NCBI RefSeq assembly: GCF_037039395.1
Contig: NZ_CP146241.1
Span: forward strand, 186,001 to 250,000
DNA: 64,000 bases
From: Agrobacterium vitis
Lineage (GTDB): Bacteria; Pseudomonadota; Alphaproteobacteria; Rhizobiales; Rhizobiaceae
Direction of reading: 5' to 3'
Shown here: positions 1 through 64,000 of the stretch, in pieces
How the letters are laid out: each line of letters starts with the position of its first letter
Position numbering within the stretch: the stretch's first letter is position 1
The notes under the pieces: generated by a model
The model's input: only the letters and a program-made list of their open reading frames with translations
Databases searched by the model: none
What the model was told of the DNA's origin: nothing
Translations under genes and position numbers: made by a program

Positions 1-381
1 GTGAATTTCGCGCTGGAATCCACAGGCCGTCCCGAGGTTCTGGCCCAAGGCATCGAGACACTTGGCTTGCTGGGTATGATTGGTGTGGTCGGCGCGCCGA
101 AGCTTGGCACCAAGGCTGAGTTTGATGTCAACAACCTGCTGCTCAAGGGTCGCAGCATTCGGGGCATTGTGGAAGGTGACAGTGTGCCACAGATCTTTAT
201 TCCGCAACTGGTAGAGCTACACCGTCAAGGACGCTTCCCCTTTGATAAATTGGTCAAGTTCTACCCTCTTGCCGACATCAATCAGGCGGTCAAGGATAGT
301 GAAAGCGGTGTGACACTGAAGGCAATCTTGCGCATGCCGGGTTCCGGATATTCTTTCACAGCGCTGTGGACATTGATGTAA
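1..381 (+). CDS. Zinc-type alcohol dehydrogenase, C-terminal part (gene starts outside window)
   Basis: The visible 126 residues match the C-terminal part of medium-chain zinc alcohol dehydrogenases of the aryl-alcohol type: the end of the nucleotide-binding fold (ESTGRPEVL, then GLLGMIGVVGAP) and the last part of the catalytic lobe ending VTLKAILRMP. The zinc ligands would lie upstream of the window. The reading frame runs about 13 residues (GSGYSFTALWTLM) past the point where relatives usually stop, and an IS6 fragment begins about 70 bp downstream. The natural 3' end may therefore have been replaced by foreign DNA. Exact substrate cannot be judged. Confidence 0.75.
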   Translation: MNFALESTGRPEVLAQGIETLGLLGMIGVVGAPKLGTKAEFDVNNLLLKGRSIRGIVEGDSVPQIFIPQLVELHRQGRFPFDKLVKFYPLADINQAVKDSESGVTLKAILRMPGSGYSFTALWTLM

Positions 382-451
382 AAGTGGGACGTGTTGCATC
401 GATCCCATATACATTTTTCACATTCAGCGTCTGTGGGAAGCTTCACTTACT

Positions 452-658
452 GCTCATTATGTCCGATTTTGTGGTGACTGCGCAGCCCGTTCTGGCAGGC
501 AGCGCGTCATCATCTCTCATCAAACCGCGTGGCTCTGGGCTGAGAAATTCGTCAGACACTTTGCCAATGATCTCCAGAAGCGAGCTGCTGGCAAGCTTGG
601 AGATATCTGGCATCTTGATGAGGTTGCCATCACCAGCGGAGGAAAGACACAGATTTAA
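452..658 (+). pseudogene. IS6-family transposase, N-terminal half remnant
   Basis: Read in the frame ending at the TAA at 656-658, the sequence encodes RVIISHQTAWLWAEKF followed by a stretch ending WHLDEVAITSGGKTQI. This is the HTH region and the first DDE aspartate (HLDE) of IS6-family transposases. Upstream the match becomes ragged (an RFC near 464 fits the family start), so there are indels. There is no start codon, and the protein stops roughly where the family continues into WLWRAVD. The complementary C-terminal half lies at 10609-10915 on the same strand, on the other side of the metallophore locus. Confidence 0.75.
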
Positions 659-700
659 AGTGTTACAGCATCCCCAGTGCGTTTTATAAAACGCACGGCG
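648..700 (-). repeat. RIME-like intergenic palindromic repeat, partial copy A
   Basis: Read on the minus strand this matches the first half of the copy at 24743-24850: ACAGCGCCGTGCGTTTTATA, then the CGCAC arm, a short spacer and TGTAACACTTTAAAT. Only the first half is present. It resembles the Rhizobium intergenic mosaic element; the family name is from memory, while the similarity between copies is visible directly. Confidence 0.65.
677..696 (-). terminator. Perfect 20-bp palindrome after the ABC ATPase gene
   Basis: GTGCGTTTTATAAAACGCAC is a perfect inverted repeat located 10 bp beyond the stop codon of the minus-strand ATPase gene. It could fold at the end of the long minus-strand transcript. 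There is no following T-run, so terminator function is an inference; the palindrome is also the core of repeat copy A. Confidence 0.35.
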
Positions 701-705
701 CTGTG

Positions 706-1506
706 CTAAAATGCATGATTGGCGTGTCGGTGCGCCAATTCAACGTCAAAATGCGGTGGTGCGTCATGGGCGATTTCGACAAACCGCCCTTTGACGCGAA
801 ACACCTCTTCAATCAAGCCGCTTTCGGCCAGCGCGCGCGGCGCGCCGTCAAACATCAGTTCGCCTTTGCTCAGCAATGAGATCTGGTCGCAGATCGACAT
901 GGCCTGATTGAGATCGTGGATTGCCATAACAATGCTCACGCCCCGCTCTCGGCTCAGTTGATGAACGAGATTCAAGATCTCGATTTGATAGCCAATATCG
1001 AGAAATGAAGTGGGCTCGTCCAACAGCAGAATTTGGGCTTCCTGCGCAATTGCAGCTGATATCCATGCTCTCTGGCGCTCGCCGCCGGACAGTTCTTTGA
1101 GGCTTCTGTCCGCGAGATCGCTCAGGCCTGTGCTGTCCAACGCCCAATGGATGGCATCCTCATCCCGTTGGCTATAGCTTCTGAGCAGGCCAACATGGGC
1201 AAAGCGCCCTTGCCGAACCAATTGTGCGACTGTCATTTCGTCAGGCGCGGTTGGTTGCTGGGGCAAAAACGCCAGTTTTTTGGCCAATTGCCGCCTTGGC
1301 ATTGTATTCACAGGTGTGCCATCAATGGCCGCACTGCCCTCCTGTGGCACAATCAGTCCGGCCAATGCCTGAAGCGCTGTGCTTTTGCCAGAGCCATTCG
1401 GGCCGATCAGCGCCCGGATCTCCCCTGGCTTGATGGAGAGGGTCAGACGGTTGAGTGCTTTGCGCCGGGCATAATGGACGGACAGCCCCGAACAGGACAG
1501 CAACAT
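706..1506 (-). CDS. FecE-type ABC transporter ATP-binding protein (metallophore import)
   Basis: This 266-residue cytoplasmic ATPase would energise uptake through the two adjacent permeases. Walker A is GPNGSGKS at residues 35-42, the Q-loop is in LPQQP near 81-85, the signature LSGGERQR starts at 139, and Walker B with the catalytic Glu is LLLDEP near 160-165. Length and motif order are those of the iron-siderophore/cobalamin (FecE/FepC/BtuD) family. It is the last gene of a minus-strand run, 7 bp after the first permease. A palindrome follows the stop codon. The ligand is inferred from the neighbouring metallophore biosynthesis genes; the ATPase alone does not specify it. Confidence 0.9.
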   Translation of the reverse strand: MLLSCSGLSVHYARRKALNRLTLSIKPGEIRALIGPNGSGKSTALQALAGLIVPQEGSAAIDGTPVNTMPRRQLAKKLAFLPQQPTAPDEMTVAQLVRQGRFAHVGLLRSYSQRDEDAIHWALDSTGLSDLADRSLKELSGGERQRAWISAAIAQEAQILLLDEPTSFLDIGYQIEILNLVHQLSRERGVSIVMAIHDLNQAMSICDQISLLSKGELMFDGAPRALAESGLIEEVFRVKGRFVEIAHDAPPHFDVELAHRHANHAF

Positions 1507-1513
1507 GGGTTCC

Positions 1514-2551
1514 TCACGGTGTTTTTCGGATCAGAATAATCAGCACGGGAACCCCGAAAATGGCAGTGATAACGCCAATCGGAATTTCCTCTGCCTGTCC
1601 AAGAAGCCTGCCGATCAGGTCTCCCAGTGTAACAACAATAGCACCACAGGCGATGGTCATGGGCATGACCAATGCTGCCCTTTTGCCTGCGAATTTACGG
1701 GCAAGATGCGGCACCACCAGACCAACAAAAACAATTGGGCCAACCGTTGCGACAGCGCTTGACGCCAGCAAACAGGACAGGAGCAAGGCCAAAGAGAATT
1801 GAAGGCGGTAGGACAGGCCAAAGGAGCGTGCGACAGGCGCATCAAACCGCAGCAAATCAAGAGAACGTCGCAAAAACGGCAGCGCGAGCAGCCCAACCAC
1901 CGTGTAGGGAAAGAGGAATTTCACGTGCTCCCAGCTGCGCGCATAGAGGCTGCCTGACAACCAGTCGAGCAGAACTTCAAGCCTGTTGGAGCCCCAACCG
2001 GCAATAAGGCCGATGGCCAGCGCCTGCAACACGGCACCAACGGCAATGCCGCACAGCGTGATCCGCAACGGGCCGAGATCGTAGCGAAAGGCCAAAAGAT
2101 AGATCAAGCCGCCGGCGAGCATCCCTCCCAGCGTACCGACAGTGGGTAACCACCCCAAAGGCAGCTCAGGCAACACTGTTGTGCCCGTGTAGCGGATGTA
2201 CACGGACAAGAACAAAAATAAACTGACCGCCAGCGTGGCACCCTGGGAAACGCCCATAATGGAGGGATCCGCAAGAGGATTGCGGGTGATGTTTTGCAAC
2301 AACAGCCCCGCCAGCGCCAAATGAATACCGGCCAGCATTCCGATGAGAATGCGCGGAAAACGGATATCCCAGATAATCGACCGCGCCTCGTGAGAGCCAC
2401 CGCCCGTGAAAACCGCAAGGACATCGGCGGGCGGTATATCGACCACGCCAAGCAAAACAGCCACAATCGGTGTCAGCACCATCAGGACAAAGGCAACCAC
2501 CCAGATCCAAATGGGGACTTCGGTATTTCGAGCAGGAACAGCCGTGTCCAT
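1514..2551 (-). CDS. FecCD-family ABC permease
   Basis: Hydrophobic protein of 345 residues with about nine to ten membrane segments, and the family hallmark LLLQNITRNPLADPSIMGVSQGA-like loop near residues 85-105 (ITRNPLADP). I chose the start MDTAVPARN at 2551 rather than the ATG at 2611: the upstream permease ends at 2553, giving a one-base gap, and the extra 20 residues are polar and out of character. It would pair with the next gene as a heterodimeric channel for a metal-chelate complex. FVGLVVPHLAR, the coupling-helix region contacting the ATPase, is intact. Confidence 0.88.
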   Translation of the reverse strand: MDTAVPARNTEVPIWIWVVAFVLMVLTPIVAVLLGVVDIPPADVLAVFTGGGSHEARSIIWDIRFPRILIGMLAGIHLALAGLLLQNITRNPLADPSIMGVSQGATLAVSLFLFLSVYIRYTGTTVLPELPLGWLPTVGTLGGMLAGGLIYLLAFRYDLGPLRITLCGIAVGAVLQALAIGLIAGWGSNRLEVLLDWLSGSLYARSWEHVKFLFPYTVVGLLALPFLRRSLDLLRFDAPVARSFGLSYRLQFSLALLLSCLLASSAVATVGPIVFVGLVVPHLARKFAGKRAALVMPMTIACGAIVVTLGDLIGRLLGQAEEIPIGVITAIFGVPVLIILIRKTP

Positions 2552-2552
2552 C

Positions 2553-3566
2553 CTAGCCTCCGACCGCGATTTGGCGGCGTTGCACCAGATAGATGAAGAG
2601 CGGCCCGCCAAGCAGCGCGGTGATGATGCTCACCGGAAGTTCGCGCGGCGGCGCAATACTGCGTGCAATCACATCACCGGATACGACCATAAAGCCACCA
2701 ATAACGGCGGTTAAAATAATGTTCCAGACTGGCCCCTTGGCTTTGAGCAGTCGAGCGATATGGGGCGACGCCACACCAACAAAGGCCACAGGCCCAGCCA
2801 CAGGCACGACGCCCGCCACCGGGATAACCGCTATAAGCAGCAGCAGAGGTTTCCAAAACCGTAAATGCAAACCCATGCCTGCGGCCGCCTGTTCGCTCAA
2901 AGCCAGCATGGCAAGAACGCGATGGCAGGCCAACGCACCGACCACACCAATGCCAACCCAGGGAAGCATGAAGACAAGCTGCGGCCATGACCGCCCCTGA
3001 AAACCGCCAGAGAGCCAAAACAATAGCGATGGCACCTGCGGCCCGCTCGACAGGATAACCCATGTGGTGATGGCGCTGAGAAAAATGGAAATACTGATGC
3101 CACCCAGAGCCAGATGCAACGAACGCCCCACGCCGCCACGCGCAATCCAGAACGTCACAAGCGCTGCCGATATTCCGCCGAGCATTCCAATCAACGGATA
3201 ATAGACCGAGGAAAGCCAGGGCAAGAAAACGAAACACACCACGATTGGCGCGATGGCCCCAGACGTGACACCCGTTAACCCCGGTCCAGCCAATGGATTG
3301 CGTGTTAGCGTTTGCAGCAGATAGCCCGCCACACCCAGTCCAACCCCTGCTGCAAAAGCCGCAAGACTGCGCGGCAGGCGCAACGTCCAGACAAGAATGG
3401 AGTCAAGCTTGCCATCAGGTGCGAAGAGCACATGCAAAAGCGCCTCAGGCCGAATTGGCAATGTGCCCAGCATCAAGCCAGCAACAATCACCAGTGCGCT
3501 GGCGACCAGAAACAGGGTCGTCAGCGCCAACAGGTGCAGGTTGCCGTGTGAACTTGCTGCCTTCAC
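2553..3566 (-). CDS. FecCD-family ABC permease
   Basis: Second inner-membrane permease of the importer, 337 residues, starting MKAASSHGN. It carries the family loop LLQTLTRNPLAGPGLTGV near residues 84-101 and the ATPase-coupling segment FVGVASPHIARLL near 265. About nine or ten membrane spans are visible. It lies 8 bp downstream of the binding-protein gene and one base upstream of its partner permease, so translation is probably coupled. Two separate permease genes fit FecCD/FhuB-type siderophore systems rather than a BtuC homodimer. No TonB-dependent receptor occurs in the window, so outer-membrane passage must rely on a gene elsewhere. Confidence 0.88.
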   Translation of the reverse strand: MKAASSHGNLHLLALTTLFLVASALVIVAGLMLGTLPIRPEALLHVLFAPDGKLDSILVWTLRLPRSLAAFAAGVGLGVAGYLLQTLTRNPLAGPGLTGVTSGAIAPIVVCFVFLPWLSSVYYPLIGMLGGISAALVTFWIARGGVGRSLHLALGGISISIFLSAITTWVILSSGPQVPSLLFWLSGGFQGRSWPQLVFMLPWVGIGVVGALACHRVLAMLALSEQAAAGMGLHLRFWKPLLLLIAVIPVAGVVPVAGPVAFVGVASPHIARLLKAKGPVWNIILTAVIGGFMVVSGDVIARSIAPPRELPVSIITALLGGPLFIYLVQRRQIAVGG

Positions 3567-3574
3567 GACAGATG

Positions 3575-4543
3575 TTACTTCTGTACGCTGGCAGGGATCA
3601 GCTTTGACGCTTCCGCCTTCACATCAACAACAGGGAATGTATCGGGATAAAGGAAGTGAGCGGCCTCACGCAGCACCAGCTGTCGAGCAATCGGACCATT
3701 GGTTTCGACCCACTCATCACCAACGTAATAGACTCGATTGTTTTTGACGGCGGACAGCATTTTCCAGATTGGATTGTTTTCCTGTGGGCGATCTGGCCCA
3801 CTGTCATACACGAAGATGACCTGAGGGTCTTTTTCCAGCATGGTTTCGAGGCTGACCTCCATGCCAAACTTGCCGTCTTTCTGGGTTGGCCCGACGATGT
3901 TATCGCCGCCCAGCGCTGCGACAATCGAAGCCGCTGTATTTTCTGTGTGGAATGAAAATGGCGTATCACCGCCCCACATAATCTGAAAACGTGGATGAAC
4001 CCCCTTGGGGGCCTTCGCGGCATAATCTGTCATGTCACGCTTAAAATCTGCGTTGAGCTTTTCACCGTCCTGCGGCTTGCCCAGGAGTTTTGAAAGATCG
4101 GCAACCTCTTGATAACTTTGGCTTAAAAGCTCCATATTATAGGCGATATAGGGAGCGATCTTTTCATATTGCGCAGCATTGCCAACCGTATAGCGGCGCA
4201 TGGCAACGATAACGTCAGGCTTTGTCTCAGACAAAATCTCAAGGTTTGGCTTTGCCCGCTGCCCGATTTGAACCATGCCTTTCGTCAGACCCAGCAAATA
4301 ATCCGGGTTCCGATCAGGCATCATATAGGTCGTTGCGACAGGTTTGATACCAAGCGCAAGCGCCACATCCACACCAACATAGGAAACGGCAGCGACGCGC
4401 TGTGGATTGACCTTAACGTCAACAGACACGCCGCGATCATCCTTGATTGTAATCTTAGCGGCCTCATCGGCCATGGCAGAGCTGGATGCCAATGCCACAA
4501 GCAAACCCATCACTGGGCTAAGGCGCAAGCCTTTGACTTTCAT
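3575..4543 (-). CDS. FecB-type periplasmic metallophore-binding protein
   Basis: The 322-residue protein starts with a Sec signal peptide (MKVKGLRLSPVMGLLVALAS) likely cleaved after SSAMA. The mature part has the two-lobe class III binding-protein layout. The strand PQRVAAVSYVGVDVALALGI and the loop LGLTKGMVQIGQRAKPNLEIL are typical of FepB/FecB/BtuF-type proteins, which deliver metal chelates to FecCD permeases. It begins a four-gene import unit separated from the exporter gene by 367 bp, so this unit may have its own promoter. That interval holds metal-regulator-like half-sites. Ligand identity is inferred only from the neighbouring biosynthesis genes. Confidence 0.88.
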   Translation of the reverse strand: MKVKGLRLSPVMGLLVALASSSAMADEAAKITIKDDRGVSVDVKVNPQRVAAVSYVGVDVALALGIKPVATTYMMPDRNPDYLLGLTKGMVQIGQRAKPNLEILSETKPDVIVAMRRYTVGNAAQYEKIAPYIAYNMELLSQSYQEVADLSKLLGKPQDGEKLNADFKRDMTDYAAKAPKGVHPRFQIMWGGDTPFSFHTENTAASIVAALGGDNIVGPTQKDGKFGMEVSLETMLEKDPQVIFVYDSGPDRPQENNPIWKMLSAVKNNRVYYVGDEWVETNGPIARQLVLREAAHFLYPDTFPVVDVKAEASKLIPASVQK

Positions 4544-4910
4544 AATAGACTCTCCAAATTCAAGCGAATTGATAAAAAAGATGGTGTGATCGTCTCGATT
4601 GCGGCTTGCGCCGTATTCAAGACGGCACCCAGTACCGAAGCATAAAAAAAGACCCAGGTTTTCGACGAGGTGTTGTTGGGAAAATCCCTAACAATGAATC
4701 ATGAACATTACAATCATGTTTTACCTGCGATCGCCCAATTGATTTGCGCGACCTTGCGTTTCCTCAAAGCCATGAGAGTTTGCCAGGGAAAAGTGGGCAC
4801 CAATTTCCAAGACATACAAACGAAAACAATGACTTATAACATCATTCCGATTCCGGTTTTCTGTACGATGTTCTAGAGACTGTCTGGGTTCGATCTGAAC
4901 CTGACAGGCT
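4544..4910 (-). promoter_or_regulatory. Intergenic region before the import genes with hairpin and Zur-like half-sites
   Basis: AT-rich gap between exporter and importer. (1) 4880-4907: interrupted inverted repeat, CTGTC and GGTTC arms around AGATC, directly after the exporter stop codon, without a T-run. (2) 4831-4842: GACTTATAACAT, matching 9 of 12 positions of the Zur core ATGTTATAACAT and containing one full half-site. (3) 4704-4720: inverted repeat AACAT-N7-ATGTT. (4) A run of seven T on the minus strand near 4644-4650 could mark attenuation. Together these suggest metal-responsive control of the import genes, but only the sequence motifs are observed. Confidence 0.4.
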
Positions 4911-6329
4911 CTAACCGGCAGCAACCGTCGCTTTCGGCACAACAAGGCCGCTCCTTGTGTGTGCCAACCGCAAATCAGTGATAAAACGCCACCACAGCTG
5001 GATACTTGTCGTGGCAAAGCCAAGGCACAGCCCAAACCATATCCCGAGACTGCCCCAACCAAGCCAAAATCCGCTGACGAACATGGCGGGAATACCGATC
5101 AGCCAATAGCCAATCAACGTGCTGATCAGGCCCGATTTCGTGTTGCCCAATCCGCGCAACAGGCCGATGCAAATGTTCTGAGAACCCTTGAAGAACTGAT
5201 GGGCGATCGCAAACCAAAGTAATGTTGCTGCGAGCGAAGCCAGGGCAGGATCTATGGGCTCGGCAAGAAAAGGATGCAGCACAGATTGCGGTGCCAGAAC
5301 ATAAACCAAAGCAATGACGCTCATGGTCCCAAAACTGATCGTAAACGTTCGTCGCGCAATCGCACCAACCTCATCCAAACGGCCTTTACCAGCGGTTCTG
5401 CTCACAAGAATGGACGATCCCTGTGAGAGGCCAATGTTCAACTGATAGACAATATAGGCAAGCTGATTGACGATGTTGGATGCCGCCAGCGCAACCGGGC
5501 CAAACGTTCCCATCAGAACGGTGGCAAACGAGGTAATGGCAGCTTCCGATCCATAGGTCAGCGAGATCGGAGTACCCATTTTTACAATCTTTTTAACGGT
5601 GGCGGTTTGAGCGTGCCAGCCGTCCAGCACAAGCAGATCATTGAGCTTTTCATCGCGTTTGACCGTCCTGAAGTAAACGAAGAACGTCCAAAATTGCACG
5701 ATTGTGGTGGACAGACCTATGCCTGCCAATCCTAAATTCGGCATTCCAAACCAGCCGAAAATAAACAGGGCATTGAGCGCGGCATTGATGATGATGGATG
5801 CGATTGTGACAACCAGAAGAGACCCTGCCCTGCGCATTCCGACAGCAAATTGCCGCAGAACATTCAGCCACAACATCGGAACCAAACCCGGTGCCAAGGC
5901 TATCATAATGGGTTGAGCAAGAGCAACGACGGCAGGGCTTTGCCCCAAATAGCTCAGGGAGCAAGCAATCAAAACCAAAAGCGCGCCAGCACCAAGAGCA
6001 ACAAGGGTAGCCAGCAGCATCGCCGCCCTCAGAATATCGCGCACATCGTTACGCGCGATATCATCTATCAATGATGTGCCAGTGCGCTTTTCGCTTTGGC
6101 CCACCGAAGCTGCAATCATGTTGCCAACACCTGTGACCATACCAACGCACATGGTGCGGAACTGATTGTAAAGCAATATCGCAAGCCCGCCTGCGGCAAC
6201 AGCCTGCACGCCCAAAAAGGCCATCATAAACAGATCAGTGCTGGTCAGGGCGACCTGTGCAAATTGAATGCCGACAATGGGGGCAGCGAGGGATAAAATA
6301 GCGCGGTATTGGCGAAATTCAAAAGCCAT
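4911..6329 (-). CDS. MATE-family multidrug/metallophore exporter
   Basis: Inner-membrane protein of 472 residues with about twelve hydrophobic segments in two six-helix halves, typical of MATE antiporters, which use a proton or sodium gradient to expel small organic molecules. The N-terminal segment YRAILSLAAPIVGIQFAQ and later TMCVGMVTGVGNM are characteristic of the NorM branch. It lies 7 bp downstream of the SbnA-like gene in a run of biosynthesis genes, so secretion of the product of that pathway is the simplest role. Staphyloferrin B loci use an MFS exporter at the equivalent position, so this is a functional substitution rather than an orthologue. Confidence 0.88.
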   Translation of the reverse strand: MAFEFRQYRAILSLAAPIVGIQFAQVALTSTDLFMMAFLGVQAVAAGGLAILLYNQFRTMCVGMVTGVGNMIAASVGQSEKRTGTSLIDDIARNDVRDILRAAMLLATLVALGAGALLVLIACSLSYLGQSPAVVALAQPIMIALAPGLVPMLWLNVLRQFAVGMRRAGSLLVVTIASIIINAALNALFIFGWFGMPNLGLAGIGLSTTIVQFWTFFVYFRTVKRDEKLNDLLVLDGWHAQTATVKKIVKMGTPISLTYGSEAAITSFATVLMGTFGPVALAASNIVNQLAYIVYQLNIGLSQGSSILVSRTAGKGRLDEVGAIARRTFTISFGTMSVIALVYVLAPQSVLHPFLAEPIDPALASLAATLLWFAIAHQFFKGSQNICIGLLRGLGNTKSGLISTLIGYWLIGIPAMFVSGFWLGWGSLGIWFGLCLGFATTSIQLWWRFITDLRLAHTRSGLVVPKATVAAG

Positions 6330-6336
6330 GACGTTC

Positions 6337-7404
6337 CTATACTCCCATTGAGAACGCCGGAGCGCTCACCAAACGCATGGACTCTTGATAGGCATCGAAA
6401 AGCCCATGAACACCCATGTGCTTTGCTCCATCCAAAAGATGGCGCTCAATCAGCCAATCATCGTCATAAATACTATCAAGGTATTTCTCGCCCGCGTCAC
6501 AGACGAGAACAACCATTGTGCTATTGGGCTCAATAAGCGCCAATCGTTTCATGGCAACATGAATTGCCGCACCTGCGGTGCCACCGATCAGCAATCCTGT
6601 GCGGCGGGCAATCACACGCGCAGCACTAAAGGCATCAACGTCATCAACCGTCAGGCCTTCATCAATGAAGGCATGATCCACATTCGGACCAACGGTAAAT
6701 CCGCCCGGAGCACCGGCCCCCGTCTGCCAGTATTTTCCGGCGGGGCCACCAAAAATAATCGATCCCGTGGGTTCAACACCTATGCTGGTGACGTTGGAGC
6801 CAAGCATACGCAGCGCTTTGACTGTACCGCACAGGGTTCCACCCGTGCCAACGGCACCCACGAGATAATCAATGTCGGCATCGACGTCCCGCAGCAGTTC
6901 TTCCGCAAGCCCAATGTAGCCCAAATTATTATTGGGATTATAGTGCTGATCAGGCCAGAAGGCTCCGGTTGCGGCCACGATCTCTTCGGCCATGCGTCGG
7001 CGCTGCACCGTGCTGGGGCCTTCACCATTGCCTTCAACAAAAATCAGATCGGCTCCCATCGCTTTCATGGCGCGCAACTTGTCGCGTGACGCATGATGAT
7101 CAACAACCGCAGTAAACCGATAACCTCGCTCAAGGGCCACGAGCGCGAGCCCTGTGCCGGTATTGCCCGATGTTGGCTCCACGATATGCCCGCCGGGCTT
7201 AAGCTTGCCTTCACGTTCGGCGGCGAGGATCATCGCGCGCGCCATGCGCACTTTGCACGATCCTGTCGGATTGAACTGTTCCAATTTCAGCAAAAGTCGG
7301 CTTCCCGTGCCCGTTTTCGCAAGTTCGAGCATTGGCGTATCGCCAATCAACTCTGAGGCTTTCGCCTTGACGCAATCAAAAGAGTGACGATTGAGAATAT
7401 TCAT
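6337..7404 (-). CDS. SbnA-like PLP-dependent diaminopropionate-forming synthase
   Basis: A 355-residue fold-type II PLP enzyme of the cysteine synthase family. The cofactor lysine is K51 in NPTGSCKVR, the phosphate/substrate loop TSGNTG is at 78-83, and the glycine-rich VGTGGT loop near 190 is present. In staphyloferrin B synthesis SbnA joins O-phosphoserine and glutamate into a precursor that SbnB cleaves to 2,3-diaminopropionate. An SbnB-like and a SerK/SbnI-like gene are two and three genes away, which favours this role over cysteine synthesis. The start overlaps the decarboxylase stop by 4 bp (ATGA). An amino donor other than glutamate (such as aspartate) remains possible. Confidence 0.82.
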   Translation of the reverse strand: MNILNRHSFDCVKAKASELIGDTPMLELAKTGTGSRLLLKLEQFNPTGSCKVRMARAMILAAEREGKLKPGGHIVEPTSGNTGTGLALVALERGYRFTAVVDHHASRDKLRAMKAMGADLIFVEGNGEGPSTVQRRRMAEEIVAATGAFWPDQHYNPNNNLGYIGLAEELLRDVDADIDYLVGAVGTGGTLCGTVKALRMLGSNVTSIGVEPTGSIIFGGPAGKYWQTGAGAPGGFTVGPNVDHAFIDEGLTVDDVDAFSAARVIARRTGLLIGGTAGAAIHVAMKRLALIEPNSTMVVLVCDAGEKYLDSIYDDDWLIERHLLDGAKHMGVHGLFDAYQESMRLVSAPAFSMGV

Positions 7405-8756
7405 TGATCTATCCTCCAGGTGAAATGTTCACCTTGTTGAGACACAATAATTTTTGGAGGGAGCGGAAGCTGGTGAAACTCGCTCTCATTTTTGTCCATC
7501 TGATAGCCGGCAGTATTGGGATAGACAATCAGGTCGCCATGACGTGGCGTTGCGGGGAAAAAGATTTTTCGCCAGGTCAAAACGTCATATTCCATGCAAC
7601 TTGAGCCACCAATGGCAGCCCGAACTGGTATTTGCGCACGCGCTGCCCCGCGCTGAATGAGAGAGGGCGTGGGCAGAAATTCACTGTTCTTCCATTGCTC
7701 GGACAGGCTCATGCTCAGTCCGGCAACGGTGACAATGCCGTGGTCATCATTCTGCTTAAACCCCTGGACCGGGAACACCGTCATGCCCGCGCCATCCAGC
7801 AGCGCCCTTCCCGGCTCGAGATAGAGCTGTATCTTGGCGGCGCTGAGCTGTGCCGACAGGGTCGCATTTCCTGTCGGTGATTGCAGGATAGCATCCAGCA
7901 TATCTGCACCCGTGGGAGTTTGATAATTCGGATAAAACTGGCTGAAGCTCTTGCCTGCATGAAAGTGGCTGGGGTTGAGATTGGCGTTAAACGCGAGCCA
8001 ATCTTCTTCATCAACGTAACGGCAGGCAAAGCCTCCGCCAATCGAGATCGCATTGCAGGGAAATCCGCGCTCTCTTGCCTCTCTGCACCGCTCAATCAAC
8101 GCAGATGCCAGCTCTGCTCGTGGTGCAACGGCGTACCCGTCAAGATGGAACGAGAATCCGTCCATAATAATAGAGTGCCGGTTTTCGGCGCAGCGCTGCA
8201 AAGCTGTAGCAAGATCGTTTGGATTGAGACCAAAGCGGCTGTTTGGTGCCTTGGGCGGCAAGATGCGCAACAAAATCCGCAATGATCCTGTTTCAGATGC
8301 GATCATGATCGCCCGTTCAAGTTCGTCCAATGCATCAATCGCAACAATTGCCCGGTGTCGGGCTGACAACCATAGAAGCTCATCGCTTTTGGCGGCCCCT
8401 GTTACCCCGATGTTTTCACCACGGATGCCATTGGCAAGTGCATGGTGAAATTCAGGCACACTTGCGACATCGACCGAACCATTATGCTTGGCCACTTCGC
8501 GGAGCCATGCCGCCGCCTTATTGGCCTTTTTGCCATAAAACACATGCCCGTTAACGTTTCGATGGCGCAAAGCTGCCTGAAACGCCAGCAAGTTATCGGC
8601 AAAACTCTGCGGATGAACGAGGTGAAATGGGCCGTTGGCGACGTGTGCAATCTGATCCAGAATTTTGACATCACGCTTGATGTCGATCGCCCAAGGCCGC
8701 TCAATGGCCCGCATCGTATTGGGTGCAGCCCGTATCGTATTGGGTGCTATTTCCAT
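7401..8756 (-). CDS. Fold-type III PLP decarboxylase (SbnH/ornithine-diaminopimelate decarboxylase family)
   Basis: This 451-residue protein is an alanine-racemase-fold PLP decarboxylase. The lysine-bearing motif is FYGKKANK at 73-80. GFSFHLDGY, the phosphate-binding SIGGGFA and EPGRALLDGAG follow in the usual order. SbnH of staphyloferrin B removes CO2 from a diaminopropionate unit to leave diaminoethane, and this protein could create an ethylenediamine backbone here. The N-terminus has a small internal repeat (APNTIRA then APNTMRA), and a later ATG cannot be excluded as start. It overlaps the upstream gene by 10 bp and the downstream gene by 4 bp, so stoichiometric co-translation is likely. 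Confidence 0.82.
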   Translation of the reverse strand: MEIAPNTIRAAPNTMRAIERPWAIDIKRDVKILDQIAHVANGPFHLVHPQSFADNLLAFQAALRHRNVNGHVFYGKKANKAAAWLREVAKHNGSVDVASVPEFHHALANGIRGENIGVTGAAKSDELLWLSARHRAIVAIDALDELERAIMIASETGSLRILLRILPPKAPNSRFGLNPNDLATALQRCAENRHSIIMDGFSFHLDGYAVAPRAELASALIERCREARERGFPCNAISIGGGFACRYVDEEDWLAFNANLNPSHFHAGKSFSQFYPNYQTPTGADMLDAILQSPTGNATLSAQLSAAKIQLYLEPGRALLDGAGMTVFPVQGFKQNDDHGIVTVAGLSMSLSEQWKNSEFLPTPSLIQRGAARAQIPVRAAIGGSSCMEYDVLTWRKIFFPATPRHGDLIVYPNTAGYQMDKNESEFHQLPLPPKIIVSQQGEHFTWRIDQ

Positions 8757-9742
8757 AGCTCGACCCTCGTACCCCGGCCCGCCGAAATCGCACGCATTGC
8801 AAAAGCATGCGCAACGGGAATATCCGTAATGATCATGCCACTGCTGAAAGCAAAAACCCGGTCAGTCTGTGAGCGACGTCCAGGCTTTCGACCCGCAACG
8901 ATCTCCGGGAGTTCGGCGTCAATGCTGGCAACTTGCCCTTCACCTGCCAGCCTTTTGCCGGTCACGCCCATCTGGCCTTCGTTTGTGGCAATAGCGTAAT
9001 CGGCTTGGTGCAGGGCACCGGCCTCGACACCTTTGCTCGCAACTGAAATCAACAACCCTCCAGCGGGGAGCCAATTGGTCTGGATCTTCGGATGCGCTGC
9101 ACGCCCCGAGGCGGCCACAACGATGTCCGATTGAGAAACAGCCTCGGGCACATCATCCACCAATTCAATGGTGCGATCAGGAAAGTATTTGGCGAATGTC
9201 GAGAGGCTCAGCGCCAACCCATCCGGGTGCGTGCCGTAGAGGCGAAACGTCTTCAGTGATGGCAATGCCGTCAACAGATAGGCCAGTGTATTGACGCCCT
9301 GCGCGCCGGTTCCAACCATCAAAACGGACTGCGGGTTTTCCTTGGCGCAATATTTTGCAATGATGGCTGTCGTAGCCGGCGTGCGTGAGCCACCAATCCG
9401 CTGGCAATCCATAAGCGCAAAGGGCAAGCCGGTTGTGTCATCATAAAGGCTGATCGTCGTATAATATTTTTCTGCACTATCATTGCCTTGACGATAGGAT
9501 GTCTTGAAACCCAGTTGTTCCAGAGCGCCATCATATCCCAGCATGGAATAGGATACGGCATCGCGCTCCTCCTTTGGAAGAGGCATCATCAATTTCGTTG
9601 GGCAACGAGAGGCACCATTCGCGTAATATCGATAGGCATCTTCGACCAACCTGATGACCTCGGCCGGCGGTAACTCAATATCCGATATGTCTGTGCGACT
9701 CAAAATATGCAACGCAGGTGTATGCAGGTATGACTTAGTCAT
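8747..9742 (-). CDS. SbnB-like dehydrogenase (ornithine cyclodeaminase/mu-crystallin family)
   Basis: A 331-residue protein of the ornithine cyclodeaminase superfamily. The dinucleotide-binding loop is VGTGAQG around 143-149 and the family segment MDCQRIGGSRTPATTA precedes it. I place the start at MTKSYLHTP (9742), preceded by GGAC, rather than the upstream ATG at 9835, whose extra 31 residues run into a repeat region. SbnB oxidises the SbnA product with NAD to release diaminopropionate and 2-oxoglutarate. True ornithine cyclodeaminase activity is the main alternative, but co-location with SbnA-, SbnH- and SbnI-like genes argues for metallophore precursor synthesis. Confidence 0.82.
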   Translation of the reverse strand: MTKSYLHTPALHILSRTDISDIELPPAEVIRLVEDAYRYYANGASRCPTKLMMPLPKEERDAVSYSMLGYDGALEQLGFKTSYRQGNDSAEKYYTTISLYDDTTGLPFALMDCQRIGGSRTPATTAIIAKYCAKENPQSVLMVGTGAQGVNTLAYLLTALPSLKTFRLYGTHPDGLALSLSTFAKYFPDRTIELVDDVPEAVSQSDIVVAASGRAAHPKIQTNWLPAGGLLISVASKGVEAGALHQADYAIATNEGQMGVTGKRLAGEGQVASIDAELPEIVAGRKPGRRSQTDRVFAFSSGMIITDIPVAHAFAMRAISAGRGTRVELWK

Positions 9743-9845
9743 GAACTGTCCTTTATGGCGAAAATGGTTTTTGGGCATGCGAAAGCGCAAGGGATTCCTG
9801 AAACAGGACCCGTGTATTTCTTGAGGATTGACCATAGGAGGAGCG

Positions 9846-9957
9846 CTTTACAAAACGCAAAAAGCACTCTGTAACACTCTAAAAGTTCCGCATAGTTTTT
9901 CTTTAAACAGAGTCCTGTTTAACAAATTATGCAGTAAAGACTTATGTGATGAGGTAA
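9846..9957 (+). repeat. RIME-like intergenic repeat, degraded copy B
   Basis: GCGCTTTACAAAACGC, then CTGTAACACTCTAAAAG, a central imperfect palindrome around TTTAAACAGAGTCCTGTTTAA and the end ATTATGCAGTA follow the same order as the copy at 24743-24850, with numerous substitutions. It fills the gap between the SbnB-like and the ParB/SerK-like gene. It may fold in the transcript and attenuate expression, but that is inference. Confidence 0.55.
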
Positions 9958-9960
9958 CGT

Positions 9961-10422
9961 CTATTGCGACGTCATAATAAATCCCGCACCATCAAAAGGT
10001 GCTGGTGCCCAGCTTTTGCTACGGGGATACTTGAGATCGTCAAGTGGAACCGCACACTCAGGCTTAGGTCCATTGAAAATATGTCGTGTTGTCTTGACAG
10101 GGAATTTATTGCCGGTGCGCGCCATTTCGAAAATGCTGTGTGGTGTAATGATCTCACCTGGCCGCCAAGCGCTGACCTCAACAGTGTCATAGTCCCTGAA
10201 TGAGACCGGTATAACTTCCAGCTGAAGCCTCTTGGCAACCGTGAGGCGATGGTGTCCATCCATCACAAAGAATGCATTTTTATGGACGTAGATGGGATCG
10301 GTCCAAACGCCATGCCGCACGATCTTGCGTTCGAGCCCCACGACATGAATTTCGTCAACCTCTTCGGTCGGTATAAGTTTGTTTGGATCTATTAGAAAAT
10401 ATATTGGAATGCCCGTATTCAT
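9961..10422 (-). CDS. ParB/sulfiredoxin-fold protein, SerK/SbnI-like (putative free-serine kinase)
   Basis: A small 153-residue protein with the ParB N-terminal/sulfiredoxin fold: strands IYFLIDPNKLIPTEE, the helix LERKIVRHGVWTDPIYV and the invariant MDGHHRLTVAKRL (DGHHR at 55-59). In archaeal SerK and staphylococcal SbnI this fold phosphorylates free L-serine to O-phosphoserine, the substrate of SbnA. It is the first gene of the minus-strand metallophore run, preceded by the ribosome-binding site GGGAG. It lacks the C-terminal heme-sensing region of SbnI, being about 100 residues shorter. A DNA-binding role is less likely because no HTH domain follows. Confidence 0.68.
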   Translation of the reverse strand: MNTGIPIYFLIDPNKLIPTEEVDEIHVVGLERKIVRHGVWTDPIYVHKNAFFVMDGHHRLTVAKRLQLEVIPVSFRDYDTVEVSAWRPGEIITPHSIFEMARTGNKFPVKTTRHIFNGPKPECAVPLDDLKYPRSKSWAPAPFDGAGFIMTSQ

Positions 10423-10608
10423 TGACGTCTCCCTAGACGTTTGTATTGACGAGACTTTTGTATAAATTTTTTTTATGCCCTGACCTTAGCGCGATTATAG
10501 GTGTTGTCAATTAAAAACATGATTGCTTTTATCATCTTTTAATTTACACGCAAAAGTAGCGCTTCCCAATAAATTGGACCGCTTAGAACTGGAATTTTCC
10601 GCCTATGA
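10423..10608 (-). promoter_or_regulatory. Promoter region of the metallophore biosynthesis genes
   Basis: AT-rich stretch upstream of the SerK/SbnI-like gene. On the minus strand CTATAATC (10493-10500) is a good -10-like element, and TTGACA lies just before it but at too short a distance to be its -35. A poly-A/T tract (about 10466-10475) is nearer the gene. No convincing Fur, Irr or RirA box was found by eye. Confidence 0.35.
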
Positions 10609-10915
10609 CCGCTTTTGGAAAGCGGCGTGATAAAAGCTCGGCCAAGCGCCTGCTGATGGCGTTGATGAAGCGCTATGGCTTTATCCCAAAGCGGATCACA
10701 ACCAATAAACGGCGCAGCAAAGGCTGACCTGTCATCCAGCCTCGACCACTGCCACCACAAGGGCTTCAACAATAGGGCTGGGAATAGAAACCTGCCGTTC
10801 CATGCATTCCGCCAGCCGCAATTGCTTTTCAGTTCCGTCCCGCCGCGCCGCGCACACAATCCGCTACCATCGGCTCGAAGCGTTCGATGCATGGGAAGCA
10901 GCATCACTCCGCAAG
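10609..10915 (+). pseudogene. IS6-family transposase, C-terminal half remnant
   Basis: Three frames together give the C-terminal half of an IS6-family transposase. GKRRDKSSAKRLLMALMKRY through TTNKRRSKG is the segment around the second DDE aspartate (here Asn). SSLDHCHHKGFNNRAGNRNLPF is the segment with the catalytic Glu changed (NNRAEN in the family). HSASRNCFSVPSRRAAHTIR then ends RLEAFDAWEAA. There is an in-frame stop, a frameshift and a deletion of roughly 20 codons, so it cannot encode an active enzyme. It continues almost exactly where the remnant at 452-658 stops. Confidence 0.78.
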
Positions 10916-11006
10916 TTTTCCACAGCCAGCCATTGCAATCGCAGAACTGGACAATTGAATATCCATCAAGGTCTCGACAACGAAAACGAGTATGGCTAAT
11001 AGCGTA

Positions 11007-11018
11007 ACGATATAACAT
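11007..11018 (+). promoter_or_regulatory. Zur-box-like sequence upstream of the NikA-type binding protein
   Basis: ACGATATAACAT agrees at 10 of 12 positions with the palindromic core ATGTTATAACAT reported for zinc repressor sites of the Agrobacterium group (consensus recalled, not looked up). It lies just upstream of the ribosome-binding site, where repressor binding would block expression. Eye-based match only. Confidence 0.4.
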
Positions 11019-11031
11019 AAGGGAGATGCCC

Positions 11032-12558
11032 ATGCTCAAGACATCCATATCCATGCTCGCAGCATCTGTACTGCTGCTCTTTTCCGGCTCGGCGTTTGCC
11101 GGCGCGAACGACATGATCGTGGACGTCGTCGCTCCCTTCGAGATCACCGGGTTGGATCCAGCCAAGTCGGGCGATATCTTCCTGCGTATGGGCATTGTCG
11201 AAACACTGGTGGAATCCGACAAGGACGGCAACCCGGCACCGGCGCTCGCAAAAAGCTGGGTCGCCTCGCCTGACGGCGCGTCGGTGCGTTTCAGTCTCCA
11301 GCCGGGTATCACCTTTCATGACGGATCGGCGCTTGCTGCGGAAGATGTCGCCAGAGCGCTGAACATTGCGCGGGGCAAACCCGGCCTTCTGAGCAAAGCG
11401 CCGATTGAGTCCATAACCGCCGACGGGCAAGGCACCGTTGTCGTTACGCTGACGCGGCCTTTTGCCCCAATTCTGGCCTTCCTTGCTGAAAGTCGCGCAC
11501 AGATACTTGCGCCGTCTGCCTATGAGGGCAACAGCGTCAAGGCAATTATCGGCACCGGCCCCTTCAAGCTGACAGGTATCGAGGCACCGCAAAGTCTCGC
11601 CGTCGAACGGTTTGATGGCTATTGGGGCCGCAAGCCCGCCATTGAGAAAGCGACCTATCTCACGGTAAGCCGCGGAGAAACCCGCGCTTTGATGGCTGAA
11701 AGCGGCGATGCGGACTATGTCTTCAACCTCGATCCGGCCAGCCGCACACGTCTGGCCAAGAGCGACAAGGTCAAGCTGCTCTCGACCTCGATCCCGCGCA
11801 GCGTATTGTTGAAGGTGAATGCTGGTCTGGCCTCACTTGAAGACGTCAAGGCGCGCGAGGCGCTGAGCCTTGCCATCGACCGTGAAGGGCTGGCGGTGGC
11901 CATCCTGCGCTATCCGGCCGCAGCAACCCAGCTTTTCCCACCGAGCGTCGGAATCTGGTACGACAAGTCGCTTGCCCCCCTCACCTATGATCCAGACAAG
12001 GCAAAGTCCCTTCTTGCCGAACTCGGTTGGAAGGCCGGATCAGATGGCATTCTTCAGAAGGACGAAAAGCGCTTCGCCCTGACGCTGACCACCTATCCGG
12101 ATCGCCCCGAGTTACCGCTGATTGCCGCCGTCCTTCAGGACCAGTTCAAGGAAATCGGCGTCGCATTGACGATCAATTCGGCCAATTCCAGCGAAATCCC
12201 AGCCAAGCATCAGGACGGCACGCTGGAACTGGCGCTGATGGCGCGCAACTTCGCCCTGGTTCCCGATCCCATTGGCACGATGCTTTCTGACTATGGCCCC
12301 AAGGGCGGCGATTGGGGTGCCATGAACTGGGCCAATACGGATTTCAACAAGGCCCTTGACGAGCTGACCCGTGCCACGGAACCGGCAGCAGCCGAAACCT
12401 TGCGTCATAGAGCCGTCGCTGCCATTCAAAACGATTTGCCAGTGATTCCGATTGCCTGGTATCAGCAGACGATTGCAGTATCTCCAAAGCTGGAGGGGGC
12501 TGCCATCGACCCCTTTGAGCGGAGTTTTGGCCTCCAGAATATGCGGTGGGCAAAATGA
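11032..12558 (+). CDS. NikA/DppA-type periplasmic substrate-binding protein
   Basis: A 508-residue class II binding protein (SBP_bac_5). The signal peptide MLKTSISMLAASVLLLFSG ends near AFAG. Landmarks are LDPAKSGDIFLRMGIVETLV, LAKSWVASPDGASVRFSLQPG, FHDGSALAAEDV and IIGTGPFKL. I use the second ATG because GGGAG lies 6 bp before it. Relatives carry peptides, nickel or metal-opine/metallophore complexes; the closest look is to NikA/CntA-like members, by impression. It heads a plus-strand operon with ATGA overlaps and a Zur-like site in front. Proximity to the metallophore genes suggests, without proving, a metal-chelate ligand. Confidence 0.85.
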   Translation: MLKTSISMLAASVLLLFSGSAFAGANDMIVDVVAPFEITGLDPAKSGDIFLRMGIVETLVESDKDGNPAPALAKSWVASPDGASVRFSLQPGITFHDGSALAAEDVARALNIARGKPGLLSKAPIESITADGQGTVVVTLTRPFAPILAFLAESRAQILAPSAYEGNSVKAIIGTGPFKLTGIEAPQSLAVERFDGYWGRKPAIEKATYLTVSRGETRALMAESGDADYVFNLDPASRTRLAKSDKVKLLSTSIPRSVLLKVNAGLASLEDVKAREALSLAIDREGLAVAILRYPAAATQLFPPSVGIWYDKSLAPLTYDPDKAKSLLAELGWKAGSDGILQKDEKRFALTLTTYPDRPELPLIAAVLQDQFKEIGVALTINSANSSEIPAKHQDGTLELALMARNFALVPDPIGTMLSDYGPKGGDWGAMNWANTDFNKALDELTRATEPAAAETLRHRAVAAIQNDLPVIPIAWYQQTIAVSPKLEGAAIDPFERSFGLQNMRWAK

Positions 12559-13488
12559 TCGGCACTATCGTCAGCCGTCTCATCCAGGCAGCTCTGGTGG
12601 CGCTCATGGTTGGTATCCTGACGTTCGTCATGGCTAGGTCGCTGCCCGGAGACCTTGTCTACCGGATCGCGGCTGGCCGCTACGGCTACGACATCGTCGA
12701 TAGCGCCGCGGCGGCCAAAGTTGCAGCGGAGTTGAACATCGGCCAACCATCGCTTGCCGCTCTCGGGCAATGGTTGCTGGACCTGCTGCGTTTCGATCTC
12801 GGCACATCTCTGGTGACCGGTGAGCCGGTGGCGCAAGCCATCCGTGCCCAGTTAGGCCATACGCTTGAATTGGCGCTTGTCGCCATTCTGCTATCGCTTC
12901 ATCGGCCCGCCGCTTGGCGTTCTGGCGGGTCTGCGACCCGGCGGTCTGCTCGATCGTGCATTGATGTTACTGTCGACCGCGCTGCGGGCACTGCCGCAAT
13001 TCGTCGTTGGTCTGATCCTGATTATCGTCTTCGGTCTCACCCTCAATCTGTTGCCGACCGCTGGGCACGAGCACGGCGGCCACCTTGTCCTGCCAGCCCT
13101 TACGCTGGCGCTCGGTCTTGCGGCGGTCTCCAATCGCGTCGCCAGAGACGCCATGCTCTCCGTCTCCCAATCCGCCTATTATGCGTTTGGACGCACCAAG
13201 GGCCTTTCAGAATGGCAGGTCTTTCGTCATCACGGTTTGCGCAACGTCGCTGTGCCGATCGTCACCTATCTCGGCGTCCAGTTCGTCTACCTCGTTGAAG
13301 GCGTGGTCGTGGTCGAGACGCTGTTCGCTTGGCCGGGGATTGGACATGCGCTGGTCCATGCCATTTTTGGACGGGACCTGCCGATGATCCAGGGCACAGC
13401 TCTTATCATGGGTCTGTTCTTCGTGATCCTCAACGCGGGCATCGACCTCATGTGTCACATCATCGATCCTCGGAGACGCACGACATGA
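12555..13488 (+). pseudogene. DppB/NikB-type ABC permease, frameshifted
   Basis: The first 115 or so residues (MIGTIVSRLIQAALVALMVG through LELALVAILLSL) and the rest (IGPPLGVLAGLRPGG through MCHIIDPRRRTT) are both clear DppB-family sequence but in different frames. One excess base at about 12900, in CTTCATCGGC where CTTATCGGC would restore LLSLIGPP, explains the break. Both ends keep the ATGA overlaps with neighbouring genes, and the downstream genes are intact. Either a recent mutation has disabled the transporter or this is a sequence error. All expected features (EAA-like loop near YAFGRTKGLSEWQVF) are otherwise conserved. Confidence 0.82.
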
Positions 13489-14303
13489 CGGCTCTCGATT
13501 ATACAGCGCCAACTGAGGCGCGTTGGCCGCCACGCCGGCTGGCGGGACTTGCGATCCTCGCAGGCCTGCTGGTATTCGCCTTCCTCCCTCTGTTGATCGG
13601 GGGCGAGAATCCGTTGAAACAATCATTACGGCTCTCGCTGCAGGGGCCGACTGTGAGTAACTGGTTCGGATACGACCACCTTGGCCGCTCGATGCAAGCG
13701 CGCCTTTCGGCTGCGCTGCGGCTATCCCTCGGCTTGGCAGCACTGTCGGTCCTGACCGCGATGATCCCTGGCGCTCTTCTGGGTGCTGCCGCCGCCTGGC
13801 GCGGCGGTTTTATCGATAGGGCGATCGGTGCGGTCTCGGAAGCCTTTCTGGCTCTGCCCGGACTACTCTTGATCCTGATGCTGACCGCGATCGTCCCCGA
13901 TAGCGCCGCCATGCTCTATCTCGGCATTTCTCTGGTGCTTTGGGTCGAATACTTCCGTATCACCCGCGCTCTCACAAAGCCGTTGCTTGCGTCACCAGCC
14001 GTCGAAGCCTCAAGGCTTCTCGGGTTCGGGCCAATCTATATTCTACGCAGGCATTTATGGCCGGACATCGCGCCGGTGCTGCTGACTATGGGGGCCTATG
14101 GGGCAGCATCCGCCATGATGGCTATCACCGCCCTCGGTTTCGTCAGCGTCGGCGTTCGGCCTCCAACACCCGAGCTCGGTGCCATGATGATCGAGCTTCT
14201 TCCCTATTATGAGGAAGCCCCCCACGCCATTCTCCAACCAATCGCAACGATCTTTCTGATCGTTCTCGCGTTGCAGCTCATCGGGGGAAAGAACAAGCCA
14301 TGA
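13485..14303 (+). CDS. DppC/NikC-type ABC permease
   Basis: Inner-membrane permease of 272 residues, starting MTALDYTAP at an ATG overlapping the previous stop. N-terminal membrane anchor (LAGLAILAGLLVFAFLPLLI), then the periplasmic motif WFGYDHLGRSMQARLSAALR. This corresponds to GTDxLGRDxxSR in the family, and the usual GTD is altered. The ATPase-contact loop is EASRLLGFGPIYILRRHLWP. It pairs with the frameshifted DppB-type gene. The length is on the short side for the family (about 280-300). Confidence 0.86.
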   Translation: MTALDYTAPTEARWPPRRLAGLAILAGLLVFAFLPLLIGGENPLKQSLRLSLQGPTVSNWFGYDHLGRSMQARLSAALRLSLGLAALSVLTAMIPGALLGAAAAWRGGFIDRAIGAVSEAFLALPGLLLILMLTAIVPDSAAMLYLGISLVLWVEYFRITRALTKPLLASPAVEASRLLGFGPIYILRRHLWPDIAPVLLTMGAYGAASAMMAITALGFVSVGVRPPTPELGAMMIELLPYYEEAPHAILQPIATIFLIVLALQLIGGKNKP

Positions 14304-15700
14304 CCGTTTTACTCGATGTGACCAATGCGACGGTTTGCACCTCAACCGGCGTCCTGGTAGAGCCGGTCAGCCTCACGCTTCATGCCGGACGCGCTTTTAC
14401 CATTCTTGGCGAAACCGGATCGGGCAAGAGCCTGCTCGCACAAGCCATCATGGGCATCCTGCCGGACGGACTGACCGCGAAGGGCAACGCCATAATAGAC
14501 GGCATTGCCCTTGACCTCGCCAACCCCTTGGGGCATCGCGCGCTCTGGGGGCGCAAGGTCAGCATTCTGCCGCAAGAACCGTGGCTGGCGCTGGACCCAA
14601 CCATGGATTCTGCCCGGCAGATTGCCGAGGGACATAGGTTTGTTGGCGGCATGACGACGACAGCCTCTCTCGCGGCGGCCCGTATCGACCTGGCCGCGCT
14701 CGGCGTGGCCGATGCCGAGAAAAAGCTGCCGGGCGAATTGTCCGGTGGCATGGCGCAGCGGGTGGCTTTTGCCGCAGCACGCGCAGGGGGCGCCCGGATT
14801 GTGGTTGCGGACGAACCGACAAAAGGGCTCGATGTCTCCCGCCGCGACGACGTCATCGCACTGTTGATGAAAGAAATCGAGGCAGGCGGCTCGGTCCTCA
14901 CCATCACGCATGATCTGGCGCTCGCACGGCAAATGGGCGGTGACCTAGCCATCATGGTCAATGGACGCATCGTCGAGCACGGCGAGGCCGCAACCATTTT
15001 GGCTCACCCGGTACATGATTATACGCGCCGCCTGATCGCAGCCGATCCGGACCGTTGGCAGAGGAATGCCAGCCGATCTGAAATGAAGGGCGACCCCATC
15101 CTGACCGCCCGCTCCATCGCCAAGAGCCGTGGTGGAAACGGCCTGTTTGAGGGGCTTGATGTAGACATAGCTGCGGGTGAGATTGTCGGCGTCACTGGTC
15201 CCAGTGGTTCGGGTAAGAGCACGCTCGGTGACATTCTACTTGGACTGCTGCAACCGGACAAGGGCTCGGTCAGCCGCCCGGCGGATGTCGCCCGGACGCG
15301 CTATCAGAAGATCTACCAGGACCCGCCCTCCGCATTTCCAGCCAAGATCCGCATAGGCACTAATCTGGACGATCTTATCCGCCTGCACCGATTGGACCCG
15401 ACACGGATCACGCCGCTGATGGAGCGCCTGCACTTGTCGCAGACATTGCTCGGACGCCGACCAGCGGAAGTCTCCGGCGGCGAATTACAGCGTTTCGCGC
15501 TACTGCGGGCACTGCTCCTTGATCCCGTCTTCCTCTTCGCCGACGAACCAACATCAAGGCTCGATCTCATCACTCAACAGGAAACCATTGAACTGCTTAG
15601 CGAACTGGCACGCGAACAGAATTGCGCCGTACTGATCGTCAGCCACGATGCCGCCCTCATAGGACATGCCTGCGACCGGAGCCTGACGATTTCGTCGTGA
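14300..15700 (+). CDS. Fused DppD-DppF-type ABC ATPase (two ATP-binding domains)
   Basis: A 466-residue protein carrying two ABC ATPase cassettes, replacing the usual separate DppD and DppF subunits. Domain 1: Walker A GETGSGKS near 37-44, signature LSGGMAQR, Walker B IVVADEP. Domain 2: Walker A GPSGSGKST near 301, signature VSGGELQR, Walker B FLFADEP. Both cassettes are compact. Domain 2 in particular is short (about 190 residues) and the usual C-terminal oligopeptide-transporter extension is missing from its end. The start overlaps the permease stop by 4 bp. It would power the same importer as the preceding genes, in which one permease is now broken. Confidence 0.88.
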   Translation: MTVLLDVTNATVCTSTGVLVEPVSLTLHAGRAFTILGETGSGKSLLAQAIMGILPDGLTAKGNAIIDGIALDLANPLGHRALWGRKVSILPQEPWLALDPTMDSARQIAEGHRFVGGMTTTASLAAARIDLAALGVADAEKKLPGELSGGMAQRVAFAAARAGGARIVVADEPTKGLDVSRRDDVIALLMKEIEAGGSVLTITHDLALARQMGGDLAIMVNGRIVEHGEAATILAHPVHDYTRRLIAADPDRWQRNASRSEMKGDPILTARSIAKSRGGNGLFEGLDVDIAAGEIVGVTGPSGSGKSTLGDILLGLLQPDKGSVSRPADVARTRYQKIYQDPPSAFPAKIRIGTNLDDLIRLHRLDPTRITPLMERLHLSQTLLGRRPAEVSGGELQRFALLRALLLDPVFLFADEPTSRLDLITQQETIELLSELAREQNCAVLIVSHDAALIGHACDRSLTISS

Positions 15701-15904
15701 GCGCCTTGACCTGCTGGTGCCCACGCAGAGCTGACCCGGTTTTGGATTGAACTTCTCGGGCTGGACGAACAAGCGCATACATCGACGACATCACCTTACC
15801 AAGCGGGCGGCACCCAGACATGACGGTCGTTCTTGTGACCATCTGTATCTTGCCGTCGTGAGCCGGGCTGCGGCATGCCGATGCGGTGATCGCCCTCTCC
15901 TCGT

Positions 15905-16933
15905 TCAAAATGCTGGCCAGGTATCCGAAAGCCGGTAGCCCGAAGGCCATGGGTCGGTCGGGTCGAGCATCAATTGGGACACTCCGGTTATCCAGGCGCG
16001 GCCGGAAATGACGGGGCGAATGGCGCTAAGCCCGCCAATCTCTGTCAGCGAGTCGATGTGGCACTTGAATTCGGAGTCTATGATCGAGCGCCCGATATAG
16101 GCCTCACCAATTCCGATTTCTCCCCGCGCATGCATGACGGCAAGTCGGGCAGAACAGCCGGTTCCCGTTGGGGAGCGATCGATTTTGCCGGGACGGATCG
16201 CAACGGCGCTCTTGCCAGTCAGGATGCCGTTTTCGCGCGTGACTGGCGTCGTCATCTGGCAGAAGGAGATATGGTTCCAATCCGCATTACTCGGATGCAC
16301 GAACCCGAGCTGTTCGTTGGCGGCGGCGGTGATCTTCATACCGAGTTCCGCCAGTTCCCTTGCCTCGTCGGGCTTAAGCGAGAAGCCGAGACCGACCGCA
16401 TCGACAATCACGAAACTGTCGCCGCCATAGGCGGTATCGACCGTGAGTGTGCCGAGCCCCTCGACTTCCAGCGCGGCGGCGAGCCGTGTTGCGAAAGAGG
16501 CCACATTCAGCACATTGATCCGCTCGGCTTTGCCATTGGCACATTCCGCCGTCACCTCGATGATACCGCCCGGTGCTTCCAGGACCATATGCGTCAGCGG
16601 TTCCTGAATCGAAATGATGCCGCTGTCGAGAATGGCGGTCGAAACACAGATAGAGTTCGAGCCTGACATCGGCGGCGTATCGGCGGGCTCCATGATAATG
16701 AAGCCCATCTGCGCGCGCGGGTCTTTCGGCGGGACCAGCAGATTGACATGCCGGAATACCCCGCCGCGTGGCTCATTCAGCACAAAGTTGCGCAAGGTGT
16801 CGTCGCTGGCAATAAAACGCGACTGCTCCCAAAGCGTGTCGCCCGGCGGGGGTGAGACGCCACCGACAATCACATCGCCGACCTCCCCTTCCGCGTGAAC
16901 CCCGATAACATGAATAACCTTGTTGGTGCGCAT
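15905..16933 (-). CDS. Proline racemase-family epimerase (hydroxyproline epimerase-like, Ser/Cys type)
   Basis: A 342-residue member of the proline racemase superfamily. The first catalytic position is in MSGSNSI near 91, where racemases have Cys; here it is Ser. The second is Cys in [12 protein letters not shown] near 255. Ser/Cys members have been linked to 4- or 3-hydroxyproline epimerisation, whereas trans-3-hydroxyproline dehydratases have Cys/Thr; I therefore prefer epimerase. It is the last gene of the minus-strand Dpp-HyuAB operon, 54 bp after the DppF-type ATPase. A cyclic imino acid substrate fits the imine reductase gene divergently placed at 26742. [13 protein letters not shown] N-terminus ([13 protein letters not shown]) is intact. 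Confidence 0.82.
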
Positions 16934-16987
16934 TCGAAGGTTCCTTTAATTGCGGCCTGTGGTGAACCCGGTTTCAGCAGACCTCTG

Positions 16988-17968
16988 CTAAAGAATATCA
17001 TCGCGCAGGCAGGCCGTCACATGATCGGGACCCACCGCCCGCAAGGGTGGCACGGTTTGCGCGCAAGCCGGCATGGCGTAGCGGCACCGCGTTCGGAATA
17101 CGCAGCCGCTCGGCTGATCAATCGGATTGGGAAGATCACCCTCCGCCATGGCGCGGATCGGCTGGTGGTCGGGGTCTGGAACAGGCGAGGCCGAAAGAAG
17201 CGCCTCCGTATAGGGATGGCGCGGGCGCGCATAGAGCGCGTCGCGAGGTGCAATCTCCATCACCCGTCCAAGATAAAGCACCACGACGCGGTCGCATAAA
17301 TGCTCCACGACAGCGAGATCGTGCGAGATGAACAGCATCGTCAGATGTAGCCTCTCTTTAAGATCCTGCAGGAGGTTCAGAACCTGTGCCTGCACGGACA
17401 CATCAAGCGCTGAGACAGGCTCATCGGCCACAACGAATTCGGGCTCAACGATCAGCGCGCGGGCAATCACGATGCGCTGACGCTGGCCGCCGGAAAACTC
17501 GTGCGGGTAACGGTTTGCGGCATCCACCGGCAGGCCGACATGGTCCAGCATCTCCGTCACACGGCACGCACGGTCCACCTTGTTGCCAATGCCATGCACT
17601 TCAAGTCCTTCCGCAATTTGCGCGCCCACCCGCATGCGCGGGTTGAGGCTCGAAAACGGGTCCTGGAAGATCATCTGAATACGCTTGCGAAAAGGCAGGA
17701 TATCGCGCTCGACAAGATTTCCAATATTCTGCGTGTCGAAGACGATATTGCCACTGCTTGGCTCATCCAGACGCATGACCAGTCGGCCTATGGTGGTCTT
17801 TCCCGATCCAGATTCGCCGACAAGTCCAACCGTCTCGCCCCTGCGCACGGAAAAATTCACATCCGCGACAGCATGGACGTAGCGGGCGGGGCCGAAAAAC
17901 CTATCGCGCTTCACCGGAAAGCGCTTGACGAGGTTTTCAAGAACCAGAAGATCAGGTTTGTCACTCAT
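16988..17968 (-). CDS. DppF/OppF-type ABC transporter ATP-binding protein
   Basis: A 326-residue ATPase starting MSDKPDLLV at an ATG overlapping the DppD-type stop (ATGA). Walker A GESGSGKTT near 50, signature FSGGQRQR, Walker B FVVADEP and the C-terminal oligopeptide/dipeptide extension (HPYTEALLSASPVPDP, then a CRYAMPAC cysteine pair that may bind an iron-sulfur cluster, as in relatives). The N-terminal part FFGPARYVHAVADVNF is typical of DppF. It acts with the next three upstream genes as the importer feeding HyuA/HyuB and the epimerase. Confidence 0.9.
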   Translation of the reverse strand: MSDKPDLLVLENLVKRFPVKRDRFFGPARYVHAVADVNFSVRRGETVGLVGESGSGKTTIGRLVMRLDEPSSGNIVFDTQNIGNLVERDILPFRKRIQMIFQDPFSSLNPRMRVGAQIAEGLEVHGIGNKVDRACRVTEMLDHVGLPVDAANRYPHEFSGGQRQRIVIARALIVEPEFVVADEPVSALDVSVQAQVLNLLQDLKERLHLTMLFISHDLAVVEHLCDRVVVLYLGRVMEIAPRDALYARPRHPYTEALLSASPVPDPDHQPIRAMAEGDLPNPIDQPSGCVFRTRCRYAMPACAQTVPPLRAVGPDHVTACLRDDIL

Positions 17969-18987
17969 GGCGCCACCTCCTTCCAGTGCAAGCAGCGGAC
18001 GATGTGATCCGCCTCGACGCTTTCGAACGGTGGGTTGGCGCGCGAGCAGTCGTCCGTCGCGAATGTGCAACGAGGCGCGAAGCGACAGCCCGCCGGAAGG
18101 TCGAGGGGACTGGGAGGAATGCCTCCGATCGCTGGCAGGCGACCGTCGCTGCCGACAGCCCCTTTGCGCGGGATCGAGTTCAACAGGCCGATCGTGTAGG
18201 GATGGCGGGGATTGGAAAAAATCCGTCGCACGGGGCCGTGCTCCACGATCTGCCCGGCATACATGACAGCCACGTCATCAGCGACCTGCGCGATCACACC
18301 CATATTGTGGGTGATGAAAAGAACGGACATGCCGATCTCGACCTGCAGACGCTTGATAAGGTCGATAATCTGCGCCTGGATCGTCACGTCTAGCGCCGTT
18401 GTCGGCTCATCTGCAATCAGCAGTGACGGGCGACAGGACAGCGCAATTGCGATCATCACGCGCTGGCGCATTCCGCCCGACATCTGGTGTGGATAGTCAT
18501 CGACACGCTTCTCCGGGGCTGGAATGCCGACCAGACGCAGCATTTCAATGGCACGGTGGCGTGCCTCGGCCTTGCTGGCACCCTGGTGTAGCCGGACGGC
18601 CTCGGCGATTTGCTTACCGACCGGCCAGACCGGATCGAGACTGGTCATCGGCTCCTGGAATACCATCGCGATTTCGTTGCCGCGAATGGTTCGCATCTCT
18701 TTTTCCGGCAGCCTGACAAGATCGACCTCGCCGTTTCGGCTTTTGAACAGCATGGAACCGCCGGCGATCCGGCCGTTACTGCGTTCGATGAGGCGCATCA
18801 ACGAAAGGCTGGTCACCGATTTGCCCGAACCGGATTCGCCCACGAGACCCAGTGTCTTGCCCGGAGCAATGGAAAACGACACACCATCCACGCTGGTGAC
18901 GAGGCCGCGCGGCGTGTCGAAGGTCGTCTTCAGGTCGCAGACGCTCAGGAGCGTGGCGGAGGAGGACGCTTGGGTGTTCATGGTCAT
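17965..18987 (-). CDS. DppD/OppD-type ABC transporter ATP-binding protein
   Basis: A 340-residue ATPase. Walker A GESGSGKS near 46, Q-loop in [12 protein letters not shown], signature MSGGMRQR, Walker B LLIADEP and the C-terminal extension with [15 protein letters not shown] and a cysteine pair ([14 protein letters not shown]). Two ATGs (18987 and 18981) are possible; the first overlaps the preceding permease stop. It forms the ATPase pair with DppF-type 16988-17968 below the permeases. Confidence 0.9.
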
Positions 18988-19985
18988 GAGCGCCTCACCC
19001 TTGGGTCGACAACACCGTAAAGGATGTCGACAAGGAAGTTGACGACGATATAAATCAACGCGCTCAACAGGATGAAGGCCTGCACCACAGCATAATCCTG
19101 CCTGAGGATACCATCGATCACCAACCCGCCGACACCGGGCCAGGTATAGATGCGCTCGACCAGCACGGACCCGCCCAGCAACTGGGCGAGGATCAACCCA
19201 CCAGCCGTGAGCGTTGGCAGGAAGGCATTCGGCAACACATGGCCAAATGCTATCGCAAGGCCGCGAACGCCCTTAGCGTGGAGCACAGTGACAAACGGTT
19301 CGTTTGCCGTATCGAGGAGATTGGCGCGCAATAGCCGGATCAGATAACCGAGCGATCCCAGCGCGAGCGTCACACTCGGAAGCGCCAGATAGTGAAGCGC
19401 GCCGAAGAACCCGGACACGTCTCCGGCGAGCAGGAAGTCTATACTGTAGAGCCCTGTCACGAGCGCCGGAGGCGCATCGCCACGCCCAACAGGGCCTGGG
19501 AACCAGCCGAGATTTTCCGAAAAGATGATCAGGAAAAGCAGCGCGATCCAGAAGGGTGGAACGCCAACGAAAACGAAAGCAGAGCCACGCAGCAGCCGAT
19601 CGAGCCAGCGCGAACGCGCAAAGACGGAAAACACCGTCAGGACTATCGCGCCAATGAAGGCAAAGAGGAAGGCGTAAAGCGCAAGTTCCGCGCTAGCTGG
19701 CAGGCGTTGCCCGATCTGCTGAAGCACCGGCTGGCCGGCGCTATAGGAGAACCCCCAGTCGCCTCTGACAAATCCGACAATATAATCAGCATATTGTATG
19801 TAAAGCGGCTTATTGAGGCCAAGCGCTGCCTCCACCTGCCCGATGACCTCGTCTGTCGCGAAGGGGCCAGCAATGAGACGTGCGGGGTTGGTCGGCACGG
19901 CGCGCAACACGATGAAGGCAATAAGGGAGGCGCCCAAAAGCGTCAGCAGCGCGGAAAAGACCCGTTCCATGATGAAGCGAAGCAT
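18984..19985 (-). CDS. DppB-type ABC permease
   Basis: A 333-residue inner-membrane protein with six predicted spans. The start MLRFIMERVFSALLTLLGAS fits the family N-terminus exactly and lies 2 bp after the upstream permease stop; the open frame extends 56 codons further but with unrelated sequence. The hallmark GDWGFSYSAGQPV (family GDLGxS) and the ATPase-coupling loop VLHAKGVRGLAIAFGHVLPNA are present. It pairs with the DppC-type permease. Confidence 0.9.
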   Translation of the reverse strand: MLRFIMERVFSALLTLLGASLIAFIVLRAVPTNPARLIAGPFATDEVIGQVEAALGLNKPLYIQYADYIVGFVRGDWGFSYSAGQPVLQQIGQRLPASAELALYAFLFAFIGAIVLTVFSVFARSRWLDRLLRGSAFVFVGVPPFWIALLFLIIFSENLGWFPGPVGRGDAPPALVTGLYSIDFLLAGDVSGFFGALHYLALPSVTLALGSLGYLIRLLRANLLDTANEPFVTVLHAKGVRGLAIAFGHVLPNAFLPTLTAGGLILAQLLGGSVLVERIYTWPGVGGLVIDGILRQDYAVVQAFILLSALIYIVVNFLVDILYGVVDPRVRRS

Positions 19986-19987
19986 GT

Positions 19988-20830
19988 TTAATGCCCTCCC
20001 ATCGCGGATTTTGGATCGTAATATTCGCGCAGGCGGTCGGCGATCAGGTTCGCGGATGCGGCCAGAAGGAAGATGCCAAGGCCGGGGAAAAGGCCGAGCC
20101 ACCATTGCCCCGTCAGCGCATAGGCGAGACCTTCCGTGATCATCGTTCCCCATTCGGGCAGCGGCGGCTGGATGCCGAGGCCGACAAAGCCGAGCGCTGC
20201 CAGCGTCAGGATCGCGAAGCTGAAGACCGACGACGCCTGGATCAAAACCGTTGAAACCGTCTGCGGCAGGACGTGACGGCGCAGGATGCTGAGCCGGGAT
20301 ACGCCGAGGGCCCGCGCCGCATCGATATAGGAGAGATTGCGAATGCGCAGCACCTCGCTGCGAAGCAGGCGATAATACCAGGGGATCGCCGCCAGAACGA
20401 TGCCGAACACGGCTGAAACAACACCGGGACCGAGCCCGATCGCAACTGCCATGGCCAGGATCAACGGCGGAAAGGACAAGATTGCATCCATGATCCGCGA
20501 AACGGCGAGGTCAAACCAGCCGCCTGAAAAACCGGCGAGCAGGCCAAGCCCCCCGCCAAGCAGCGTGGCGAGAACCGTTACCACGCACGACACGCCCAAT
20601 GAAACCCGTGCGCCGCTCATGAAGCGGGCCAGCACATCGCGACCGACATCATCCGTTCCCATCGGATGCGACCAGTCCGGCGGTGAAAGAGCGGTCAAGA
20701 TGTCCACTTCGAGCGGATCGAAATGCCAGACCATCGGCCCGAAGATCGCGATGGCGAACAGGACGGCCAGAATGATCGCACCCGTTGCCATTTCACTGTC
20801 CCTGAATATTTGACCGAAGAAGGACCGCAT
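19988..20830 (-). CDS. DppC-type ABC permease
   Basis: A 280-residue permease with the diagnostic HPMGTDDVGRDVLARFMSGAR near residues 54-74. The coupling loop YIDAARALGVSRLSILRRHV is intact. I choose MRSFFGQIF at 20830 because AAGGGA precedes it by about 7 bp; the ATG at 20845 would place that element inside the gene. It lies 56 bp downstream of HyuB, so HyuA, HyuB and transporter are probably one transcript. Confidence 0.89.
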   Translation of the reverse strand: MRSFFGQIFRDSEMATGAIILAVLFAIAIFGPMVWHFDPLEVDILTALSPPDWSHPMGTDDVGRDVLARFMSGARVSLGVSCVVTVLATLLGGGLGLLAGFSGGWFDLAVSRIMDAILSFPPLILAMAVAIGLGPGVVSAVFGIVLAAIPWYYRLLRSEVLRIRNLSYIDAARALGVSRLSILRRHVLPQTVSTVLIQASSVFSFAILTLAALGFVGLGIQPPLPEWGTMITEGLAYALTGQWWLGLFPGLGIFLLAASANLIADRLREYYDPKSAMGGH

Positions 20831-20886
20831 GATGTTCCCTTGCAAAAAGAGCCGGGAGAAATCCTATCCCTTCCGGCTCATGAGAT

Positions 20887-22602
20887 TCAGAATGCGTGCG
20901 GATAATGCTGCCGCGCAAAGGCCTCAGAGATATAACCATCATCGAGATCGGCCTGGATCTTCTCCAGAGGTCGCTCAGCGGGCTCGCCATATCCGCCGCC
21001 GCCGCCGGTTTGAAGCTTGAGCAAGCCGCCCTTGGGGACGAGGAAATGCGTGGTTTTCGGAACGACATGTTCTGTGCCGTCCGGCATGACCACCATTGCA
21101 TTGTTCGCACGGCCGCCAAGGCCGCCTTCAAGTCCCCAAGGCTGGTTCTTCGAGCGTTCGAACACCGTTGTGATGAATGTGTCTTCCGTCATTTCAAAGA
21201 ACAGATCGATGCCTGGTCCGCCACGATATTTGCCGGGACCGACGGAATCCTGTGCCAGAGCAAGACGCTCGACGAGGAAAGGATTTCGGGCCTCCCAGAC
21301 CTCGACCGGGGTGAAGCGCGTGGCCGATTCCGAGATATGCAGCATGGTGCCGCCATCGCCGCCATCCCAGGCGCCCTGCCCGGTCGGATGCGGGGCGCCA
21401 TCCGCCCAGGCCTCGCCGGTTTCCTCGCGGGTTCCCCACCAGACGACCGAGCAAATGCATCCGCCAGAGCAGGCCGGAACGGATGAAGGCAGCGCCTTGG
21501 AAATAGCGTTGTAGATGACTTCGATCGCCTGCAATGCCGACCAGCCATAGAGAAAGCAGGGAGACGGCGGTTCGGGATCGAACATGCTGCCGGGGCGGGT
21601 GATGACCTTGATCGGCCGGAAATGGCCTTCATGGGGCGCTTCGCCATAGCCGGCAAGCATGGTAATCGCAACACGGCTCGCCGAGATCGTCGATGGCAGG
21701 GGGCTGTTAACGGGACCGCCTTGCGCATCAGGGACTTCGGAAAAGTCGATGGTGACGTCCGAGCCCTTCACGTCGACAGTGATTTCAAAGGGGATTCTGT
21801 TCTTGGTGACGCCGTTATCGTCCATTTCCCCATTGCCCACATAGCGGCCATCGGGAATCTTCTCGAAGAAGCTGCGAATGATGGCCTCTCCATGGTCAAA
21901 CATATGCTCGACAGCATTGCGATACGTTTCGAGGCCGAAACGCTCCACCACCTCGAGGAAGCTCTTGGCTCCGACGCGGCATCCGGTAACCTGGGCATCA
22001 AGATCACCCGACACAGCTTTGGGAACGCGGCTGTTGCCGAGGATCATGCGATAGATGTCGTCGTTAAGCTCACCCTTTTTGTAGATCTTCACGCCCGGGA
22101 AGATCGTGCCTTCCTGGAAGACATCCGTGGTGTCGGTGCAATAGGGATCCTTGGCGGCGATATCGAGCCAGTGGCCCTTGATCGCCGTGTAGCCGATCAG
22201 GTCCTGCCGATAGAAGACCGGCATGATGATGACCATGTCCTGGGGATGCGAACCAGTGCCATAAGGCCAATTGTACATCAGGATATCGCCATCGAAGAGC
22301 TTGTCTTCGCCACCGATATTCTTGACGGCCTCGCGCACGGCAAAGTTCAGCGTTCCCATGAAGATGGGAAGGCTTGGCGCCTGAGAGAGCATGCGCAGCT
22401 CGCGATCATAGATGGCGACAGCAAAGTCCAGCACCTCGTAAATGATCGGCGAGAAAGCCGTACGGATCAGCGCCCGCTTCATCTGGTTGGCGGCCGAATT
22501 CAGCGCATGCCGCACGACTTCCGTCGTGATCGGATCGGAGTTGACGGCAAGGCCCTTGCTGGGAACCCCTGCCAAGTGAAGGACTGGATCTTTCCGCTTC
22601 AT
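20887..22602 (-). CDS. hyuB: Hydantoinase B/oxoprolinase B-family protein (system 1)
   Basis: A 571-residue HyuB-type subunit. Family landmarks are DPITTEVVRHALNSAANQM, the metal/nucleotide-linked YNWPYGTGSHPQDM, the central WLDIAAKDPYCTDTTDVFQEG and the C-terminal GLEGGLGG and GGGGGYG glycine clusters. With HyuA it would form an ATP-dependent ring-opening hydrolase (N-methylhydantoinase, 5-oxoprolinase or acetone carboxylase-like). The start MKRKDPVLH at 22602 leaves a 2-bp gap to HyuA. The substrate is unknown; context with a cyclic-imino-acid epimerase and reductase suggests a five- or six-membered lactam or hydantoin. Confidence 0.86.
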   Translation of the reverse strand: MKRKDPVLHLAGVPSKGLAVNSDPITTEVVRHALNSAANQMKRALIRTAFSPIIYEVLDFAVAIYDRELRMLSQAPSLPIFMGTLNFAVREAVKNIGGEDKLFDGDILMYNWPYGTGSHPQDMVIIMPVFYRQDLIGYTAIKGHWLDIAAKDPYCTDTTDVFQEGTIFPGVKIYKKGELNDDIYRMILGNSRVPKAVSGDLDAQVTGCRVGAKSFLEVVERFGLETYRNAVEHMFDHGEAIIRSFFEKIPDGRYVGNGEMDDNGVTKNRIPFEITVDVKGSDVTIDFSEVPDAQGGPVNSPLPSTISASRVAITMLAGYGEAPHEGHFRPIKVITRPGSMFDPEPPSPCFLYGWSALQAIEVIYNAISKALPSSVPACSGGCICSVVWWGTREETGEAWADGAPHPTGQGAWDGGDGGTMLHISESATRFTPVEVWEARNPFLVERLALAQDSVGPGKYRGGPGIDLFFEMTEDTFITTVFERSKNQPWGLEGGLGGRANNAMVVMPDGTEHVVPKTTHFLVPKGGLLKLQTGGGGGYGEPAERPLEKIQADLDDGYISEAFARQHYPHAF

Positions 22603-22604
22603 GA

Positions 22605-24626
22605 TTAACTCTTCCGTTCCAGAATGATTTCGCCGACAGTCCCGATCCGCGCCGTCCAATCGGCGTCCAGATAGGTGGTGCAGGTTCCTTCGGTGATGAT
22701 GGCGGGGCCTGAGAGCGTACCGGCAATCGCCTGACGCTGTACGATCGCAAAGGACATGCGCTTTCCTTTCTCGAACGAAAAAGCCTCAAGCGTCTGGAAC
22801 TCTGCAACGGCTTCCGGCTCGTGCGTGAAGCGGATTTCCCGCCGCGGCAACGGCACGCGCACGGTGGCACGAATGGAAACCACCTCGATTTCGTCGTTCA
22901 TCGTGCTGCCGAATGTCCTGGTGTATTCGGCGCGGAACTTCGTCTTGATGGACTCCGCGCTCTCAGAGATCCTGCCATTCTCGTTATCGGCAACGATAGA
23001 CAGCCGGTGCTCCTGCCCCTTGTAGCGCAGGTCGAGGCGAACGGCATTGACCGCTTCGGCGAACGAACGCTCGCTTCGCGACCGGATCGCGACAAAAAGC
23101 CCTTCCAGCACCTCATTGGCGATCTTAAGGCTGTCATCCGTCAGATCCAGGATGCGGGTACGCGCTGCCGACTGGACCATGTCCGCCCCGAGAAGTCCCC
23201 AGGCAGAGAAATTGCCGGCGAGTGGCGGCACGACGATCTCGTTCATCTTCAACTCGTCCGCAAGCAGGGTCGCCATCAGCGGTCCGGCGCCACCGAAGGG
23301 CAGCAACGTCATCTCCCGAGGGTCAAAACCCTGGTCCAGAGAAATCTCCCGCATGGCATTGGCCATGGCCGAGCTGGCAATGCGCAGAACGCCCGCCGCC
23401 GTCGTTTCGATATCTTGTCCGATTGCCGATGCGACAGGGGCAAGCGCGGCCTCGGCCTTGCCGATATCGAGATGGATGCCGGAGGCGAGATTACCCGGAC
23501 CGAGCATGCCAAGATAGGCCGCAGCGTCGGTGAGCGCGGGCTGGGTACCTCCCTTACCGTAGCAGGCAGGCCCCGGAACGGCGCCAGCGCTTTGTGGCCC
23601 TACACGCATGAGATTGCCCGCATCGACATAGGCAAGCGACCCGCCGCCCGAACCGATCGAGCGCACGTCGACCCATGGGGTCTGCACCGGCATATTGTCG
23701 ATCATGCCCTCGAATAGAACCTGGGGTTCGCCATCGATGATGACAGCCGTGTCGAAACTCGTCCCGCCGACATCGGCGGTGATCATGGCCTTCCGCCCAA
23801 GCATCTTGGCAAGCTCACCTGCCCCCTGAGCGCCGCCGACAGGCCCGGACATAATCGTTTCGAACGGTCGGTCTTCCGCCTCGGAAAATGTCATGGAGCC
23901 ACTGCCGGAACGCGTAATCAGGCACTGACCCTTAAAGCCGAGATTGCGCAGCGTGTTTTCCAGCCGCCTGAGATAATTCGACATGCGACCGCGAACGAAC
24001 GCATCGATGACAGTTGTCGACGTGCGCTCATATTCCCGGTATTCCCCGGAGATCTTGTGGGAGAGCGAAATGCCGCCCTCATATCCCGCATCACGAAGAA
24101 TGGCTTCGATCTCAAGCTCGTGCTGCGGATTGGCAAAGGCGCTGATCAGGCAGACGGCAATGCTGTCGACCTTTTCTGCCGCCAGCAGTTCATAGGCCGC
24201 CAGAACACTTTCTCGCGTCACCGGCGATAGAACCGTGCCATCGCCCCGAATGCGCCCATCGACTTCCAGACGAAGGCGGCGCGGAACGAGCGGCACCGTT
24301 TGTTTCCAGAACAGATTGTACATTTCCGCGCGGTCGCCGCGCCGGATTTCAAGGACGTCGCGGAAGCCCTGTGTCGTGATCAGGCCGACCTTGGCCCCAC
24401 GGCGCTCAAGCAGAGCATTGAGGCCCACTGTCGTTCCATGCAGGAAATACGCGGCGCTATCGATAATGTCCTGAGGCACGTGAGCACGGATCGCATGCGC
24501 GACACCTTCCTCAGGCGCTGATGGAACGGTGGGAACTTTTCCTTCAACCGTTCTGCCGTTTTCCTCATCGAAGTAAACAAGGTCTGTGAAGGTGCCGCCG
24601 ATATCGACACCAATCCGGGTAGCCAT
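22605..24626 (-). CDS. hyuA: Hydantoinase A/oxoprolinase A-family protein (system 1)
   Basis: A 673-residue ATP-binding subunit of the hydantoinase/oxoprolinase family. It starts TRIGVDIGGTFTDLVYF, the ASKHA phosphate-1 loop, followed by FLHGTTVGLNALLERRG and the second nucleotide-binding element ADVGGTSFDTAVI. PACYGKGGTQPALTDAAAYLG and LLPFGGAGPLMATLLA complete the usual pattern. It is the second gene after the binding-protein gene in a minus-strand operon; a repeat element lies between the two. Compared with system 2 (689 residues), the two HyuA proteins differ in many positions, so they are not a recent duplication. Confidence 0.87.
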   Translation of the reverse strand: MATRIGVDIGGTFTDLVYFDEENGRTVEGKVPTVPSAPEEGVAHAIRAHVPQDIIDSAAYFLHGTTVGLNALLERRGAKVGLITTQGFRDVLEIRRGDRAEMYNLFWKQTVPLVPRRLRLEVDGRIRGDGTVLSPVTRESVLAAYELLAAEKVDSIAVCLISAFANPQHELEIEAILRDAGYEGGISLSHKISGEYREYERTSTTVIDAFVRGRMSNYLRRLENTLRNLGFKGQCLITRSGSGSMTFSEAEDRPFETIMSGPVGGAQGAGELAKMLGRKAMITADVGGTSFDTAVIIDGEPQVLFEGMIDNMPVQTPWVDVRSIGSGGGSLAYVDAGNLMRVGPQSAGAVPGPACYGKGGTQPALTDAAAYLGMLGPGNLASGIHLDIGKAEAALAPVASAIGQDIETTAAGVLRIASSAMANAMREISLDQGFDPREMTLLPFGGAGPLMATLLADELKMNEIVVPPLAGNFSAWGLLGADMVQSAARTRILDLTDDSLKIANEVLEGLFVAIRSRSERSFAEAVNAVRLDLRYKGQEHRLSIVADNENGRISESAESIKTKFRAEYTRTFGSTMNDEIEVVSIRATVRVPLPRREIRFTHEPEAVAEFQTLEAFSFEKGKRMSFAIVQRQAIAGTLSGPAIITEGTCTTYLDADWTARIGTVGEIILERKS

Positions 24627-24742
24627 GCGTGTTTTCTCCTGATGGGTCGCAGTGACGCAGAAGGCTTCGCTTCTTGTGCGCCCGACACGACGTTGTTCTC
24701 ATCGACCGCCGAGAGGGAAATATCGGCGACCGACAACGTGCC

Positions 24743-24850
24743 TTACAGCGCCGTGCGTTTTATAAAGCGCACAAAGGACGCCGTAACACTTTAAATTTGC
24801 TGGATAATTTCCTCCTTAAATCCATGCCGATTTAAGGAATTAAGCAGTAG
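24743..24850 (+). repeat. RIME-like intergenic palindromic repeat, full copy C
   Basis: Two linked palindromes: GTGCGTTTTATAAAGCGCAC in the first half, then GTAACACTTTAAATTTGC, and CCTTAAATCCATGCCGATTTAAGG in the second, ending TTAAGCAGTA. It lies between the binding-protein gene and hyuA and could reduce expression of hyuA relative to the binding protein, as expected from an mRNA hairpin in such a position. Best-preserved of three copies in the window (648-700, 9846-9957). Confidence 0.7.
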
Positions 24851-24857
24851 AGGCGGT

Positions 24858-26444
24858 TTACTTACCCATGAAGCGGAAGTCGGTGAGCGGCGCGAAACGG
24901 AACGACTTGACATTCTTGCTCAGGACAATGACCGGCTGGTCTTCGAAGAAGAGGAGCTTCGGATAGTCTGCTCGCCAGAGCTTGGTGATCTCGTCAAGGA
25001 TCTTCTGATGCTCGACCTTGTCCAACGTCGCCCGCAACTTCACGACCAGCTCATCAAGCTGCGGATTGCAGGATTCCGTCAGGTTATAGGGCGTCTTGCA
25101 CATGACGTCGTAGCCGAAATAGTAGCCAGCCTCGAAGACACCCGGACCATCGAGCCGCATCAGCGACTGCACCTTATGGCCCTGCGTCAGGTCCTGATAT
25201 TCGGCGCCTGGCGCAATGCGGATCTTCAGGTTGATGCCGAGCTTCGACCAGGTGCTTTGCAAGACGGTGGCGATCTGCTGCTGCGTAGTGTCGCCTTCCT
25301 GAACGAGAACTTCAACGTCGACCGGCAGTTTCACACCGCTCTCCGCCAGCAATGTCTTTGCCTTGGCAAGATCAAACTGGATCGGTTTGCTAAGTTCGGC
25401 ATTGAAACCGGCCATGCTCGGTGGCACCGGACCGAAATAGAGCGTTCCGTATCCGAATGCGACCTTCTTCACGATATCCTCGTAAGGGACGGCATGGGCG
25501 ACGGCCTCGCGCACCTTCGGGTTATCCCAGGGAGCCTTTGTGTTCGGCAGCATCATCTGCTGGACGAAGGGATTGGAGAAGGCCTCAACCTTCACATCCG
25601 GCGAAGACTTAAGCGTCGATACCGCCTGCTTGGAGAGACCGTAGGTGACGTCCGCTTGCCCGCTTCGGGCCTGTAGAAGCAGGGTCGGAGCTGACGAAAT
25701 CCAGTTCATCTGGATCGACTTCGCCAGCGGCGGCTCGCCGCCGAAATTTGGATTGGCCGTGGCATGGGCCGACTGGTTAGGCGAGTAGGAATCCAGCACA
25801 TATGGCCCGGAGCCAGCAACATGCGACGACATGTATTCGTTCGGCTTACCGGCAACGACGCCACCATTGGCTTCAACGACCGTCGGATCGACGATCGATG
25901 CCGCACCCGTCGCCCAGTCGGCGAGAGAATTGGCATTGGACTGGATCAACTTGATGACAACTGTGGTCGCGTCAGGCGCCTCGATCGATTCGATAATGCT
26001 CGGGCTGAGGAATCCATCGGTCAGGAAGTATTGGCCACAACCGCCCATCTTGAGGCCGCGCTCGAAGGAATATTTGACAGCAGCCGCATCGACCGGCTTT
26101 CCGGAGGCGAACTTGTAATTGTCATTCAGCTTGAACGTATAGGTCTTGCCATCATCGCTGATCGTCCACGATTTTGCCAGATAGGGCCGAACCGAGCCGT
26201 AATCTACTTCCTCGCTGCCCGCAGCATTCTTTTTGATGCCGAGATCGACCAGGCGCACATAGAAGTTCTGCAGAAACCCGATATCCGGAACACCGCAGGC
26301 CCAGGCCGGGTCAAGGGTTGATGGCGCGGTTGGCGCATTGACGACGAGATCGCCCGAAGCCGCAAGAGCCGTACCAGCGCCCAAAAGCGCGGCGGCAGCC
26401 GTCATTCCCAACAATCGCGATGACATTCTGCTCATCATGCCCAT
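24858..26444 (-). CDS. DppA-type periplasmic substrate-binding protein (system 1)
   Basis: A 528-residue class II (SBP_bac_5) binding protein. The N-terminal signal peptide ends near ALAASG; AAGGGAA precedes the first ATG. Landmarks are TLDPAWACGVPDIGFLQNFYVRL, LAKSWTISDDGKTYTFKLND and VAGSGPYVLDSYSPN. Two cysteines in the mature part (AWACGVPD and KMGGCGQYF) might form a disulfide. It is the first gene of the minus-strand operon ending with the epimerase and reads from the regulatory interval 26445-26741. Confidence 0.88.
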   Translation of the reverse strand: MGMMSRMSSRLLGMTAAAALLGAGTALAASGDLVVNAPTAPSTLDPAWACGVPDIGFLQNFYVRLVDLGIKKNAAGSEEVDYGSVRPYLAKSWTISDDGKTYTFKLNDNYKFASGKPVDAAAVKYSFERGLKMGGCGQYFLTDGFLSPSIIESIEAPDATTVVIKLIQSNANSLADWATGAASIVDPTVVEANGGVVAGKPNEYMSSHVAGSGPYVLDSYSPNQSAHATANPNFGGEPPLAKSIQMNWISSAPTLLLQARSGQADVTYGLSKQAVSTLKSSPDVKVEAFSNPFVQQMMLPNTKAPWDNPKVREAVAHAVPYEDIVKKVAFGYGTLYFGPVPPSMAGFNAELSKPIQFDLAKAKTLLAESGVKLPVDVEVLVQEGDTTQQQIATVLQSTWSKLGINLKIRIAPGAEYQDLTQGHKVQSLMRLDGPGVFEAGYYFGYDVMCKTPYNLTESCNPQLDELVVKLRATLDKVEHQKILDEITKLWRADYPKLLFFEDQPVIVLSKNVKSFRFAPLTDFRFMGK

Positions 26445-26741
26445 GATTTAGTTCCCTTTTTATGTCACCCTTTAAGGAAGGCGCTTATATTTTTCTGATC
26501 AGAAATTATTTTCCTATCGTATTTTAAGAGGCCATGTTGTCAATAAAAATTTCTTAAGATCATCATTTTCGAATTCGATCAAAACGCTAGATTACTGATA
26601 AGAAATAACATTCTCAGAAAAACATTTTAGGCGCTGATAAATCGAACGAACCTTACTCAAAGGCAATCAAGGAATAATCCGCTTGCGATTACCCTATTTG
26701 ACGCTTATCTTTCCTATAAGAAACATTTGTGAAGTTGCCCT
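26445..26741. promoter_or_regulatory. Divergent promoter region with repeated TTTCT..AGAAA sites
   Basis: This AT-rich interval separates the minus-strand transport/HyuAB operon from the plus-strand reductase and regulator. It contains a perfect palindrome TTTCTGATCAGAAA (26492-26505) close to the binding-protein start. A one-mismatch relative TTTCCTATAAGAAA (26710-26723) lies 18 bp before the reductase ATG. Related half-sites occur near 26550 (TTTCTTAAGA) and 26594 (CTGATAAGAAA). The XRE-cupin protein at 27920 is the obvious candidate to bind them. Repeats are seen; the binding protein is inferred. Confidence 0.55.
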
Positions 26742-27791
26742 ATGACATTGAAAACGAATTTCGCAGCGGAAACCTGCCGCCTGCCGTTCGAAGCCCTTCA
26801 GAACCTCCTCAAGCGCATTTTCCTGGCGGCTGGAGCCAGCGAGCACGTCGCGAACATCCTCAGCGCCAATTGCGCTGGATGCGAACGTGATGGCGCGCTT
26901 TCACATGGCATTTTCAGAATGCCCGGCTATGTAAGTTCCATCCGCAGCGGTTGGGTCGATCCTGCCGCCGTGCCGGTTCTGGAGACCGGTGGCTCGGGCT
27001 TCCTGCGGGTCGATGCCCGTAACGGATTTACCCAGGTCGCGCTTGATTTCGCGGCACAGTCTTTAAAGGAGCGCGCAAGGCAGGAAGGCGTCGCGCTGCT
27101 TTCGATCCGCAATTCCCATCATTTCAGTGCGCTCTGGCCGGATGTCGTGCCCTTCGCCGAAGAGGGACTACTGGCCATCGCGATGGTCAACAGCTTTGCC
27201 TGTACCGCGCCTTTCGATGCCAAGGTGCCGGTTTTCGGCACCAATCCGGTTGCCTTTGCCGCGCCCTGTGACGGCATGGCCCCCATGGTCGTCGATATGG
27301 CCACCAGCGCCATCGCCAATGGCGATGTGCAGATTGCCGCGCGCGACGGCTTCAGCCTGCCGCCCGGGCTCGGCATCGACCGGAACGGAGAGCCAACCGT
27401 CAATCCCCATGCGGTGCTGGATGGCGGCGCATTGCTGACATTCGGCGGCTATAAGGGCTCGGCCATTTCCATGCTGGTGGAAGTGATGAGCGCCGCTTTG
27501 ACCGGAGGCAAGTTCTCCTATGAAGTGGACTGGTCCGACTATCCCGGGGCGCAGACGCCGCATACGGGCCAGCTTGTTATCCTGATCGATCCGGATGCTG
27601 GCCGCAACGCACAATTCAGCCGCCGCGTCCGGCATCTGGTCGAACGGCTCCGGCTGGCAAAGGTCTCGCGCCTGCCAGGTGATCGCCGGCTGGTCACACG
27701 CGAGCGTTCAATGCGGGAGGGCGTGTGCCTGCAAAAGAGCGATCTGGAGAAAATGGAACTTCTCGCGCAGCAAAGATGGGCACCAACCTGA
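26742..27791 (+). CDS. Ldh2/MDH2-family NAD(P)H oxidoreductase, DpkA/LhpD-like imine reductase
   Basis: A 349-residue protein of the malate/L-lactate dehydrogenase 2 family, which includes delta1-piperideine-2-carboxylate/delta1-pyrroline-2-carboxylate reductases. Landmarks are GCERDGALSHGIFRMPGYV (catalytic His in SHG), ISIRNSHHFSALWPDVVPFAEEGL-like segment (LLSIRNSHHFSAL), NPVAFAAPCDG and GGYKGSAISMLVEV. Position next to a proline-racemase-family enzyme favours an imine reductase producing proline or pipecolate over a ureidoglycolate or lactate enzyme. It is transcribed divergently from the operon at 24858-26444 and shares its control region. Confidence 0.8.
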   Translation: MTLKTNFAAETCRLPFEALQNLLKRIFLAAGASEHVANILSANCAGCERDGALSHGIFRMPGYVSSIRSGWVDPAAVPVLETGGSGFLRVDARNGFTQVALDFAAQSLKERARQEGVALLSIRNSHHFSALWPDVVPFAEEGLLAIAMVNSFACTAPFDAKVPVFGTNPVAFAAPCDGMAPMVVDMATSAIANGDVQIAARDGFSLPPGLGIDRNGEPTVNPHAVLDGGALLTFGGYKGSAISMLVEVMSAALTGGKFSYEVDWSDYPGAQTPHTGQLVILIDPDAGRNAQFSRRVRHLVERLRLAKVSRLPGDRRLVTRERSMREGVCLQKSDLEKMELLAQQRWAPT

Positions 27792-27919
27792 TGTCGCGGG
27801 GCGGGGATCAGGTTGATCCTTGCAGAAGTTGCGGCTCTGTGGCATGGGCCATCGGAAGTTACATAAGAAACAACGTCTACAAGTGATGCACCTGAGACGT
27901 GACAATGGGAAGATCGCAT

Positions 27920-28534
27920 ATGGAGACGGAGACCTCTCAGCGCAGCTCGCCGCGAGCGGGTACGAAATCTCTTTCGGTAATTTTGCGCAAACTGAGAAAA
28001 AATGCGGGTCTCAGCATCGGCGAACTCGCCGAAAGGAGTACTCTCGCCCCCTCGACGCTCTCGAAAATCGAGAACGCGCAAATGTCGCCCACCTATGAGA
28101 CGATCCTCAGCCTGGCAAGCGGCCTGGGTGTCGATGTATCTGAACTGTTCGCCCACAAGCCTAGCTCACCAGTCAGCGGACGCCGCGCCGTCACCCGTGC
28201 CGGCGAAGGCTCAAAGCTGAAGACCAGTCATTACGAATATGAACTTCTCTGTGCAGACATTGCCAACAAAAAGATCATTCCGCTACTGACGCGGATCAAC
28301 GCGCATTCGGTACAGGAATTCGAGACATTGGTCGTCCATCCTGGAGAGGAATTCGTCTACGTTCTCGAAGGCAGCGTCACTCTGCATACCGATCTCTACT
28401 CCCCCACCGTCCTCAATGCCGGCGACAGCTGCTATTTCGACAGCATGATGGGGCATGCGCTGGTCAGCACTTCCAGCGAGCCGGCCACCATCCTTTGGGT
28501 TTGCTCGAATGTCATAAGTCCATTGATCGGCTGA
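27920..28534 (+). CDS. XRE-family transcriptional regulator with cupin domain
   Basis: An N-terminal helix-turn-helix (LRKLRKNAGLSIGELAERST through LSKIENAQMSPTYETILSLA) is followed by a C-terminal cupin (FETLVVHPGEEFVYVLEGS, and LNAGDSCYFDSMMGHALV), the layout of ligand-sensing repressors such as PuuR. Start candidates are GTG 27899, ATG 27905 and ATG 27920; GGGAAG lies 7 bp before the last. It is 128 bp downstream of the reductase gene and probably controls the divergent region at 26445-26741. The cupin likely senses the substrate of the pathway. Confidence 0.85.
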   Translation: METETSQRSSPRAGTKSLSVILRKLRKNAGLSIGELAERSTLAPSTLSKIENAQMSPTYETILSLASGLGVDVSELFAHKPSSPVSGRRAVTRAGEGSKLKTSHYEYELLCADIANKKIIPLLTRINAHSVQEFETLVVHPGEEFVYVLEGSVTLHTDLYSPTVLNAGDSCYFDSMMGHALVSTSSEPATILWVCSNVISPLIG

Positions 28535-28635
28535 GTTGGAGGATCTGCTCCGTGGCTCCCACGCATACCACTAACTCATGCTCTGATGAGCCAATGTGTC
28601 GGATGCAGTGAGCGTGGCGCTTCCGCCTAACCATG

Positions 28636-29127
28636 TTATTCCGTCGCGTCGAAGGCCACTCCGAAACCGGCCGCCGAGGTCGCAGTCTGCGCGGCGACAG
28701 CAAGCTGTGACATGACGCTTCCCGTGACACGCGATGCTTCCTCACCGAGAGCCTCAGCCAGGCGGACGCGAGCATCCTCCCAGGCGGCCATGGACTTGGC
28801 CATCAATTGGCGGCCTTCGTCGGTAAGCGCTAGGCGTTTACCAGCCCGGCCCCGCCCCCCACGACTATGCACAAGATTATTCCGTTCCAAGCTCTTTACA
28901 CTTCGGCTGAGAGTGGTGGCGTCGACACCAGCGCGTGCCGCCAGTTCAGCGAGCGTTGGCTCATGGCTACCGCCAATTCCCACCAGAAGGCTGAACTGCT
29001 CTGCGGTGATCCCCAAGGGTCGAAAGCAGGCATTGTAGTAGCGTGTCAGTGCCCTCGCGGCGACCCGGGCCTGGAAGGCCGGGCACTCGGCTTCAACGCG
29101 GCGATAGAAATCTGAAGCATCCGTCAT
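28636..29127 (-). CDS. MarR-family transcriptional regulator
   Basis: A 163-residue winged-helix regulator: dimerisation helix RALTRYYNACFRPLGITAEQF, recognition helix ELAARAGVDATTLSRSVKSL and the wing GRAGKRLALTDEGR. It is divergent from a DUF1330 gene, and a perfect 20-bp palindrome lies between them, the typical MarR autoregulatory arrangement. Ligand unknown. Confidence 0.88.
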   Translation of the reverse strand: MTDASDFYRRVEAECPAFQARVAARALTRYYNACFRPLGITAEQFSLLVGIGGSHEPTLAELAARAGVDATTLSRSVKSLERNNLVHSRGGRGRAGKRLALTDEGRQLMAKSMAAWEDARVRLAEALGEEASRVTGSVMSQLAVAAQTATSAAGFGVAFDATE

Positions 29128-29157
29128 TTTCAGGTCTCGACAATCTTCGACTCACCT

Positions 29158-29177
29158 AATACTGTATATACAGTATT
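29158..29177. promoter_or_regulatory. Perfect 20-bp palindrome, probable MarR operator
   Basis: AATACTGTATATACAGTATT is a perfect inverted repeat, 15 bp before the DUF1330 start and 30 bp before the MarR start. Size and position fit a MarR dimer site overlapping both promoters. Confidence 0.7.
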
Positions 29178-29192
29178 ATAGGGAGCTGCACC

Positions 29193-29483
29193 ATGACTGC
29201 CTATGTCCACGTCAACCTACGGATCAAAGATCCAACCAAACAAGCCGCGTTGGCGCCACGCTTTCAAGCCGCGTTAAAAGCAGCCGGAGGCCGTATCCTC
29301 CACTTTGGCCCTGTAGCCGAGATTCTGGAAGGGGATGTGATCCCTTTGCCTATGGCTGGTATCTTCGAATTCGCCACCCTCGCCGATGCGCAGGCGTTTT
29401 ATAAGTCGTCAGAATATGCGCCAATCAAGGTCGAACGCGATGAGGCTCAGGAAGCACGCATGTTTATTGTTGACGCGCATTAA
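29193..29483 (+). CDS. DUF1330-family small protein
   Basis: A 96-residue protein with the ferredoxin-like dimeric alpha-beta barrel pattern of DUF1330: strands AYVHVNLRIKD and GRILHFGP, then AGIFEFATLADAQAFYKSSEYAPIK. Members are mostly uncharacterised and sometimes linked to small-molecule stress. The gene is divergent from the MarR gene and its 3' end overlaps the end of the M20 peptidase gene by 20 bp tail to tail. Ribosome-binding site GGGAG is clear. Confidence 0.82.
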   Translation: MTAYVHVNLRIKDPTKQAALAPRFQAALKAAGGRILHFGPVAEILEGDVIPLPMAGIFEFATLADAQAFYKSSEYAPIKVERDEAQEARMFIVDAH

Positions 29484-30810
29484 GTAGATCCGCCACCGAC
29501 ATCTGCCTTAGTCCACACCAATCCGCAATAAAAATTGCGATGATTTTTGTCATGGATTTCACGCTATCGAGATCTGTTCGTTCCCGAGGAGAATGGCTGT
29601 CGAAACCGCGACCGCCGTAGCAGAGCGTCGGAATGCCATAGTACAGGTCGTATTGCCGTGTGTCGCTCGTTGCGGTCTGGCTGAACGTTTCCAATTCCGT
29701 GCCCATGACGTAGCGATGGCACCTGGAAAGGACGGCTTCCGCCTCCGAACCAGGTTGGAAGACGTGGCCGTCTGCCTGGAATCCAATCCAGGTGACGTCC
29801 GGAATTTTTTCAGCGGACAGGCGTTTCGCACAGGCGGAGATGCAATCCAGAACACGTTGCCTGACCTGTGGCAGCGGATGGTCCGGCAGGACCGACAGCC
29901 GGCATTCGATCTCGCACCAAGAGGGTACGGAGCCAAGCCAGTCTCCTCCCTGAATCTTGCCAAGACTGAACTTGACCGGGCTTTCAATGTGACCGAACCA
30001 GGGATGCTGTTTTGCCTCCTCGTTGATCGTTTTTGTGAGTTCCTCGAGATCGGCGACATATTCGAATGCGGCAAGAATCGCGTTCGAGGTGCGCGAGGCG
30101 CTCAGGACATGGCCGGGTCGTCCGAGTATCCGGGCTCGAAACCAGACGGATCCAAGCTCGGCCCGCAGCAGGCGATGATCGAGCGATTCCGGGATAAGGC
30201 AGGCGTCCGCCCGATAGCCACGCTCGAGCGTAGCAAGGGCGCCATTGCCGGTGCATTCCTCTTCACTGACCGTTTCGACGAAGACTTGTCCGGCTGGGAC
30301 ATAGCCGAGCGCGCGGAGAGCATCGAGCGCGAACACCATCTCGCAGACACCGGCTTTCATATCGTTGGTGCCGCGTCCCCACATGAAACCATTTTCGACC
30401 TTTGGCTGGAATGGATCACGATCCCACAATTCCGGCGCGCCCGGCGGCACCACGTCGATGTGCCCTTGCAAGATAAGGCTGCGATGGGCGGGATCTGGAT
30501 CTGGAAGCGAGGCAACGACCTGAATGGCCTTCACATAGTCCACATCCACTGCCGGCGAAGCGCCAGGCTTCCCTGCAATCGGCACGTCGGCAATCGCGAA
30601 CTGGTCCACCAGCCAGCCGCGCGCCTGGAACTCCGATGCCAGCCAATCCTGGCACGGCGCCTCGTTGCCACGAACCGATCTGAAAGAGACGAGCTGGCCC
30701 AGCCATTGTACCTGCCTCTGGAACCCTGCCTCGATCACGGCGTCAAGCGCCTCTGAAAGTTTGACCAGATCCAAAGACTGGTCTGGTTTTGCAGTTTCAT
30801 TTGATGGCAT
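29464..30810 (-). CDS. M20-family metallopeptidase/deacylase (ArgE/DapE-like)
   Basis: A 448-residue zinc amidohydrolase. Metal-binding motifs appear in order: GHIDVVP near 118, GRGTNDMKAG near 147-156, the catalytic EE pair in SEEECTGNG near 185 and the final histidine in GFDSHSPRERTDL. The start MPSNETAK at 30810 follows AAGGAG by 6 bp. Members remove acyl groups from amino acids or cleave dipeptides (acetylornithine deacetylase, succinyl-diaminopimelate desuccinylase). Here it stands between two HyuAB systems, so an N-carbamoyl or N-acyl amino acid from ring opening is a reasonable but unproven substrate. Confidence 0.85.
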   Translation of the reverse strand: MPSNETAKPDQSLDLVKLSEALDAVIEAGFQRQVQWLGQLVSFRSVRGNEAPCQDWLASEFQARGWLVDQFAIADVPIAGKPGASPAVDVDYVKAIQVVASLPDPDPAHRSLILQGHIDVVPPGAPELWDRDPFQPKVENGFMWGRGTNDMKAGVCEMVFALDALRALGYVPAGQVFVETVSEEECTGNGALATLERGYRADACLIPESLDHRLLRAELGSVWFRARILGRPGHVLSASRTSNAILAAFEYVADLEELTKTINEEAKQHPWFGHIESPVKFSLGKIQGGDWLGSVPSWCEIECRLSVLPDHPLPQVRQRVLDCISACAKRLSAEKIPDVTWIGFQADGHVFQPGSEAEAVLSRCHRYVMGTELETFSQTATSDTRQYDLYYGIPTLCYGGRGFDSHSPRERTDLDSVKSMTKIIAIFIADWCGLRQMSVADLLNARQQ

Positions 30811-30975
30811 TGAAACTCCTTCTTGGACACATCGACATGCACCCATTCCCAAGCGTGATCGTCACCCAGAACCTCTCACAGACACTCGAAGGGAACAACC
30901 ACAATGAAAATATTATTTGTCGACATATGAAATTTTGGGTGATAGCTTTTTTGATATCGGACCTCAGATGCCGAA

Positions 30976-30988
30976 ATCGCATAGCGAT
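30976..30988. promoter_or_regulatory. Short inverted repeat before the GAF-domain gene
   Basis: ATCGC-ATA-GCGAT is a 5-bp-arm inverted repeat in the 242-bp gap between the divergent M20 and GAF genes. It may be an operator; nothing else in this gap stands out. Confidence 0.25.
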
Positions 30989-31052
30989 GATCGCCCTTAC
31001 GAGATCGACGAACCGAGACAGACAGGTTCGACTGGACGGAGAGAGTTCACAG

Positions 31053-31604
31053 ATGAGACACCCGTACGACGTCGATGAAGTTTGGAGACGGGCAGCCGGA
31101 CCGGACGCTGCGGCTTCACTTTTCAGCTATCTTCGCGATGGCATCCACCGCGACGTCGGCTGCGGCCTCCTCACGGCGTCGATCTACGACGTCGCCAACA
31201 TGCGATCACGCCGCGTCTTTTCCGAGAATGTCGAAGCCTATCCGACAGGCAATTTTAAACGTCTCGACCGCAACCTCTATTTCGAGACCGTTCTGGTCGG
31301 ACGGAAGCACTTTTCCTCCACGACCATCGAGGAAATTGCAGAGGTGTTCTTCGACTGGGAGAAAATCCGCGACCTCGGCTTCGAGTCCAATCTGAATATT
31401 CCGGCAGTCGCCAGCGATGTCGTCATCGGCTCGGTGAATCTCCTGGCAAAGAAGGGCCACTACGATGCCGAGCGCGTCGGGCGCGCGCTTCTCTGGCAAC
31501 CGGTCGTCACGCTCTGCTTCCTTCTGCTTGCTCAAGGCAGTGTCGAGAATGCCACGTTCAACCCAGATTTCGACGGCACCGCCCATCCGGCAACGGAAAG
31601 GTAG
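31053..31604 (+). CDS. GAF-domain protein of the second hydantoinase operon
   Basis: A 183-residue protein resembling a single GAF sensor/binding domain: GIHRDVGCGLLTASIYDVANM, then KRLDRNLYFETVLVGRKHFSSTTIEE and a VASDVVIGSVNLLAKKGHYD strand-helix pattern. The start ATG at 31053 gives the whole domain; the frame is open further upstream but with unrelated sequence. It precedes the ABC transporter genes and is probably in the same operon. Function unknown; it may bind the imported ligand or act as an allosteric partner. I see no catalytic or DNA-binding domain. Confidence 0.68.
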   Translation: MRHPYDVDEVWRRAAGPDAAASLFSYLRDGIHRDVGCGLLTASIYDVANMRSRRVFSENVEAYPTGNFKRLDRNLYFETVLVGRKHFSSTTIEEIAEVFFDWEKIRDLGFESNLNIPAVASDVVIGSVNLLAKKGHYDAERVGRALLWQPVVTLCFLLLAQGSVENATFNPDFDGTAHPATER

Positions 31605-31681
31605 ACGCCGTCCTTCAGACCAACCGTGAAGAGCCGGAAAGGCCGCAGGTTCAACATCCAGAGAACAAGGAACCTAAGCCC

Positions 31682-32680
31682 ATGAAATATGGAATTCTTG
31701 CCGCCGCCCTTCTGCTTAGCACCTGCCTCACGCCGTTTGCGGCTACCGCCCAGGACAAGCCTCTGAAGATCGCCTTTCTGGCCGCCTCTAGCCAGAACGG
31801 CTTCAACCAGGCCATCTATGCCGGCATTGAAAAGGCGGCCAAGGCGGCGGGAAACGTCACCACCGAGATTTTCGATGGTGAATTCTCTGCCCCGACGCAG
31901 TTCAGCCAGGTCGAAGACCTGACCGCCGGAAAGCGCTTCGACGCGATCATCATCGCGCCCAACGATACGGTCGGCATCGCCACCGCGCTCGAGGACGCCA
32001 CGGCTGCCGGCATCAAGGTCGCCACCACCCTCTTCCCCATCGGCCCCGACCTCAAGAACATGCAGCCGCAAGTCAAGGGACTGACGACGACAGTCGCGTC
32101 CGACCCGTCGATCGGTGCCTCCGCACAGGCAGAGGCCGTGGTAAAATCCTGCGAGGGCAAGCGCCCCTGCAACGTCGTCATCATGATCGGTCAGTTGATC
32201 TACCCATTCGACAATCTGCGCTACGAGACCTTCAAGACCGTTCTCGCCAAGCATGACAACATTAAAATCGTGGCGACCGGCGAAGGCAATTACAGCCCCG
32301 ACACGTCCCTCAAGGCTATGCAGGATATCTTGCAGGCCAATCCGAAGATCGACGCAGTGCTGTCCAATGCCGACCAGCATCTGCTGGGCGTCGAGATCGC
32401 GCTAGAAGATGCCGGTATTGACCCCTCTTCCGTCTATCTCATCGGCGGCGGGCTGAACCAGATCACCGTCGACAAGATCCGCAAAGGCACCTTCAAGGCG
32501 TCACTTGCCAATTTCCCGGTCTCCATGGGTTCCGCAGCGCTTGAATCCGTCGTCACTTCGCTGAAGGGCGGCACCGTACCTGTCTGGACTGACGAATCCA
32601 AGCTGCGAGACATTCCGCAGATCGTCGATAAGGCCTGGCTCGATGCCCATCCCGATTTTACGGCTGAATGGCAGGGCTGA
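31682..32680 (+). CDS. Ribose-type periplasmic binding protein (system 2)
   Basis: A 332-residue peripla_BP_4 protein with a signal peptide (MKYGILAAALLLSTCLTPFA, cut near ATAQ). LKIAFLAASSQNGFNQAIYAGIEKAAK, then IIIAPNDTVGIATALEDATAAGIKV, are the sugar-binding-protein hallmarks. It delivers its ligand to the permease/ATPase encoded just downstream. Association with HyuA/HyuB suggests a nucleobase- or hydantoin-like ligand rather than a free sugar. Confidence 0.87.
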   Translation: MKYGILAAALLLSTCLTPFAATAQDKPLKIAFLAASSQNGFNQAIYAGIEKAAKAAGNVTTEIFDGEFSAPTQFSQVEDLTAGKRFDAIIIAPNDTVGIATALEDATAAGIKVATTLFPIGPDLKNMQPQVKGLTTTVASDPSIGASAQAEAVVKSCEGKRPCNVVIMIGQLIYPFDNLRYETFKTVLAKHDNIKIVATGEGNYSPDTSLKAMQDILQANPKIDAVLSNADQHLLGVEIALEDAGIDPSSVYLIGGGLNQITVDKIRKGTFKASLANFPVSMGSAALESVVTSLKGGTVPVWTDESKLRDIPQIVDKAWLDAHPDFTAEWQG

Positions 32681-32752
32681 TCGTCAGCCCATGACATCGA
32701 CGCTATTCCAGATGCGGACGATGCATCTCGATACATCCGGAGACCACGCTCT

Positions 32753-34288
32753 ATGACCAAAGGCGACATCGCCGTTCGTATCCATGGCGTTGCGAAGAGT
32801 TTCGGCGGCACACGCATTCTCCACGACATCGGCATCGATTTCGAGGCGGGCAAGGTTCACGCGCTGGTCGGTGAAAATGGCGCGGGCAAATCCAGTGTGG
32901 GTAAGATCGTCGGCGGATACTATTCCGCTGACGAAGGCGAGATCGTCGTCTTTGGCGAGCAGATGAGCCGCTATTCCCCGCGCGAAGCGCTTCTACGCGG
33001 CATTGCCATGATCCACCAGGAACTTCAGCTGGTGCCGGAACTGACCGTGCTGCAGAACGTCTTCCTCGGCCGGGAGACCAACAAGGCAGGCTTTCTCACG
33101 CGCGGCGATCGCGAACGCTTTGCGGCACTCGAAATCACCTGCGACTTCGGGCTCGACCCGGATGCGAAGGTGGCGGACCTCAGGATCGCCGAACGGCAGA
33201 AGGTCGAGATCATGCGGGCAATCGCCCGCGACGCCCGCGTCATCATCATGGACGAACCAACCTCGTCGCTGACGGAGGACGAGGCGGAACGCCTGCATCT
33301 TCTCATCCGCCGACTGAAAAGCCAGGGCGTAACCATCATCTATGTCAGCCATTTTCTCGACCATATCATCGCTAATTGCGACCGTGTCACCATCATGCGC
33401 GACGGCCATGTGGTGCGCACAACGAACATCGCCGACGAAAGCAAGGAGAGCCTTGTCGACAGCATGCTGGGCCGAGCTTTCGAAATCGTCTGGCCAACCC
33501 TGCCTGCTGCACCTTCGCGCGAGATCGCCCCGATCGCGGAAATGCGTGCGGTCTCGACCCGCACCGGTCTGCACGATATCTCTTTGACGGTCAGGCCGGG
33601 TGAGATCGTCGGCCTGATCGGCCTTGTCGGCTCCGGCCGCACGGAGGTGGCCCGCGCGCTGTTCGGCGCCGACACCATCACAAAGGGCGACTATTTCATC
33701 CGGGGACAGCGACAGGATCGGCTCGATATTCCCTCGGCAGTGGCGCAGGGCGTCGCCCTTGTTCCCGAGGATCGTCGCAAGCAGGGCCTCGTTCTGACCC
33801 AGACCACCCGACCCAACATCAGCCTTGCGACCCTGGACCGGATCAGTCGCTTCGGTTTTCTCAAGAGCCGCCAGGAGCGCAACCGCACCGGTGGCATGAT
33901 CCGGCACTTTGGCATCGTACCGGAGAAGATCGACGGGGACGTCGCCTATTATTCCGGTGGCAACCAGCAGAAAGTGCTTCTGTCCAAATGGGCAGTGGCC
34001 GAACCAAGCCTTCTCATTCTGGACGAGCCGAGCCGCGGCGTCGATATCGGCGCACGCCAGCGCATTCACGCCTTCATTGTTGAAATGGCTGCGAGCGGAG
34101 CGGGTGTCGTGCTCATCTCGTCCGAACTCGAGGAAGTCATCAATCTTTCGCATCGCGGCTACCTCATGAGCGAGGGCCGCATTTTCGGCGAGGAAGATTG
34201 CCGCTCCCTGACGGTCGAAAGGGCCCTCAAGCGCATCTTCGAAATCCAGAGCCGAAACATGCCATCCGAGGAGTTTAAGGGTCCATGA
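32753..34288 (+). CDS. Ribose-type ABC ATPase (RbsA/MglA family, system 2)
   Basis: A 511-residue double-cassette ATPase. Cassette 1: Walker A GENGAGKS near 40, signature region LRIAERQKVEIMRAI and Walker B VIIMDEPTSSL. Cassette 2: GLVGSGRTEVARALF (degenerate Walker A, as in the family), YSGGNQQKVLLSKW and LILDEPSRGVDIG. It overlaps the permease gene by 4 bp. A 72-bp gap with no obvious features precedes it. Confidence 0.9.
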   Translation: MTKGDIAVRIHGVAKSFGGTRILHDIGIDFEAGKVHALVGENGAGKSSVGKIVGGYYSADEGEIVVFGEQMSRYSPREALLRGIAMIHQELQLVPELTVLQNVFLGRETNKAGFLTRGDRERFAALEITCDFGLDPDAKVADLRIAERQKVEIMRAIARDARVIIMDEPTSSLTEDEAERLHLLIRRLKSQGVTIIYVSHFLDHIIANCDRVTIMRDGHVVRTTNIADESKESLVDSMLGRAFEIVWPTLPAAPSREIAPIAEMRAVSTRTGLHDISLTVRPGEIVGLIGLVGSGRTEVARALFGADTITKGDYFIRGQRQDRLDIPSAVAQGVALVPEDRRKQGLVLTQTTRPNISLATLDRISRFGFLKSRQERNRTGGMIRHFGIVPEKIDGDVAYYSGGNQQKVLLSKWAVAEPSLLILDEPSRGVDIGARQRIHAFIVEMAASGAGVVLISSELEEVINLSHRGYLMSEGRIFGEEDCRSLTVERALKRIFEIQSRNMPSEEFKGP

Positions 34289-35259
34289 CCAAATCACAGA
34301 CAGCCGCACCTGCAAAAGGTGAAGGCAGACCTTTCAACGCAGGCGCCTTTGCCCGCGAATACGGCGTTCTCGTCATCATCGCGGCTTTGCTGATCGGCCT
34401 CAGCCTGGTTTCGGACAGTTTTCTGACGGTGCGCAACCTACTCAATATCGTCAATCAAAGCGCGCCGCTGATGATCATCGCCTGCGCATTGACACTGGTC
34501 ATCATCGGCGGCGGATTCGACCTGTCGACCGGTGCCATCTTCGGCGTGGCCGCGGTCTCGTCCGGCTGGATCGCAACCCAGGTCGATCCCTATGTCGCCA
34601 TCCTTGCGGGCCCGTTGATCGGGCTGGCGCTCGGCACTGTCAACGGATTGATCATCACCACCTTCAACGTACATTCCTTCCTCGTGACCCTGGCAACCAG
34701 TCTCGTCTATCGCGGTATCGCGATCCTGATCACCGGCGGCTCACTCATTCCGGTGCGTATCGATGCCTTTTCCTGGCTCGGGCGCGGGCGCATCGGCATG
34801 GTCAACGTGGCGATCATCGTCGTCATCGTTTTCATGATCATGATGGTGGTGCTGCTCAACCGCACGACCTTCGGTCGCAAGGTCTTCGCCGTCGGCGGCA
34901 ATGAAGAAGCGGCCATCCTCTCCGGCATCAGAACCAATCTGGTCAAGATAATCACCTTCGCGCTCAGTGGCGGCGCGGCAGGGCTTGCCGGTGTGATCAC
35001 TGTGTCGCGCCTCTCCATGGCCGAACCGCAGGCGGGCGCCGGTCTTGAACTGGAAGCGATTGCGGCGGTCATTCTCGGTGGCACGGCGATCACGGGCGGC
35101 GCGGGCGCAATCTGGCGATCGATCGCCGGCGTGCTCCTAATGGCGCTCATCGGCAATGGCTTCAACATCCTCAACGTCAATCCTTTCTTCAAGGACCTGA
35201 CAACGGGAGTGATCATCGTGATTGCGGTCGCGCTCGCCGCATCGAATTCGCGGCGCTGA
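34285..35259 (+). CDS. Ribose-type ABC permease (RbsC family, system 2)
   Basis: A 324-residue inner-membrane permease with about nine spans. Hallmarks are GGGFDLSTGAIFGVAAV, NVHSFLVTLATSLVYRGIAIL, FGRKVFAVGGNEEAAILSGI (coupling region) and LELEAIAAVILGGTAITGG. It forms a homodimer with the RbsA-type ATPase. Confidence 0.9.
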   Translation: MTKSQTAAPAKGEGRPFNAGAFAREYGVLVIIAALLIGLSLVSDSFLTVRNLLNIVNQSAPLMIIACALTLVIIGGGFDLSTGAIFGVAAVSSGWIATQVDPYVAILAGPLIGLALGTVNGLIITTFNVHSFLVTLATSLVYRGIAILITGGSLIPVRIDAFSWLGRGRIGMVNVAIIVVIVFMIMMVVLLNRTTFGRKVFAVGGNEEAAILSGIRTNLVKIITFALSGGAAGLAGVITVSRLSMAEPQAGAGLELEAIAAVILGGTAITGGAGAIWRSIAGVLLMALIGNGFNILNVNPFFKDLTTGVIIVIAVALAASNSRR

Positions 35260-35315
35260 ACGTCGCCAACCGGGCGACACCGGCAGGTTCGCATCGTCTT
35301 TAGGGAACACCACAC

Positions 35316-37385
35316 ATGACGGACAAAACTATCCGTGTCTCCACCGATGTCGGCGGCACTTTTACGGATCTGGTTTATTTCGAAACCGATCGCGTGAGCG
35401 GCGTACAGACCGTGCGCACGGAAAAATCGGACACGACCCCTCCAGACTTTGAAAAGGGCGTGCTCAACGTGCTGGACAAGGCCGGAGTCGATATCGCCAG
35501 CGTCGATTTGTTCGCTCACGGCACCACCGTCATCATCAATGCGTTGACGGAGCGCAAAGGCGCGAAGGTCGGGTTGATCACCACGAAGGGTTTCCGGGAC
35601 GCGCTCGAAATCGGACGCGGCAACCGGCCCGACTTCTTCAACCTGATGTACCGCAAGCCGGCGCCTTTCGTGCCGCGCCACCTGCGGCAGGAACTGCAGG
35701 GGCGGATGGACTATCAGGGCCGGGAAACCATACCGCTTGACCTTTCCGTACTCGACACCATCCTTGCCGGATTCAAGGCTGAGAAGGTGGAGGCAATCGC
35801 CATTTGCCTTCTGCATTCCTATGCCAACCCTGCGCATGAAAGCGCCGTTCTGCAGGCGATCCATGAACGCTGGCCGGAGATTGCTGCCGTCGCCTCCCAC
35901 CAGATCACCCGCGAGTGGCGCGAATACGAGCGCTCCAACACTACGGTGCTTTCGGCCTATGTACAGCCAAAGGCGCAGCGCTATCTCGAAAAGCTGGAAA
36001 CCGGCCTGAGGGACAAGGGATATCGCGGCAACCTGTTCATCATGCAGTCCAATTGCGGCGTCGATTCTGTCGATGCCGTGAAGGCCGTGCCGATCACCAT
36101 GGTCGAAAGCGGGCCTGCCTCCGGCTTCTGGGGTGCTGCCGAGCTTGGCCGCATCATCAACGAACCCAACGTCCTGGCGCTCGACATCGGCGGCACCACC
36201 GCCAAATGCTCGCTAATCGAGAATGGGCAGGTGCGGATCAAGACCGACTACTGGATTGAGCGCAACAAAACATCGGCCGGTTATCCCATCATGGTGCCGG
36301 TGGTCGATCTGGTGGAAATCGGCAATGGCGGCGGCTCGATCGCCTGGGTGGACGACTTCAACAAGCTTCATGTCGGTCCGCAGTCCGCGGGCGCATCGCC
36401 CGGCCCCGCCGCTTACGGCAGGGGTGGAACGAACGTCACAACGACGGATGCCAATCTGGCACTTGGCCGCATCAATCGCGACTATTTCTGCGGCGGCTCA
36501 GTCGTCGCCGACATGGCGGCGCTCAATACGGCATTGGACATACTTGCCGGGCAACTCGGCGTCTCCCCCACCGAGGCTGCGCGCGGCATTGTCCGCATCG
36601 CGAATTCCAACATGGTCAATGCCCTCAAGTTGGTTTCCGTCAATCGCGGTTACGATCCGCGCGACTTCACTCTGGTGGCTTTCGGCGGTGGCGGCGCCAT
36701 GCATGCCGTGTCGCTCGGCCAGGAACTGAATGTCAAGAAGGTGGTGATCCCGCGCGGAGCCTCGGTCTTTTCTGCCTGGGGCATGATGATGTCGGATCTG
36801 CGCCGGGATTATTTCGTCACCCGCCTGCTAGACGAAACGGATCACGCAGCACTCGACGATCTGGTCTCGCAGACGATAGCGCTTGCCGTGTCAGAGTTTG
36901 CGCATGAAGGGGTCGAGGCTGCGAAGGTGACCATGCGCCCGCTGATCCGCTGCCGCTACCGCAACCAGGAATTTGCCGTCGAGGTTCCGGTCATCTCCGG
37001 GCCGATAGGCGCGGAAGAGACCGCCCGCATGGTGGCGGATTTCCACGAGATCTACGAGCGAGAATACACCTACCGGCTGGATGCCGACGTCGAAATCATC
37101 GGCCTGCATCTGATCGCGTCGAGCGAAATCGGCAAGCTGGAGCTTGTTCCCTTGCCACGAACCGGAGCGTCAGTCGAGCAGGCCGTCAAGGGTCGCCGCA
37201 GCGTGGACTACGCGACGGAAGGTGTCCACGAAGCCGCGATCTATGACGCGAGAAAGCTCGAGCCGGGAATGCAGTTCGCCGGACCGGCAATCATCGAGGA
37301 TCCCGGCACCACCATCGTCGTTCACCCAGGCAATATCGTCCTGATCGACGATTACGGCAACACGCATATCACCATCCGGAGTTGA
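35316..37385 (+). CDS. hyuA: Hydantoinase A/oxoprolinase A-family protein (system 2)
   Basis: A 689-residue ATP-binding subunit: STDVGGTFTDLVYFETD, LFAHGTTVIINALTERKG, ALDIGGTTAKCSLI and VAFGGGGAMHAVSLGQEL. AYGRGGTNVTTTDANLALG is conserved. The gene follows the transporter by 56 bp, and HyuB follows after 4 bp. It would phosphorylate a ring carbonyl or carboxylate with ATP before HyuB-assisted hydrolysis. It is clearly divergent from the system 1 HyuA, so the two operons probably act on different imported compounds. Confidence 0.87.
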   Translation: MTDKTIRVSTDVGGTFTDLVYFETDRVSGVQTVRTEKSDTTPPDFEKGVLNVLDKAGVDIASVDLFAHGTTVIINALTERKGAKVGLITTKGFRDALEIGRGNRPDFFNLMYRKPAPFVPRHLRQELQGRMDYQGRETIPLDLSVLDTILAGFKAEKVEAIAICLLHSYANPAHESAVLQAIHERWPEIAAVASHQITREWREYERSNTTVLSAYVQPKAQRYLEKLETGLRDKGYRGNLFIMQSNCGVDSVDAVKAVPITMVESGPASGFWGAAELGRIINEPNVLALDIGGTTAKCSLIENGQVRIKTDYWIERNKTSAGYPIMVPVVDLVEIGNGGGSIAWVDDFNKLHVGPQSAGASPGPAAYGRGGTNVTTTDANLALGRINRDYFCGGSVVADMAALNTALDILAGQLGVSPTEAARGIVRIANSNMVNALKLVSVNRGYDPRDFTLVAFGGGGAMHAVSLGQELNVKKVVIPRGASVFSAWGMMMSDLRRDYFVTRLLDETDHAALDDLVSQTIALAVSEFAHEGVEAAKVTMRPLIRCRYRNQEFAVEVPVISGPIGAEETARMVADFHEIYEREYTYRLDADVEIIGLHLIASSEIGKLELVPLPRTGASVEQAVKGRRSVDYATEGVHEAAIYDARKLEPGMQFAGPAIIEDPGTTIVVHPGNIVLIDDYGNTHITIRS

Positions 37386-37389
37386 TCTG

Positions 37390-39045
37390 ATGACCGAGCC
37401 CCACGATCCCGTTACTTTCGACATCATCCAGAACGCGCTGGAAGCGGTGGCCGACGAGATGTTCGTTGCTCAGCGCAAGACCTCAATGAGCGCTATCATT
37501 TACGAGGTCCTCGACCTGTCCACCTCCGTCCTCGACAAGGATGGTCAGATCGCCGCATCGGGCGCCGGCATTCCCGCCTTCATCGGCGTGCTCGACAAGG
37601 CGATCGCCGGCATCTTCAAGAAGTACAAGCCGGAAGAGATCCGGCCGGGCGATCTTTTCGCCTCCAACGACCCGTATTTCGGCGGCGTCACCCACCTGAA
37701 CGACATGGTTCTGGCCGCCCCGGTCTTTTACGACGGCAAGCTGATCGCCTGGGTTGCCAACATCGCCCACTGGAACGATGTCGGCGGCAACGTTCCGGGT
37801 TCCATGTCATCGGATGCGACTGAAATCTTCCAGGAGGGGATCCGCATTCCTGCGGTGAAGCTGTTCGAAGAAGGACGTGCGAACCAGGCGGTTTTCGACA
37901 TTCTCTACGTCAATACGCGACTGCCGGACTTTCTGCGCGGCGATCTCTGGGCGGGCATTGCTGGATTGCGGATTGGCGAGCGGCGCATTCTGGAACTGGT
38001 AACCAAATACGGCCCGGCCACATTCGAGGCTGCCGTGGCCGACTTCATGGCATTCGGCGCGCGCCGCGCCCGCGCTGCCCTCAAGCGCATCCCGGCCGGC
38101 ACCTACACATTCGAGGAAGAGCAGGATACCGGCGCGATCCATAAGGTTTCCCTCACCATCACCGATGAGGAATTCATCGTGGATCTGCGCGACAATCCCG
38201 CACAGAAGGGCTCGTCCAATTCCAGCCGCGAAGGCACCGAAATTGCCGTCCAGCTCGCCTTCAAATCCTTCACGGACCCGGAAGCGCCCGGTAATGGCGG
38301 CTTCTTCCAACCGCTCAAGGTAATCACAAAGCCAGGCACCATCTTCCATGTCGAGGCACCGGGCGCGCTCGGCTATTATTCAGAGGTCGAGATACGCCTT
38401 TTCGACATGCTGTTGCGGGCCCTCTCCTCGCACTTTCCCGGCGTCGTCCCCGCTGGCAATTTTGCCTCCATCTGCGGTACGGTAGTGGGCGGACCGCATC
38501 CCGTCACCGGACGTCATTACACGATCGTCGAGCCACAGGTGGGCGGCTGGGGTGCCTGGGAGGGTTACGACGGGAACAGCGGCCAGTTTTCCGGATTTCA
38601 CGGCGAGACCTTCAATTGCCCGGCCGAGATCGCCGAAGCCCGTTATGGCCTGTCGGTGGACCAGGCCATGCTGAACGCGGAGCCCGGCGGCGAGGGCCAG
38701 TGGCGCGGCGGCAAAGGGATCGACGTCCATTACCGTGTGCTGGCCGACAATAATTTCCTGTCAGTGGGCTACACCCGCACCCGCATCCCGCCATGGGGCG
38801 TGGCGGGCGGGCTCGACGGGTCGGTCAATTATGTGGAAGTTCGGCGGACGGACGGCACCCGCGAACGCCTGTCCTTTGCAACCAATGTCGTTGTCAACAC
38901 CGGCGACGTCATCCGTGTCGTAACCGGCAATGGCGGCGGCTTTGGCGACCCCAAACTGCGTGCGCCCGAAGCCGTCGCCGAAGACATCAAGAACGGCTAC
39001 CTGACGGAAGAAAGAGCACAGGCCGTCCATGGTTATGCCGGTTAA
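37390..39045 (+). CDS. hyuB: Hydantoinase B/oxoprolinase B-family protein (system 2)
   Basis: A 551-residue HyuB subunit: VTFDIIQNALEAVADEMFVA, FASNDPYFGGVTHLNDM, VANIAHWNDVGGNVPGSMS and C-terminal VAGGLDGSVN and GNGGGFGDPKLR. The system 1 protein reads YNWPYGTGSHPQDM at the second motif, so substrate preference is likely different. This is the last gene of the plus-strand operon; an IS6 remnant on the opposite strand lies beyond it. Confidence 0.87.
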   Translation: MTEPHDPVTFDIIQNALEAVADEMFVAQRKTSMSAIIYEVLDLSTSVLDKDGQIAASGAGIPAFIGVLDKAIAGIFKKYKPEEIRPGDLFASNDPYFGGVTHLNDMVLAAPVFYDGKLIAWVANIAHWNDVGGNVPGSMSSDATEIFQEGIRIPAVKLFEEGRANQAVFDILYVNTRLPDFLRGDLWAGIAGLRIGERRILELVTKYGPATFEAAVADFMAFGARRARAALKRIPAGTYTFEEEQDTGAIHKVSLTITDEEFIVDLRDNPAQKGSSNSSREGTEIAVQLAFKSFTDPEAPGNGGFFQPLKVITKPGTIFHVEAPGALGYYSEVEIRLFDMLLRALSSHFPGVVPAGNFASICGTVVGGPHPVTGRHYTIVEPQVGGWGAWEGYDGNSGQFSGFHGETFNCPAEIAEARYGLSVDQAMLNAEPGGEGQWRGGKGIDVHYRVLADNNFLSVGYTRTRIPPWGVAGGLDGSVNYVEVRRTDGTRERLSFATNVVVNTGDVIRVVTGNGGGFGDPKLRAPEAVAEDIKNGYLTEERAQAVHGYAG

Positions 39046-39171
39046 CCAACATGCCCTGGTTAAACGCCGCGGCAATACAAGCGGTCAGTGTCTGCCGGAA
39101 AATAGCGGCGGGACTTTCAGCAAACTATTGCTTCGACGACGTCTGCAGGCACTGTAAACCTAGAGCATTGT

Positions 39172-39388
39172 TCACAAAACGTGAATCGTTACCTGTTTGA
39201 TTTTGATGGATTTCATGATCCCCTTTTGAGCTGCATACGCGCGGCGGGATGGAACTGAAAAGCAATTGCGGCTAGCGGAATGCAAGGAGACGAACCGTTG
39301 CAATGCTCCTGGAGATCGGTGGCCTTGCATGGTTCGTTCTGGTTTTCGAAACGGCAGGTGGCTATTCTCAGCCCTATTGTTGAGACAG
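39172..39388 (-). pseudogene. IS6-family transposase, C-terminal remnant
   Basis: Minus-strand translation gives NNRAENSHLPFRKPERTMQG, then HRSPGALQRFVSLHSASRNC and FSVPSRRAYA before diverging to a stop at 39172. This is the conserved C-terminal third of IS6 transposases, with the catalytic Glu (AEN) retained. It shares long nucleotide identity with the remnant at 10609-10915 (for example GAACTGAAAAGCAATTGCGG) but in opposite orientation. Upstream the similarity ends within the 3' end of the hydantoinase C gene. The gap 39046-39171 shows nothing recognisable. Confidence 0.82.
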
Positions 39389-40633
39389 GAGATGCAAGCT
39401 TGCAGTCAGCAGCACTTGCGCCCCTGCAACAGAATCCGCAGGCTTTACATACTCTTCTTCGTTATGGCTCAACCCATCTCGGCATGGAGTGAAAATCATC
39501 GCAGAGGGTGCGACACGATTGATGAAGAGTGCATCGTGAAAAGCACCGGACACCATAGATTTATGGGCAAAACCGGCATCAATCGCGGCGCTCTCCAGTA
39601 TGGTAACCAAATGATCCGTGAAACGAGCTGGAGGCATATCGAAGAGCAGTTCTATTTCGAGATCACATCCATTTTCCCCTGCGTGATCTTGCATAACCTT
39701 GCGTATCTTCGCTTCGATCAGATCCAGTTGCTCAAAATTGGGGTGGCGAATATCCAGTGAAAACGTCACCGCTGACGGAATGGCATTGATGGCCCCCGGC
39801 TCCAGCGAAAACCGGCCGACTGTCAGGCGTGAATGGGCATCTTGCGGCATGATTTCATTATAGAGCATGTTCAAGCCGGAAACGGCGGCGCGCATGGGGT
39901 CTTTGCGGTAGGACAGTGCTGTGGTGCCTGCATGGGCAGTCTGGCCCGAGATGGTGACCTGAAGCCAGCGAGTGCCTTGAATGCCCGTGACGATGCCGAT
40001 TGGCAAACCCTCTTTTTCCAAGGATGGGCCTTGCTCGATATGCACTTCAAGATAAGCAAACACCGGAAAGCCCAGCGGCCTCATGGCAGCACCTTGCAAA
40101 TCAGCAAGCGTTGCTGCCAAGTCATCGGAAAGCAGCGCGCCATCCGTTGCCCGCGCCATAGGCCATGCGACGGGAATAACCGTTTGCGAAAAGGCCGTGG
40201 ACCCCATGCATCCGGGTGCAAAACGGCAGCCTTCTTCATTGGTAAAGGCAACGACTTCCACCGCTCGCTCTGTCTCTATGCCGTGGTCTTCCAATGTTTC
40301 GAGCACTTCGAACGCGGAGAGTGTGCCAAGCGCACCATCAAACCGCCCGCCAGAGGGCTGGCTGTCGAGATGGCTGCCGATCAGCAGTGGCGGCAGATCT
40401 GGGTTTTGGCCCTCGCGGCGCAGGAACAGATTGGCGATCGGGTCTTGATAGACGGAAAACCCACGCGCCCGACCAAGATCGGCCAGCAATTGCCGCGCCT
40501 GACGATCAAGCACTGTGAGCGCCTGCCGATTAACACCGCCTTTGGGTGTCGCGCCAATCGCGGCGAATTGGTCCAATCGGGCCAAAAGCCGCTCGCCATT
40601 GACCTGTAACAGTTCGTTTCCCGCATCTGCCAT
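39374..40633 (-). CDS. HyuC/allantoate amidohydrolase-like M20 enzyme
   Basis: A 419-residue N-carbamoyl-amino-acid hydrolase/ureidoglycolate-type amidohydrolase of the M20 family. Metal ligands are LIGSHLDSQPSGGRFDGALG near 81-100 and the EEG triad NEEGCRFAPGCMGS near 131; LEVHIEQGPSLE and the final H in GLSHNEEEYVKPAD are also present. The last codons (LHLLSQQ then TAG) lie at the junction with the IS6 remnant, whose NNRAEN codons overlap the stop, so the original C-terminus may be trimmed by a few residues. It sits 5 bp downstream of BtpA. A role with HyuAB or in ureide degradation is possible. Confidence 0.86.
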   Translation of the reverse strand: MADAGNELLQVNGERLLARLDQFAAIGATPKGGVNRQALTVLDRQARQLLADLGRARGFSVYQDPIANLFLRREGQNPDLPPLLIGSHLDSQPSGGRFDGALGTLSAFEVLETLEDHGIETERAVEVVAFTNEEGCRFAPGCMGSTAFSQTVIPVAWPMARATDGALLSDDLAATLADLQGAAMRPLGFPVFAYLEVHIEQGPSLEKEGLPIGIVTGIQGTRWLQVTISGQTAHAGTTALSYRKDPMRAAVSGLNMLYNEIMPQDAHSRLTVGRFSLEPGAINAIPSAVTFSLDIRHPNFEQLDLIEAKIRKVMQDHAGENGCDLEIELLFDMPPARFTDHLVTILESAAIDAGFAHKSMVSGAFHDALFINRVAPSAMIFTPCRDGLSHNEEEYVKPADSVAGAQVLLTASLHLLSQQ

Positions 40634-40638
40634 GGTAT

Positions 40639-41481
40639 TTACGCCTTCAAACCGGGCTGGGCCGCCGCCACAAAAGCCTTGACCCGCTCAATATCCACCG
40701 GGTTCCACCAGACGTCGCCATGCTTGAGGGATGAAGCGACGATAACCCCGTGGGTGCGTTTCAGGATCTCGACGATATTATTCTTGGAAACACCTGACCC
40801 CACCAAAAGAGGCAGATGCGTCGCCGCTCCAATTTCTTCAATCTCCTCCATCGTCGCCGTATTGCCAGTACGCTGGCCGGTGGCAATCACCGCATCGGCA
40901 TCGAAAAAGGCGAGATCGCGGGTGAGTTCCTGAATGGTGCGGTCTGCGGTGATGGCGTGGGCACCGTGCTTAACGTGGCTGTCAGCAAACACCTTGATAT
41001 GTTCGGCCCGCAGCATGGAACGGTAGCGCATGGCTTCTGCCGCCCGTCCTTCCATGAAGCCTTCATTGGCCACATAGGCATTGGCCCACTGGTTGACCCG
41101 CACGAATTTCGCCCCGCCCGCCATAGCGATGGCAAAGGCCGGAATGGGCGCATTGGCCAGGACATTGATGCCAAGCGGAACGCCAACTGAGCGGCAGATA
41201 CGGTCGGTGACCACGCTCATGAAAGCGGATGTTTCCGGCCCAATGTTATCCGGCTTGGAAAAGGGAATATCGCCGTGGTTTTCAATGATCAGTCCATGCA
41301 TTCCGCCCTCGATCAGCGCTTCTGCATCTCGCATACAGGTATCGTAAATCTCAGTCATACTTGCACCGCGGTAGCGCGGCGCACCGGGAAAAGCCGGGCA
41401 ATGGATCATGCCGATCAACGCCTTGTCGCGGTCAAAAATTTCTCGCATAGTGCTTGATGTATTGTCGGATATGTTCAGCAT
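40639..41481 (-). CDS. BtpA/SgcQ-family TIM-barrel protein
   Basis: A 280-residue member of the BtpA family, recognisable by ALIGMIHCPAFPGAPRYRGAS, DAEALIEGGMHGLIIENHGDIPF, PLGINVLANAP and the phosphate-loop end LLVGSGVSKNNIVEIL. BtpA was first linked to photosystem I stability, but relatives sit in sugar gene clusters. The start MLNISDNTSS at 41481 lies 42 bp from the divergent kinase gene; the open frame extends much further but only as the antisense of that kinase. A phosphosugar or nucleoside-derived substrate fits the kinase and transporter nearby. Confidence 0.82.
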   Translation of the reverse strand: MLNISDNTSSTMREIFDRDKALIGMIHCPAFPGAPRYRGASMTEIYDTCMRDAEALIEGGMHGLIIENHGDIPFSKPDNIGPETSAFMSVVTDRICRSVGVPLGINVLANAPIPAFAIAMAGGAKFVRVNQWANAYVANEGFMEGRAAEAMRYRSMLRAEHIKVFADSHVKHGAHAITADRTIQELTRDLAFFDADAVIATGQRTGNTATMEEIEEIGAATHLPLLVGSGVSKNNIVEILKRTHGVIVASSLKHGDVWWNPVDIERVKAFVAAAQPGLKA

Positions 41482-41523
41482 TTCTCTTCCCTTTTGAAAG
41501 CCCGGTCTTTTTGAAAGTTTACC

Positions 41524-42420
41524 ATGCGTGCCTTCGTTATCGGCAATGTCGCAATCGATGAAATCATGTCTGTCCCGACCATGCCAGAGGCGGGTGCGTC
41601 GATTTTCGGCCAGCAGCAAAGCGCGGATCTGGGCGGCAAAGGTGCCAATCAGGCGATTGTGCTGGGCCGCACCGGTTTGAACACCACGCTGATTGCCGCT
41701 GTTGGCAGCGACCTTCGCGCCTCGCTGATCCGGCAGGGCCTCGCTGTGGAACCTGTTGATCTCCGTTTGATCGAGTTCGCCGATAAAGCCAGCGATGTCT
41801 CCATCATCTTCACCACACCGGACGGCGAAAACGCCATCATCACCACAACAGACTGTGCCACCAGCATCCGGCCAGAGCATGTTGCCGGTGCTTTGCAGGC
41901 AGCAAAACCAGGTGATTTCGCTATTTTGCAAGGCAATCTCAGCGATGACACCACGGCTGCCTTCCTACACGAGGCCAAACGCTGCGGCATGATCACCGCC
42001 TTCAACCCATCACCGCTTCGGCCCGGCTTTGCCGCCCTTTGGCCGCTGATCGACATCGCTTTTTTAAACCAGGGCGAAGCCGAAAAACTGACCGGGGAAC
42101 GTAGCGAAACCGCAGCCCAATGCCTGCGTGACGCCGGTGTTGGCACCGTCATCATTACCCTTGGCGGCAAGGGTGCGATCTTGGCGGATCGCACCGGCAC
42201 CACCACAATCCCAGCCGTTCGTTCCGTTGTTGTTGACACCACAGGCGCTGGCGACACGTTCATGGCGGTTACGCTGGCGTCCAGCAGTTTGCGCCATGTC
42301 ATGCCCGATGGGCTGGCGCTGCGCCATGCGGCACAGGCCGCCAGCATCACCGTCAGTCGCCGGGGAACCCGGTCGGCCTTTCCATCACAGACCGAGCTGG
42401 CCGCCATCCTCGCCACGTGA
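41524..42420 (+). CDS. PfkB-family carbohydrate kinase (ribokinase-like)
   Basis: A 298-residue ribokinase-fold kinase. GNVAIDEIMSVPTMPEAGAS is the substrate-binding start, DLGGKGANQAIVLGR is the family signature, and VDTTGAGDTFMAV supplies the anion hole with catalytic Asp near 240. It is on the plus strand between minus-strand genes and converges with the amidotransferase-like gene (5-bp gap). It would phosphorylate the sugar moiety imported by the ABC transporter at 44292-47064, or a sugar released from it. A nucleoside kinase role is also possible. Confidence 0.88.
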   Translation: MRAFVIGNVAIDEIMSVPTMPEAGASIFGQQQSADLGGKGANQAIVLGRTGLNTTLIAAVGSDLRASLIRQGLAVEPVDLRLIEFADKASDVSIIFTTPDGENAIITTTDCATSIRPEHVAGALQAAKPGDFAILQGNLSDDTTAAFLHEAKRCGMITAFNPSPLRPGFAALWPLIDIAFLNQGEAEKLTGERSETAAQCLRDAGVGTVIITLGGKGAILADRTGTTTIPAVRSVVVDTTGAGDTFMAVTLASSSLRHVMPDGLALRHAAQAASITVSRRGTRSAFPSQTELAAILAT

Positions 42421-42425
42421 GAGCA

Positions 42426-43190
42426 TCACCGCGCTTGCGTCATCCAGCCCAGAATATTCTTCCACAGCTTGCCATAGCCTTCCCATTCACAAAATGCAGG
42501 CGACAGCCAATGAGGGCCGATATCCGAGGTCCAGGCCACAGTGCGGCCCTTGCCAAACGTGCCTGTGACTAGAAGCGGGTGGCTGCCCTGATCCTCAGGC
42601 AGACGCACGATGACCTCCGCACCCTCGCGCACCTCAACCTCGTTGACGCCGAGCAGCAGCGGCCATTCGCCGCTCAAGCCAGCAACGGTTGGGTGATCGG
42701 GCTTGATCACATTGGCGGTGGAGCCTTCTGGAATTTCCACCCGGTCATCATAGGGCAGGCAGGTGACGGGCAGCACGTCTTCCACCGCTGTACGACGCCA
42801 GCGAGCCTTGCCGTCAATACCCTGAAACGAGAAATAACCGCCGACCATCAGCAGGTTACCGCCCTTTTCCACCCAGGCCTTGATCAGCTTCAGGCGGTTG
42901 GGAACGGTTTTGGAATGCAGCCAGACGGCAGGCGGTAGCAGCAGGGAATTCGCCCCGATGTCGGAGAGGATGATGGCATCATAGGCATCCAGACCGGTCA
43001 TCTCGAAGGGGAATTTTTCCACGGCTTCATGGGCAGGCATATAGGTCAGCTCAAATTCGCTCCCCTCCAGCGCCTTTACCAGCGGTTCTGCGCCCAGATG
43101 AAAGGTGACGCTGCCGAATTGGTCAAAACCTTTGTAATGGGTGGCGGAGCTGACCCAGCTTTCACCCACGAGGAGAATTTTCTTTGTCAT
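42426..43190 (-). CDS. Glutamine amidotransferase-like protein (DUF1355-type)
   Basis: A 254-residue protein with the class I glutamine-amidotransferase-like fold used by PF07090-type cytosolic proteins: KKILLVGESWVSSATHYKGFD, YDAIILSDIGANSLLLPP, EKGGNLLMVGGYFSFQG and the C-terminal GRTVAWTSDIGPHW. There is no obvious Cys-His-Glu triad of true glutaminases (no nucleophilic-elbow Cys after the GGY strand), so an amidotransferase reaction is doubtful. It is the last gene of the LacI-transport operon, 30 bp after the phosphotriesterase-family gene. Confidence 0.75.
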   Translation of the reverse strand: MTKKILLVGESWVSSATHYKGFDQFGSVTFHLGAEPLVKALEGSEFELTYMPAHEAVEKFPFEMTGLDAYDAIILSDIGANSLLLPPAVWLHSKTVPNRLKLIKAWVEKGGNLLMVGGYFSFQGIDGKARWRRTAVEDVLPVTCLPYDDRVEIPEGSTANVIKPDHPTVAGLSGEWPLLLGVNEVEVREGAEVIVRLPEDQGSHPLLVTGTFGKGRTVAWTSDIGPHWLSPAFCEWEGYGKLWKNILGWMTQAR

Positions 43191-43220
43191 GATATGTGTT
43201 CCTTATCTATGCAACAGGTC

Positions 43221-44288
43221 TCAGGCACCAGCCTGAAAGACCGAACGGGGATTGTCCCGCATGAGGGTGGTGAGAGCGTCAGAACTGAGGCCGTGACGCT
43301 GGAGGCGCGGCAAGAAATGCCGGAGAATATAGGCGTAGCCATTGCCGCCATAGCGGCTGAGCATCATCTTCAAAAACACATCATGGGAGAGCAGGATGCG
43401 GTCGAGATGGCCCATCTCCACCAGCTTGACGATGGCGCGGGCGGCATCCTCATCGCTGGGGCATTGCACCTGCTGATCGGCGTAGAAAAAATCCATGCCG
43501 ATCATGTCATATTCAATAAAGGCACCTCGGCTGGCCAATTCGCCTTGATAAGTCAGATCATCATGAGATGGGTTCATGTGGCACAACACAATATGGCGCA
43601 GGTCTGCGCCTTCTTCGGCGGCTATTTCCAGCACTTTATGGCCTAGCCGGTACCAACCGGGCAGATGCACCATCAGCGGCAGGCCGGTGCGTAGCTGCGC
43701 CTGCGCTGCGGCCCGCAGTGACTTTTCTTCCTCAGCGGTAAAATCAGACGATACGCCAATTTCACCAATCAACCCGATTTTGACATCGGTGCCATCGACG
43801 CCGACCAGTGCCTCAGCCACGATTTCATCGGCAATGGCCTCCACCGTCATCTCCGCCACCTTGGCGGGGTGGGATGAGGCCAGATAATAGCCAGCTCCCA
43901 TCACGATATTCAGCCCGGATGCCTTGGCAATACGGCGGAGCGCCAGAGGATTGCGGCCAATGCCCTGACAGGTTGGCTCCACCACGGTCTTGCCACCCGC
44001 TTTGGCAAAATCCATCAGCTCAAGGATGGCCAAAGGCTCATCATCCAGGGTGATATTGTGCTTGTTGACAAAGGGGTCCTGGCGCAATTCGCCGAGGATC
44101 TCCATGCAGACAAAGCCTTCCGCCAGATATTGCCGATCAGGCGTTTTGGGCTGATGCCACCAGCAGCGGCAGTCGTTGAGGATATGCTCGTGCATCAAGG
44201 TTACGCCCATCTCGTCCACGCAGATGGGGCCGGCCACCGTCATCACTTTGCCGGAGCGGATGTGAGCCTCAGAGAGTTCACTGGTCAT
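43221..44288 (-). CDS. Phosphotriesterase-family metal-dependent hydrolase
   Basis: A 355-residue amidohydrolase-superfamily protein of the phosphotriesterase/PLL branch. It starts with the metal motif MGVTLMHEHILND near 28-40 (HxH), then KTVVEPTCQGIGRNPLAL. The bridging residue seems to be Glu in IGEIGVSSDF; VHLPGWYR, IVLCHMNPSHDD and LLSHDVFLK supply the later His/His/Asp ligands. Most homologues are lactonases or sugar-phosphate hydrolases rather than pesticide hydrolases. In this operon it probably opens a lactone or hydrolyses a carboxylate/phosphate conjugate of the imported sugar. Confidence 0.82.
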   Translation of the reverse strand: MTSELSEAHIRSGKVMTVAGPICVDEMGVTLMHEHILNDCRCWWHQPKTPDRQYLAEGFVCMEILGELRQDPFVNKHNITLDDEPLAILELMDFAKAGGKTVVEPTCQGIGRNPLALRRIAKASGLNIVMGAGYYLASSHPAKVAEMTVEAIADEIVAEALVGVDGTDVKIGLIGEIGVSSDFTAEEEKSLRAAAQAQLRTGLPLMVHLPGWYRLGHKVLEIAAEEGADLRHIVLCHMNPSHDDLTYQGELASRGAFIEYDMIGMDFFYADQQVQCPSDEDAARAIVKLVEMGHLDRILLSHDVFLKMMLSRYGGNGYAYILRHFLPRLQRHGLSSDALTTLMRDNPRSVFQAGA

Positions 44289-44291
44289 ATC

Positions 44292-45296
44292 TCACCCCTT
44301 CTTCGCCGCGCCGAAGCGGAAGTTTGCGGAAAAGATCCGGGTGTTCAGCCAGATCGCCACCAGAATGATCGCGCCCGTGACAATCTGTGTGAAAAACGGC
44401 GAGATATGCATGAGAATGAGGCCGTTGCCGATCACCGCAATGGTCATGGTGCCCAGCAGTGTTCCCAGCATGGTGCCACGCCCACCTGTCAGCGATGTGC
44501 CGCCCAAAACCACGGACGCAATCACCTGCAATTCAAAACCGACGGCGGCATTGGAGGAGCCGGAACCAAGGCGTGCTGCAATTAACAGACCGGCAAGGGC
44601 GCAAGCCATCCCGGACACCAGATAGACAGAAGCGACAATCCATTTCGCGGGCATACCCACCCGACGTGCCGCTTCCAGATTGGAGCCGACCGCCACCACT
44701 TGCCGCCCGTATTTGGTCGACGACACCAGCACAAATCCAAAGACGGTCACGGTAATGGCAATCAGGGCGGGAACCGGAAGACTTAAGAATTCGCCACGAC
44801 CCAGCGTGAAGAATCCCGGCACCTCATTGATCGGAATGGAATAGCCTTGAGTGATGTAAAGTGCCACGCCGCGCAGGATCGACAGGCCAGCCAGCGTGAC
44901 GATAAAGGCCGGAATGCCCTGATAGGCAATAAACCAGCCCTGTATCAAGCCAATCACACCGCCCAGAACCAGCATCAACAGCACGGCCAAGGGCCATGAC
45001 AGGCCGGTTGCCAGCACAATGGCCACCGTTGCATTGATCAGCGCCACCAGCGAGCCAACGGAAAGATCAATACCGCCGGTAACAATCACCAGTGTCATGG
45101 CAACGGCAACAATCAGAATGGGAGCAGCTTGTCGCACCACATTGAGAATATTGCCGAGCGTTAGAAACGTATCGGTTGTGACGGAGAAGAACACCATGCA
45201 GGCAAAGAAGAAAATCGCAATCGACAGAACCTGCGCATTCTCGGTGATAAAGTCTGCGAAGGGCGAGCCTTTGGCGCGTTCAGTATAGGCGGTCAA
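44292..45296 (-). CDS. Ribose-type ABC permease (system 3)
   Basis: A 334-residue RbsC-family inner-membrane permease. VTGGIDLSVGSLVALINATVA, GIPAFIVTLAGLSILRG, YGRQVVAVGSNLEAARRVGM and ELQVIASVVLGGTSLTGGRG are the conserved blocks. It overlaps the ATPase gene by 4 bp and lies 3 bp before the phosphotriesterase-family gene, showing one operon. Confidence 0.9.
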   Translation of the reverse strand: MTAYTERAKGSPFADFITENAQVLSIAIFFFACMVFFSVTTDTFLTLGNILNVVRQAAPILIVAVAMTLVIVTGGIDLSVGSLVALINATVAIVLATGLSWPLAVLLMLVLGGVIGLIQGWFIAYQGIPAFIVTLAGLSILRGVALYITQGYSIPINEVPGFFTLGRGEFLSLPVPALIAITVTVFGFVLVSSTKYGRQVVAVGSNLEAARRVGMPAKWIVASVYLVSGMACALAGLLIAARLGSGSSNAAVGFELQVIASVVLGGTSLTGGRGTMLGTLLGTMTIAVIGNGLILMHISPFFTQIVTGAIILVAIWLNTRIFSANFRFGAAKKG

Positions 45297-46108
45297 TGTC
45301 TTTCCCCTCCGACGATCAATTTCACCAGATCTTCAAGGTTGGTGCTGCCTATCTGCCGCTCTGCCACTTTCGTGCCTTCATACATCACCGCGATGCGGTC
45401 GCAGACACGAAACAGGTCTTGCAGGCGATGGGTGATCAGCACCACGGAAACGCCTCTGGCTTTGACGCGGTTGATCAGCGCCAGAACTGCTTCCACTTCG
45501 GCCACGGCCAGCGCCGAGGTTGGCTCATCCATAATCAGCACTTTGGGATTGAAGGATGCAGCTCTGGCAATGGCAATTGCCTGCCGCTGACCACCCGACA
45601 ATTTCTCGACCTTGGCGGTGAGGCGCGGAATGCGAATTTCCAGCGCATCCAGCATTTTGCGGGCTTCCACCAGCATGCGGGCGCGATCCAGAAACGGACC
45701 CTTGCTCAATTCCCGGCCCAGAAACAGATTGCCAACCACGTCAATATGGTCGCACAGGCTCAAATCCTGAAACACCATTTCGATATTGCGGGAGCGGGCA
45801 TCAGCCGGGCCGGAAAACCGCACCGCCTCGCCATCCAGCGTGATGGTACCATCATCCGGGATATAGGTGCCGGAGATCACTTTGGTGAGCGTTGATTTAC
45901 CGGCCGCATTGTCGCCGACCAGCCCTAAGCATTCGCCGGGAAAAAGATCGAGATCAACACCCCGCAGCGCCTGATGCGAGCCAAAAGTTTTGCGGATACC
46001 ACGAAGCGAAATTCGGGGTTCACGCGCACCGCCCTCTCCGGGTTGCCGGGGGAGATCAACTCCCCCGGCTCCAGGGACAGCGGTTGGGAGCTGTCCACCG
46101 GAAATCAT
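45293..46108 (-). CDS. Single-cassette sugar ABC ATPase (system 3)
   Basis: A 271-residue ATPase with one cassette: Walker A GDNAAGKSTL near 60, signature LSGGQRQAIAIARA, Walker B VLIMDEPTSALA. Unlike the system 2 ATPase, which has two fused cassettes, this resembles FrcA/XylG-type single-domain partners of RbsC-type permeases, which work as dimers. The GDNAAGKS form of Walker A is typical of the FrcA branch. The start overlaps the binding-protein stop; an alternative start further in is possible because the first about 27 residues are proline- and glycine-rich and not conserved. Confidence 0.88.
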   Translation of the reverse strand: MISGGQLPTAVPGAGGVDLPRQPGEGGAREPRISLRGIRKTFGSHQALRGVDLDLFPGECLGLVGDNAAGKSTLTKVISGTYIPDDGTITLDGEAVRFSGPADARSRNIEMVFQDLSLCDHIDVVGNLFLGRELSKGPFLDRARMLVEARKMLDALEIRIPRLTAKVEKLSGGQRQAIAIARAASFNPKVLIMDEPTSALAVAEVEAVLALINRVKARGVSVVLITHRLQDLFRVCDRIAVMYEGTKVAERQIGSTNLEDLVKLIVGGERH

Positions 46109-47064
46109 TTGAACACTGCCCGGTAAGGCTCAACATTGGCCTTGGTGACGATGGTCACAGGCACGGCAATGGTCTTTTCAACTTCACCGCCGTCCGAAAT
46201 GGTCTTCAGCGCTTTTACAGCTGCTTCGCCCATGGCAGCAGGGTCCTGCTGGATCACGGCGGCGACATAACCGGCGTCAATACCGGCAATGGCCTGCGCG
46301 GTCAGATCCCAGCCAAACACTTTGATACTGTCCTGCTTGCTTTGGCTTTGCACAGCGGCAACGGCACCCAGCAGCGCTGGCTCGCCCGTGGCATAGATTG
46401 CGGTCATGTCCGGGTTGCCGGTGATCAGGTTTTCAGCCGCTGCCAGCGCATTGTCCTGGACGTTCTGGCCATCAACCACGCCTGCGGAGGTGATGCCGGA
46501 GACGCCCTTGATGGTGTCTTCAAAGCCCTTCTGGCGGATATTCTGGATGAAGGAGTTCAACGCGCCGACAACGCCCAGCTTGGCTTTGCCACCCATGTCC
46601 TTCTTGACGTAATCGACGAAGAATTTGCCAATATCGGCACCCGCTTTGGCGTTATCGACGCCGATCTGTGCCTTCTGGGGGCCAGCAGGCAAAATGCTGT
46701 CGATGGCGACCACCGAAATGCCAGCATCGGCGGCCTGTTTGACCGCTGGCATAATGCCGTTGACGTCGATGGCCACAACGGCAATGCCGTCTACCTTCTG
46801 CTGAATATAGGTCTCGATGGCGCTGTTTTGGGCAGCAGGGTCATTGTTGGCGTTGAAAATCACCAGTTTTGCGCCAGCGGCATCAGCGGCCTTCTGAGCA
46901 CCCTGATTGATCTGGTTGAAAAACAGTGCCTGTTGATTGATCTGCACCAGCGCAAAGGTCTTTTGCGCGGCATTGGCAATTCCTGCCGTCAGGCACAGGC
47001 CGGTGAGCGCCGTAACAGCCAAAGCTGCATTGATGGTTCTACGTGTAAAAGTCCGGGTCATCAT
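46105..47064 (-). CDS. Ribose-type periplasmic binding protein (system 3)
   Basis: A 319-residue peripla_BP_4 protein. The signal peptide runs through AALAVTALTGLCLTAGIANA. The binding-lobe pattern is KTFALVQINQQALFFNQINQGAQKAADA, QKVDGIAVVAIDVNGIMPAVKQAADAGI and AIYATGEPALLGAVAAV. It lies 35 bp after the LacI-type regulator. No operator is evident in that short gap, so it is probably co-transcribed with the regulator from the promoter at 48129-48155. Confidence 0.87.
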   Translation of the reverse strand: MMTRTFTRRTINAALAVTALTGLCLTAGIANAAQKTFALVQINQQALFFNQINQGAQKAADAAGAKLVIFNANNDPAAQNSAIETYIQQKVDGIAVVAIDVNGIMPAVKQAADAGISVVAIDSILPAGPQKAQIGVDNAKAGADIGKFFVDYVKKDMGGKAKLGVVGALNSFIQNIRQKGFEDTIKGVSGITSAGVVDGQNVQDNALAAAENLITGNPDMTAIYATGEPALLGAVAAVQSQSKQDSIKVFGWDLTAQAIAGIDAGYVAAVIQQDPAAMGEAAVKALKTISDGGEVEKTIAVPVTIVTKANVEPYRAVFK

Positions 47065-47099
47065 TCCATCCTCTGGTTAGGTTTGCCCATTGCTTTTTC

Positions 47100-48119
47100 T
47101 TATTTCGCAGGCGGTGCAACGGAGTTCCGCACGACGATTTCCACTGGCAGCAATTCCTCCGATGCTTTCGCAGGCTGTTGCCAATCCGTATCGAGAAGCA
47201 GCGACAGGGCGCGGCTTCCCATTCCCCGCACCGGCTGACGGATGGCCGTCAGCGGCGGGGCAAAAAGATGCAAAGGTCCAACATCATCGAAGCCGATGAC
47301 CGAAATCTGCTCAGGAATGGAAATCCCTTGCGCTCTGAGCACTTCAATGACGCCGATGGCGATTTCGTCGGAGCTGGCAAAAATCGCGGTCGCCTCGCGG
47401 CGGCCCTCCAGAAAACGCCGCGCTGCCTGTCTGCCAAACTCGGCGGTATAATCGCCGCAATAGCGCTCAATCACTGCATTCTCACCGTGCTTGGCGCGCA
47501 TGGTAGCTTCAAAGCCGATAAAACGGCGTTCCGTGCTAATCATCACATCCGGGCCGCCGATGTAGAGAACATGGCTATGGCCAAAACCGGCCAGATGCTG
47601 CCCGGCCAGTTCTCCGCCTTGCTGGTTGTCACAAAACAGCTTTGGCACCGTCGCATCCGGCACGTCTTCATCGACCACAACCACTTTTCCGGTGCGGTTA
47701 ATGATCGCCGCCAGTTCACCCTGGTCAGGGTGATTGGTGATAAAGATCAGGCCATCCACATGGTTGCGCTCCAGCAGACTAAGGTATGCCATTTCGCGGC
47801 CCGGACGGTTTAGCGTGGCATAGAGTGACAGCGCCAAACCGCGCAGATCCGCTTCCTCTTCAACGGCGGCCACCAAAGTTGCAAAGAACGGATTGGCAAT
47901 ATCCGGCACCACAAGACCAATGGTGTCCGAGCGACCACGGCTGAGACGTCTTGCATGCGGATTTGGCTGATAGTTGAGCGCGACAATGGCGTCTTCAATT
48001 CGCTTGCGTGTCTCGCCGGGAAGATCAAGCGAGCCATTCAGCATGCGCGACACGGTGGTCAGTGACACGCCAGCGGCGGCGGCGACATCCTTCAATCCTG
48101 TGACCCGTTTCTTGACCAT
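47100..48119 (-). CDS. LacI-family transcriptional regulator
   Basis: A 339-residue repressor. The start MVKKRVTGLKDVAAAAGVSL at 48119, preceded by GGGTG, places the LacI helix-turn-helix right at the N-terminus (VAAAAGVSLTTVSRMLNG); the open frame reaches 15 codons further upstream. The sugar-binding domain follows (IGLVVPDIANPFFATLVAAVEEEA, GLIFITNHPDQ, FASSDEIAIGVIEVLRAQGI). It heads the transport operon and carries tandem LacI-type operators in front. The inducer is likely the sugar taken up by the downstream ABC system. Confidence 0.9.
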   Translation of the reverse strand: MVKKRVTGLKDVAAAAGVSLTTVSRMLNGSLDLPGETRKRIEDAIVALNYQPNPHARRLSRGRSDTIGLVVPDIANPFFATLVAAVEEEADLRGLALSLYATLNRPGREMAYLSLLERNHVDGLIFITNHPDQGELAAIINRTGKVVVVDEDVPDATVPKLFCDNQQGGELAGQHLAGFGHSHVLYIGGPDVMISTERRFIGFEATMRAKHGENAVIERYCGDYTAEFGRQAARRFLEGRREATAIFASSDEIAIGVIEVLRAQGISIPEQISVIGFDDVGPLHLFAPPLTAIRQPVRGMGSRALSLLLDTDWQQPAKASEELLPVEIVVRNSVAPPAK

Positions 48120-48128
48120 ATTCACCCT

Positions 48129-48155
48129 GTAAAGCGGTTTAGTAAAACGCTTTAC
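48129..48155 (-). promoter_or_regulatory. Tandem LacI-type operators
   Basis: GTAAAGCGGTTTAG (48129-48142) and GTAAAACGCTTTAC (48142-48155) are adjacent near-palindromes of the LacI-family form GTAAAGCGCTTTAC, sharing a base. They begin 9 bp upstream of the regulator start codon, fitting autorepression. Site spacing of 13 bp would place two dimers on opposite-leaning faces of the helix. Confidence 0.65.
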
Positions 48156-48349
48156 AAAGCTCACATAAGCGCGCGCTTTTTGTCAAGCAACCATAAGGCT
48201 ATTTTTTAATCGACCGCGAATGCCGCATAAAATGTAAGCGGAGAAATTCCGTCTATCGCTTCGATGACCACCATTTTAGGCGGCAAAATTCGGGGCGCAC
48301 ATCAGACCCAAAAATTCCAGCTCTCGCTGGCCTAATTTCCTGGGCACGG

Positions 48350-48526
48350 CAAAATATGGAGTTATGGACGATCTACTCGGCGGAAATTGGAAGGACGCTG
48401 CACGATAATCTGCAGCGGGAAGGCTTCGATGTCCCCCGCTGCACTGTCGCCAGGCTTATGAAGTCGATGTGTCCGCAGGGAAACATTCGAGGAAAGCCGA
48501 TCCGCACAACATTCTCGGCCGCATAG
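48350..48526 (+). pseudogene. IS3-family transposase OrfB fragment
   Basis: A frame ending at TAG 48524-48526 reads DNLQREGFDVPRCTVARLMK, then SMCPQGNIRGKPIRTTF, the helix region upstream of the DDE domain in IS3-family OrfB. A preceding KYGV in another frame (about 48352) fits the family YGVRKVW motif, implying a frameshift. The remaining gap (48165-48349 and 48527-48579) shows no gene; terminal repeats were not found. Confidence 0.72.
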
Positions 48527-48579
48527 CTGCTAACCGTTGAAATTTGATCCACGCACCAGTTCCGGTGTGGGGAGGGCTG

Positions 48580-48897
48580 TTACTGGAGAGGTGAGAATGC
48601 TTCGGGGGTGAGCGGTATCGCCTCCACCGAGGAGAACCAAGCCAGATCGAAACCCGTCATATCCTCCTTGAACAGATCGCTGGCCATATAGCGATCTGTT
48701 ACCTCTTTCGGATCCGCACCGTCAGGGTAATTCACGAGCGCGACAACTTTCTTCGGGTCGTCCGCCACGGTGAACACGCCGTGTGTGGTAACCCCGGTCG
48801 CTTTCAGACTTTCGATATGCTTGATCCAGATTCCCCGGTAGGCAGTAGCGGCCTCGGCGGATTTCAGGGTGTAGATGCGCATTTCAAAGATTTTCAT
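48580..48897 (-). CDS. NIPSNAP-family small protein
   Basis: A 105-residue dimeric alpha-beta-barrel protein with the NIPSNAP start FEMRIYTLKSAEAATAYRGIW and the later FTVADDPKKVVALVNYPDG and MTGFDLAWFSSVEAIPL. NIPSNAP proteins are often found with antibiotic or aromatic catabolism genes, but no reaction is established. It stands alone between an IS3 remnant and a non-coding stretch. The C-terminus LTPEAFSPLQ looks complete. Confidence 0.82.
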   Translation of the reverse strand: MKIFEMRIYTLKSAEAATAYRGIWIKHIESLKATGVTTHGVFTVADDPKKVVALVNYPDGADPKEVTDRYMASDLFKEDMTGFDLAWFSSVEAIPLTPEAFSPLQ

Positions 48898-49318
48898 TGC
48901 ATATTCCTATTGGGTTCGTAAACGGCTAACCCTTATCCTATCCCTCGTTTCTTCCAAGGAATTCTGGCGGAAACATGAAACCTAGTAGGGATTTTTGCTT
49001 TGAAATGAGCCGTATTTCCACTTGGTCCAGATCCTGTCTGCCATCGGTCGTGACTTGAAACGATTGTTCAATTCAGCACAAGTCCTAACTCATTACATAA
49101 TGAAAAGCGTGATAAAATTTACACGAAAATCAATACACGGGTGTAAATATATTATATATTCTTCACTATACTGGCTTCTTCGGCGGGATGTTTCTCAGCC
49201 GAGTCTGGAAGCTCGGCTGGGGCCGATGTCGCAACGGCGGCCAATTCCCTCCCCGTCACTTCAGATACTGTGCGCGATCGCTGATGCAGGGGCCATTATT
49301 CGTACTATGATAGCGGTC
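48898..49318. other. Non-coding AT-rich interval with an inverted repeat
   Basis: No recognisable gene. An inverted repeat ATTTACAC-N16-GTGTAAAT lies at 49117-49148, followed by the AT-rich run TATATTATATATTC, which could contain a -10 element on the plus strand. A short open frame at 49022-49363 has no family resemblance and is overlapped by the LysR gene; I regard it as chance. Confidence 0.4.
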
Positions 49319-50236
49319 TCACCGCTCATCCTTCAATTCAGCGCACACTTGCAGGCGGTCTAAAAGCCAGACAAGGCCAGGATCTGAATTAAATCGCGGA
49401 TGCCATGTTGCGTAGAGGGTGAACTGTGGGATTTCGACAGGCACCGGAAAGCTGTCGAGTTTGTCACTAAACTTCGAGAGAAACCTTGCTGGAAGCGTAC
49501 ACACGAGGTCGGTGGCCTCAAGTATAGCCGGTACAAGTCCGTAATACTGCACCGAAACGCAGGCTACTCGCTCGAACCCCTTCGCCACAAGAACGTCATC
49601 TACGAATCCTTTGAATCCGCCACTCGTGGATACGACAACGTGCTTTAGCTGACTGAACTCTTCGATGGTCGGCGAGCTGGTTCCCCGCGGGTGTCCTCTC
49701 CGTTGTGCCATCCGAAACTCTTCATCAATCAAAGGTGCGTGAAGATAGCCTTTCGGCACAGCTCCCCGAGAAACAAGCGCAACATCCAACTGGCCGGCTT
49801 CTAGCCATTCGGGAAGTGCAGACGGATCGGCGCTCCGAAAAGACAGGCTTAACCCCTGAAACTCGGGACGACAGACCTCCTGAACGAGCCTCACACCTAA
49901 AATTGAGCCCGCGTTGTCGTTTGTCGCAATCGAAAAAACGCGCTCTGCCTTCAACGGATCAAAAGTCGAAGGGATTCGAACGGCACTATCAATCGATTGC
50001 AAAGCCATCGCCAGGGGTTCCTGAAGAGCAAGCCCTCGGGCTGTGAGCAACATCCCCTTGCCGGTGGGTGACGGCATCAACAGTTCGTCGCCGAACAGGT
50101 CGCGCAGTCGCGCGAGCTGGGCGGACAGCGCAGGCTGGCTTAATCCAAGCCTGACAGCAGCGCGTGTGACATTTCCCTCCTCAAGGAGAACTGAGAGCGA
50201 GCTCAGCAATCCCAGGTCACGCCCTTTGATATCCAT
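49319..50236 (-). CDS. LysR-family regulator of the MBL/hydrolase operon
   Basis: A 305-residue LysR protein. The HTH is LLEEGNVTRAAVRLGLSQPALSAQLARLRDLFGDEL near residues 15-50, with the effector-binding domain after about residue 90 (ERVFSIATNDNAGSILGVRL). The start MDIKGRDLGLL at 50236 gives the normal family length; an ATG 12 codons upstream is less likely because its leader overlaps the inverted repeat at 50242-50258. It is divergent from the metallo-beta-lactamase gene and probably controls it. Confidence 0.88.
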   Translation of the reverse strand: MDIKGRDLGLLSSLSVLLEEGNVTRAAVRLGLSQPALSAQLARLRDLFGDELLMPSPTGKGMLLTARGLALQEPLAMALQSIDSAVRIPSTFDPLKAERVFSIATNDNAGSILGVRLVQEVCRPEFQGLSLSFRSADPSALPEWLEAGQLDVALVSRGAVPKGYLHAPLIDEEFRMAQRRGHPRGTSSPTIEEFSQLKHVVVSTSGGFKGFVDDVLVAKGFERVACVSVQYYGLVPAILEATDLVCTLPARFLSKFSDKLDSFPVPVEIPQFTLYATWHPRFNSDPGLVWLLDRLQVCAELKDER

Positions 50237-50241
50237 TTGTG

Positions 50242-50258
50242 TTATACCAATAATATAA
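50242..50258. promoter_or_regulatory. LysR-type T-N11-A-like box
   Basis: TTATA-N7-TATAA is a symmetric LysR-box-like site 5 bp from the regulator start and about 90 bp before the divergent MBL gene, the usual place for LysR autoregulation. Confidence 0.4.
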
Positions 50259-50346
50259 TCAATCGATTTCAATTATCACAAAATCAGGCGTTTTGTAAAC
50301 GTGCGCCACAGCGGCGTTTAACCAGCGTTTTTGGGAATCGATACAC

Positions 50347-51219
50347 ATGTGCAGAACCCATCTTATCGGTAGCGTTTCGGTGAGGAAGGTCGTGGAACAA
50401 TGCGGGCCTGGCTTCGCACCAGAGTTCCTCTATCCGGACTGGGAAGATGGTATCCTTGAGGCTTATCGCTCTCTCATGATACCCGGCTCTTTCGACGAAA
50501 CCTCAAAACTATTTATTGCGAGCATCCATACCTGGGTGGTTAGAACTGGACATCATACAATCCTCATCGACTCCTGCGCGGGCAACAATAAGCATCGGCC
50601 TTCACTCCCAAGGTTTCACCAGCTCGATCTTCCATTTTTGCAAAGCCTTTCCGAGGCCGGAATTCGTCCTGAGGACGTTGATTTTGTGCTCTGCACCCAT
50701 CTTCATGCAGATCACACAGGTTGGAACACGCGCCTCATCGATGGCCGATGGGTGCCGACCTTTCCCAACGCGAAATATGTATTCTCAAAAAAAGAGTATG
50801 AACATTGGTCGGGGCCGGCCGGTCGCGAAGGCTTCAACGCCGGCGTGTTCGAGGATAGTGTGCTTCCTGTGATCGCTCACGATCAGGCTATGATCGTGAA
50901 TGAAGATGCGCAGATTACCGACCATCTTACGTTTCATCATACGCCTGGGCATAGCGTGGGCCATGTCGCCATTCGGCTAGCGGACAGACAAGAGGAAGCG
51001 TTCTTCAGCGGCGACATCATGCATCAGCGGCTTCAAGTCGTCAGGCCCGAGTGGAATAGCCGATTTTGTGAGCATGGTGAAGATGCACGGCGTTCCCGTC
51101 GATGGCTGCTCGATCGTTCTGCTGAGAACAAGGCAACTATCTTCACGGCTCACTTTTCAAATTCTTCAGCAGGAAAGGTCTCCCGTATCGGAGACGCCTA
51201 CGACTGGACGTTTGTCTGA
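50347..51219 (+). CDS. Metallo-beta-lactamase-fold hydrolase
   Basis: A 290-residue MBL-fold protein. The zinc motif HLHADH is at 118-123 (CTHLHADHTGW), the next ligand His is in HHTPGHSVGHVAIRL near 200, and the bridging Asp is in FFSGDIMHQ near 220. The final His is in FTAHFSNS. The layout resembles AttM/AiiA-like lactonases and AhlD-type hydrolases; homoserine-lactone cleavage is possible but not established. The downstream alpha/beta hydrolase follows after 15 bp and is likely co-transcribed. Confidence 0.83.
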   Translation: MCRTHLIGSVSVRKVVEQCGPGFAPEFLYPDWEDGILEAYRSLMIPGSFDETSKLFIASIHTWVVRTGHHTILIDSCAGNNKHRPSLPRFHQLDLPFLQSLSEAGIRPEDVDFVLCTHLHADHTGWNTRLIDGRWVPTFPNAKYVFSKKEYEHWSGPAGREGFNAGVFEDSVLPVIAHDQAMIVNEDAQITDHLTFHHTPGHSVGHVAIRLADRQEEAFFSGDIMHQRLQVVRPEWNSRFCEHGEDARRSRRWLLDRSAENKATIFTAHFSNSSAGKVSRIGDAYDWTFV

Positions 51220-51234
51220 AAGAAAGGAACTGTT

Positions 51235-52215
51235 ATGACCCAGAACCACAATGGTGAGCAGAATATTGTAATGCATGAGTTCCACGTACCAACGGGGGAT
51301 GACGGCATATCTCTATATGTCCGAAATAAGCGGCGCGCCGACCTGAAGGATTTGTCCGCAGCAAACACCGTCCTGTTCGTGCATGGATCGACCTATCCGG
51401 CCTCCACGTCCTTCGACCTTCCTCTGGGAGGGGAGTCGTGGATGGAGCGTCTTGCTCGATCTGGTTACAATGTTTATCTGGTTGATCAACGGGGCTATGG
51501 GCTTTCGTCGCGACCTCCTGAGATGGATCGTCCTGCTTTCGAAATCCCGCCGGTCAATCGTACGAAGTCGGCTGTTGCCGACATGGAATTGGTCGTCAAG
51601 TTCATCCTTAAGCTTGATGATATCCCGGCCATTAATCTCATCGGATGGTCTTGGGGCACGACAGTCATGAGCTTTTTCACGTCTCGCCATAACAGCCTGG
51701 TCAACAAGCTTGTTCTACTCGCACCGCAATGGGTCAGGGATACGCCAAGTATGTCAGACACAGGCGGAGCTCTTGGGGCCTACCGGCTCGTATCCAGAGC
51801 GGATGCAAAAGAACGTTGGCTCAATGGTGTTCCGCCTGCCAAGCGCCATTTGGTATTGCCAGACGATTGGTTTGACCTTTGGGCAGACGCCACCTTTGCC
51901 ACGGACCCATGGGGAAAACACCAGTCTCCCCAGATGCTTCGTGCGCCGAACGGTACGGTTCAGGACAGTCGTGAATACTGGGCCGCAGGACAGCCAATTT
52001 ATAACCCAGGCGATATAAAGGTGCCTGTGCTGATTGTGCACGCCGATCTCGACCGCGATCTTCCTCTGGAAATGGCCAGAACGTTTTTCTCGCTTCTGGT
52101 GAACGCGCGCTATCGCAGATGGGTCGAAATCGGCGACGGGACGCATTCAGCCTTTATGGAAAAGTGCCGCTGGCAAATATTTGCCGCTGTGGAGGCGTTT
52201 TTAGCTGGAAAATGA
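51235..52215 (+). CDS. Alpha/beta-hydrolase
   Basis: A 326-residue alpha/beta hydrolase: oxyanion-loop strand NTVLFVHGSTYPAS, nucleophile Ser in LIGWSWGTTVMS near 140, probable acid in VLIVHADLDRDLPLEMA and catalytic His in IGDGTHSAFME near 303. The N-terminal about 25 residues precede the core. It shares an operon with the MBL-fold enzyme under LysR control; two hydrolases acting in sequence on a lactone or ester are likely. Ester, epoxide or lactone specificity cannot be assigned from sequence. Confidence 0.85.
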   Translation: MTQNHNGEQNIVMHEFHVPTGDDGISLYVRNKRRADLKDLSAANTVLFVHGSTYPASTSFDLPLGGESWMERLARSGYNVYLVDQRGYGLSSRPPEMDRPAFEIPPVNRTKSAVADMELVVKFILKLDDIPAINLIGWSWGTTVMSFFTSRHNSLVNKLVLLAPQWVRDTPSMSDTGGALGAYRLVSRADAKERWLNGVPPAKRHLVLPDDWFDLWADATFATDPWGKHQSPQMLRAPNGTVQDSREYWAAGQPIYNPGDIKVPVLIVHADLDRDLPLEMARTFFSLLVNARYRRWVEIGDGTHSAFMEKCRWQIFAAVEAFLAGK

Positions 52216-52439
52216 TGGTGGTCTCAGCCTGCGTCATCCCAATCGGTGGGCGGAAAACCGCTATAGCGTTTGTCAGGGAAAAGTGGAATCGGGTTTTCCC
52301 GAAAATACAACCGATGAACAGGGCATCGCGCAAAGCTTGGCTGCCGATCCGTCTGGTCGAAGATCTGCAAGGCTGATAGTCGCGAAGGATGTTAACGTGC
52401 CACGATTTCGGCGATCTGACCATCGTCTCTTGTTTCGCC

Positions 52440-52715
52440 TTTAATATCCCGTAACGACCGGCTGGCGTGCCGGTCTGGCAGGCACGTTCGTCGGCGTCCA
52501 GTCCCGCCAATGCGGCGTCGACCGTGTTGTCGGCCGACATGACCAGTTCTCAGGGTATCTGATCCAGTTGCAAGATGGAGCCATCATAGATCTCCGTTGC
52601 AACGGCGGCAGGAAGAACAACCTGAATCCGAACTTTGGTGCCGGTAACTTCCTGTTGGAGGCCGCGGCTGAACAGCATGACATAGGCCTTTGTTCCGGCA
52701 GTTGTACTTATCGGG
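52440..52715 (-). pseudogene. Short-chain dehydrogenase C-terminal remnant
   Basis: Minus-strand reading gives ISTTAGTKAYVMLFSRGLQQ, EVTGTKVRIQVVLPAAVATE and IYDGSILQLDQIP, an in-frame TGA, then ELVMSADNTVDAALAGLDAD and a final TGTPAGRYG. This is the active-site-helix to C-terminus region of classical SDR enzymes (family YxxTKA has the Tyr lost). It begins directly after the LysR stop and lacks the Rossmann half. A deletion of about 20 codons precedes TGTPAGRYG. The rest of the gap (52216-52439) shows nothing. Confidence 0.68.
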
Positions 52716-53612
52716 TCAGTGATTTGTTACCTTCATGAAGTCGATAAATGCTCTTAGCGACGCAGGCATATGCGTCCGCTCCGAATAGTAAAGGTAGAAG
52801 CCAGGGAAAGGTTTACACCAAGGTTCGAGGACGCGGATAAGGTCTCCCTTCTCCAGAAAGGGTGCGACGAGATCTTCGATCAGGTAGGCGAGCCCGACCC
52901 CTTCGCACGCCGCCGCAAGCAGCAGATCCGTGTCATTGACGGTCAGCACGTTATCGACATCGACACTGATTGTACCCCCGGCGTCTGCGAACTGCCATAG
53001 ATATAAGGCTCCCGTGCTTTTCCATTTGTAGGTAAGGCAGATGTGGTCGTTCAGATCGGCCGGAACCTCAGGCAGTCGCCGATCGGCGAAATATGAGGGA
53101 GACCCGACAACCGCCATTTTCAGATCGTGGGTAATGCGGACCGCGATCATGTCGCGACCAATTTGGCCGCCGATGCGGACACCGGCATCAAAGCCTTGCG
53201 CGACCACATCCGTGATGTCGTTGTCGATCACGAGGTCCAGGCGGACGCCTGGATAGGCGGATCGGAACTGCCTCAGTCTCGGCAGGATCGCGATCCGCGC
53301 TGCGACGCTCGGCAAATTGATGCGCACCACACCTTTTGGCGTTTGCTGATACGCCCCGACCGCCAGCACAGCCTCATCCATGCTGATCATCATCGGCTTG
53401 ATGCGGTCGTAAAGTGCGCTGCCCGCCTCCGTAAGCCCGACACTACGGGTTGTACGGTTGAGAAGGCGTATGCCGAGGCGGCTCTCGAGAGACCGGACGG
53501 TACGGCTCAGCGCCGACGGCGACATCGCCAGCCGTTTGGCAGCTCGCCCAAATGCCCGCTCGTCGCACACCGTCACAAAGGCTTTCAACTGAGCGAATTC
53601 ACTCCCGTCCAT
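52716..53612 (-). CDS. LysR-family regulator
   Basis: A 298-residue LysR protein starting MDGSEFAQLKAFVTVCDERA; the open frame continues 66 codons upstream but without family similarity. HTH residues AFGRAAKRLAMSPSALSRTV are near 20-40. The effector domain contains GVVRINLPSVAARIAILPRL. The typical C-terminus ends RAFIDFMKVTNH. It is divergent from the oxidoreductase gene at 53761 and precedes an SDR remnant, so an SDR gene may once have been a target. Confidence 0.88.
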   Translation of the reverse strand: MDGSEFAQLKAFVTVCDERAFGRAAKRLAMSPSALSRTVRSLESRLGIRLLNRTTRSVGLTEAGSALYDRIKPMMISMDEAVLAVGAYQQTPKGVVRINLPSVAARIAILPRLRQFRSAYPGVRLDLVIDNDITDVVAQGFDAGVRIGGQIGRDMIAVRITHDLKMAVVGSPSYFADRRLPEVPADLNDHICLTYKWKSTGALYLWQFADAGGTISVDVDNVLTVNDTDLLLAAACEGVGLAYLIEDLVAPFLEKGDLIRVLEPWCKPFPGFYLYYSERTHMPASLRAFIDFMKVTNH

Positions 53613-53760
53613 TATAGTCTCCAAACGCAATACTTCATGCCGAACTGATACCATATCCGAGCATATTCCCATCCTGCATAATAAGCCTGATGACAGCGGA
53701 AATGTCGGGCATGGGGCCGGAAGCCGCCCGTCTTTCGGAATGGAGCGAAGAGTGGCAACG

Positions 53761-54768
53761 ATGAAGCACTGGGAAATTGATGCAATCGGCCGGCAGCACC
53801 TAAAGCTCAATGAGGTCGAAATCCCCCGACCCGGCCCGCGGGAGATTCTGGTCAGGGTCGATGCGGTCGCGTTAAACTACCGCGACAAGATGGTTATCGA
53901 GACCGGTCGCGGACTGCCTCTCGCATTCCCGTTTACCCCCGGTTCCGACATGGCCGGAGAGGTGGTGGCTCTTGGCGAGGGCGCAACTCGTTTCGGCTTG
54001 GGCACAAAAGTCATCTCCACGGCGACACCGGACTGGATCGACGGTTTGCGTGCCGGCACCGCGCGCACGCCCGCCTATCAGACGCTGGGTGGCTTTTACC
54101 CGGGCGTGCTCGCCGAGTATCTCGCCATGCCGGAGGACTGGTTCGTCTCGTCGCCGGGAACGCTCGAGCCATGGCAGGCATGCACATTTCCGGTCGCTGG
54201 TCTCACAGCCTGGTTTGCGCTTGTCGAACGGGCCGGAGTGCGGGCGGGCGATACTGTTCTCGTTCCCAGCACGGGTGGCGTCGCCCTGTTCGGATTGCAG
54301 ATCGCCAAGGCCAATGGTGCCAAGGTCATTGTCTGCGGCAAGCCTGAATACGAGGCGCGCGCCAAGGCGCTCGGCGCGGATCATTTCGTCGATGCGGGGA
54401 GCAACTGGGTGGAAACCGTCTACCAGCTCACCTGCGAGCGCGGCGCGGATGTCGTTCTGGAGGTCATTGGCGGCAAACATCTCGGACAATCTGTCCAGGT
54501 CACGGCGGTCGGTGGTCATATCTGCCAGATCGGTGCGCTCGACGGCTGGGACATCCAGGCACCGGCAATGCCCCTGATGCTCAAGGACATCACGATTCAT
54601 GGGATCGGAACAGGCAGCCGAAAGGCCCTGGAACGGCTCGTCCGTGCCATCGACCAAACGGGAATGACGCCGGTTGTCGATTCGCGTTATCCGCTCGCCG
54701 ATCTTCCCGCAGCTCTCGACCACCTGGACAAGGGGCCATTTGGCAAGATCGTCATAGACGTTACCTGA
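53761..54768 (+). CDS. Zinc-independent NAD(P)-dependent alcohol dehydrogenase/quinone oxidoreductase
   Basis: A 335-residue medium-chain dehydrogenase: DAVALNYRDKMVIETGRG and GSDMAGEVVALGEG, the NADPH-binding stretch VLVPSTGGVALFGLQIAKANGAKV, and GGKHLGQSVQVTAVGGHICQIG. The usual catalytic zinc Cys is replaced (NYRDK), as in quinone oxidoreductases. GAAGAG precedes ATG 53761; the ATG at 53740 is a possible alternative. It is divergent from the LysR gene. Substrate unknown. Confidence 0.83.
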   Translation: MKHWEIDAIGRQHLKLNEVEIPRPGPREILVRVDAVALNYRDKMVIETGRGLPLAFPFTPGSDMAGEVVALGEGATRFGLGTKVISTATPDWIDGLRAGTARTPAYQTLGGFYPGVLAEYLAMPEDWFVSSPGTLEPWQACTFPVAGLTAWFALVERAGVRAGDTVLVPSTGGVALFGLQIAKANGAKVIVCGKPEYEARAKALGADHFVDAGSNWVETVYQLTCERGADVVLEVIGGKHLGQSVQVTAVGGHICQIGALDGWDIQAPAMPLMLKDITIHGIGTGSRKALERLVRAIDQTGMTPVVDSRYPLADLPAALDHLDKGPFGKIVIDVT

Positions 54769-55056
54769 GAAGACACCCCGATCTGGCTGACAGTCTGGAA
54801 CTGCGCAGCAAACTTGGCATTATCTGGAACACCGCCGCTGACATTGCAAAGCGATCCCGCGAACACGGCTTCAAATAGCCATTCGGATGACATCGCCACT
54901 GGATCGGCAACGACATTTGTGCGGCGATGTTGCTCCTGGCGGTATCAATCCGAACAGCTAAATCGGCTCGCTCTACCTCTTTAACGTCGTCATGCCGGCA
55001 AGCCGTCCAAACAAGGTAAAATTCCCATAGCACCGATCACCGCCCGCATTCGCCAA
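54769..55056. other. Intergenic stretch, nothing recognised
   Basis: Between the oxidoreductase gene and the MarR-type gene. The open frames here are short and have no family similarity; GC content falls toward the end near the MarR operator. Confidence 0.5.
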
Positions 55057-55094
55057 ATATATGAAGTTTACCTTTGCAGTTTATCTTCATATAT
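55057..55094. promoter_or_regulatory. Inverted repeat, probable MarR operator
   Basis: Perfect 10-bp arms ATATATGAAG and CTTCATATAT separated by 18 bp, ending 13 bp before the MarR-type gene start (55108). The outer halves TATGAAGTTTAC and GTTTATCTTCATA may each serve as one site, in line with a MarR protein binding a pair of operators and shutting off its own operon. Confidence 0.6.
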
Positions 55095-55107
55095 GCCATT
55101 ATGTATT

Positions 55108-55542
55108 ATGGCCAATTTATCGCCCGCACCCGACCTCGCGCAGGAGATCCGCAGTGTCTTGAGCAAGCTCAAGCGCCGCCTGCGTGATCAGGCGGATATC
55201 AGCGAGCTGACGCCGACGCAGACATCGGTGCTTCTGCGTCTCGAAAGGGACGGCCCCATGACCACGTCCACCCTTGCCAGAGCCGAGGGTATGCGTTCAC
55301 AGTCGATGGGGTCAGTGGTAGTGGCCCTTCAGGCGTTGGGACTGATTGAGGGGGCCGCCGATCCCAATGATGGTCGACAGACCATCCTTTCGATCAGCAA
55401 AGCCTGCCGCACATGGATCGCGGAAGGACGCGCCGCGCGGCAGGACTGGCTTTCCCGGACGATCGACGCCCGCCTCTCCGGCGAGGAGCAAGAGCATCTC
55501 ATCTCCGCAGTCAAACTTCTTCAGCGCCTTGCGGACGACTGA
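55108..55542 (+). CDS. MarR-family transcriptional regulator
   Basis: A 144-residue winged-helix regulator: LTPTQTSVLLRLERDG, recognition helix STLARAEGMRSQSMGSVVVAL and the wing DPNDGRQTILSISKA. The start MANLSPAPD (55108) is preferred over ATG 55093, which lies inside the operator palindrome. It begins an operon with the isochorismatase-like and small membrane protein genes, so the operator likely controls all three. Confidence 0.86.
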   Translation: MANLSPAPDLAQEIRSVLSKLKRRLRDQADISELTPTQTSVLLRLERDGPMTTSTLARAEGMRSQSMGSVVVALQALGLIEGAADPNDGRQTILSISKACRTWIAEGRAARQDWLSRTIDARLSGEEQEHLISAVKLLQRLADD

Positions 55543-55591
55543 CGCCGGCTTTGCGCACTCCGAACATTCAACGAACGGCAAAGACACTCTC

Positions 55592-56158
55592 ATGGCCATG
55601 ACCATCCTTGATCCACAGACCGCACTCGTCGTCGTCGACCTCCAGAAGGGCATTGTCGGCTTGTCCGTCGCCCATCCCATCAAGCCCGTGATCGACAATG
55701 CGGTGATGCTCATCGAAGCCTTCCGCGCGCAGCATCTGCCAGTCGTGCTGGTCAATGTCGACAATGTTGCGCCCGGCCGCACGGAGCAGGGATGGCGCCA
55801 CGGCGGCACTTTCCCAGCCGATTTCATCGAGTTCATTCCCGAACTCGATCAACACGCCGAGGATATCGTCGTTACAAAGCACACCTGGGGCGCATTTGCG
55901 ACGACCGATCTCGATGCGCGCCTGAAAGCTCTTGGTGTAACCCAAGTCGTCGTCATCGGAGTTGCCACCGGAACAGGCGTCGAAGCGACCGCCCGTCAGG
56001 CCTATGAGCTCGGCTTCAATGTCACCCTCGCCGTCGATGCGATGACTGACACCCGCGCCGAAGCGCATGACTACAGTATCAGGAACGTCTTTCCGCGGCT
56101 CGGCGAAACAGCTACGACCAAGGATATCATCAACCTCCTCGCATCGAGGACTGTCTGA
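55592..56158 (+). CDS. Isochorismatase-family hydrolase lacking the catalytic cysteine
   Basis: A 188-residue isochorismatase-fold protein with LVVVDLQKGIVGL (Asp) at about 14-26 and KHTWGAFATTDLDARL (Lys near 98). In the nucleophile loop VVIGVATGTGVEATARQAYELG a Gly stands where cysteine hydrolases have Cys (usual form ATxxCVEATAR). EntB/PhzD-type isochorismatases also lack the Cys, so a vinyl-ether hydrolase is possible; alternatively the activity is lost. The start at ATG 55592 fits the family N-terminus. Confidence 0.82.
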   Translation: MAMTILDPQTALVVVDLQKGIVGLSVAHPIKPVIDNAVMLIEAFRAQHLPVVLVNVDNVAPGRTEQGWRHGGTFPADFIEFIPELDQHAEDIVVTKHTWGAFATTDLDARLKALGVTQVVVIGVATGTGVEATARQAYELGFNVTLAVDAMTDTRAEAHDYSIRNVFPRLGETATTKDIINLLASRTV

Positions 56159-56159
56159 T

Positions 56160-56489
56160 ATGTCCTGGCTCCACCTCATCCCCTATTTCTTCGGTGGTGT
56201 CTTTCTCATGAATGCCGTGCCGCATCTAACGAGCGGCGCCATGGGTCGGCCGTTTCAGACGCCTTTTGCAAGCCCGCCCGGCGAAGGCCTATCTTCCTCG
56301 ACCGTCAACATGCTCTGGGGCTTTGCCAATCTCGTCATCGCCTATCTTCTAATTTCGAAGGTCGGTGAATTTTCGTTGGCCAATGCCGCCGACGCCTCGG
56401 CGGTGGGATTGGGCGCTCTCCTGATCGGTCTATTTTCCGCGCGGCACTTCGGCCGCTTGCATGGCGGCAACGACCCTCAAGGCCGATAA
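56160..56489 (+). CDS. Small integral membrane protein
   Basis: A 109-residue protein starting MSWLHLIPYFFGGVFLMNAVPHL, with three hydrophobic segments (near 5-22, 48-68 and 80-98). It begins one base after the isochorismatase-like gene. No family is recognised beyond a general resemblance to rhizobial small membrane proteins of unknown function. The short cytoplasmic end is basic (RHFGRLHGG). Confidence 0.62.
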   Translation: MSWLHLIPYFFGGVFLMNAVPHLTSGAMGRPFQTPFASPPGEGLSSSTVNMLWGFANLVIAYLLISKVGEFSLANAADASAVGLGALLIGLFSARHFGRLHGGNDPQGR

Positions 56490-56548
56490 CCGGCAGGCTT
56501 GCCAAGCCCTTCCGGTCGCTCCGGCATCGTAATTGCCGTATCTCGGCG

Positions 56549-56716
56549 ACCGGTGCGCCGACGCTGCGCGGCGTCGTGCAGCTTTGGCATGTCTATCTCC
56601 TCGCCTTCCTGATTGACGGAATCGTCGCTATGCTGGTCTCCCTCGGCCTCCTGCGCGTCAGCGATCTGCGCAGGACTGCACGCGCCCGCCGCGCCAAGGG
56701 AAGCTTTATCAGTTGA
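56549..56716 (+). pseudogene. MFS exporter remnant (EntS/MFS_3-like)
   Basis: A frame ending TGA 56714-56716 reads TLRGVVQLWHVYLLAFLIDG, then IVAMLVSLGLLRVSDLRRTA. The first part matches the family motif VQLWHVYLLAFLLG of the large MFS_3 exporters, and the second resembles a later segment, so most of the protein is missing. There is no start codon. 56717-56998 shows no gene. Confidence 0.45.
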
Positions 56717-56998
56717 TTTCCGCCCCAAATTAATCACGTTTGTCGTTACGCAATGACCGAGGCTAACATTTAATTGGTCAAACGTTTCAAATCACGACTG
56801 AAGGCAGGCAGGATCAGTAAAAAATGGAAATACGGCTCATTGCAGGGCGAAAATCAACAGCTGAGACCTCATGGAGGTTTGAGACGCATGACAAAGCACT
56901 AAGGCAATGCTTAGCTTCATAAAGATTTATGCAAATACGCAACTCGAAAAGAAGGTTGCAGTGGTAAAGTCCCGACCAACGAAAAGAGTTCATTCGCC

Positions 56999-58810
56999 AT
57001 GATCTTGGAACTGCAGACCGTAATTCTGGAAATGATCGCCCGCGGCGAAGCTTTGCAAACAACGCTCGAGCGACTATGCCTTGAGGTGGAAGCGCTGATC
57101 CCGGGTATCGTGTGTTCCGTTTTATCGGTTGAGGGAGAATACCTTCACCCCCTTGCCGGCCCGTCACTTCCGCATTCCTATTCTGCGGCGCTCGATAATT
57201 TGGCAATCGGTCCGCTGGTGGGATCCTGTGGTGCCGCCGCATTCCAAGCAGAAGCTGTTTGCGTCACGGATATCGAGAACGACCCTCGTTGGGCAAACTT
57301 CAAGGATCTGGCTCTGCCGCTCGGCTTCAAGGCTTGCTGGTCGACGCCGATTTGCAGTGGCGACCGCGTCGTCGCGACATTTGCATTTTACTTCCGAAAA
57401 TCCAGAGGGCCAAGCGACCTTGAACGGCGCATCGTCGATGCATGTACCCACCTTTGCGCCATTGCGATTGAGCGAGAGGAGCGGGTCCGTGAGCGCCACC
57501 GCTTGACGTATATCGATGCACTGACCGGGTTGCCTAACCGGGCAAAGTTCAATCAGGTTCTGTCCGAGCTAGTTGAGTACAAGGAGGGCGGCTGGGGCGT
57601 TCTTCTTGCCGATCTGGATAATTTGAAGGTTATCAACGACACCTTCGGACATGACACGGGTGACGAACTCATCCAGGTCGTCGCAACAAGAATAGCCTTG
57701 GTGGCAGGCATCGGTCGGGCGTTCAGGATCGGTGGCGACGAATTTGCAATCGTTGTTGAAAAGAACTCGGAATCTTCATTGTCAACGCTCGCGGCAAGGA
57801 TCCTCGCGGTCATAAAGGCGCACGCCCATTGCAACGGCCACGTCATTATTCCCGGAGCCACGCTGGGTGGATGCCTTGCAGGCCCAGGAGACACCCCCGA
57901 TCAGATTCGCCAGTGCGCCGATGTCGCGCTATACCACGCAAAAGAGCGCAGTCGGGGTCAGTTCATCGAACATAGCCCGGGGCTCGGCACGGCCTTAACG
58001 AGACGCTTCCGGGCTAGCCAAGAAGTCAGTCTTGCGCTCTCCGAACAGCGGATAAATCCCTACTACCAGTCAATCTGCAGGCTAGATTCCGACGAGGTGG
58101 TGGGGTTTGAGGCGCTGTGCCGTATGACGACCCCCTCCGGGGACGTCGTTGCTGCCGCCAACTTTCATGAGGCAACCAAAGACGCCCATGTTGCTACCGA
58201 GCTTACGCAGCGCATGCTCTTGCGTGTCGCCAGAGACATGCGTGGCTGGCTCGACAGCGGACTGCCTCTCCAGCACGTCGGTATCAATCTTACAGCTGCG
58301 GACTTTCATGCCGGCCATCTGCAGGAACGGATTTGTACAGTGTTTGCTGACGCTGGCGTGCCGTTGAAGCACGTCATCCTCGAGGTGACGGAGTCAGTTT
58401 ATCTCGGCCAGCGCGATCACGTCGTTGCCGACGAAATCAAATCGCTCCGCAGCCGCGGAATGCGTGTCGCGCTTGACGACTTCGGAACAGGGTTTGCCTC
58501 GCTTACTCATCTTCTAACGGTCCCGGTCGATATCATCAAGATCGACAAATCCTTCGTCGAGAGGCTGGTTCCGGGTGACGGTGCCGTCGCCATTGTCGAG
58601 GGTTTGCTCGGCATTGCCAATAAGCTGGGCCTGCGGGTCGTGGCCGAAGGCATCGAAACTGATGTACAGCGTAATCAGCTCTTGTCGTTCGGATGCAAGC
58701 TTGGGCAGGGCTACCTGTTTTCGAGAGCTGTTGACCGGGATGCTGCTACATCCCTGCTCGCGCGCCACGGTCAGCGTGTAGAGATTGAACACCATCCGCT
58801 CAGAGCTTGA
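56999..58810 (+). CDS. GAF-GGDEF-EAL cyclic-di-GMP enzyme
   Basis: A 603-residue soluble protein with three domains. GAF: 1-160 (GSCGAAAFQAEAVCVTDIEN, then GFKACWSTPI). GGDEF: 165-330, with the active site intact (RIGGDEF at 243-249) but no RxxD inhibitory site five residues before it. EAL: 345-600, with FEALCRM at 370, EVTES, DDFGTGFASL, KIDKSF and AEGIET all present. Both cyclase and phosphodiesterase activities are therefore possible. It is a single gene on the plus strand with no obvious operon. Ligand of the GAF domain unknown. Confidence 0.9.
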   Translation: MILELQTVILEMIARGEALQTTLERLCLEVEALIPGIVCSVLSVEGEYLHPLAGPSLPHSYSAALDNLAIGPLVGSCGAAAFQAEAVCVTDIENDPRWANFKDLALPLGFKACWSTPICSGDRVVATFAFYFRKSRGPSDLERRIVDACTHLCAIAIEREERVRERHRLTYIDALTGLPNRAKFNQVLSELVEYKEGGWGVLLADLDNLKVINDTFGHDTGDELIQVVATRIALVAGIGRAFRIGGDEFAIVVEKNSESSLSTLAARILAVIKAHAHCNGHVIIPGATLGGCLAGPGDTPDQIRQCADVALYHAKERSRGQFIEHSPGLGTALTRRFRASQEVSLALSEQRINPYYQSICRLDSDEVVGFEALCRMTTPSGDVVAAANFHEATKDAHVATELTQRMLLRVARDMRGWLDSGLPLQHVGINLTAADFHAGHLQERICTVFADAGVPLKHVILEVTESVYLGQRDHVVADEIKSLRSRGMRVALDDFGTGFASLTHLLTVPVDIIKIDKSFVERLVPGDGAVAIVEGLLGIANKLGLRVVAEGIETDVQRNQLLSFGCKLGQGYLFSRAVDRDAATSLLARHGQRVEIEHHPLRA

Positions 58811-59134
58811 CGGCGGGCTATCGAACAACCGGCAAAGGACTGGCAAGTGGTCACTCAGTTCGCCGCTGTCACCGTCTGGTGGCCCCATTACTCAGATCAC
58901 CGAACCGGAGCCCGGTCCGTTACAAGGCGGTATCAAGCAGTGCGTTCCCGGAACCCCACCCTTGACATCAACGGCTTGAAGGCTGCGATAAGCGAAATCT
59001 TAGCGAAAGACGCCTGTCCGACAATTGCTACGCGTGGCCGACAAGATGGCTCGAAGCATTAGGCGCTTCTGGCAATTGGGGCTATGATCTCCTTAAAGAT
59101 CACGGGAGGCGGCTTTTCAAGAGCCGGTGATTTC
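58811..59134. other. Intergenic stretch with possible mobile-element scraps
   Basis: Several short open frames with weak, unclear similarity: WQVVTQFAAVTVWWPHYSDH and NGLKAAISEILAKDACPT resemble fragments seen near rhizobial insertion sequences, but no element boundaries, inverted repeats or clear transposase motifs could be identified. Confidence 0.3.
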
Positions 59135-61021
59135 ATGGGTTTTGCCGATCACGTCAAGGAAATCGAGCGCGTCGGGCAAGGTAGCAATACGGGCCGCGAC
59201 GCTATTGTGGTGGAATCCTGGCGGCGATGCCTGGAGACCTATCAGCTCGATCCGGCGCAAGCGCGCGAGGCGGTTATCGTCTCGCAAACACGCCTGCGCG
59301 AACATCGCCAGCAGGCGGAAGATCTCGTGCATATCGCCCGCTCTGGGCTCGAGCGGCTCTACCGGCAGGTTGCCGAGCAGAATTATGTTCTTCTCCTCTC
59401 GGACCGGCAGGGCGTGACCGTCGAATTTCTCGGCGACCCCTCCTTCAACAACAACCTGCGAAAGGCCGGACTCTATCTCGGCTCGGAATGGTCTGAGCCC
59501 CGCGCTGGCACTTGCGCCGTTGGTGCCTGCCTGGCCACCGGCGAGGCTCTGACGATCCATCAGACCGACCATTTTGACATCACCCATACACCACTCTCCT
59601 GCACCGCCGCACCGATCTATGACACGCAAGGCACTTTGGCAGCGGTCCTCGATATTTCGCTCCTGAGTTCACCCATCTTGAAGACGAGCCAGAACATGGC
59701 GCGTCATCTTGTTTCCTCAACCGTGCGGCGCATTGAGCTCGCCAATCTCATGGCGAACAGTCGGCACGACCTGGTGCTGCGCTTTGCCGGCGCGCCGGAA
59801 TTTCTCGATGTTGATCCGGAAGCGGCGATTTCCGTCGATGGCGCCGGACGCATCACCGGCATGACGCATGGCGGCGCGCGGCTTCTTGCTACCTCGCGTG
59901 GGATCGACTGGCGACAGCCCGAGCTTGTGCTTGGCCAGCCGGTCGCGGATTTTTTCGAGGCTGGCTTGGACGAGCTCGCTTCGCTGACACGCGCCAGCCT
60001 GCCGCAAGACCGGCGGATTGCCGTCCGCGATGGGTCGGTCCTGTTTGCCCATGCGATCGAGCCGCAACAGCGTGTGGCAGGGGTGCCGCTCGTTCGAGCT
60101 TCTCGGTCATCGCCAGCCATGAACCTGCTCGGCGGCAGTGTCGAAATCATGGACAACCTTCGCCGCAAAATCGCCAAGCTCGCACCGAGCGCACTGCCGA
60201 TCCTGCTTCAAGGTGAGACCGGAACCGGCAAGGAATATCTGGCCCGCATTATCCACGAGGTGAGCGGATTGCCAGGCCGCTTCGTTGCGGTCAATTGCGC
60301 AGCGATTCCTGAACAGCTGATCGAAAGCGAGTTGTTCGGCTATACGCCAGGCGCCTTCACCGGCGCCCTTGCCAAGGGACGAAAGGGGTTGGTCGAGGAA
60401 GCTGTGGGCGGAACCCTGTTCCTCGACGAAATCGGCGACATGCCATACGTCGCCCAAAGCAGGTTGCTCAGGGTTCTGGCCGAGGGCGAAGTCTTGCCGG
60501 TCGGTGGCTCGGTGGCGCGCAAGGTGGAGTTTCGTGTCGTGTCTGCCTCGCATCGGTCTTTGGCCGACATGGTCTCAACCGGCGCCTTCCGGCAGGACCT
60601 CTATTACAGGCTGAATGCGGCCGTACTCTTCCTTCCACGGCTTTGCGAGCGCGGCGACCTGCCGTGGCTCCTCGACAAGTTGCTCGAAAAACATGCTCCA
60701 GCCGACCGATCGCTCAGGCTTTCAGACACTGCCCGCCTTTTGATCCTCAATCATCGCTGGCCAGGCAATATCCGCGAGCTGGACAATACGATCGCCTTTG
60801 CCGCAGCGCTGTGCGACGATGGACTGATTGAGGTAACGGACCTTCCAGAACAATTGGCCGGCAGTGGGCAGCTGCCTGGCGATGACAGCCCTGAAGCCGA
60901 ACTTCGCGCTGTGCTCGCCGCTTGCCATGGCAATATTTCCGAGGCAGCGCGTCGCCTCGGTATTGATCGTACCACCATGCATCGCCGTATGCGCAGGTTC
61001 GGCATAGACAGGCCGCATTGA
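59135..61021 (+). CDS. AcoR-type sigma54-dependent transcriptional activator
   Basis: A 628-residue enhancer-binding protein. The N-terminal sensor region (SWRRCLETYQLDPAQ; RAGTCAVGACLATGEALTIH, GAF-like) resembles acetoin catabolism regulator AcoR. The AAA+ domain has Walker A GETGTGKE near 360 and the sigma54-contact loop GAFTGA near 405. The Fis-type HTH NISEAARRLGIDRTTMHRRM is at the C-terminus. I prefer ATG 59135 (MGFADHVKEIE); ATG 59084 is possible. It likely activates the sigma54 promoter at 61133-61148 just downstream, which drives the dehydrogenase and flavin monooxygenase genes. Confidence 0.88.
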   Translation: MGFADHVKEIERVGQGSNTGRDAIVVESWRRCLETYQLDPAQAREAVIVSQTRLREHRQQAEDLVHIARSGLERLYRQVAEQNYVLLLSDRQGVTVEFLGDPSFNNNLRKAGLYLGSEWSEPRAGTCAVGACLATGEALTIHQTDHFDITHTPLSCTAAPIYDTQGTLAAVLDISLLSSPILKTSQNMARHLVSSTVRRIELANLMANSRHDLVLRFAGAPEFLDVDPEAAISVDGAGRITGMTHGGARLLATSRGIDWRQPELVLGQPVADFFEAGLDELASLTRASLPQDRRIAVRDGSVLFAHAIEPQQRVAGVPLVRASRSSPAMNLLGGSVEIMDNLRRKIAKLAPSALPILLQGETGTGKEYLARIIHEVSGLPGRFVAVNCAAIPEQLIESELFGYTPGAFTGALAKGRKGLVEEAVGGTLFLDEIGDMPYVAQSRLLRVLAEGEVLPVGGSVARKVEFRVVSASHRSLADMVSTGAFRQDLYYRLNAAVLFLPRLCERGDLPWLLDKLLEKHAPADRSLRLSDTARLLILNHRWPGNIRELDNTIAFAAALCDDGLIEVTDLPEQLAGSGQLPGDDSPEAELRAVLAACHGNISEAARRLGIDRTTMHRRMRRFGIDRPH

Positions 61022-61031
61022 ACATCCGGAC

Positions 61032-61069
61032 TGTGGCCTGCGCCACACCTGTCGCGCCACAGCTGTGGC
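61032..61069 (+). promoter_or_regulatory. Palindromic upstream activating sites for the sigma54 promoter
   Basis: TGTGGC-CTGC-GCCACA (61032-61047) and GCCACAGCTGTGGC (61056-61069, perfect) share the same half-site GCCACA/TGTGGC and lie 64-101 bp before the sigma54 promoter, the normal place for enhancer-binding protein dimers. The adjacent AcoR-type protein is the likely binder. Confidence 0.7.
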
Positions 61070-61132
61070 ATAGCTAAACCCGTCCTGCCTCGAAAACCGA
61101 GCAATTCCAGTCATTCTCCTGCCAGGAGCTAT

Positions 61133-61148
61133 TGGCACGGGCATTGCT
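61133..61148 (+). promoter_or_regulatory. Sigma54 (-24/-12) promoter
   Basis: TGGCACGGGCATTGCT fits the sigma54 consensus TGGCACG-N4-TTGCW at every conserved base, with the GG and GC dinucleotides 10 bp apart. It lies 36 bp before the ATG of the butanediol-type dehydrogenase gene and just after the AcoR-type gene. Confidence 0.85.
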
Positions 61149-61184
61149 CTTCTCTTGGCATCGACAGCAGCCAAGGGAGGAAAC

Positions 61185-62258
61185 ATGCGCGCGCTCCGAT
61201 TCCATGCAGCCAAGGATTTGCGACTGGACGACATTGCCGAGCCGAAGCGGCCGGGACCGGGCCAGGTTCTGGTCCGTAATCGCTTCGTCGGGATTTGCGG
61301 CACCGATCTTCACGAATACAGCTACGGCCCGATCTTCATCCCGACCGAGCCGCACCCCTTCACCGGTGCACATGGCCCGCAGGTGCTCGGCCATGAATTC
61401 GGCGGCGTCGTCGAGGCGATTGGCGCGGGCGTGACGTCTGTCGCCGTTGGCGACCGCGTCTCTATCCAGCCGCTCGTCATGCCGCGGTCCGGCGACTATT
61501 TCGCCGATCGCGGGCTTTTCCACTTAAGCACGCAGTTGGCGCTGGTGGGCTTGAGCTGGGATGGCGGCGGCATGGCCGAAGCAGCACTCGTCAACGACTA
61601 CAATGTTCAGAAAATCCCAGACGAGATGTCTGATGAAGAGGCTGCCCTGGTCGAGCCGACGGCGGTTGCCGTCTATGCCTGCGATCGCGGTGGCGTAACG
61701 GCTGGCAATAGCGTGCTGGTGACTGGCGCCGGTCCCATCGGCATGCTGACGCTGCTCGCCGCGCGCGCGGCAGGCGCCACTCAGCTTTTCGTGTCTGATC
61801 TCAATGACTCCAGGCTCAAGCTTGCGAAAGAGGTTTTGCCCGATGTCATCACGATCAACCCGCAGCGCGACAATGTCGGCGATGCCGTCCGCTTGCAAAC
61901 GGAAGGCAATGTCGGCTGCGATGTCGCCATCGAGTGCGTGGGCAACGAACATGCGCTGAAGGCCTGCGTCGACGCCGTGCGCAAACAGGGCGTCGTGGTC
62001 CAGACCGGGCTGCATCCGCATGAAAATCCGATCGACTGGTTCCAGGTGACATTCAAAGATCTGGAAATCAAAGGATCCTGGGCCTACCCGACACACTATT
62101 GGCCACGCGTCATCAGGCTGATTGCTTCCGGTCTGCTGCCAGCAATGAAGATCGTCACCAAGCGTGTGACACTCGACACTGCTGTCAAAAAAGGTTTCGA
62201 TGTCCTGCTCGACCCGGCTGGAGCCCAACTCAAGATCCTGATCGATCTTTCAAAATAG
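61185..62258 (+). CDS. Zinc alcohol dehydrogenase, 2,3-butanediol dehydrogenase-like
   Basis: A 357-residue medium-chain dehydrogenase. The zinc site is RFVGICGTDLHEY (Cys near 37) and LGHEFGGVVEAIG (His-Glu near 71); the nucleotide-binding loop is VTGAGPIGMLTLLAARAAGA near 175. FFHEF... is absent, but SIQPLVMPRSGDYFADRGLFH follows the butanediol dehydrogenase pattern lacking the structural-zinc cysteines. AGGGAGG precedes the ATG. Sigma54 control by an AcoR-type protein fits acetoin/butanediol or another vicinal-diol substrate. Confidence 0.86.
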   Translation: MRALRFHAAKDLRLDDIAEPKRPGPGQVLVRNRFVGICGTDLHEYSYGPIFIPTEPHPFTGAHGPQVLGHEFGGVVEAIGAGVTSVAVGDRVSIQPLVMPRSGDYFADRGLFHLSTQLALVGLSWDGGGMAEAALVNDYNVQKIPDEMSDEEAALVEPTAVAVYACDRGGVTAGNSVLVTGAGPIGMLTLLAARAAGATQLFVSDLNDSRLKLAKEVLPDVITINPQRDNVGDAVRLQTEGNVGCDVAIECVGNEHALKACVDAVRKQGVVVQTGLHPHENPIDWFQVTFKDLEIKGSWAYPTHYWPRVIRLIASGLLPAMKIVTKRVTLDTAVKKGFDVLLDPAGAQLKILIDLSK

Positions 62259-62379
62259 GCGTCTCGGGCACCGCCTGTCCCGGAAGAGGAGACCGGCAGG
62301 CGGAACCCATACCGCTTCGAAGGGCGTCTGGAGGGACGCTTCATGACCCGAGACACAAGCACTCATGGAGGAGAAGACC

Positions 62380-64000
62380 ATGCTTGATATCAGTCCAGCC
62401 ACCAAGATAGACACGGCTTTGTCGAAGCTCGGCAAGGCGCTTGAAAGCGGCGACATCGATGCCGCCGTCAACTTGTTTCAGACCGATTGCTATTGGCGCG
62501 ATCTGGTGACATTCACCTGGAACCTTAAGACACTCGAGGGCCACGAGCAGATCCGAGAGATGCTGAAGAGCCAGCTTGCCGCCGTCAAACCGTCGAATTT
62601 CGTGCAGGATTCGAGAGAGCCCGCCGCTGATGCTGGTGGGATCACTGACGGCTGGTTTGAGTTCGAGACGGACGTCGCGCGCGGCTACGGACATATTCGC
62701 CTGAAAGACGGGCTGATCTGGACCTTCTTGACCACCATGACCGAATTGAAGGGCCATGAAGAGCCGAAAGGCATCCGCCGCCCGATGGGCGCCGAGCATG
62801 GCCATGACCGCAACCGCATGACCTGGAAAGAAAAGCGCGAGACCGAGGCCGCGGAGCTAGGCTATTCGGTGCAACCCTATGTCGTCATCATTGGTGGCGG
62901 CCAGGGAGGCATTGCACTAGGTGCACGGCTTCGCCAGCTGGGTGTGCCGACAATCATCATAGAAAAGAACGAGCGCCCGGGCGACAGCTGGCGCAAGCGC
63001 TACAAGTCGCTCTGCCTGCACGACCCCGTCTGGTACGATCACCTGCCCTACATTCCCTTCCCGGAAAACTGGCCCGTCTTCACCCCGAAGGACAAGGTGG
63101 GCGACTGGCTGGAAATGTACACCAAGGTCATGGAGTTGAACTACTGGGGGTCCACGACCTGCAAGTCGGCGCAATTCGATGAAGCGACGGGCGAATGGAC
63201 CGTCATTGTCGACCGCGCCGGTACGGAGGTCGTGCTCAAGCCAAAGCAGCTGGTGCTGGCGACGGGCATGTCTGGCAAGGCGAATGTGCCAAAATTCCCC
63301 GGTCAGGATGTGTTCAAGGGCGAACAGCAGCATTCATCGCAGCATCCGGGGCCGGACGCCTATGCCGGCAGACACGTGGTGGTGATCGGTTCCAACAATT
63401 CCGCCCATGATATCTGCGCAGCACTCTGGGAAGCCGGTGCCGATGTCACCATGCTGCAACGATCATCCACCCATATCGTCAAATCCGGTTCACTGATGGA
63501 GATCGGTCTCGGCGATCTCTATTCGGAAAGGGCGGTTCAGGGCGGCATGACCACGCGTAAGGCTGACCTGATTTTTGCGTCCCTGCCCTACCGGATCATG
63601 CATGAGTTCCAGATCCCGATTTACAACAGGATTCGTGAACAGGACGCGGATTTTTATAAGGCACTGGAAGAGGCCGGTTTCATGCTTGATTTCGGCGATG
63701 ACGAGTCTGGCCTGTTCATGAAATATCTGCGACGCGGATCGGGCTATTACATCGATGTCGGCGCCTGTGATCTGGTGATTGACGGCTCGATCAAGCTGAA
63801 GTCAGGCGTGGACGTGTCGCATCTGACCGAAAATGCCGTTGTGTTGAAGGATGGCACGGAGTTGCCAGCGGATCTTGTGGTCTATGCCACCGGCTATGGC
63901 TCGATGAATGGTTGGGCAGCCGATCTCATCTCGCGCGACGTCGCTGACAAGGTCGGCAAATGCTGGGGGCTCGGCTCCGATACAACCAAGGACCCCGGTC
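62380..64000 (+). CDS. NTF2-like/flavin-containing monooxygenase fusion, 5' part (runs off window)
   Basis: A protein of at least 540 residues. Residues 1-125 resemble an NTF2/SnoaL fold (LGKALESGDIDAAVNLFQTD, CYWRDLVTFTWNL, GHEQIREMLKSQL). Then comes a flavin-dependent monooxygenase: FAD loop VVIIGGGQGGIALGARL near 169, WRKRYKSLCLHDPVWYDHLP, a second nucleotide-binding segment VVVIGSNNSAHDICAAL near 332 and the C-terminal VVYATGYGSMNGW near 500. The start at 62380 is preferred over the in-frame ATG 62365 because GGAGGAG fits it. It lies 121 bp after the dehydrogenase. Baeyer-Villiger-type ketone oxidation would fit the sigma54 module; the substrate is unknown. Confidence 0.85.
   Translation, partial: MLDISPATKIDTALSKLGKALESGDIDAAVNLFQTDCYWRDLVTFTWNLKTLEGHEQIREMLKSQLAAVKPSNFVQDSREPAADAGGITDGWFEFETDVARGYGHIRLKDGLIWTFLTTMTELKGHEEPKGIRRPMGAEHGHDRNRMTWKEKRETEAAELGYSVQPYVVIIGGGQGGIALGARLRQLGVPTIIIEKNERPGDSWRKRYKSLCLHDPVWYDHLPYIPFPENWPVFTPKDKVGDWLEMYTKVMELNYWGSTTCKSAQFDEATGEWTVIVDRAGTEVVLKPKQLVLATGMSGKANVPKFPGQDVFKGEQQHSSQHPGPDAYAGRHVVVIGSNNSAHDICAALWEAGADVTMLQRSSTHIVKSGSLMEIGLGDLYSERAVQGGMTTRKADLIFASLPYRIMHEFQIPIYNRIREQDADFYKALEEAGFMLDFGDDESGLFMKYLRRGSGYYIDVGACDLVIDGSIKLKSGVDVSHLTENAVVLKDGTELPADLVVYATGYGSMNGWAADLISRDVADKVGKCWGLGSDTTKDPG

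Follow-up and report, generated by a model that had tools for sequence, protein, structure and literature searches.

An Agrobacterium vitis locus for a probable EDDS-type aminopolycarboxylate metallophore with RirA-type operators

A locus in a 64,000-nucleotide stretch of Agrobacterium vitis DNA (the window) encodes enzymes resembling those of staphyloferrin B biosynthesis beside an exporter and an importer, which raises the question of what metallophore could be made there, by which chemistry and for which metal. The first-pass annotation had assigned the locus to an EDDS-like aminopolycarboxylate class, made without an NIS synthetase or an NRPS, and this assignment is supported, the same cassette being present in Amycolatopsis keratiniphila at 56-68% identity. 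EDDS is a zinc-regulated actinomycete product and a biodegradable EDTA substitute. Judged from its sequence, the locus is probably an [S,S]-EDDS (aes)-type aminopolycarboxylic-acid metallophore system re-wired as an iron siderophore system.

Gene content and layout of the locus

All nine genes of the first-pass annotation could be confirmed as open at the positions given to them, on the basis of ORFs and domain profiles. On the minus strand, a gene for a short, putative free serine kinase of the SerK/SbnI-like (Y4yB) type (9961..10422) is followed by a cassette of an SbnB-like, NAD(P)-dependent member of the ornithine cyclodeaminase family (8747..9742; PF02423), an SbnH/Y4yA-like PLP decarboxylase (7401..8756; PF02784; TIGR01048 96 bits, under cut-off; 'Y4yA family' relatives, the best at 96%), an SbnA-like PLP enzyme of the beta-replacement type (6337..7404; PF00291) and a MATE exporter (4911..6329; PF01554 and TIGR00797, above cut-off), and then by a FecBCDE-type importer. 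The importer consists of a periplasmic binding protein (3575..4543; PF01497; 44-74% identity to 11 cassette-side counterparts), FecCD-type permease 1 (2553..3566; PF01032), FecCD-type permease 2 (1514..2551; PF01032), whose ATG at 2551 adjoins the permease 1 stop while the listed ORF extends to 2611, and a FecE-type ATPase (706..1506; PF00005), for which the best NCBIfam model, FecE, gives 243.5 bits and does not reach its cut-off of 375. AlphaFold modelled the FecB-like binding protein poorly (mean pLDDT 66.8). The SbnB-like start was moved from 9835 to 9742, most likely the true start because the query coverage is about 88-93% in nearly all of the 120 matches listed (exceptions: P0009, 99%, and P0104, 95%) and AAAGGA precedes the ATG at 9742. 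An Rfam search of window positions 1-16000 gave no match.

The overlaps of 10 bp between the SbnB- and SbnH-like genes and of 4 bp between the SbnH- and SbnA-like genes are real, but the run, which had been described as almost gapless, has two clear gaps: 367 bp separate the MATE gene from the binding protein gene and 218 bp the SerK-like gene from the SbnB-like gene, the remaining six junctions ranging from -10 to +8 bp. These measurements rule out a single gapless operon, and the strand is made up of two units, each with its own RirA-type operator.

Conservation of gene order, which the first-pass annotation had suggested looking for, goes beyond what chance would give. With all four genes on the same strand and gaps of at most 146 bp, SbnB-SbnH-SbnA-MATE is the order in 60 of 66 fetched loci (numbered with L) from Proteobacteria to Actinobacteria, including L056, in which the SbnB reading frame is in two pieces. 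Among the six others, another gene replaces MATE in L029, and at least one of the four genes was not found in L051, L052, L058, L065 and L066, L051 and L058 being contigs shorter than 4 kb. The cassette of A. keratiniphila, a member of the A. japonica species group, shows identities of 68% (SbnB), 56% (SbnH), 62% (SbnA) and 59% (MATE) and carries a Zur-like box (13/15). Longest-ORF gene clustering of the high-GC actinobacterial loci chose antisense ORFs and was kept out of the counts. L113 and L114 appear to repeat L002 and L006, whose contigs have identical lengths to theirs.

A divergent nickel/staphylopine-type importer at 11026-15700 on the plus strand also belongs to the locus. It comprises a NikA/CntA-like binding protein of the SBP_bac_5 type (11026..12558; PF00496; nickel and staphylopine binding-protein models under cut-off), a NikB-like permease (12546..13488) divided between two frames (12546-13298 and 12865-13488), with Opp2B profile positions 1-106 matched in one and 107-300 in the other, a NikC-like permease (13329..14303; PF00528; nickel_nikC 156.4 bits, under cut-off), whose true start is probably downstream of 13329, and a fused NikD/NikE-like ATPase (14300..15700; two PF00005 stretches; 51% to L006). 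Counterparts of its binding protein lie beside the cassette in L006 (50%), L005 (48%) and L029 (36%). Because of this importer, transport of nickel, cobalt or zinc is a possibility. The outer-membrane (TonB) receptor is likely to be encoded elsewhere on the same contig (C1), beside a second SerK-like gene, where a receptor is 40-41% identical to those adjoining the cassette in L001 and L007.

The proposed pathway and the synthetase question

The SerK/SbnI-like protein, recognised by a phmmer match to SerK, has 153 residues versus approximately 240-255 for SerK and SbnI chains, and about 100 middle residues are absent. Its AlphaFold model (pLDDT 86.2) has nine PDB fold matches at E <= 0.001, eight of them titled SerK or SbnI and one an archaeal hypothetical protein; E20, invariant in 38 of 38 sequences, aligns with SerK E30. 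The modelled short protein has the SerK/SbnI fold and the Glu aligned to SerK E30, and it is the presumed source of O-phosphoserine.

The SbnB/OCD-like, decarboxylase-like and SbnA/cysteine-synthase-like genes stand together, as in the gene set of the EDDS class, and a route can be proposed. The kinase would form O-phospho-L-serine, the phosphate of which would be replaced by the L-aspartate amino group on the SbnA-like PLP enzyme to give N-(2-amino-2-carboxyethyl)-aspartate. The SbnB-like enzyme, working in reverse of the SbnB direction, could reductively couple the free amine to oxaloacetate as a second C4 unit, and the Y4yA/SbnH-like enzyme could remove the carboxyl of the diaminopropionate core, leaving the ethylenediamine bridge of EDDS or a close relative. 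No ATP-dependent ligase would be needed in such a pathway. The product might be exported by MATE, and its metal complex might return through the TonB receptor and the FecBCDE-type importer, with the Nik/Cnt-type importer as a second, possibly broken, route, while RirA would repress both promoters under plentiful iron. We infer the product, the substrates, the step order and the metal carried from the sequence.

The enzymes score below the equivalog cut-offs (SbnA-like protein against the true SbnA model, TIGR03945: 234.7 bits, curated cut-off 349.95; SbnB-like protein against the true SbnB model: 101.8 bits, curated cut-off 326.9), so aspartate and oxaloacetate may not be the actual substrates. 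These scores favour another ligase-free aminopolycarboxylate of a rhizobactin- or EDHA-like kind, in which one aspartate is exchanged for glutamate, alanine or another keto acid, as does the sister type L062/L064 (40-56% identity), which points to a variable second partner. A dioxygenase lies alongside the sister cassette, and the L062 copy, run against the profile libraries, is Arg-hydroxylase-like, in line with expectation for EDHA. The SbnB of L062/L064 differs at 17 positions, for example R115, R245, H248 and R295, at which the 60 other sequences show no variation; the residues are unchanged from Amycolatopsis to Rhizobium, and the best matches of the window ORFs of at least 120 aa do not include the L062/L064 hydroxylase, which makes such a product unlikely, if still a serious candidate.

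A different question is whether the EDDS-type reading is undone by a synthetase encoded elsewhere. A profile search of the A. vitis genome detected no IucA/IucC domain, and among 24 hand-chosen cassette-bearing genomes (15 proteobacterial, 9 actinobacterial; 24 of the 66 loci) the domain was not found in 21 and occurs in those of L020, L032 and L039. NRPS genes do exist in the A. vitis genome, with nine condensation-domain hits, all outside the window. The first-pass annotation had taken a co-regulated IucA/IucC or NRPS gene at another locus as evidence against its reading, and half of this formally occurs: the genome has NRPS genes, and an NRPS locus on C4 has RirA-type sites. With a Lys/Orn N-oxygenase of its own, however, the C4 locus resembles one for a separate hydroxamate siderophore rather than the source of a missing ligase.

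The NRPS genes nonetheless lend some support to the view that the cassette only supplies L-2,3-diaminopropionate (Dap), or decarboxylated Dap, to a synthetase elsewhere. SbnA and SbnB provide the Dap of staphyloferrin B and of NRPS clusters (PMC9248904), and a putative siderophore biosynthesis protein is among the Sinorhizobium fredii relatives y4yB-y4yA-y4xP-y4xO-y4xN. This supply role is very improbable in our estimation, as a dedicated exporter and importer sit in the same locus and IucA/IucC was not found in the A. vitis genome or in 21 of the 24 cassette-bearing genomes. Furthermore, five NRPS proteins of the A. vitis genome are matched in only 3 of the 66 loci, at 25-27% identity, and the C1 NRPS stretch has no RirA-type site above the simulated maximum (given below) except one of 20.3 bits at the far end of L109.

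Iron or zinc as the signal

Both promoters carry a RirA-type operator, TGA-N9-TCA, a motif taken from PMC8822346. The site in the gap that separates the SerK-like gene from the divergent Nik-type operon (10516..10538, plus strand) scores 25.7 bits and that upstream of the import unit (4698..4720, minus strand) 23.9 bits, each with one mismatch to the family pattern; they rank first and second in the window, the next site reaching 13.3 bits and the maximum over 100 simulated sequences being 19.75. This test is not independent, because the six training sites of the matrix were first picked with a pattern from cassette loci. RirA itself is encoded in the genome (286.6 bits versus a cut-off of 193), so both features of a RirA regulon, the operator at the promoter and the RirA gene, are found in the sequence. 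The same sites occur at ParB-like or binding-protein promoters in L002, L003, L004, L006, L008, L056, L058 and L066, and were not found at these promoters in nine proteobacterial loci (L001, L005, L007, L009, L010, L011, L062, L064 and L065). Because both promoters have RirA-type operators and the genome encodes RirA, iron is likely to be the signal rather than zinc, and the Zur control implied by the first-pass annotation gives way to RirA-type operators, with no good match to the znu palindrome.

An EDDS-type zincophore as in A. japonica, or a nickel/cobalt chelator, would require the iron-type operator to be misleading. EDDS is Zur-regulated in A. japonica according to PMC9252823 and PMC6103462, a Nik/Cnt-like importer adjoins the cassette, and Zur-like boxes are found in many actinobacterial relatives. 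The import-unit operator contains AACATTACA, which is one half of the organism's own znu palindrome, and immediately ahead of the gene for the Nik-type binding protein stands a Zur-like site with 5/17 mismatches, a match at the 5% level for random sequence. However, the palindrome ATGTAATAACATTACAT, of which one of two fetched znu loci has two perfect copies, is matched at the cassette promoters with 5/17 mismatches at best on the kinase/Nik side and 6/17 on the import side. Moreover, a RirA-type site is missing from both of the fetched znuA loci, and the intact importer is of the siderophore (FecBCDE) type that is paired with iron boxes in actinobacteria. A zincophore or nickel/cobalt chelator is improbable.

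In the actinobacterial relatives, zinc-type boxes pair with nickel-type or no importer and iron boxes with Fec-type importers. Boxes were scored with assumed Zur, IdeR and Fur consensus strings, and Fur-like palindromes in these loci were presumed to be Zur sites. Loci with a Fec-only importer have an iron box in 10 cases and a zinc box in 1, and the others an iron box in 1 and a zinc box in 24 (n = 36; Fisher p 4.6e-7, uncorrected for kinship, with L022/L023 from one genome and L018/L019 from one species, and with an IdeR threshold of 15/19 set after the scores were known, 16 being used in another count). These came from 47 loci, 11 being dropped (10 in which no box exceeded the threshold and 1 that had both types), and L051, an Acidobacteriaceae MAG contig with an IdeR-like box of 15/19, was left out. 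As a tentative suggestion, a single chelator made without a ligase, EDDS or a very similar compound, may act as a zincophore in certain lineages and elsewhere as a true iron siderophore, with a fixed set of enzymes but exchanged promoters and importers (a Zur box together with a Nik/Cnt-type importer or none, an IdeR or RirA box together with a Fec-type one). Regulation and uptake, rather than the ligand, would therefore determine metal identity.

If a proteobacterial, iron-regulated EDDS version with its own O-phosphoserine supply is true, it would widen the range of producers and offer a compact Gram-negative enzyme set for making such chelators. What decides between the zincophore and siderophore fates of a promiscuous ligand would also become testable.

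Comparison with known systems

The aes genes of A. japonica are presumed to be this same cassette by analogy with the A. keratiniphila locus and from papers on the class. The A. japonica [S,S]-EDDS system yields a ligase-free ethylenediamine aminopolycarboxylate, as is proposed for A. vitis, and its species group has the homologous four-gene cassette. Its control is by Zur and zinc (PMC9252823, PMC6103462), whereas the A. vitis locus has iron operators. The A. japonica-type loci L044 and L046-L049 have no SerK-like gene and no Fec- or Opp-type importer detected beside the cassette, in contrast to the kinase and the FecBCDE- and Nik-type importers of A. vitis. The Nocardia mangyaensis NH1 cluster likewise combines an aminopolycarboxylic acid with MATE, an iron box and predicted DmdR1 control; it is actinobacterial, has another regulator, and neither kinase nor Fec importer is mentioned in the accessible part of its description (PMC10920908).

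The S. fredii y4yB-y4yA-y4xP-y4xO-y4xN-y4xM cluster shares kinase-like Y4yB (P0303, 54%), a Y4yA-type decarboxylase and a cysteine-synthase-like enzyme with the A. vitis locus, but differs in having an MFS transporter and, as the product of y4xN, a putative siderophore biosynthesis protein. EDHA, the ethylenediaminesuccinic acid hydroxyarginine of Streptomyces, is made by a cluster with a related three-enzyme logic that needs an Arg hydroxylase. Such a hydroxylase-like enzyme is beside L062/L064, whereas none was found among the A. vitis window ORFs, so the EDHA-type cluster was rejected. Staphyloferrin B (sbnA-I) has the SbnI-, SbnA-, SbnB- and SbnH-like enzyme types in common with A. vitis but uses IucA/IucC-family NIS synthetases; a true staphyloferrin-B-type pathway was rejected because no NIS gene was found in the A. 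vitis genome and the SbnA and SbnB scores are below cut-off. Finally, antiSMASH 7 has a rule for an 'aminopolycarboxylic acid metallophore' (cysteine synthase, DAP decarboxylase and ornithine cyclodeaminase; gene set as given in PMC13206832), so the kind is already known; in the accessible part of that class description, RirA wiring and a short SerK go unmentioned, whereas the A. vitis locus has RirA-type operators and a short SerK-like gene.

Layout and distribution of the cassette

The window covers bases 186001-250000 of contig C1, which is 536,170 bases long in a genome of 6.04 Mb. Among the matches listed for the locus, the nearest named proteins are those of Agrobacterium vitis, at 96% for the decarboxylase and 92% for the kinase-like protein. 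Transcription on the minus strand runs from a 153-aa ParB-fold gene (9961..10422) into a cassette of SbnB-like, SbnH/Y4yA-like, SbnA-like and MATE genes (4911..9742), with the SbnB-like gene most likely starting at 9742; 3′ of the MATE gene, on the same strand, a binding-protein gene is followed by a pair of FecCD permease genes and the gene of a FecE-type ATPase. The first-pass annotation had described a near-gapless run with overlaps of 10 and 4 bp; both overlaps are real, and the run is interrupted by gaps of 218 and 367 bp. Divergent from the kinase-like gene is a Nik/Cnt-type importer (11026-15700), the first permease of which is split over two frames, owing perhaps to disruption of the gene or to an error in sequencing. 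A counterpart of this importer adjoins the cassette in a relative, L006.

A query built from 22 aligned SbnB-like proteins brought up 66 loci (L001-L066) in the genome collection, and 60 of them keep the SbnB-SbnH-SbnA-MATE order on a single strand, no gap exceeding 146 bp. The hosts include the proteobacteria Rhizobium, Roseibium, Methylobacterium, Undibacterium, Trinickia and Erwinia, as well as Nocardia, Amycolatopsis, Kribbella, Tsukamurella and Streptomyces. The five-gene order headed by the kinase, singled out for comparison by the first-pass annotation, does recur, in 7 of the 18 proteobacterial loci (L002, L003, L004, L005, L006, L011, and L056), and 12 of the 18 have a complete four-gene FecBCDE-type set beside the cassette. 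L003 comes from Rhizobium freirei PRF 81, named as an inoculant strain in the title of PMC3557214, and L056 from Rhizobium leucaenae USDA 9039, in which the SbnB-like gene and one permease gene are each split into two reading-frame pieces. Within the window's own family, the cassette was found at E ≤ 1e-60 in 3 of 297 genomes, own genome counted, and, at the same threshold, in none of the three other genomes listed for the genus; the rarity in the family suggests horizontal spread. Proteins annotated as coming from Francisella and Pseudofrancisella (P0045, P0050, P0154, P0156, P0172, and P0185) are also close to the SbnB- and decarboxylase-like proteins, at 67-73%.

Operators at the window promoters

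Upstream regions of the relatives carry the palindrome AACATGATTG-N6-TCATGTT, which contains TGA-N9-TCA, given in the accessible text of one study as the RirA motif and seen there in 5 of 10 RirA-bound peaks (PMC8822346). A scan of the own genome allowing up to three mismatches gave 24 strand matches at 19 distinct places, compared to two for the reversed control. Two of the 19 places are the cassette promoters, with one mismatch each, and the seven places examined for context comprise these two, three TonB-receptor genes and two sites in an NRPS/N-oxygenase locus. An operator matrix derived from six iron-gene sites, none from this cassette, placed the two cassette sites at the top of the window ranking, with 25.7 and 23.9 bits against 13.3 for the next site and 19.75 for the highest score in 100 simulated sequences; the ranking is supportive rather than independent because the training sites had been found with the cassette-derived pattern. 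Strong RirA-type sites are present at the equivalent promoters of eight relatives (L002, L003, L004, L006, L008, L056, L058, and L066); the matrix scan gave none at those of L001, L005, L007, L009, L010, L062, L064, and L065, and none in either fetched znuA locus. The sole RirA-type site of L011 (18.2 bits) lies upstream of a TonB receptor gene. RirA itself is encoded in the own genome (286.6 bits; cut-off, 193).

Zinc control through Zur, implied by the first-pass annotation, gives way to these RirA-type operators. The palindrome ATGTAATAACATTACAT, of which one own-genome zinc uptake (znu) locus has two perfect copies, matches the cassette promoters with 5 and 6 mismatches at best; in random sequence of equal length the median is 6 mismatches, and 5 marks the 5% level. 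Iron rather than zinc control of the locus via predicted RirA operators is well supported by sequence. The 5-mismatch site sits immediately 5′ of the gene for the Nik-type binding protein, and half of the znu palindrome stands within the operator on the import side, so that part of the locus may also respond to zinc. Among the matches listed from open-access literature, a set without the main EDDS papers, there was no published EDDS-type locus under RirA in rhizobia.

Precursor supply, ligases and uptake

By sequence, the 153-aa protein matches SerK weakly (E 1.9e-4). Its AlphaFold model (pLDDT 86.2, 38 sequences) matched nine PDB entries at E ≤ 0.001. Eight of these have SerK or SbnI in their titles, and the ninth is an archaeal hypothetical protein; ParB-type and sulfiredoxin structures come next, from 1.6e-3. 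Both DGHHR and E20 are invariant in all 38 sequences; the latter aligns with SerK E30, a position mutated in several of the matched entries and presumably catalytic. About 100 middle residues of SerK are missing. The natural inference would be that the protein acts as a SerK-like kinase supplying the O-phosphoserine that feeds the SbnA-like enzyme.

The proposal that the product is made without any ligase is supported for the NIS family, IucA/IucC being absent from the own genome, and is qualified by NRPS genes at C1:306-341k, C2:2870k, and C4:1043k. IucA/IucC was not found in 21 of the 24 cassette-bearing genomes searched; the three that have it are actinobacterial. Five own-genome NRPS proteins gave only weak matches (25-27% identity), in three of the 66 loci (L002, L041, and L057). 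The C4 stretch (C4:1043k-1051k, L104) is a hydroxamate-type locus with a 1332-aa NRPS, a Lys/Orn N-oxygenase and two RirA-type sites; on account of the latter two features, it probably makes a separate siderophore.

No TonB receptor is encoded within the window. Of six in the own genome, the best candidate for the putative chelator, judged by sequence, is that at C1:523285-525498, which has RirA-type sites and shares 40-41% identity with the receptors encoded immediately 5′ of the L001 and L007 cassettes. Beside it, in divergent orientation, are genes for a second SerK/Y4yB-like protein (52% identical to the window kinase), an MFS transporter and a further binding protein, the whole spanning C1:520130-525498 (9131-14499 of the 19.5-kb stretch L103), in which tblastn gave no SbnA/B/H matches. 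ORFs resembling an IS21-type element, as judged by eye, lie near this second kinase locus. The receptor beside the L011 cassette matched none of the six.

Product class and metal wiring compared to known systems

The cassette of Amycolatopsis keratiniphila shows identities of 68, 56, 62, and 59% to the four window proteins. NCBI places this species and A. japonica in one species group, and we assume that the EDDS genes of A. japonica match the cassette one to one. Excerpts of two reports state that [S,S]-EDDS is made by A. japonica through a route described as unlike NRPS and NIS pathways (PMC4993170) and was discovered via Zur sites (PMC13379591).

A sister cassette in Rugamonas and Herbaspirillum (L062 and L064) has a dioxygenase gene immediately upstream. 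The L062 copy, the only one run against the libraries, scored 342.8 bits against an enduracididine hydroxylase model (cut-off, 345) and 300.8 bits against an Arg hydroxylase model (cut-off, 418.6). This agrees with EDHA, which we take to be a hydroxyarginine product, and the sister cassette is likely an EDHA-type cluster in Betaproteobacteria. Seventeen SbnB positions, including R115, R245, H248, and R295, are changed in both sister sequences and invariant in all 60 others, the window and pTi copies among them; we read this as an altered second substrate. At these positions, the residues of the window protein are those of the EDDS type. Membership of the window locus in a recognised cluster class, with unusual wiring, is well supported by sequence; the chemistry of the pathway is inferred.

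The Ti-plasmid contig of A. vitis NCPPB 3554 (L029) has a paralogous SerK-like/SbnB/SbnH/SbnA set without MATE (4053-20470), embedded in a phosphonate-type cluster with a PEP mutase scoring above its cut-off, an aminotransferase, a nucleotidyltransferase, a 2-hydroxyacid dehydrogenase, a CDP-alcohol transferase and a Nik-type importer. Of its two RirA-type sites, the one at 15488 scores 21.4 bits, and the one at 4053, with 17.5 bits, falls short of the highest simulated score. This set may make a phosphonate relative of the window chelator.

Actinobacterial loci often have an upstream Zur/Fur-like palindrome or IdeR-like box, classed here as zinc- or iron-type by consensus strings that we presume to hold. 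In 36 of 47 such loci (11 dropped; kinship uncorrected), Fec-type importers go with 10 iron boxes and 1 zinc-type box, and Nik/Opp-type or no importer with 1 and 24, respectively. In the concatenated tree, the proteobacterial set forms one clade adjoining zinc-type Nocardia loci, and iron-type loci appear in more than one place, so that the cassette seems to have switched metal regulon more than once. For one actinobacterial cluster of this kind, that of Nocardia mangyaensis NH1, the available part of a published account predicts iron control by DmdR1 (PMC10920908), whereas the window locus carries RirA-type operators.
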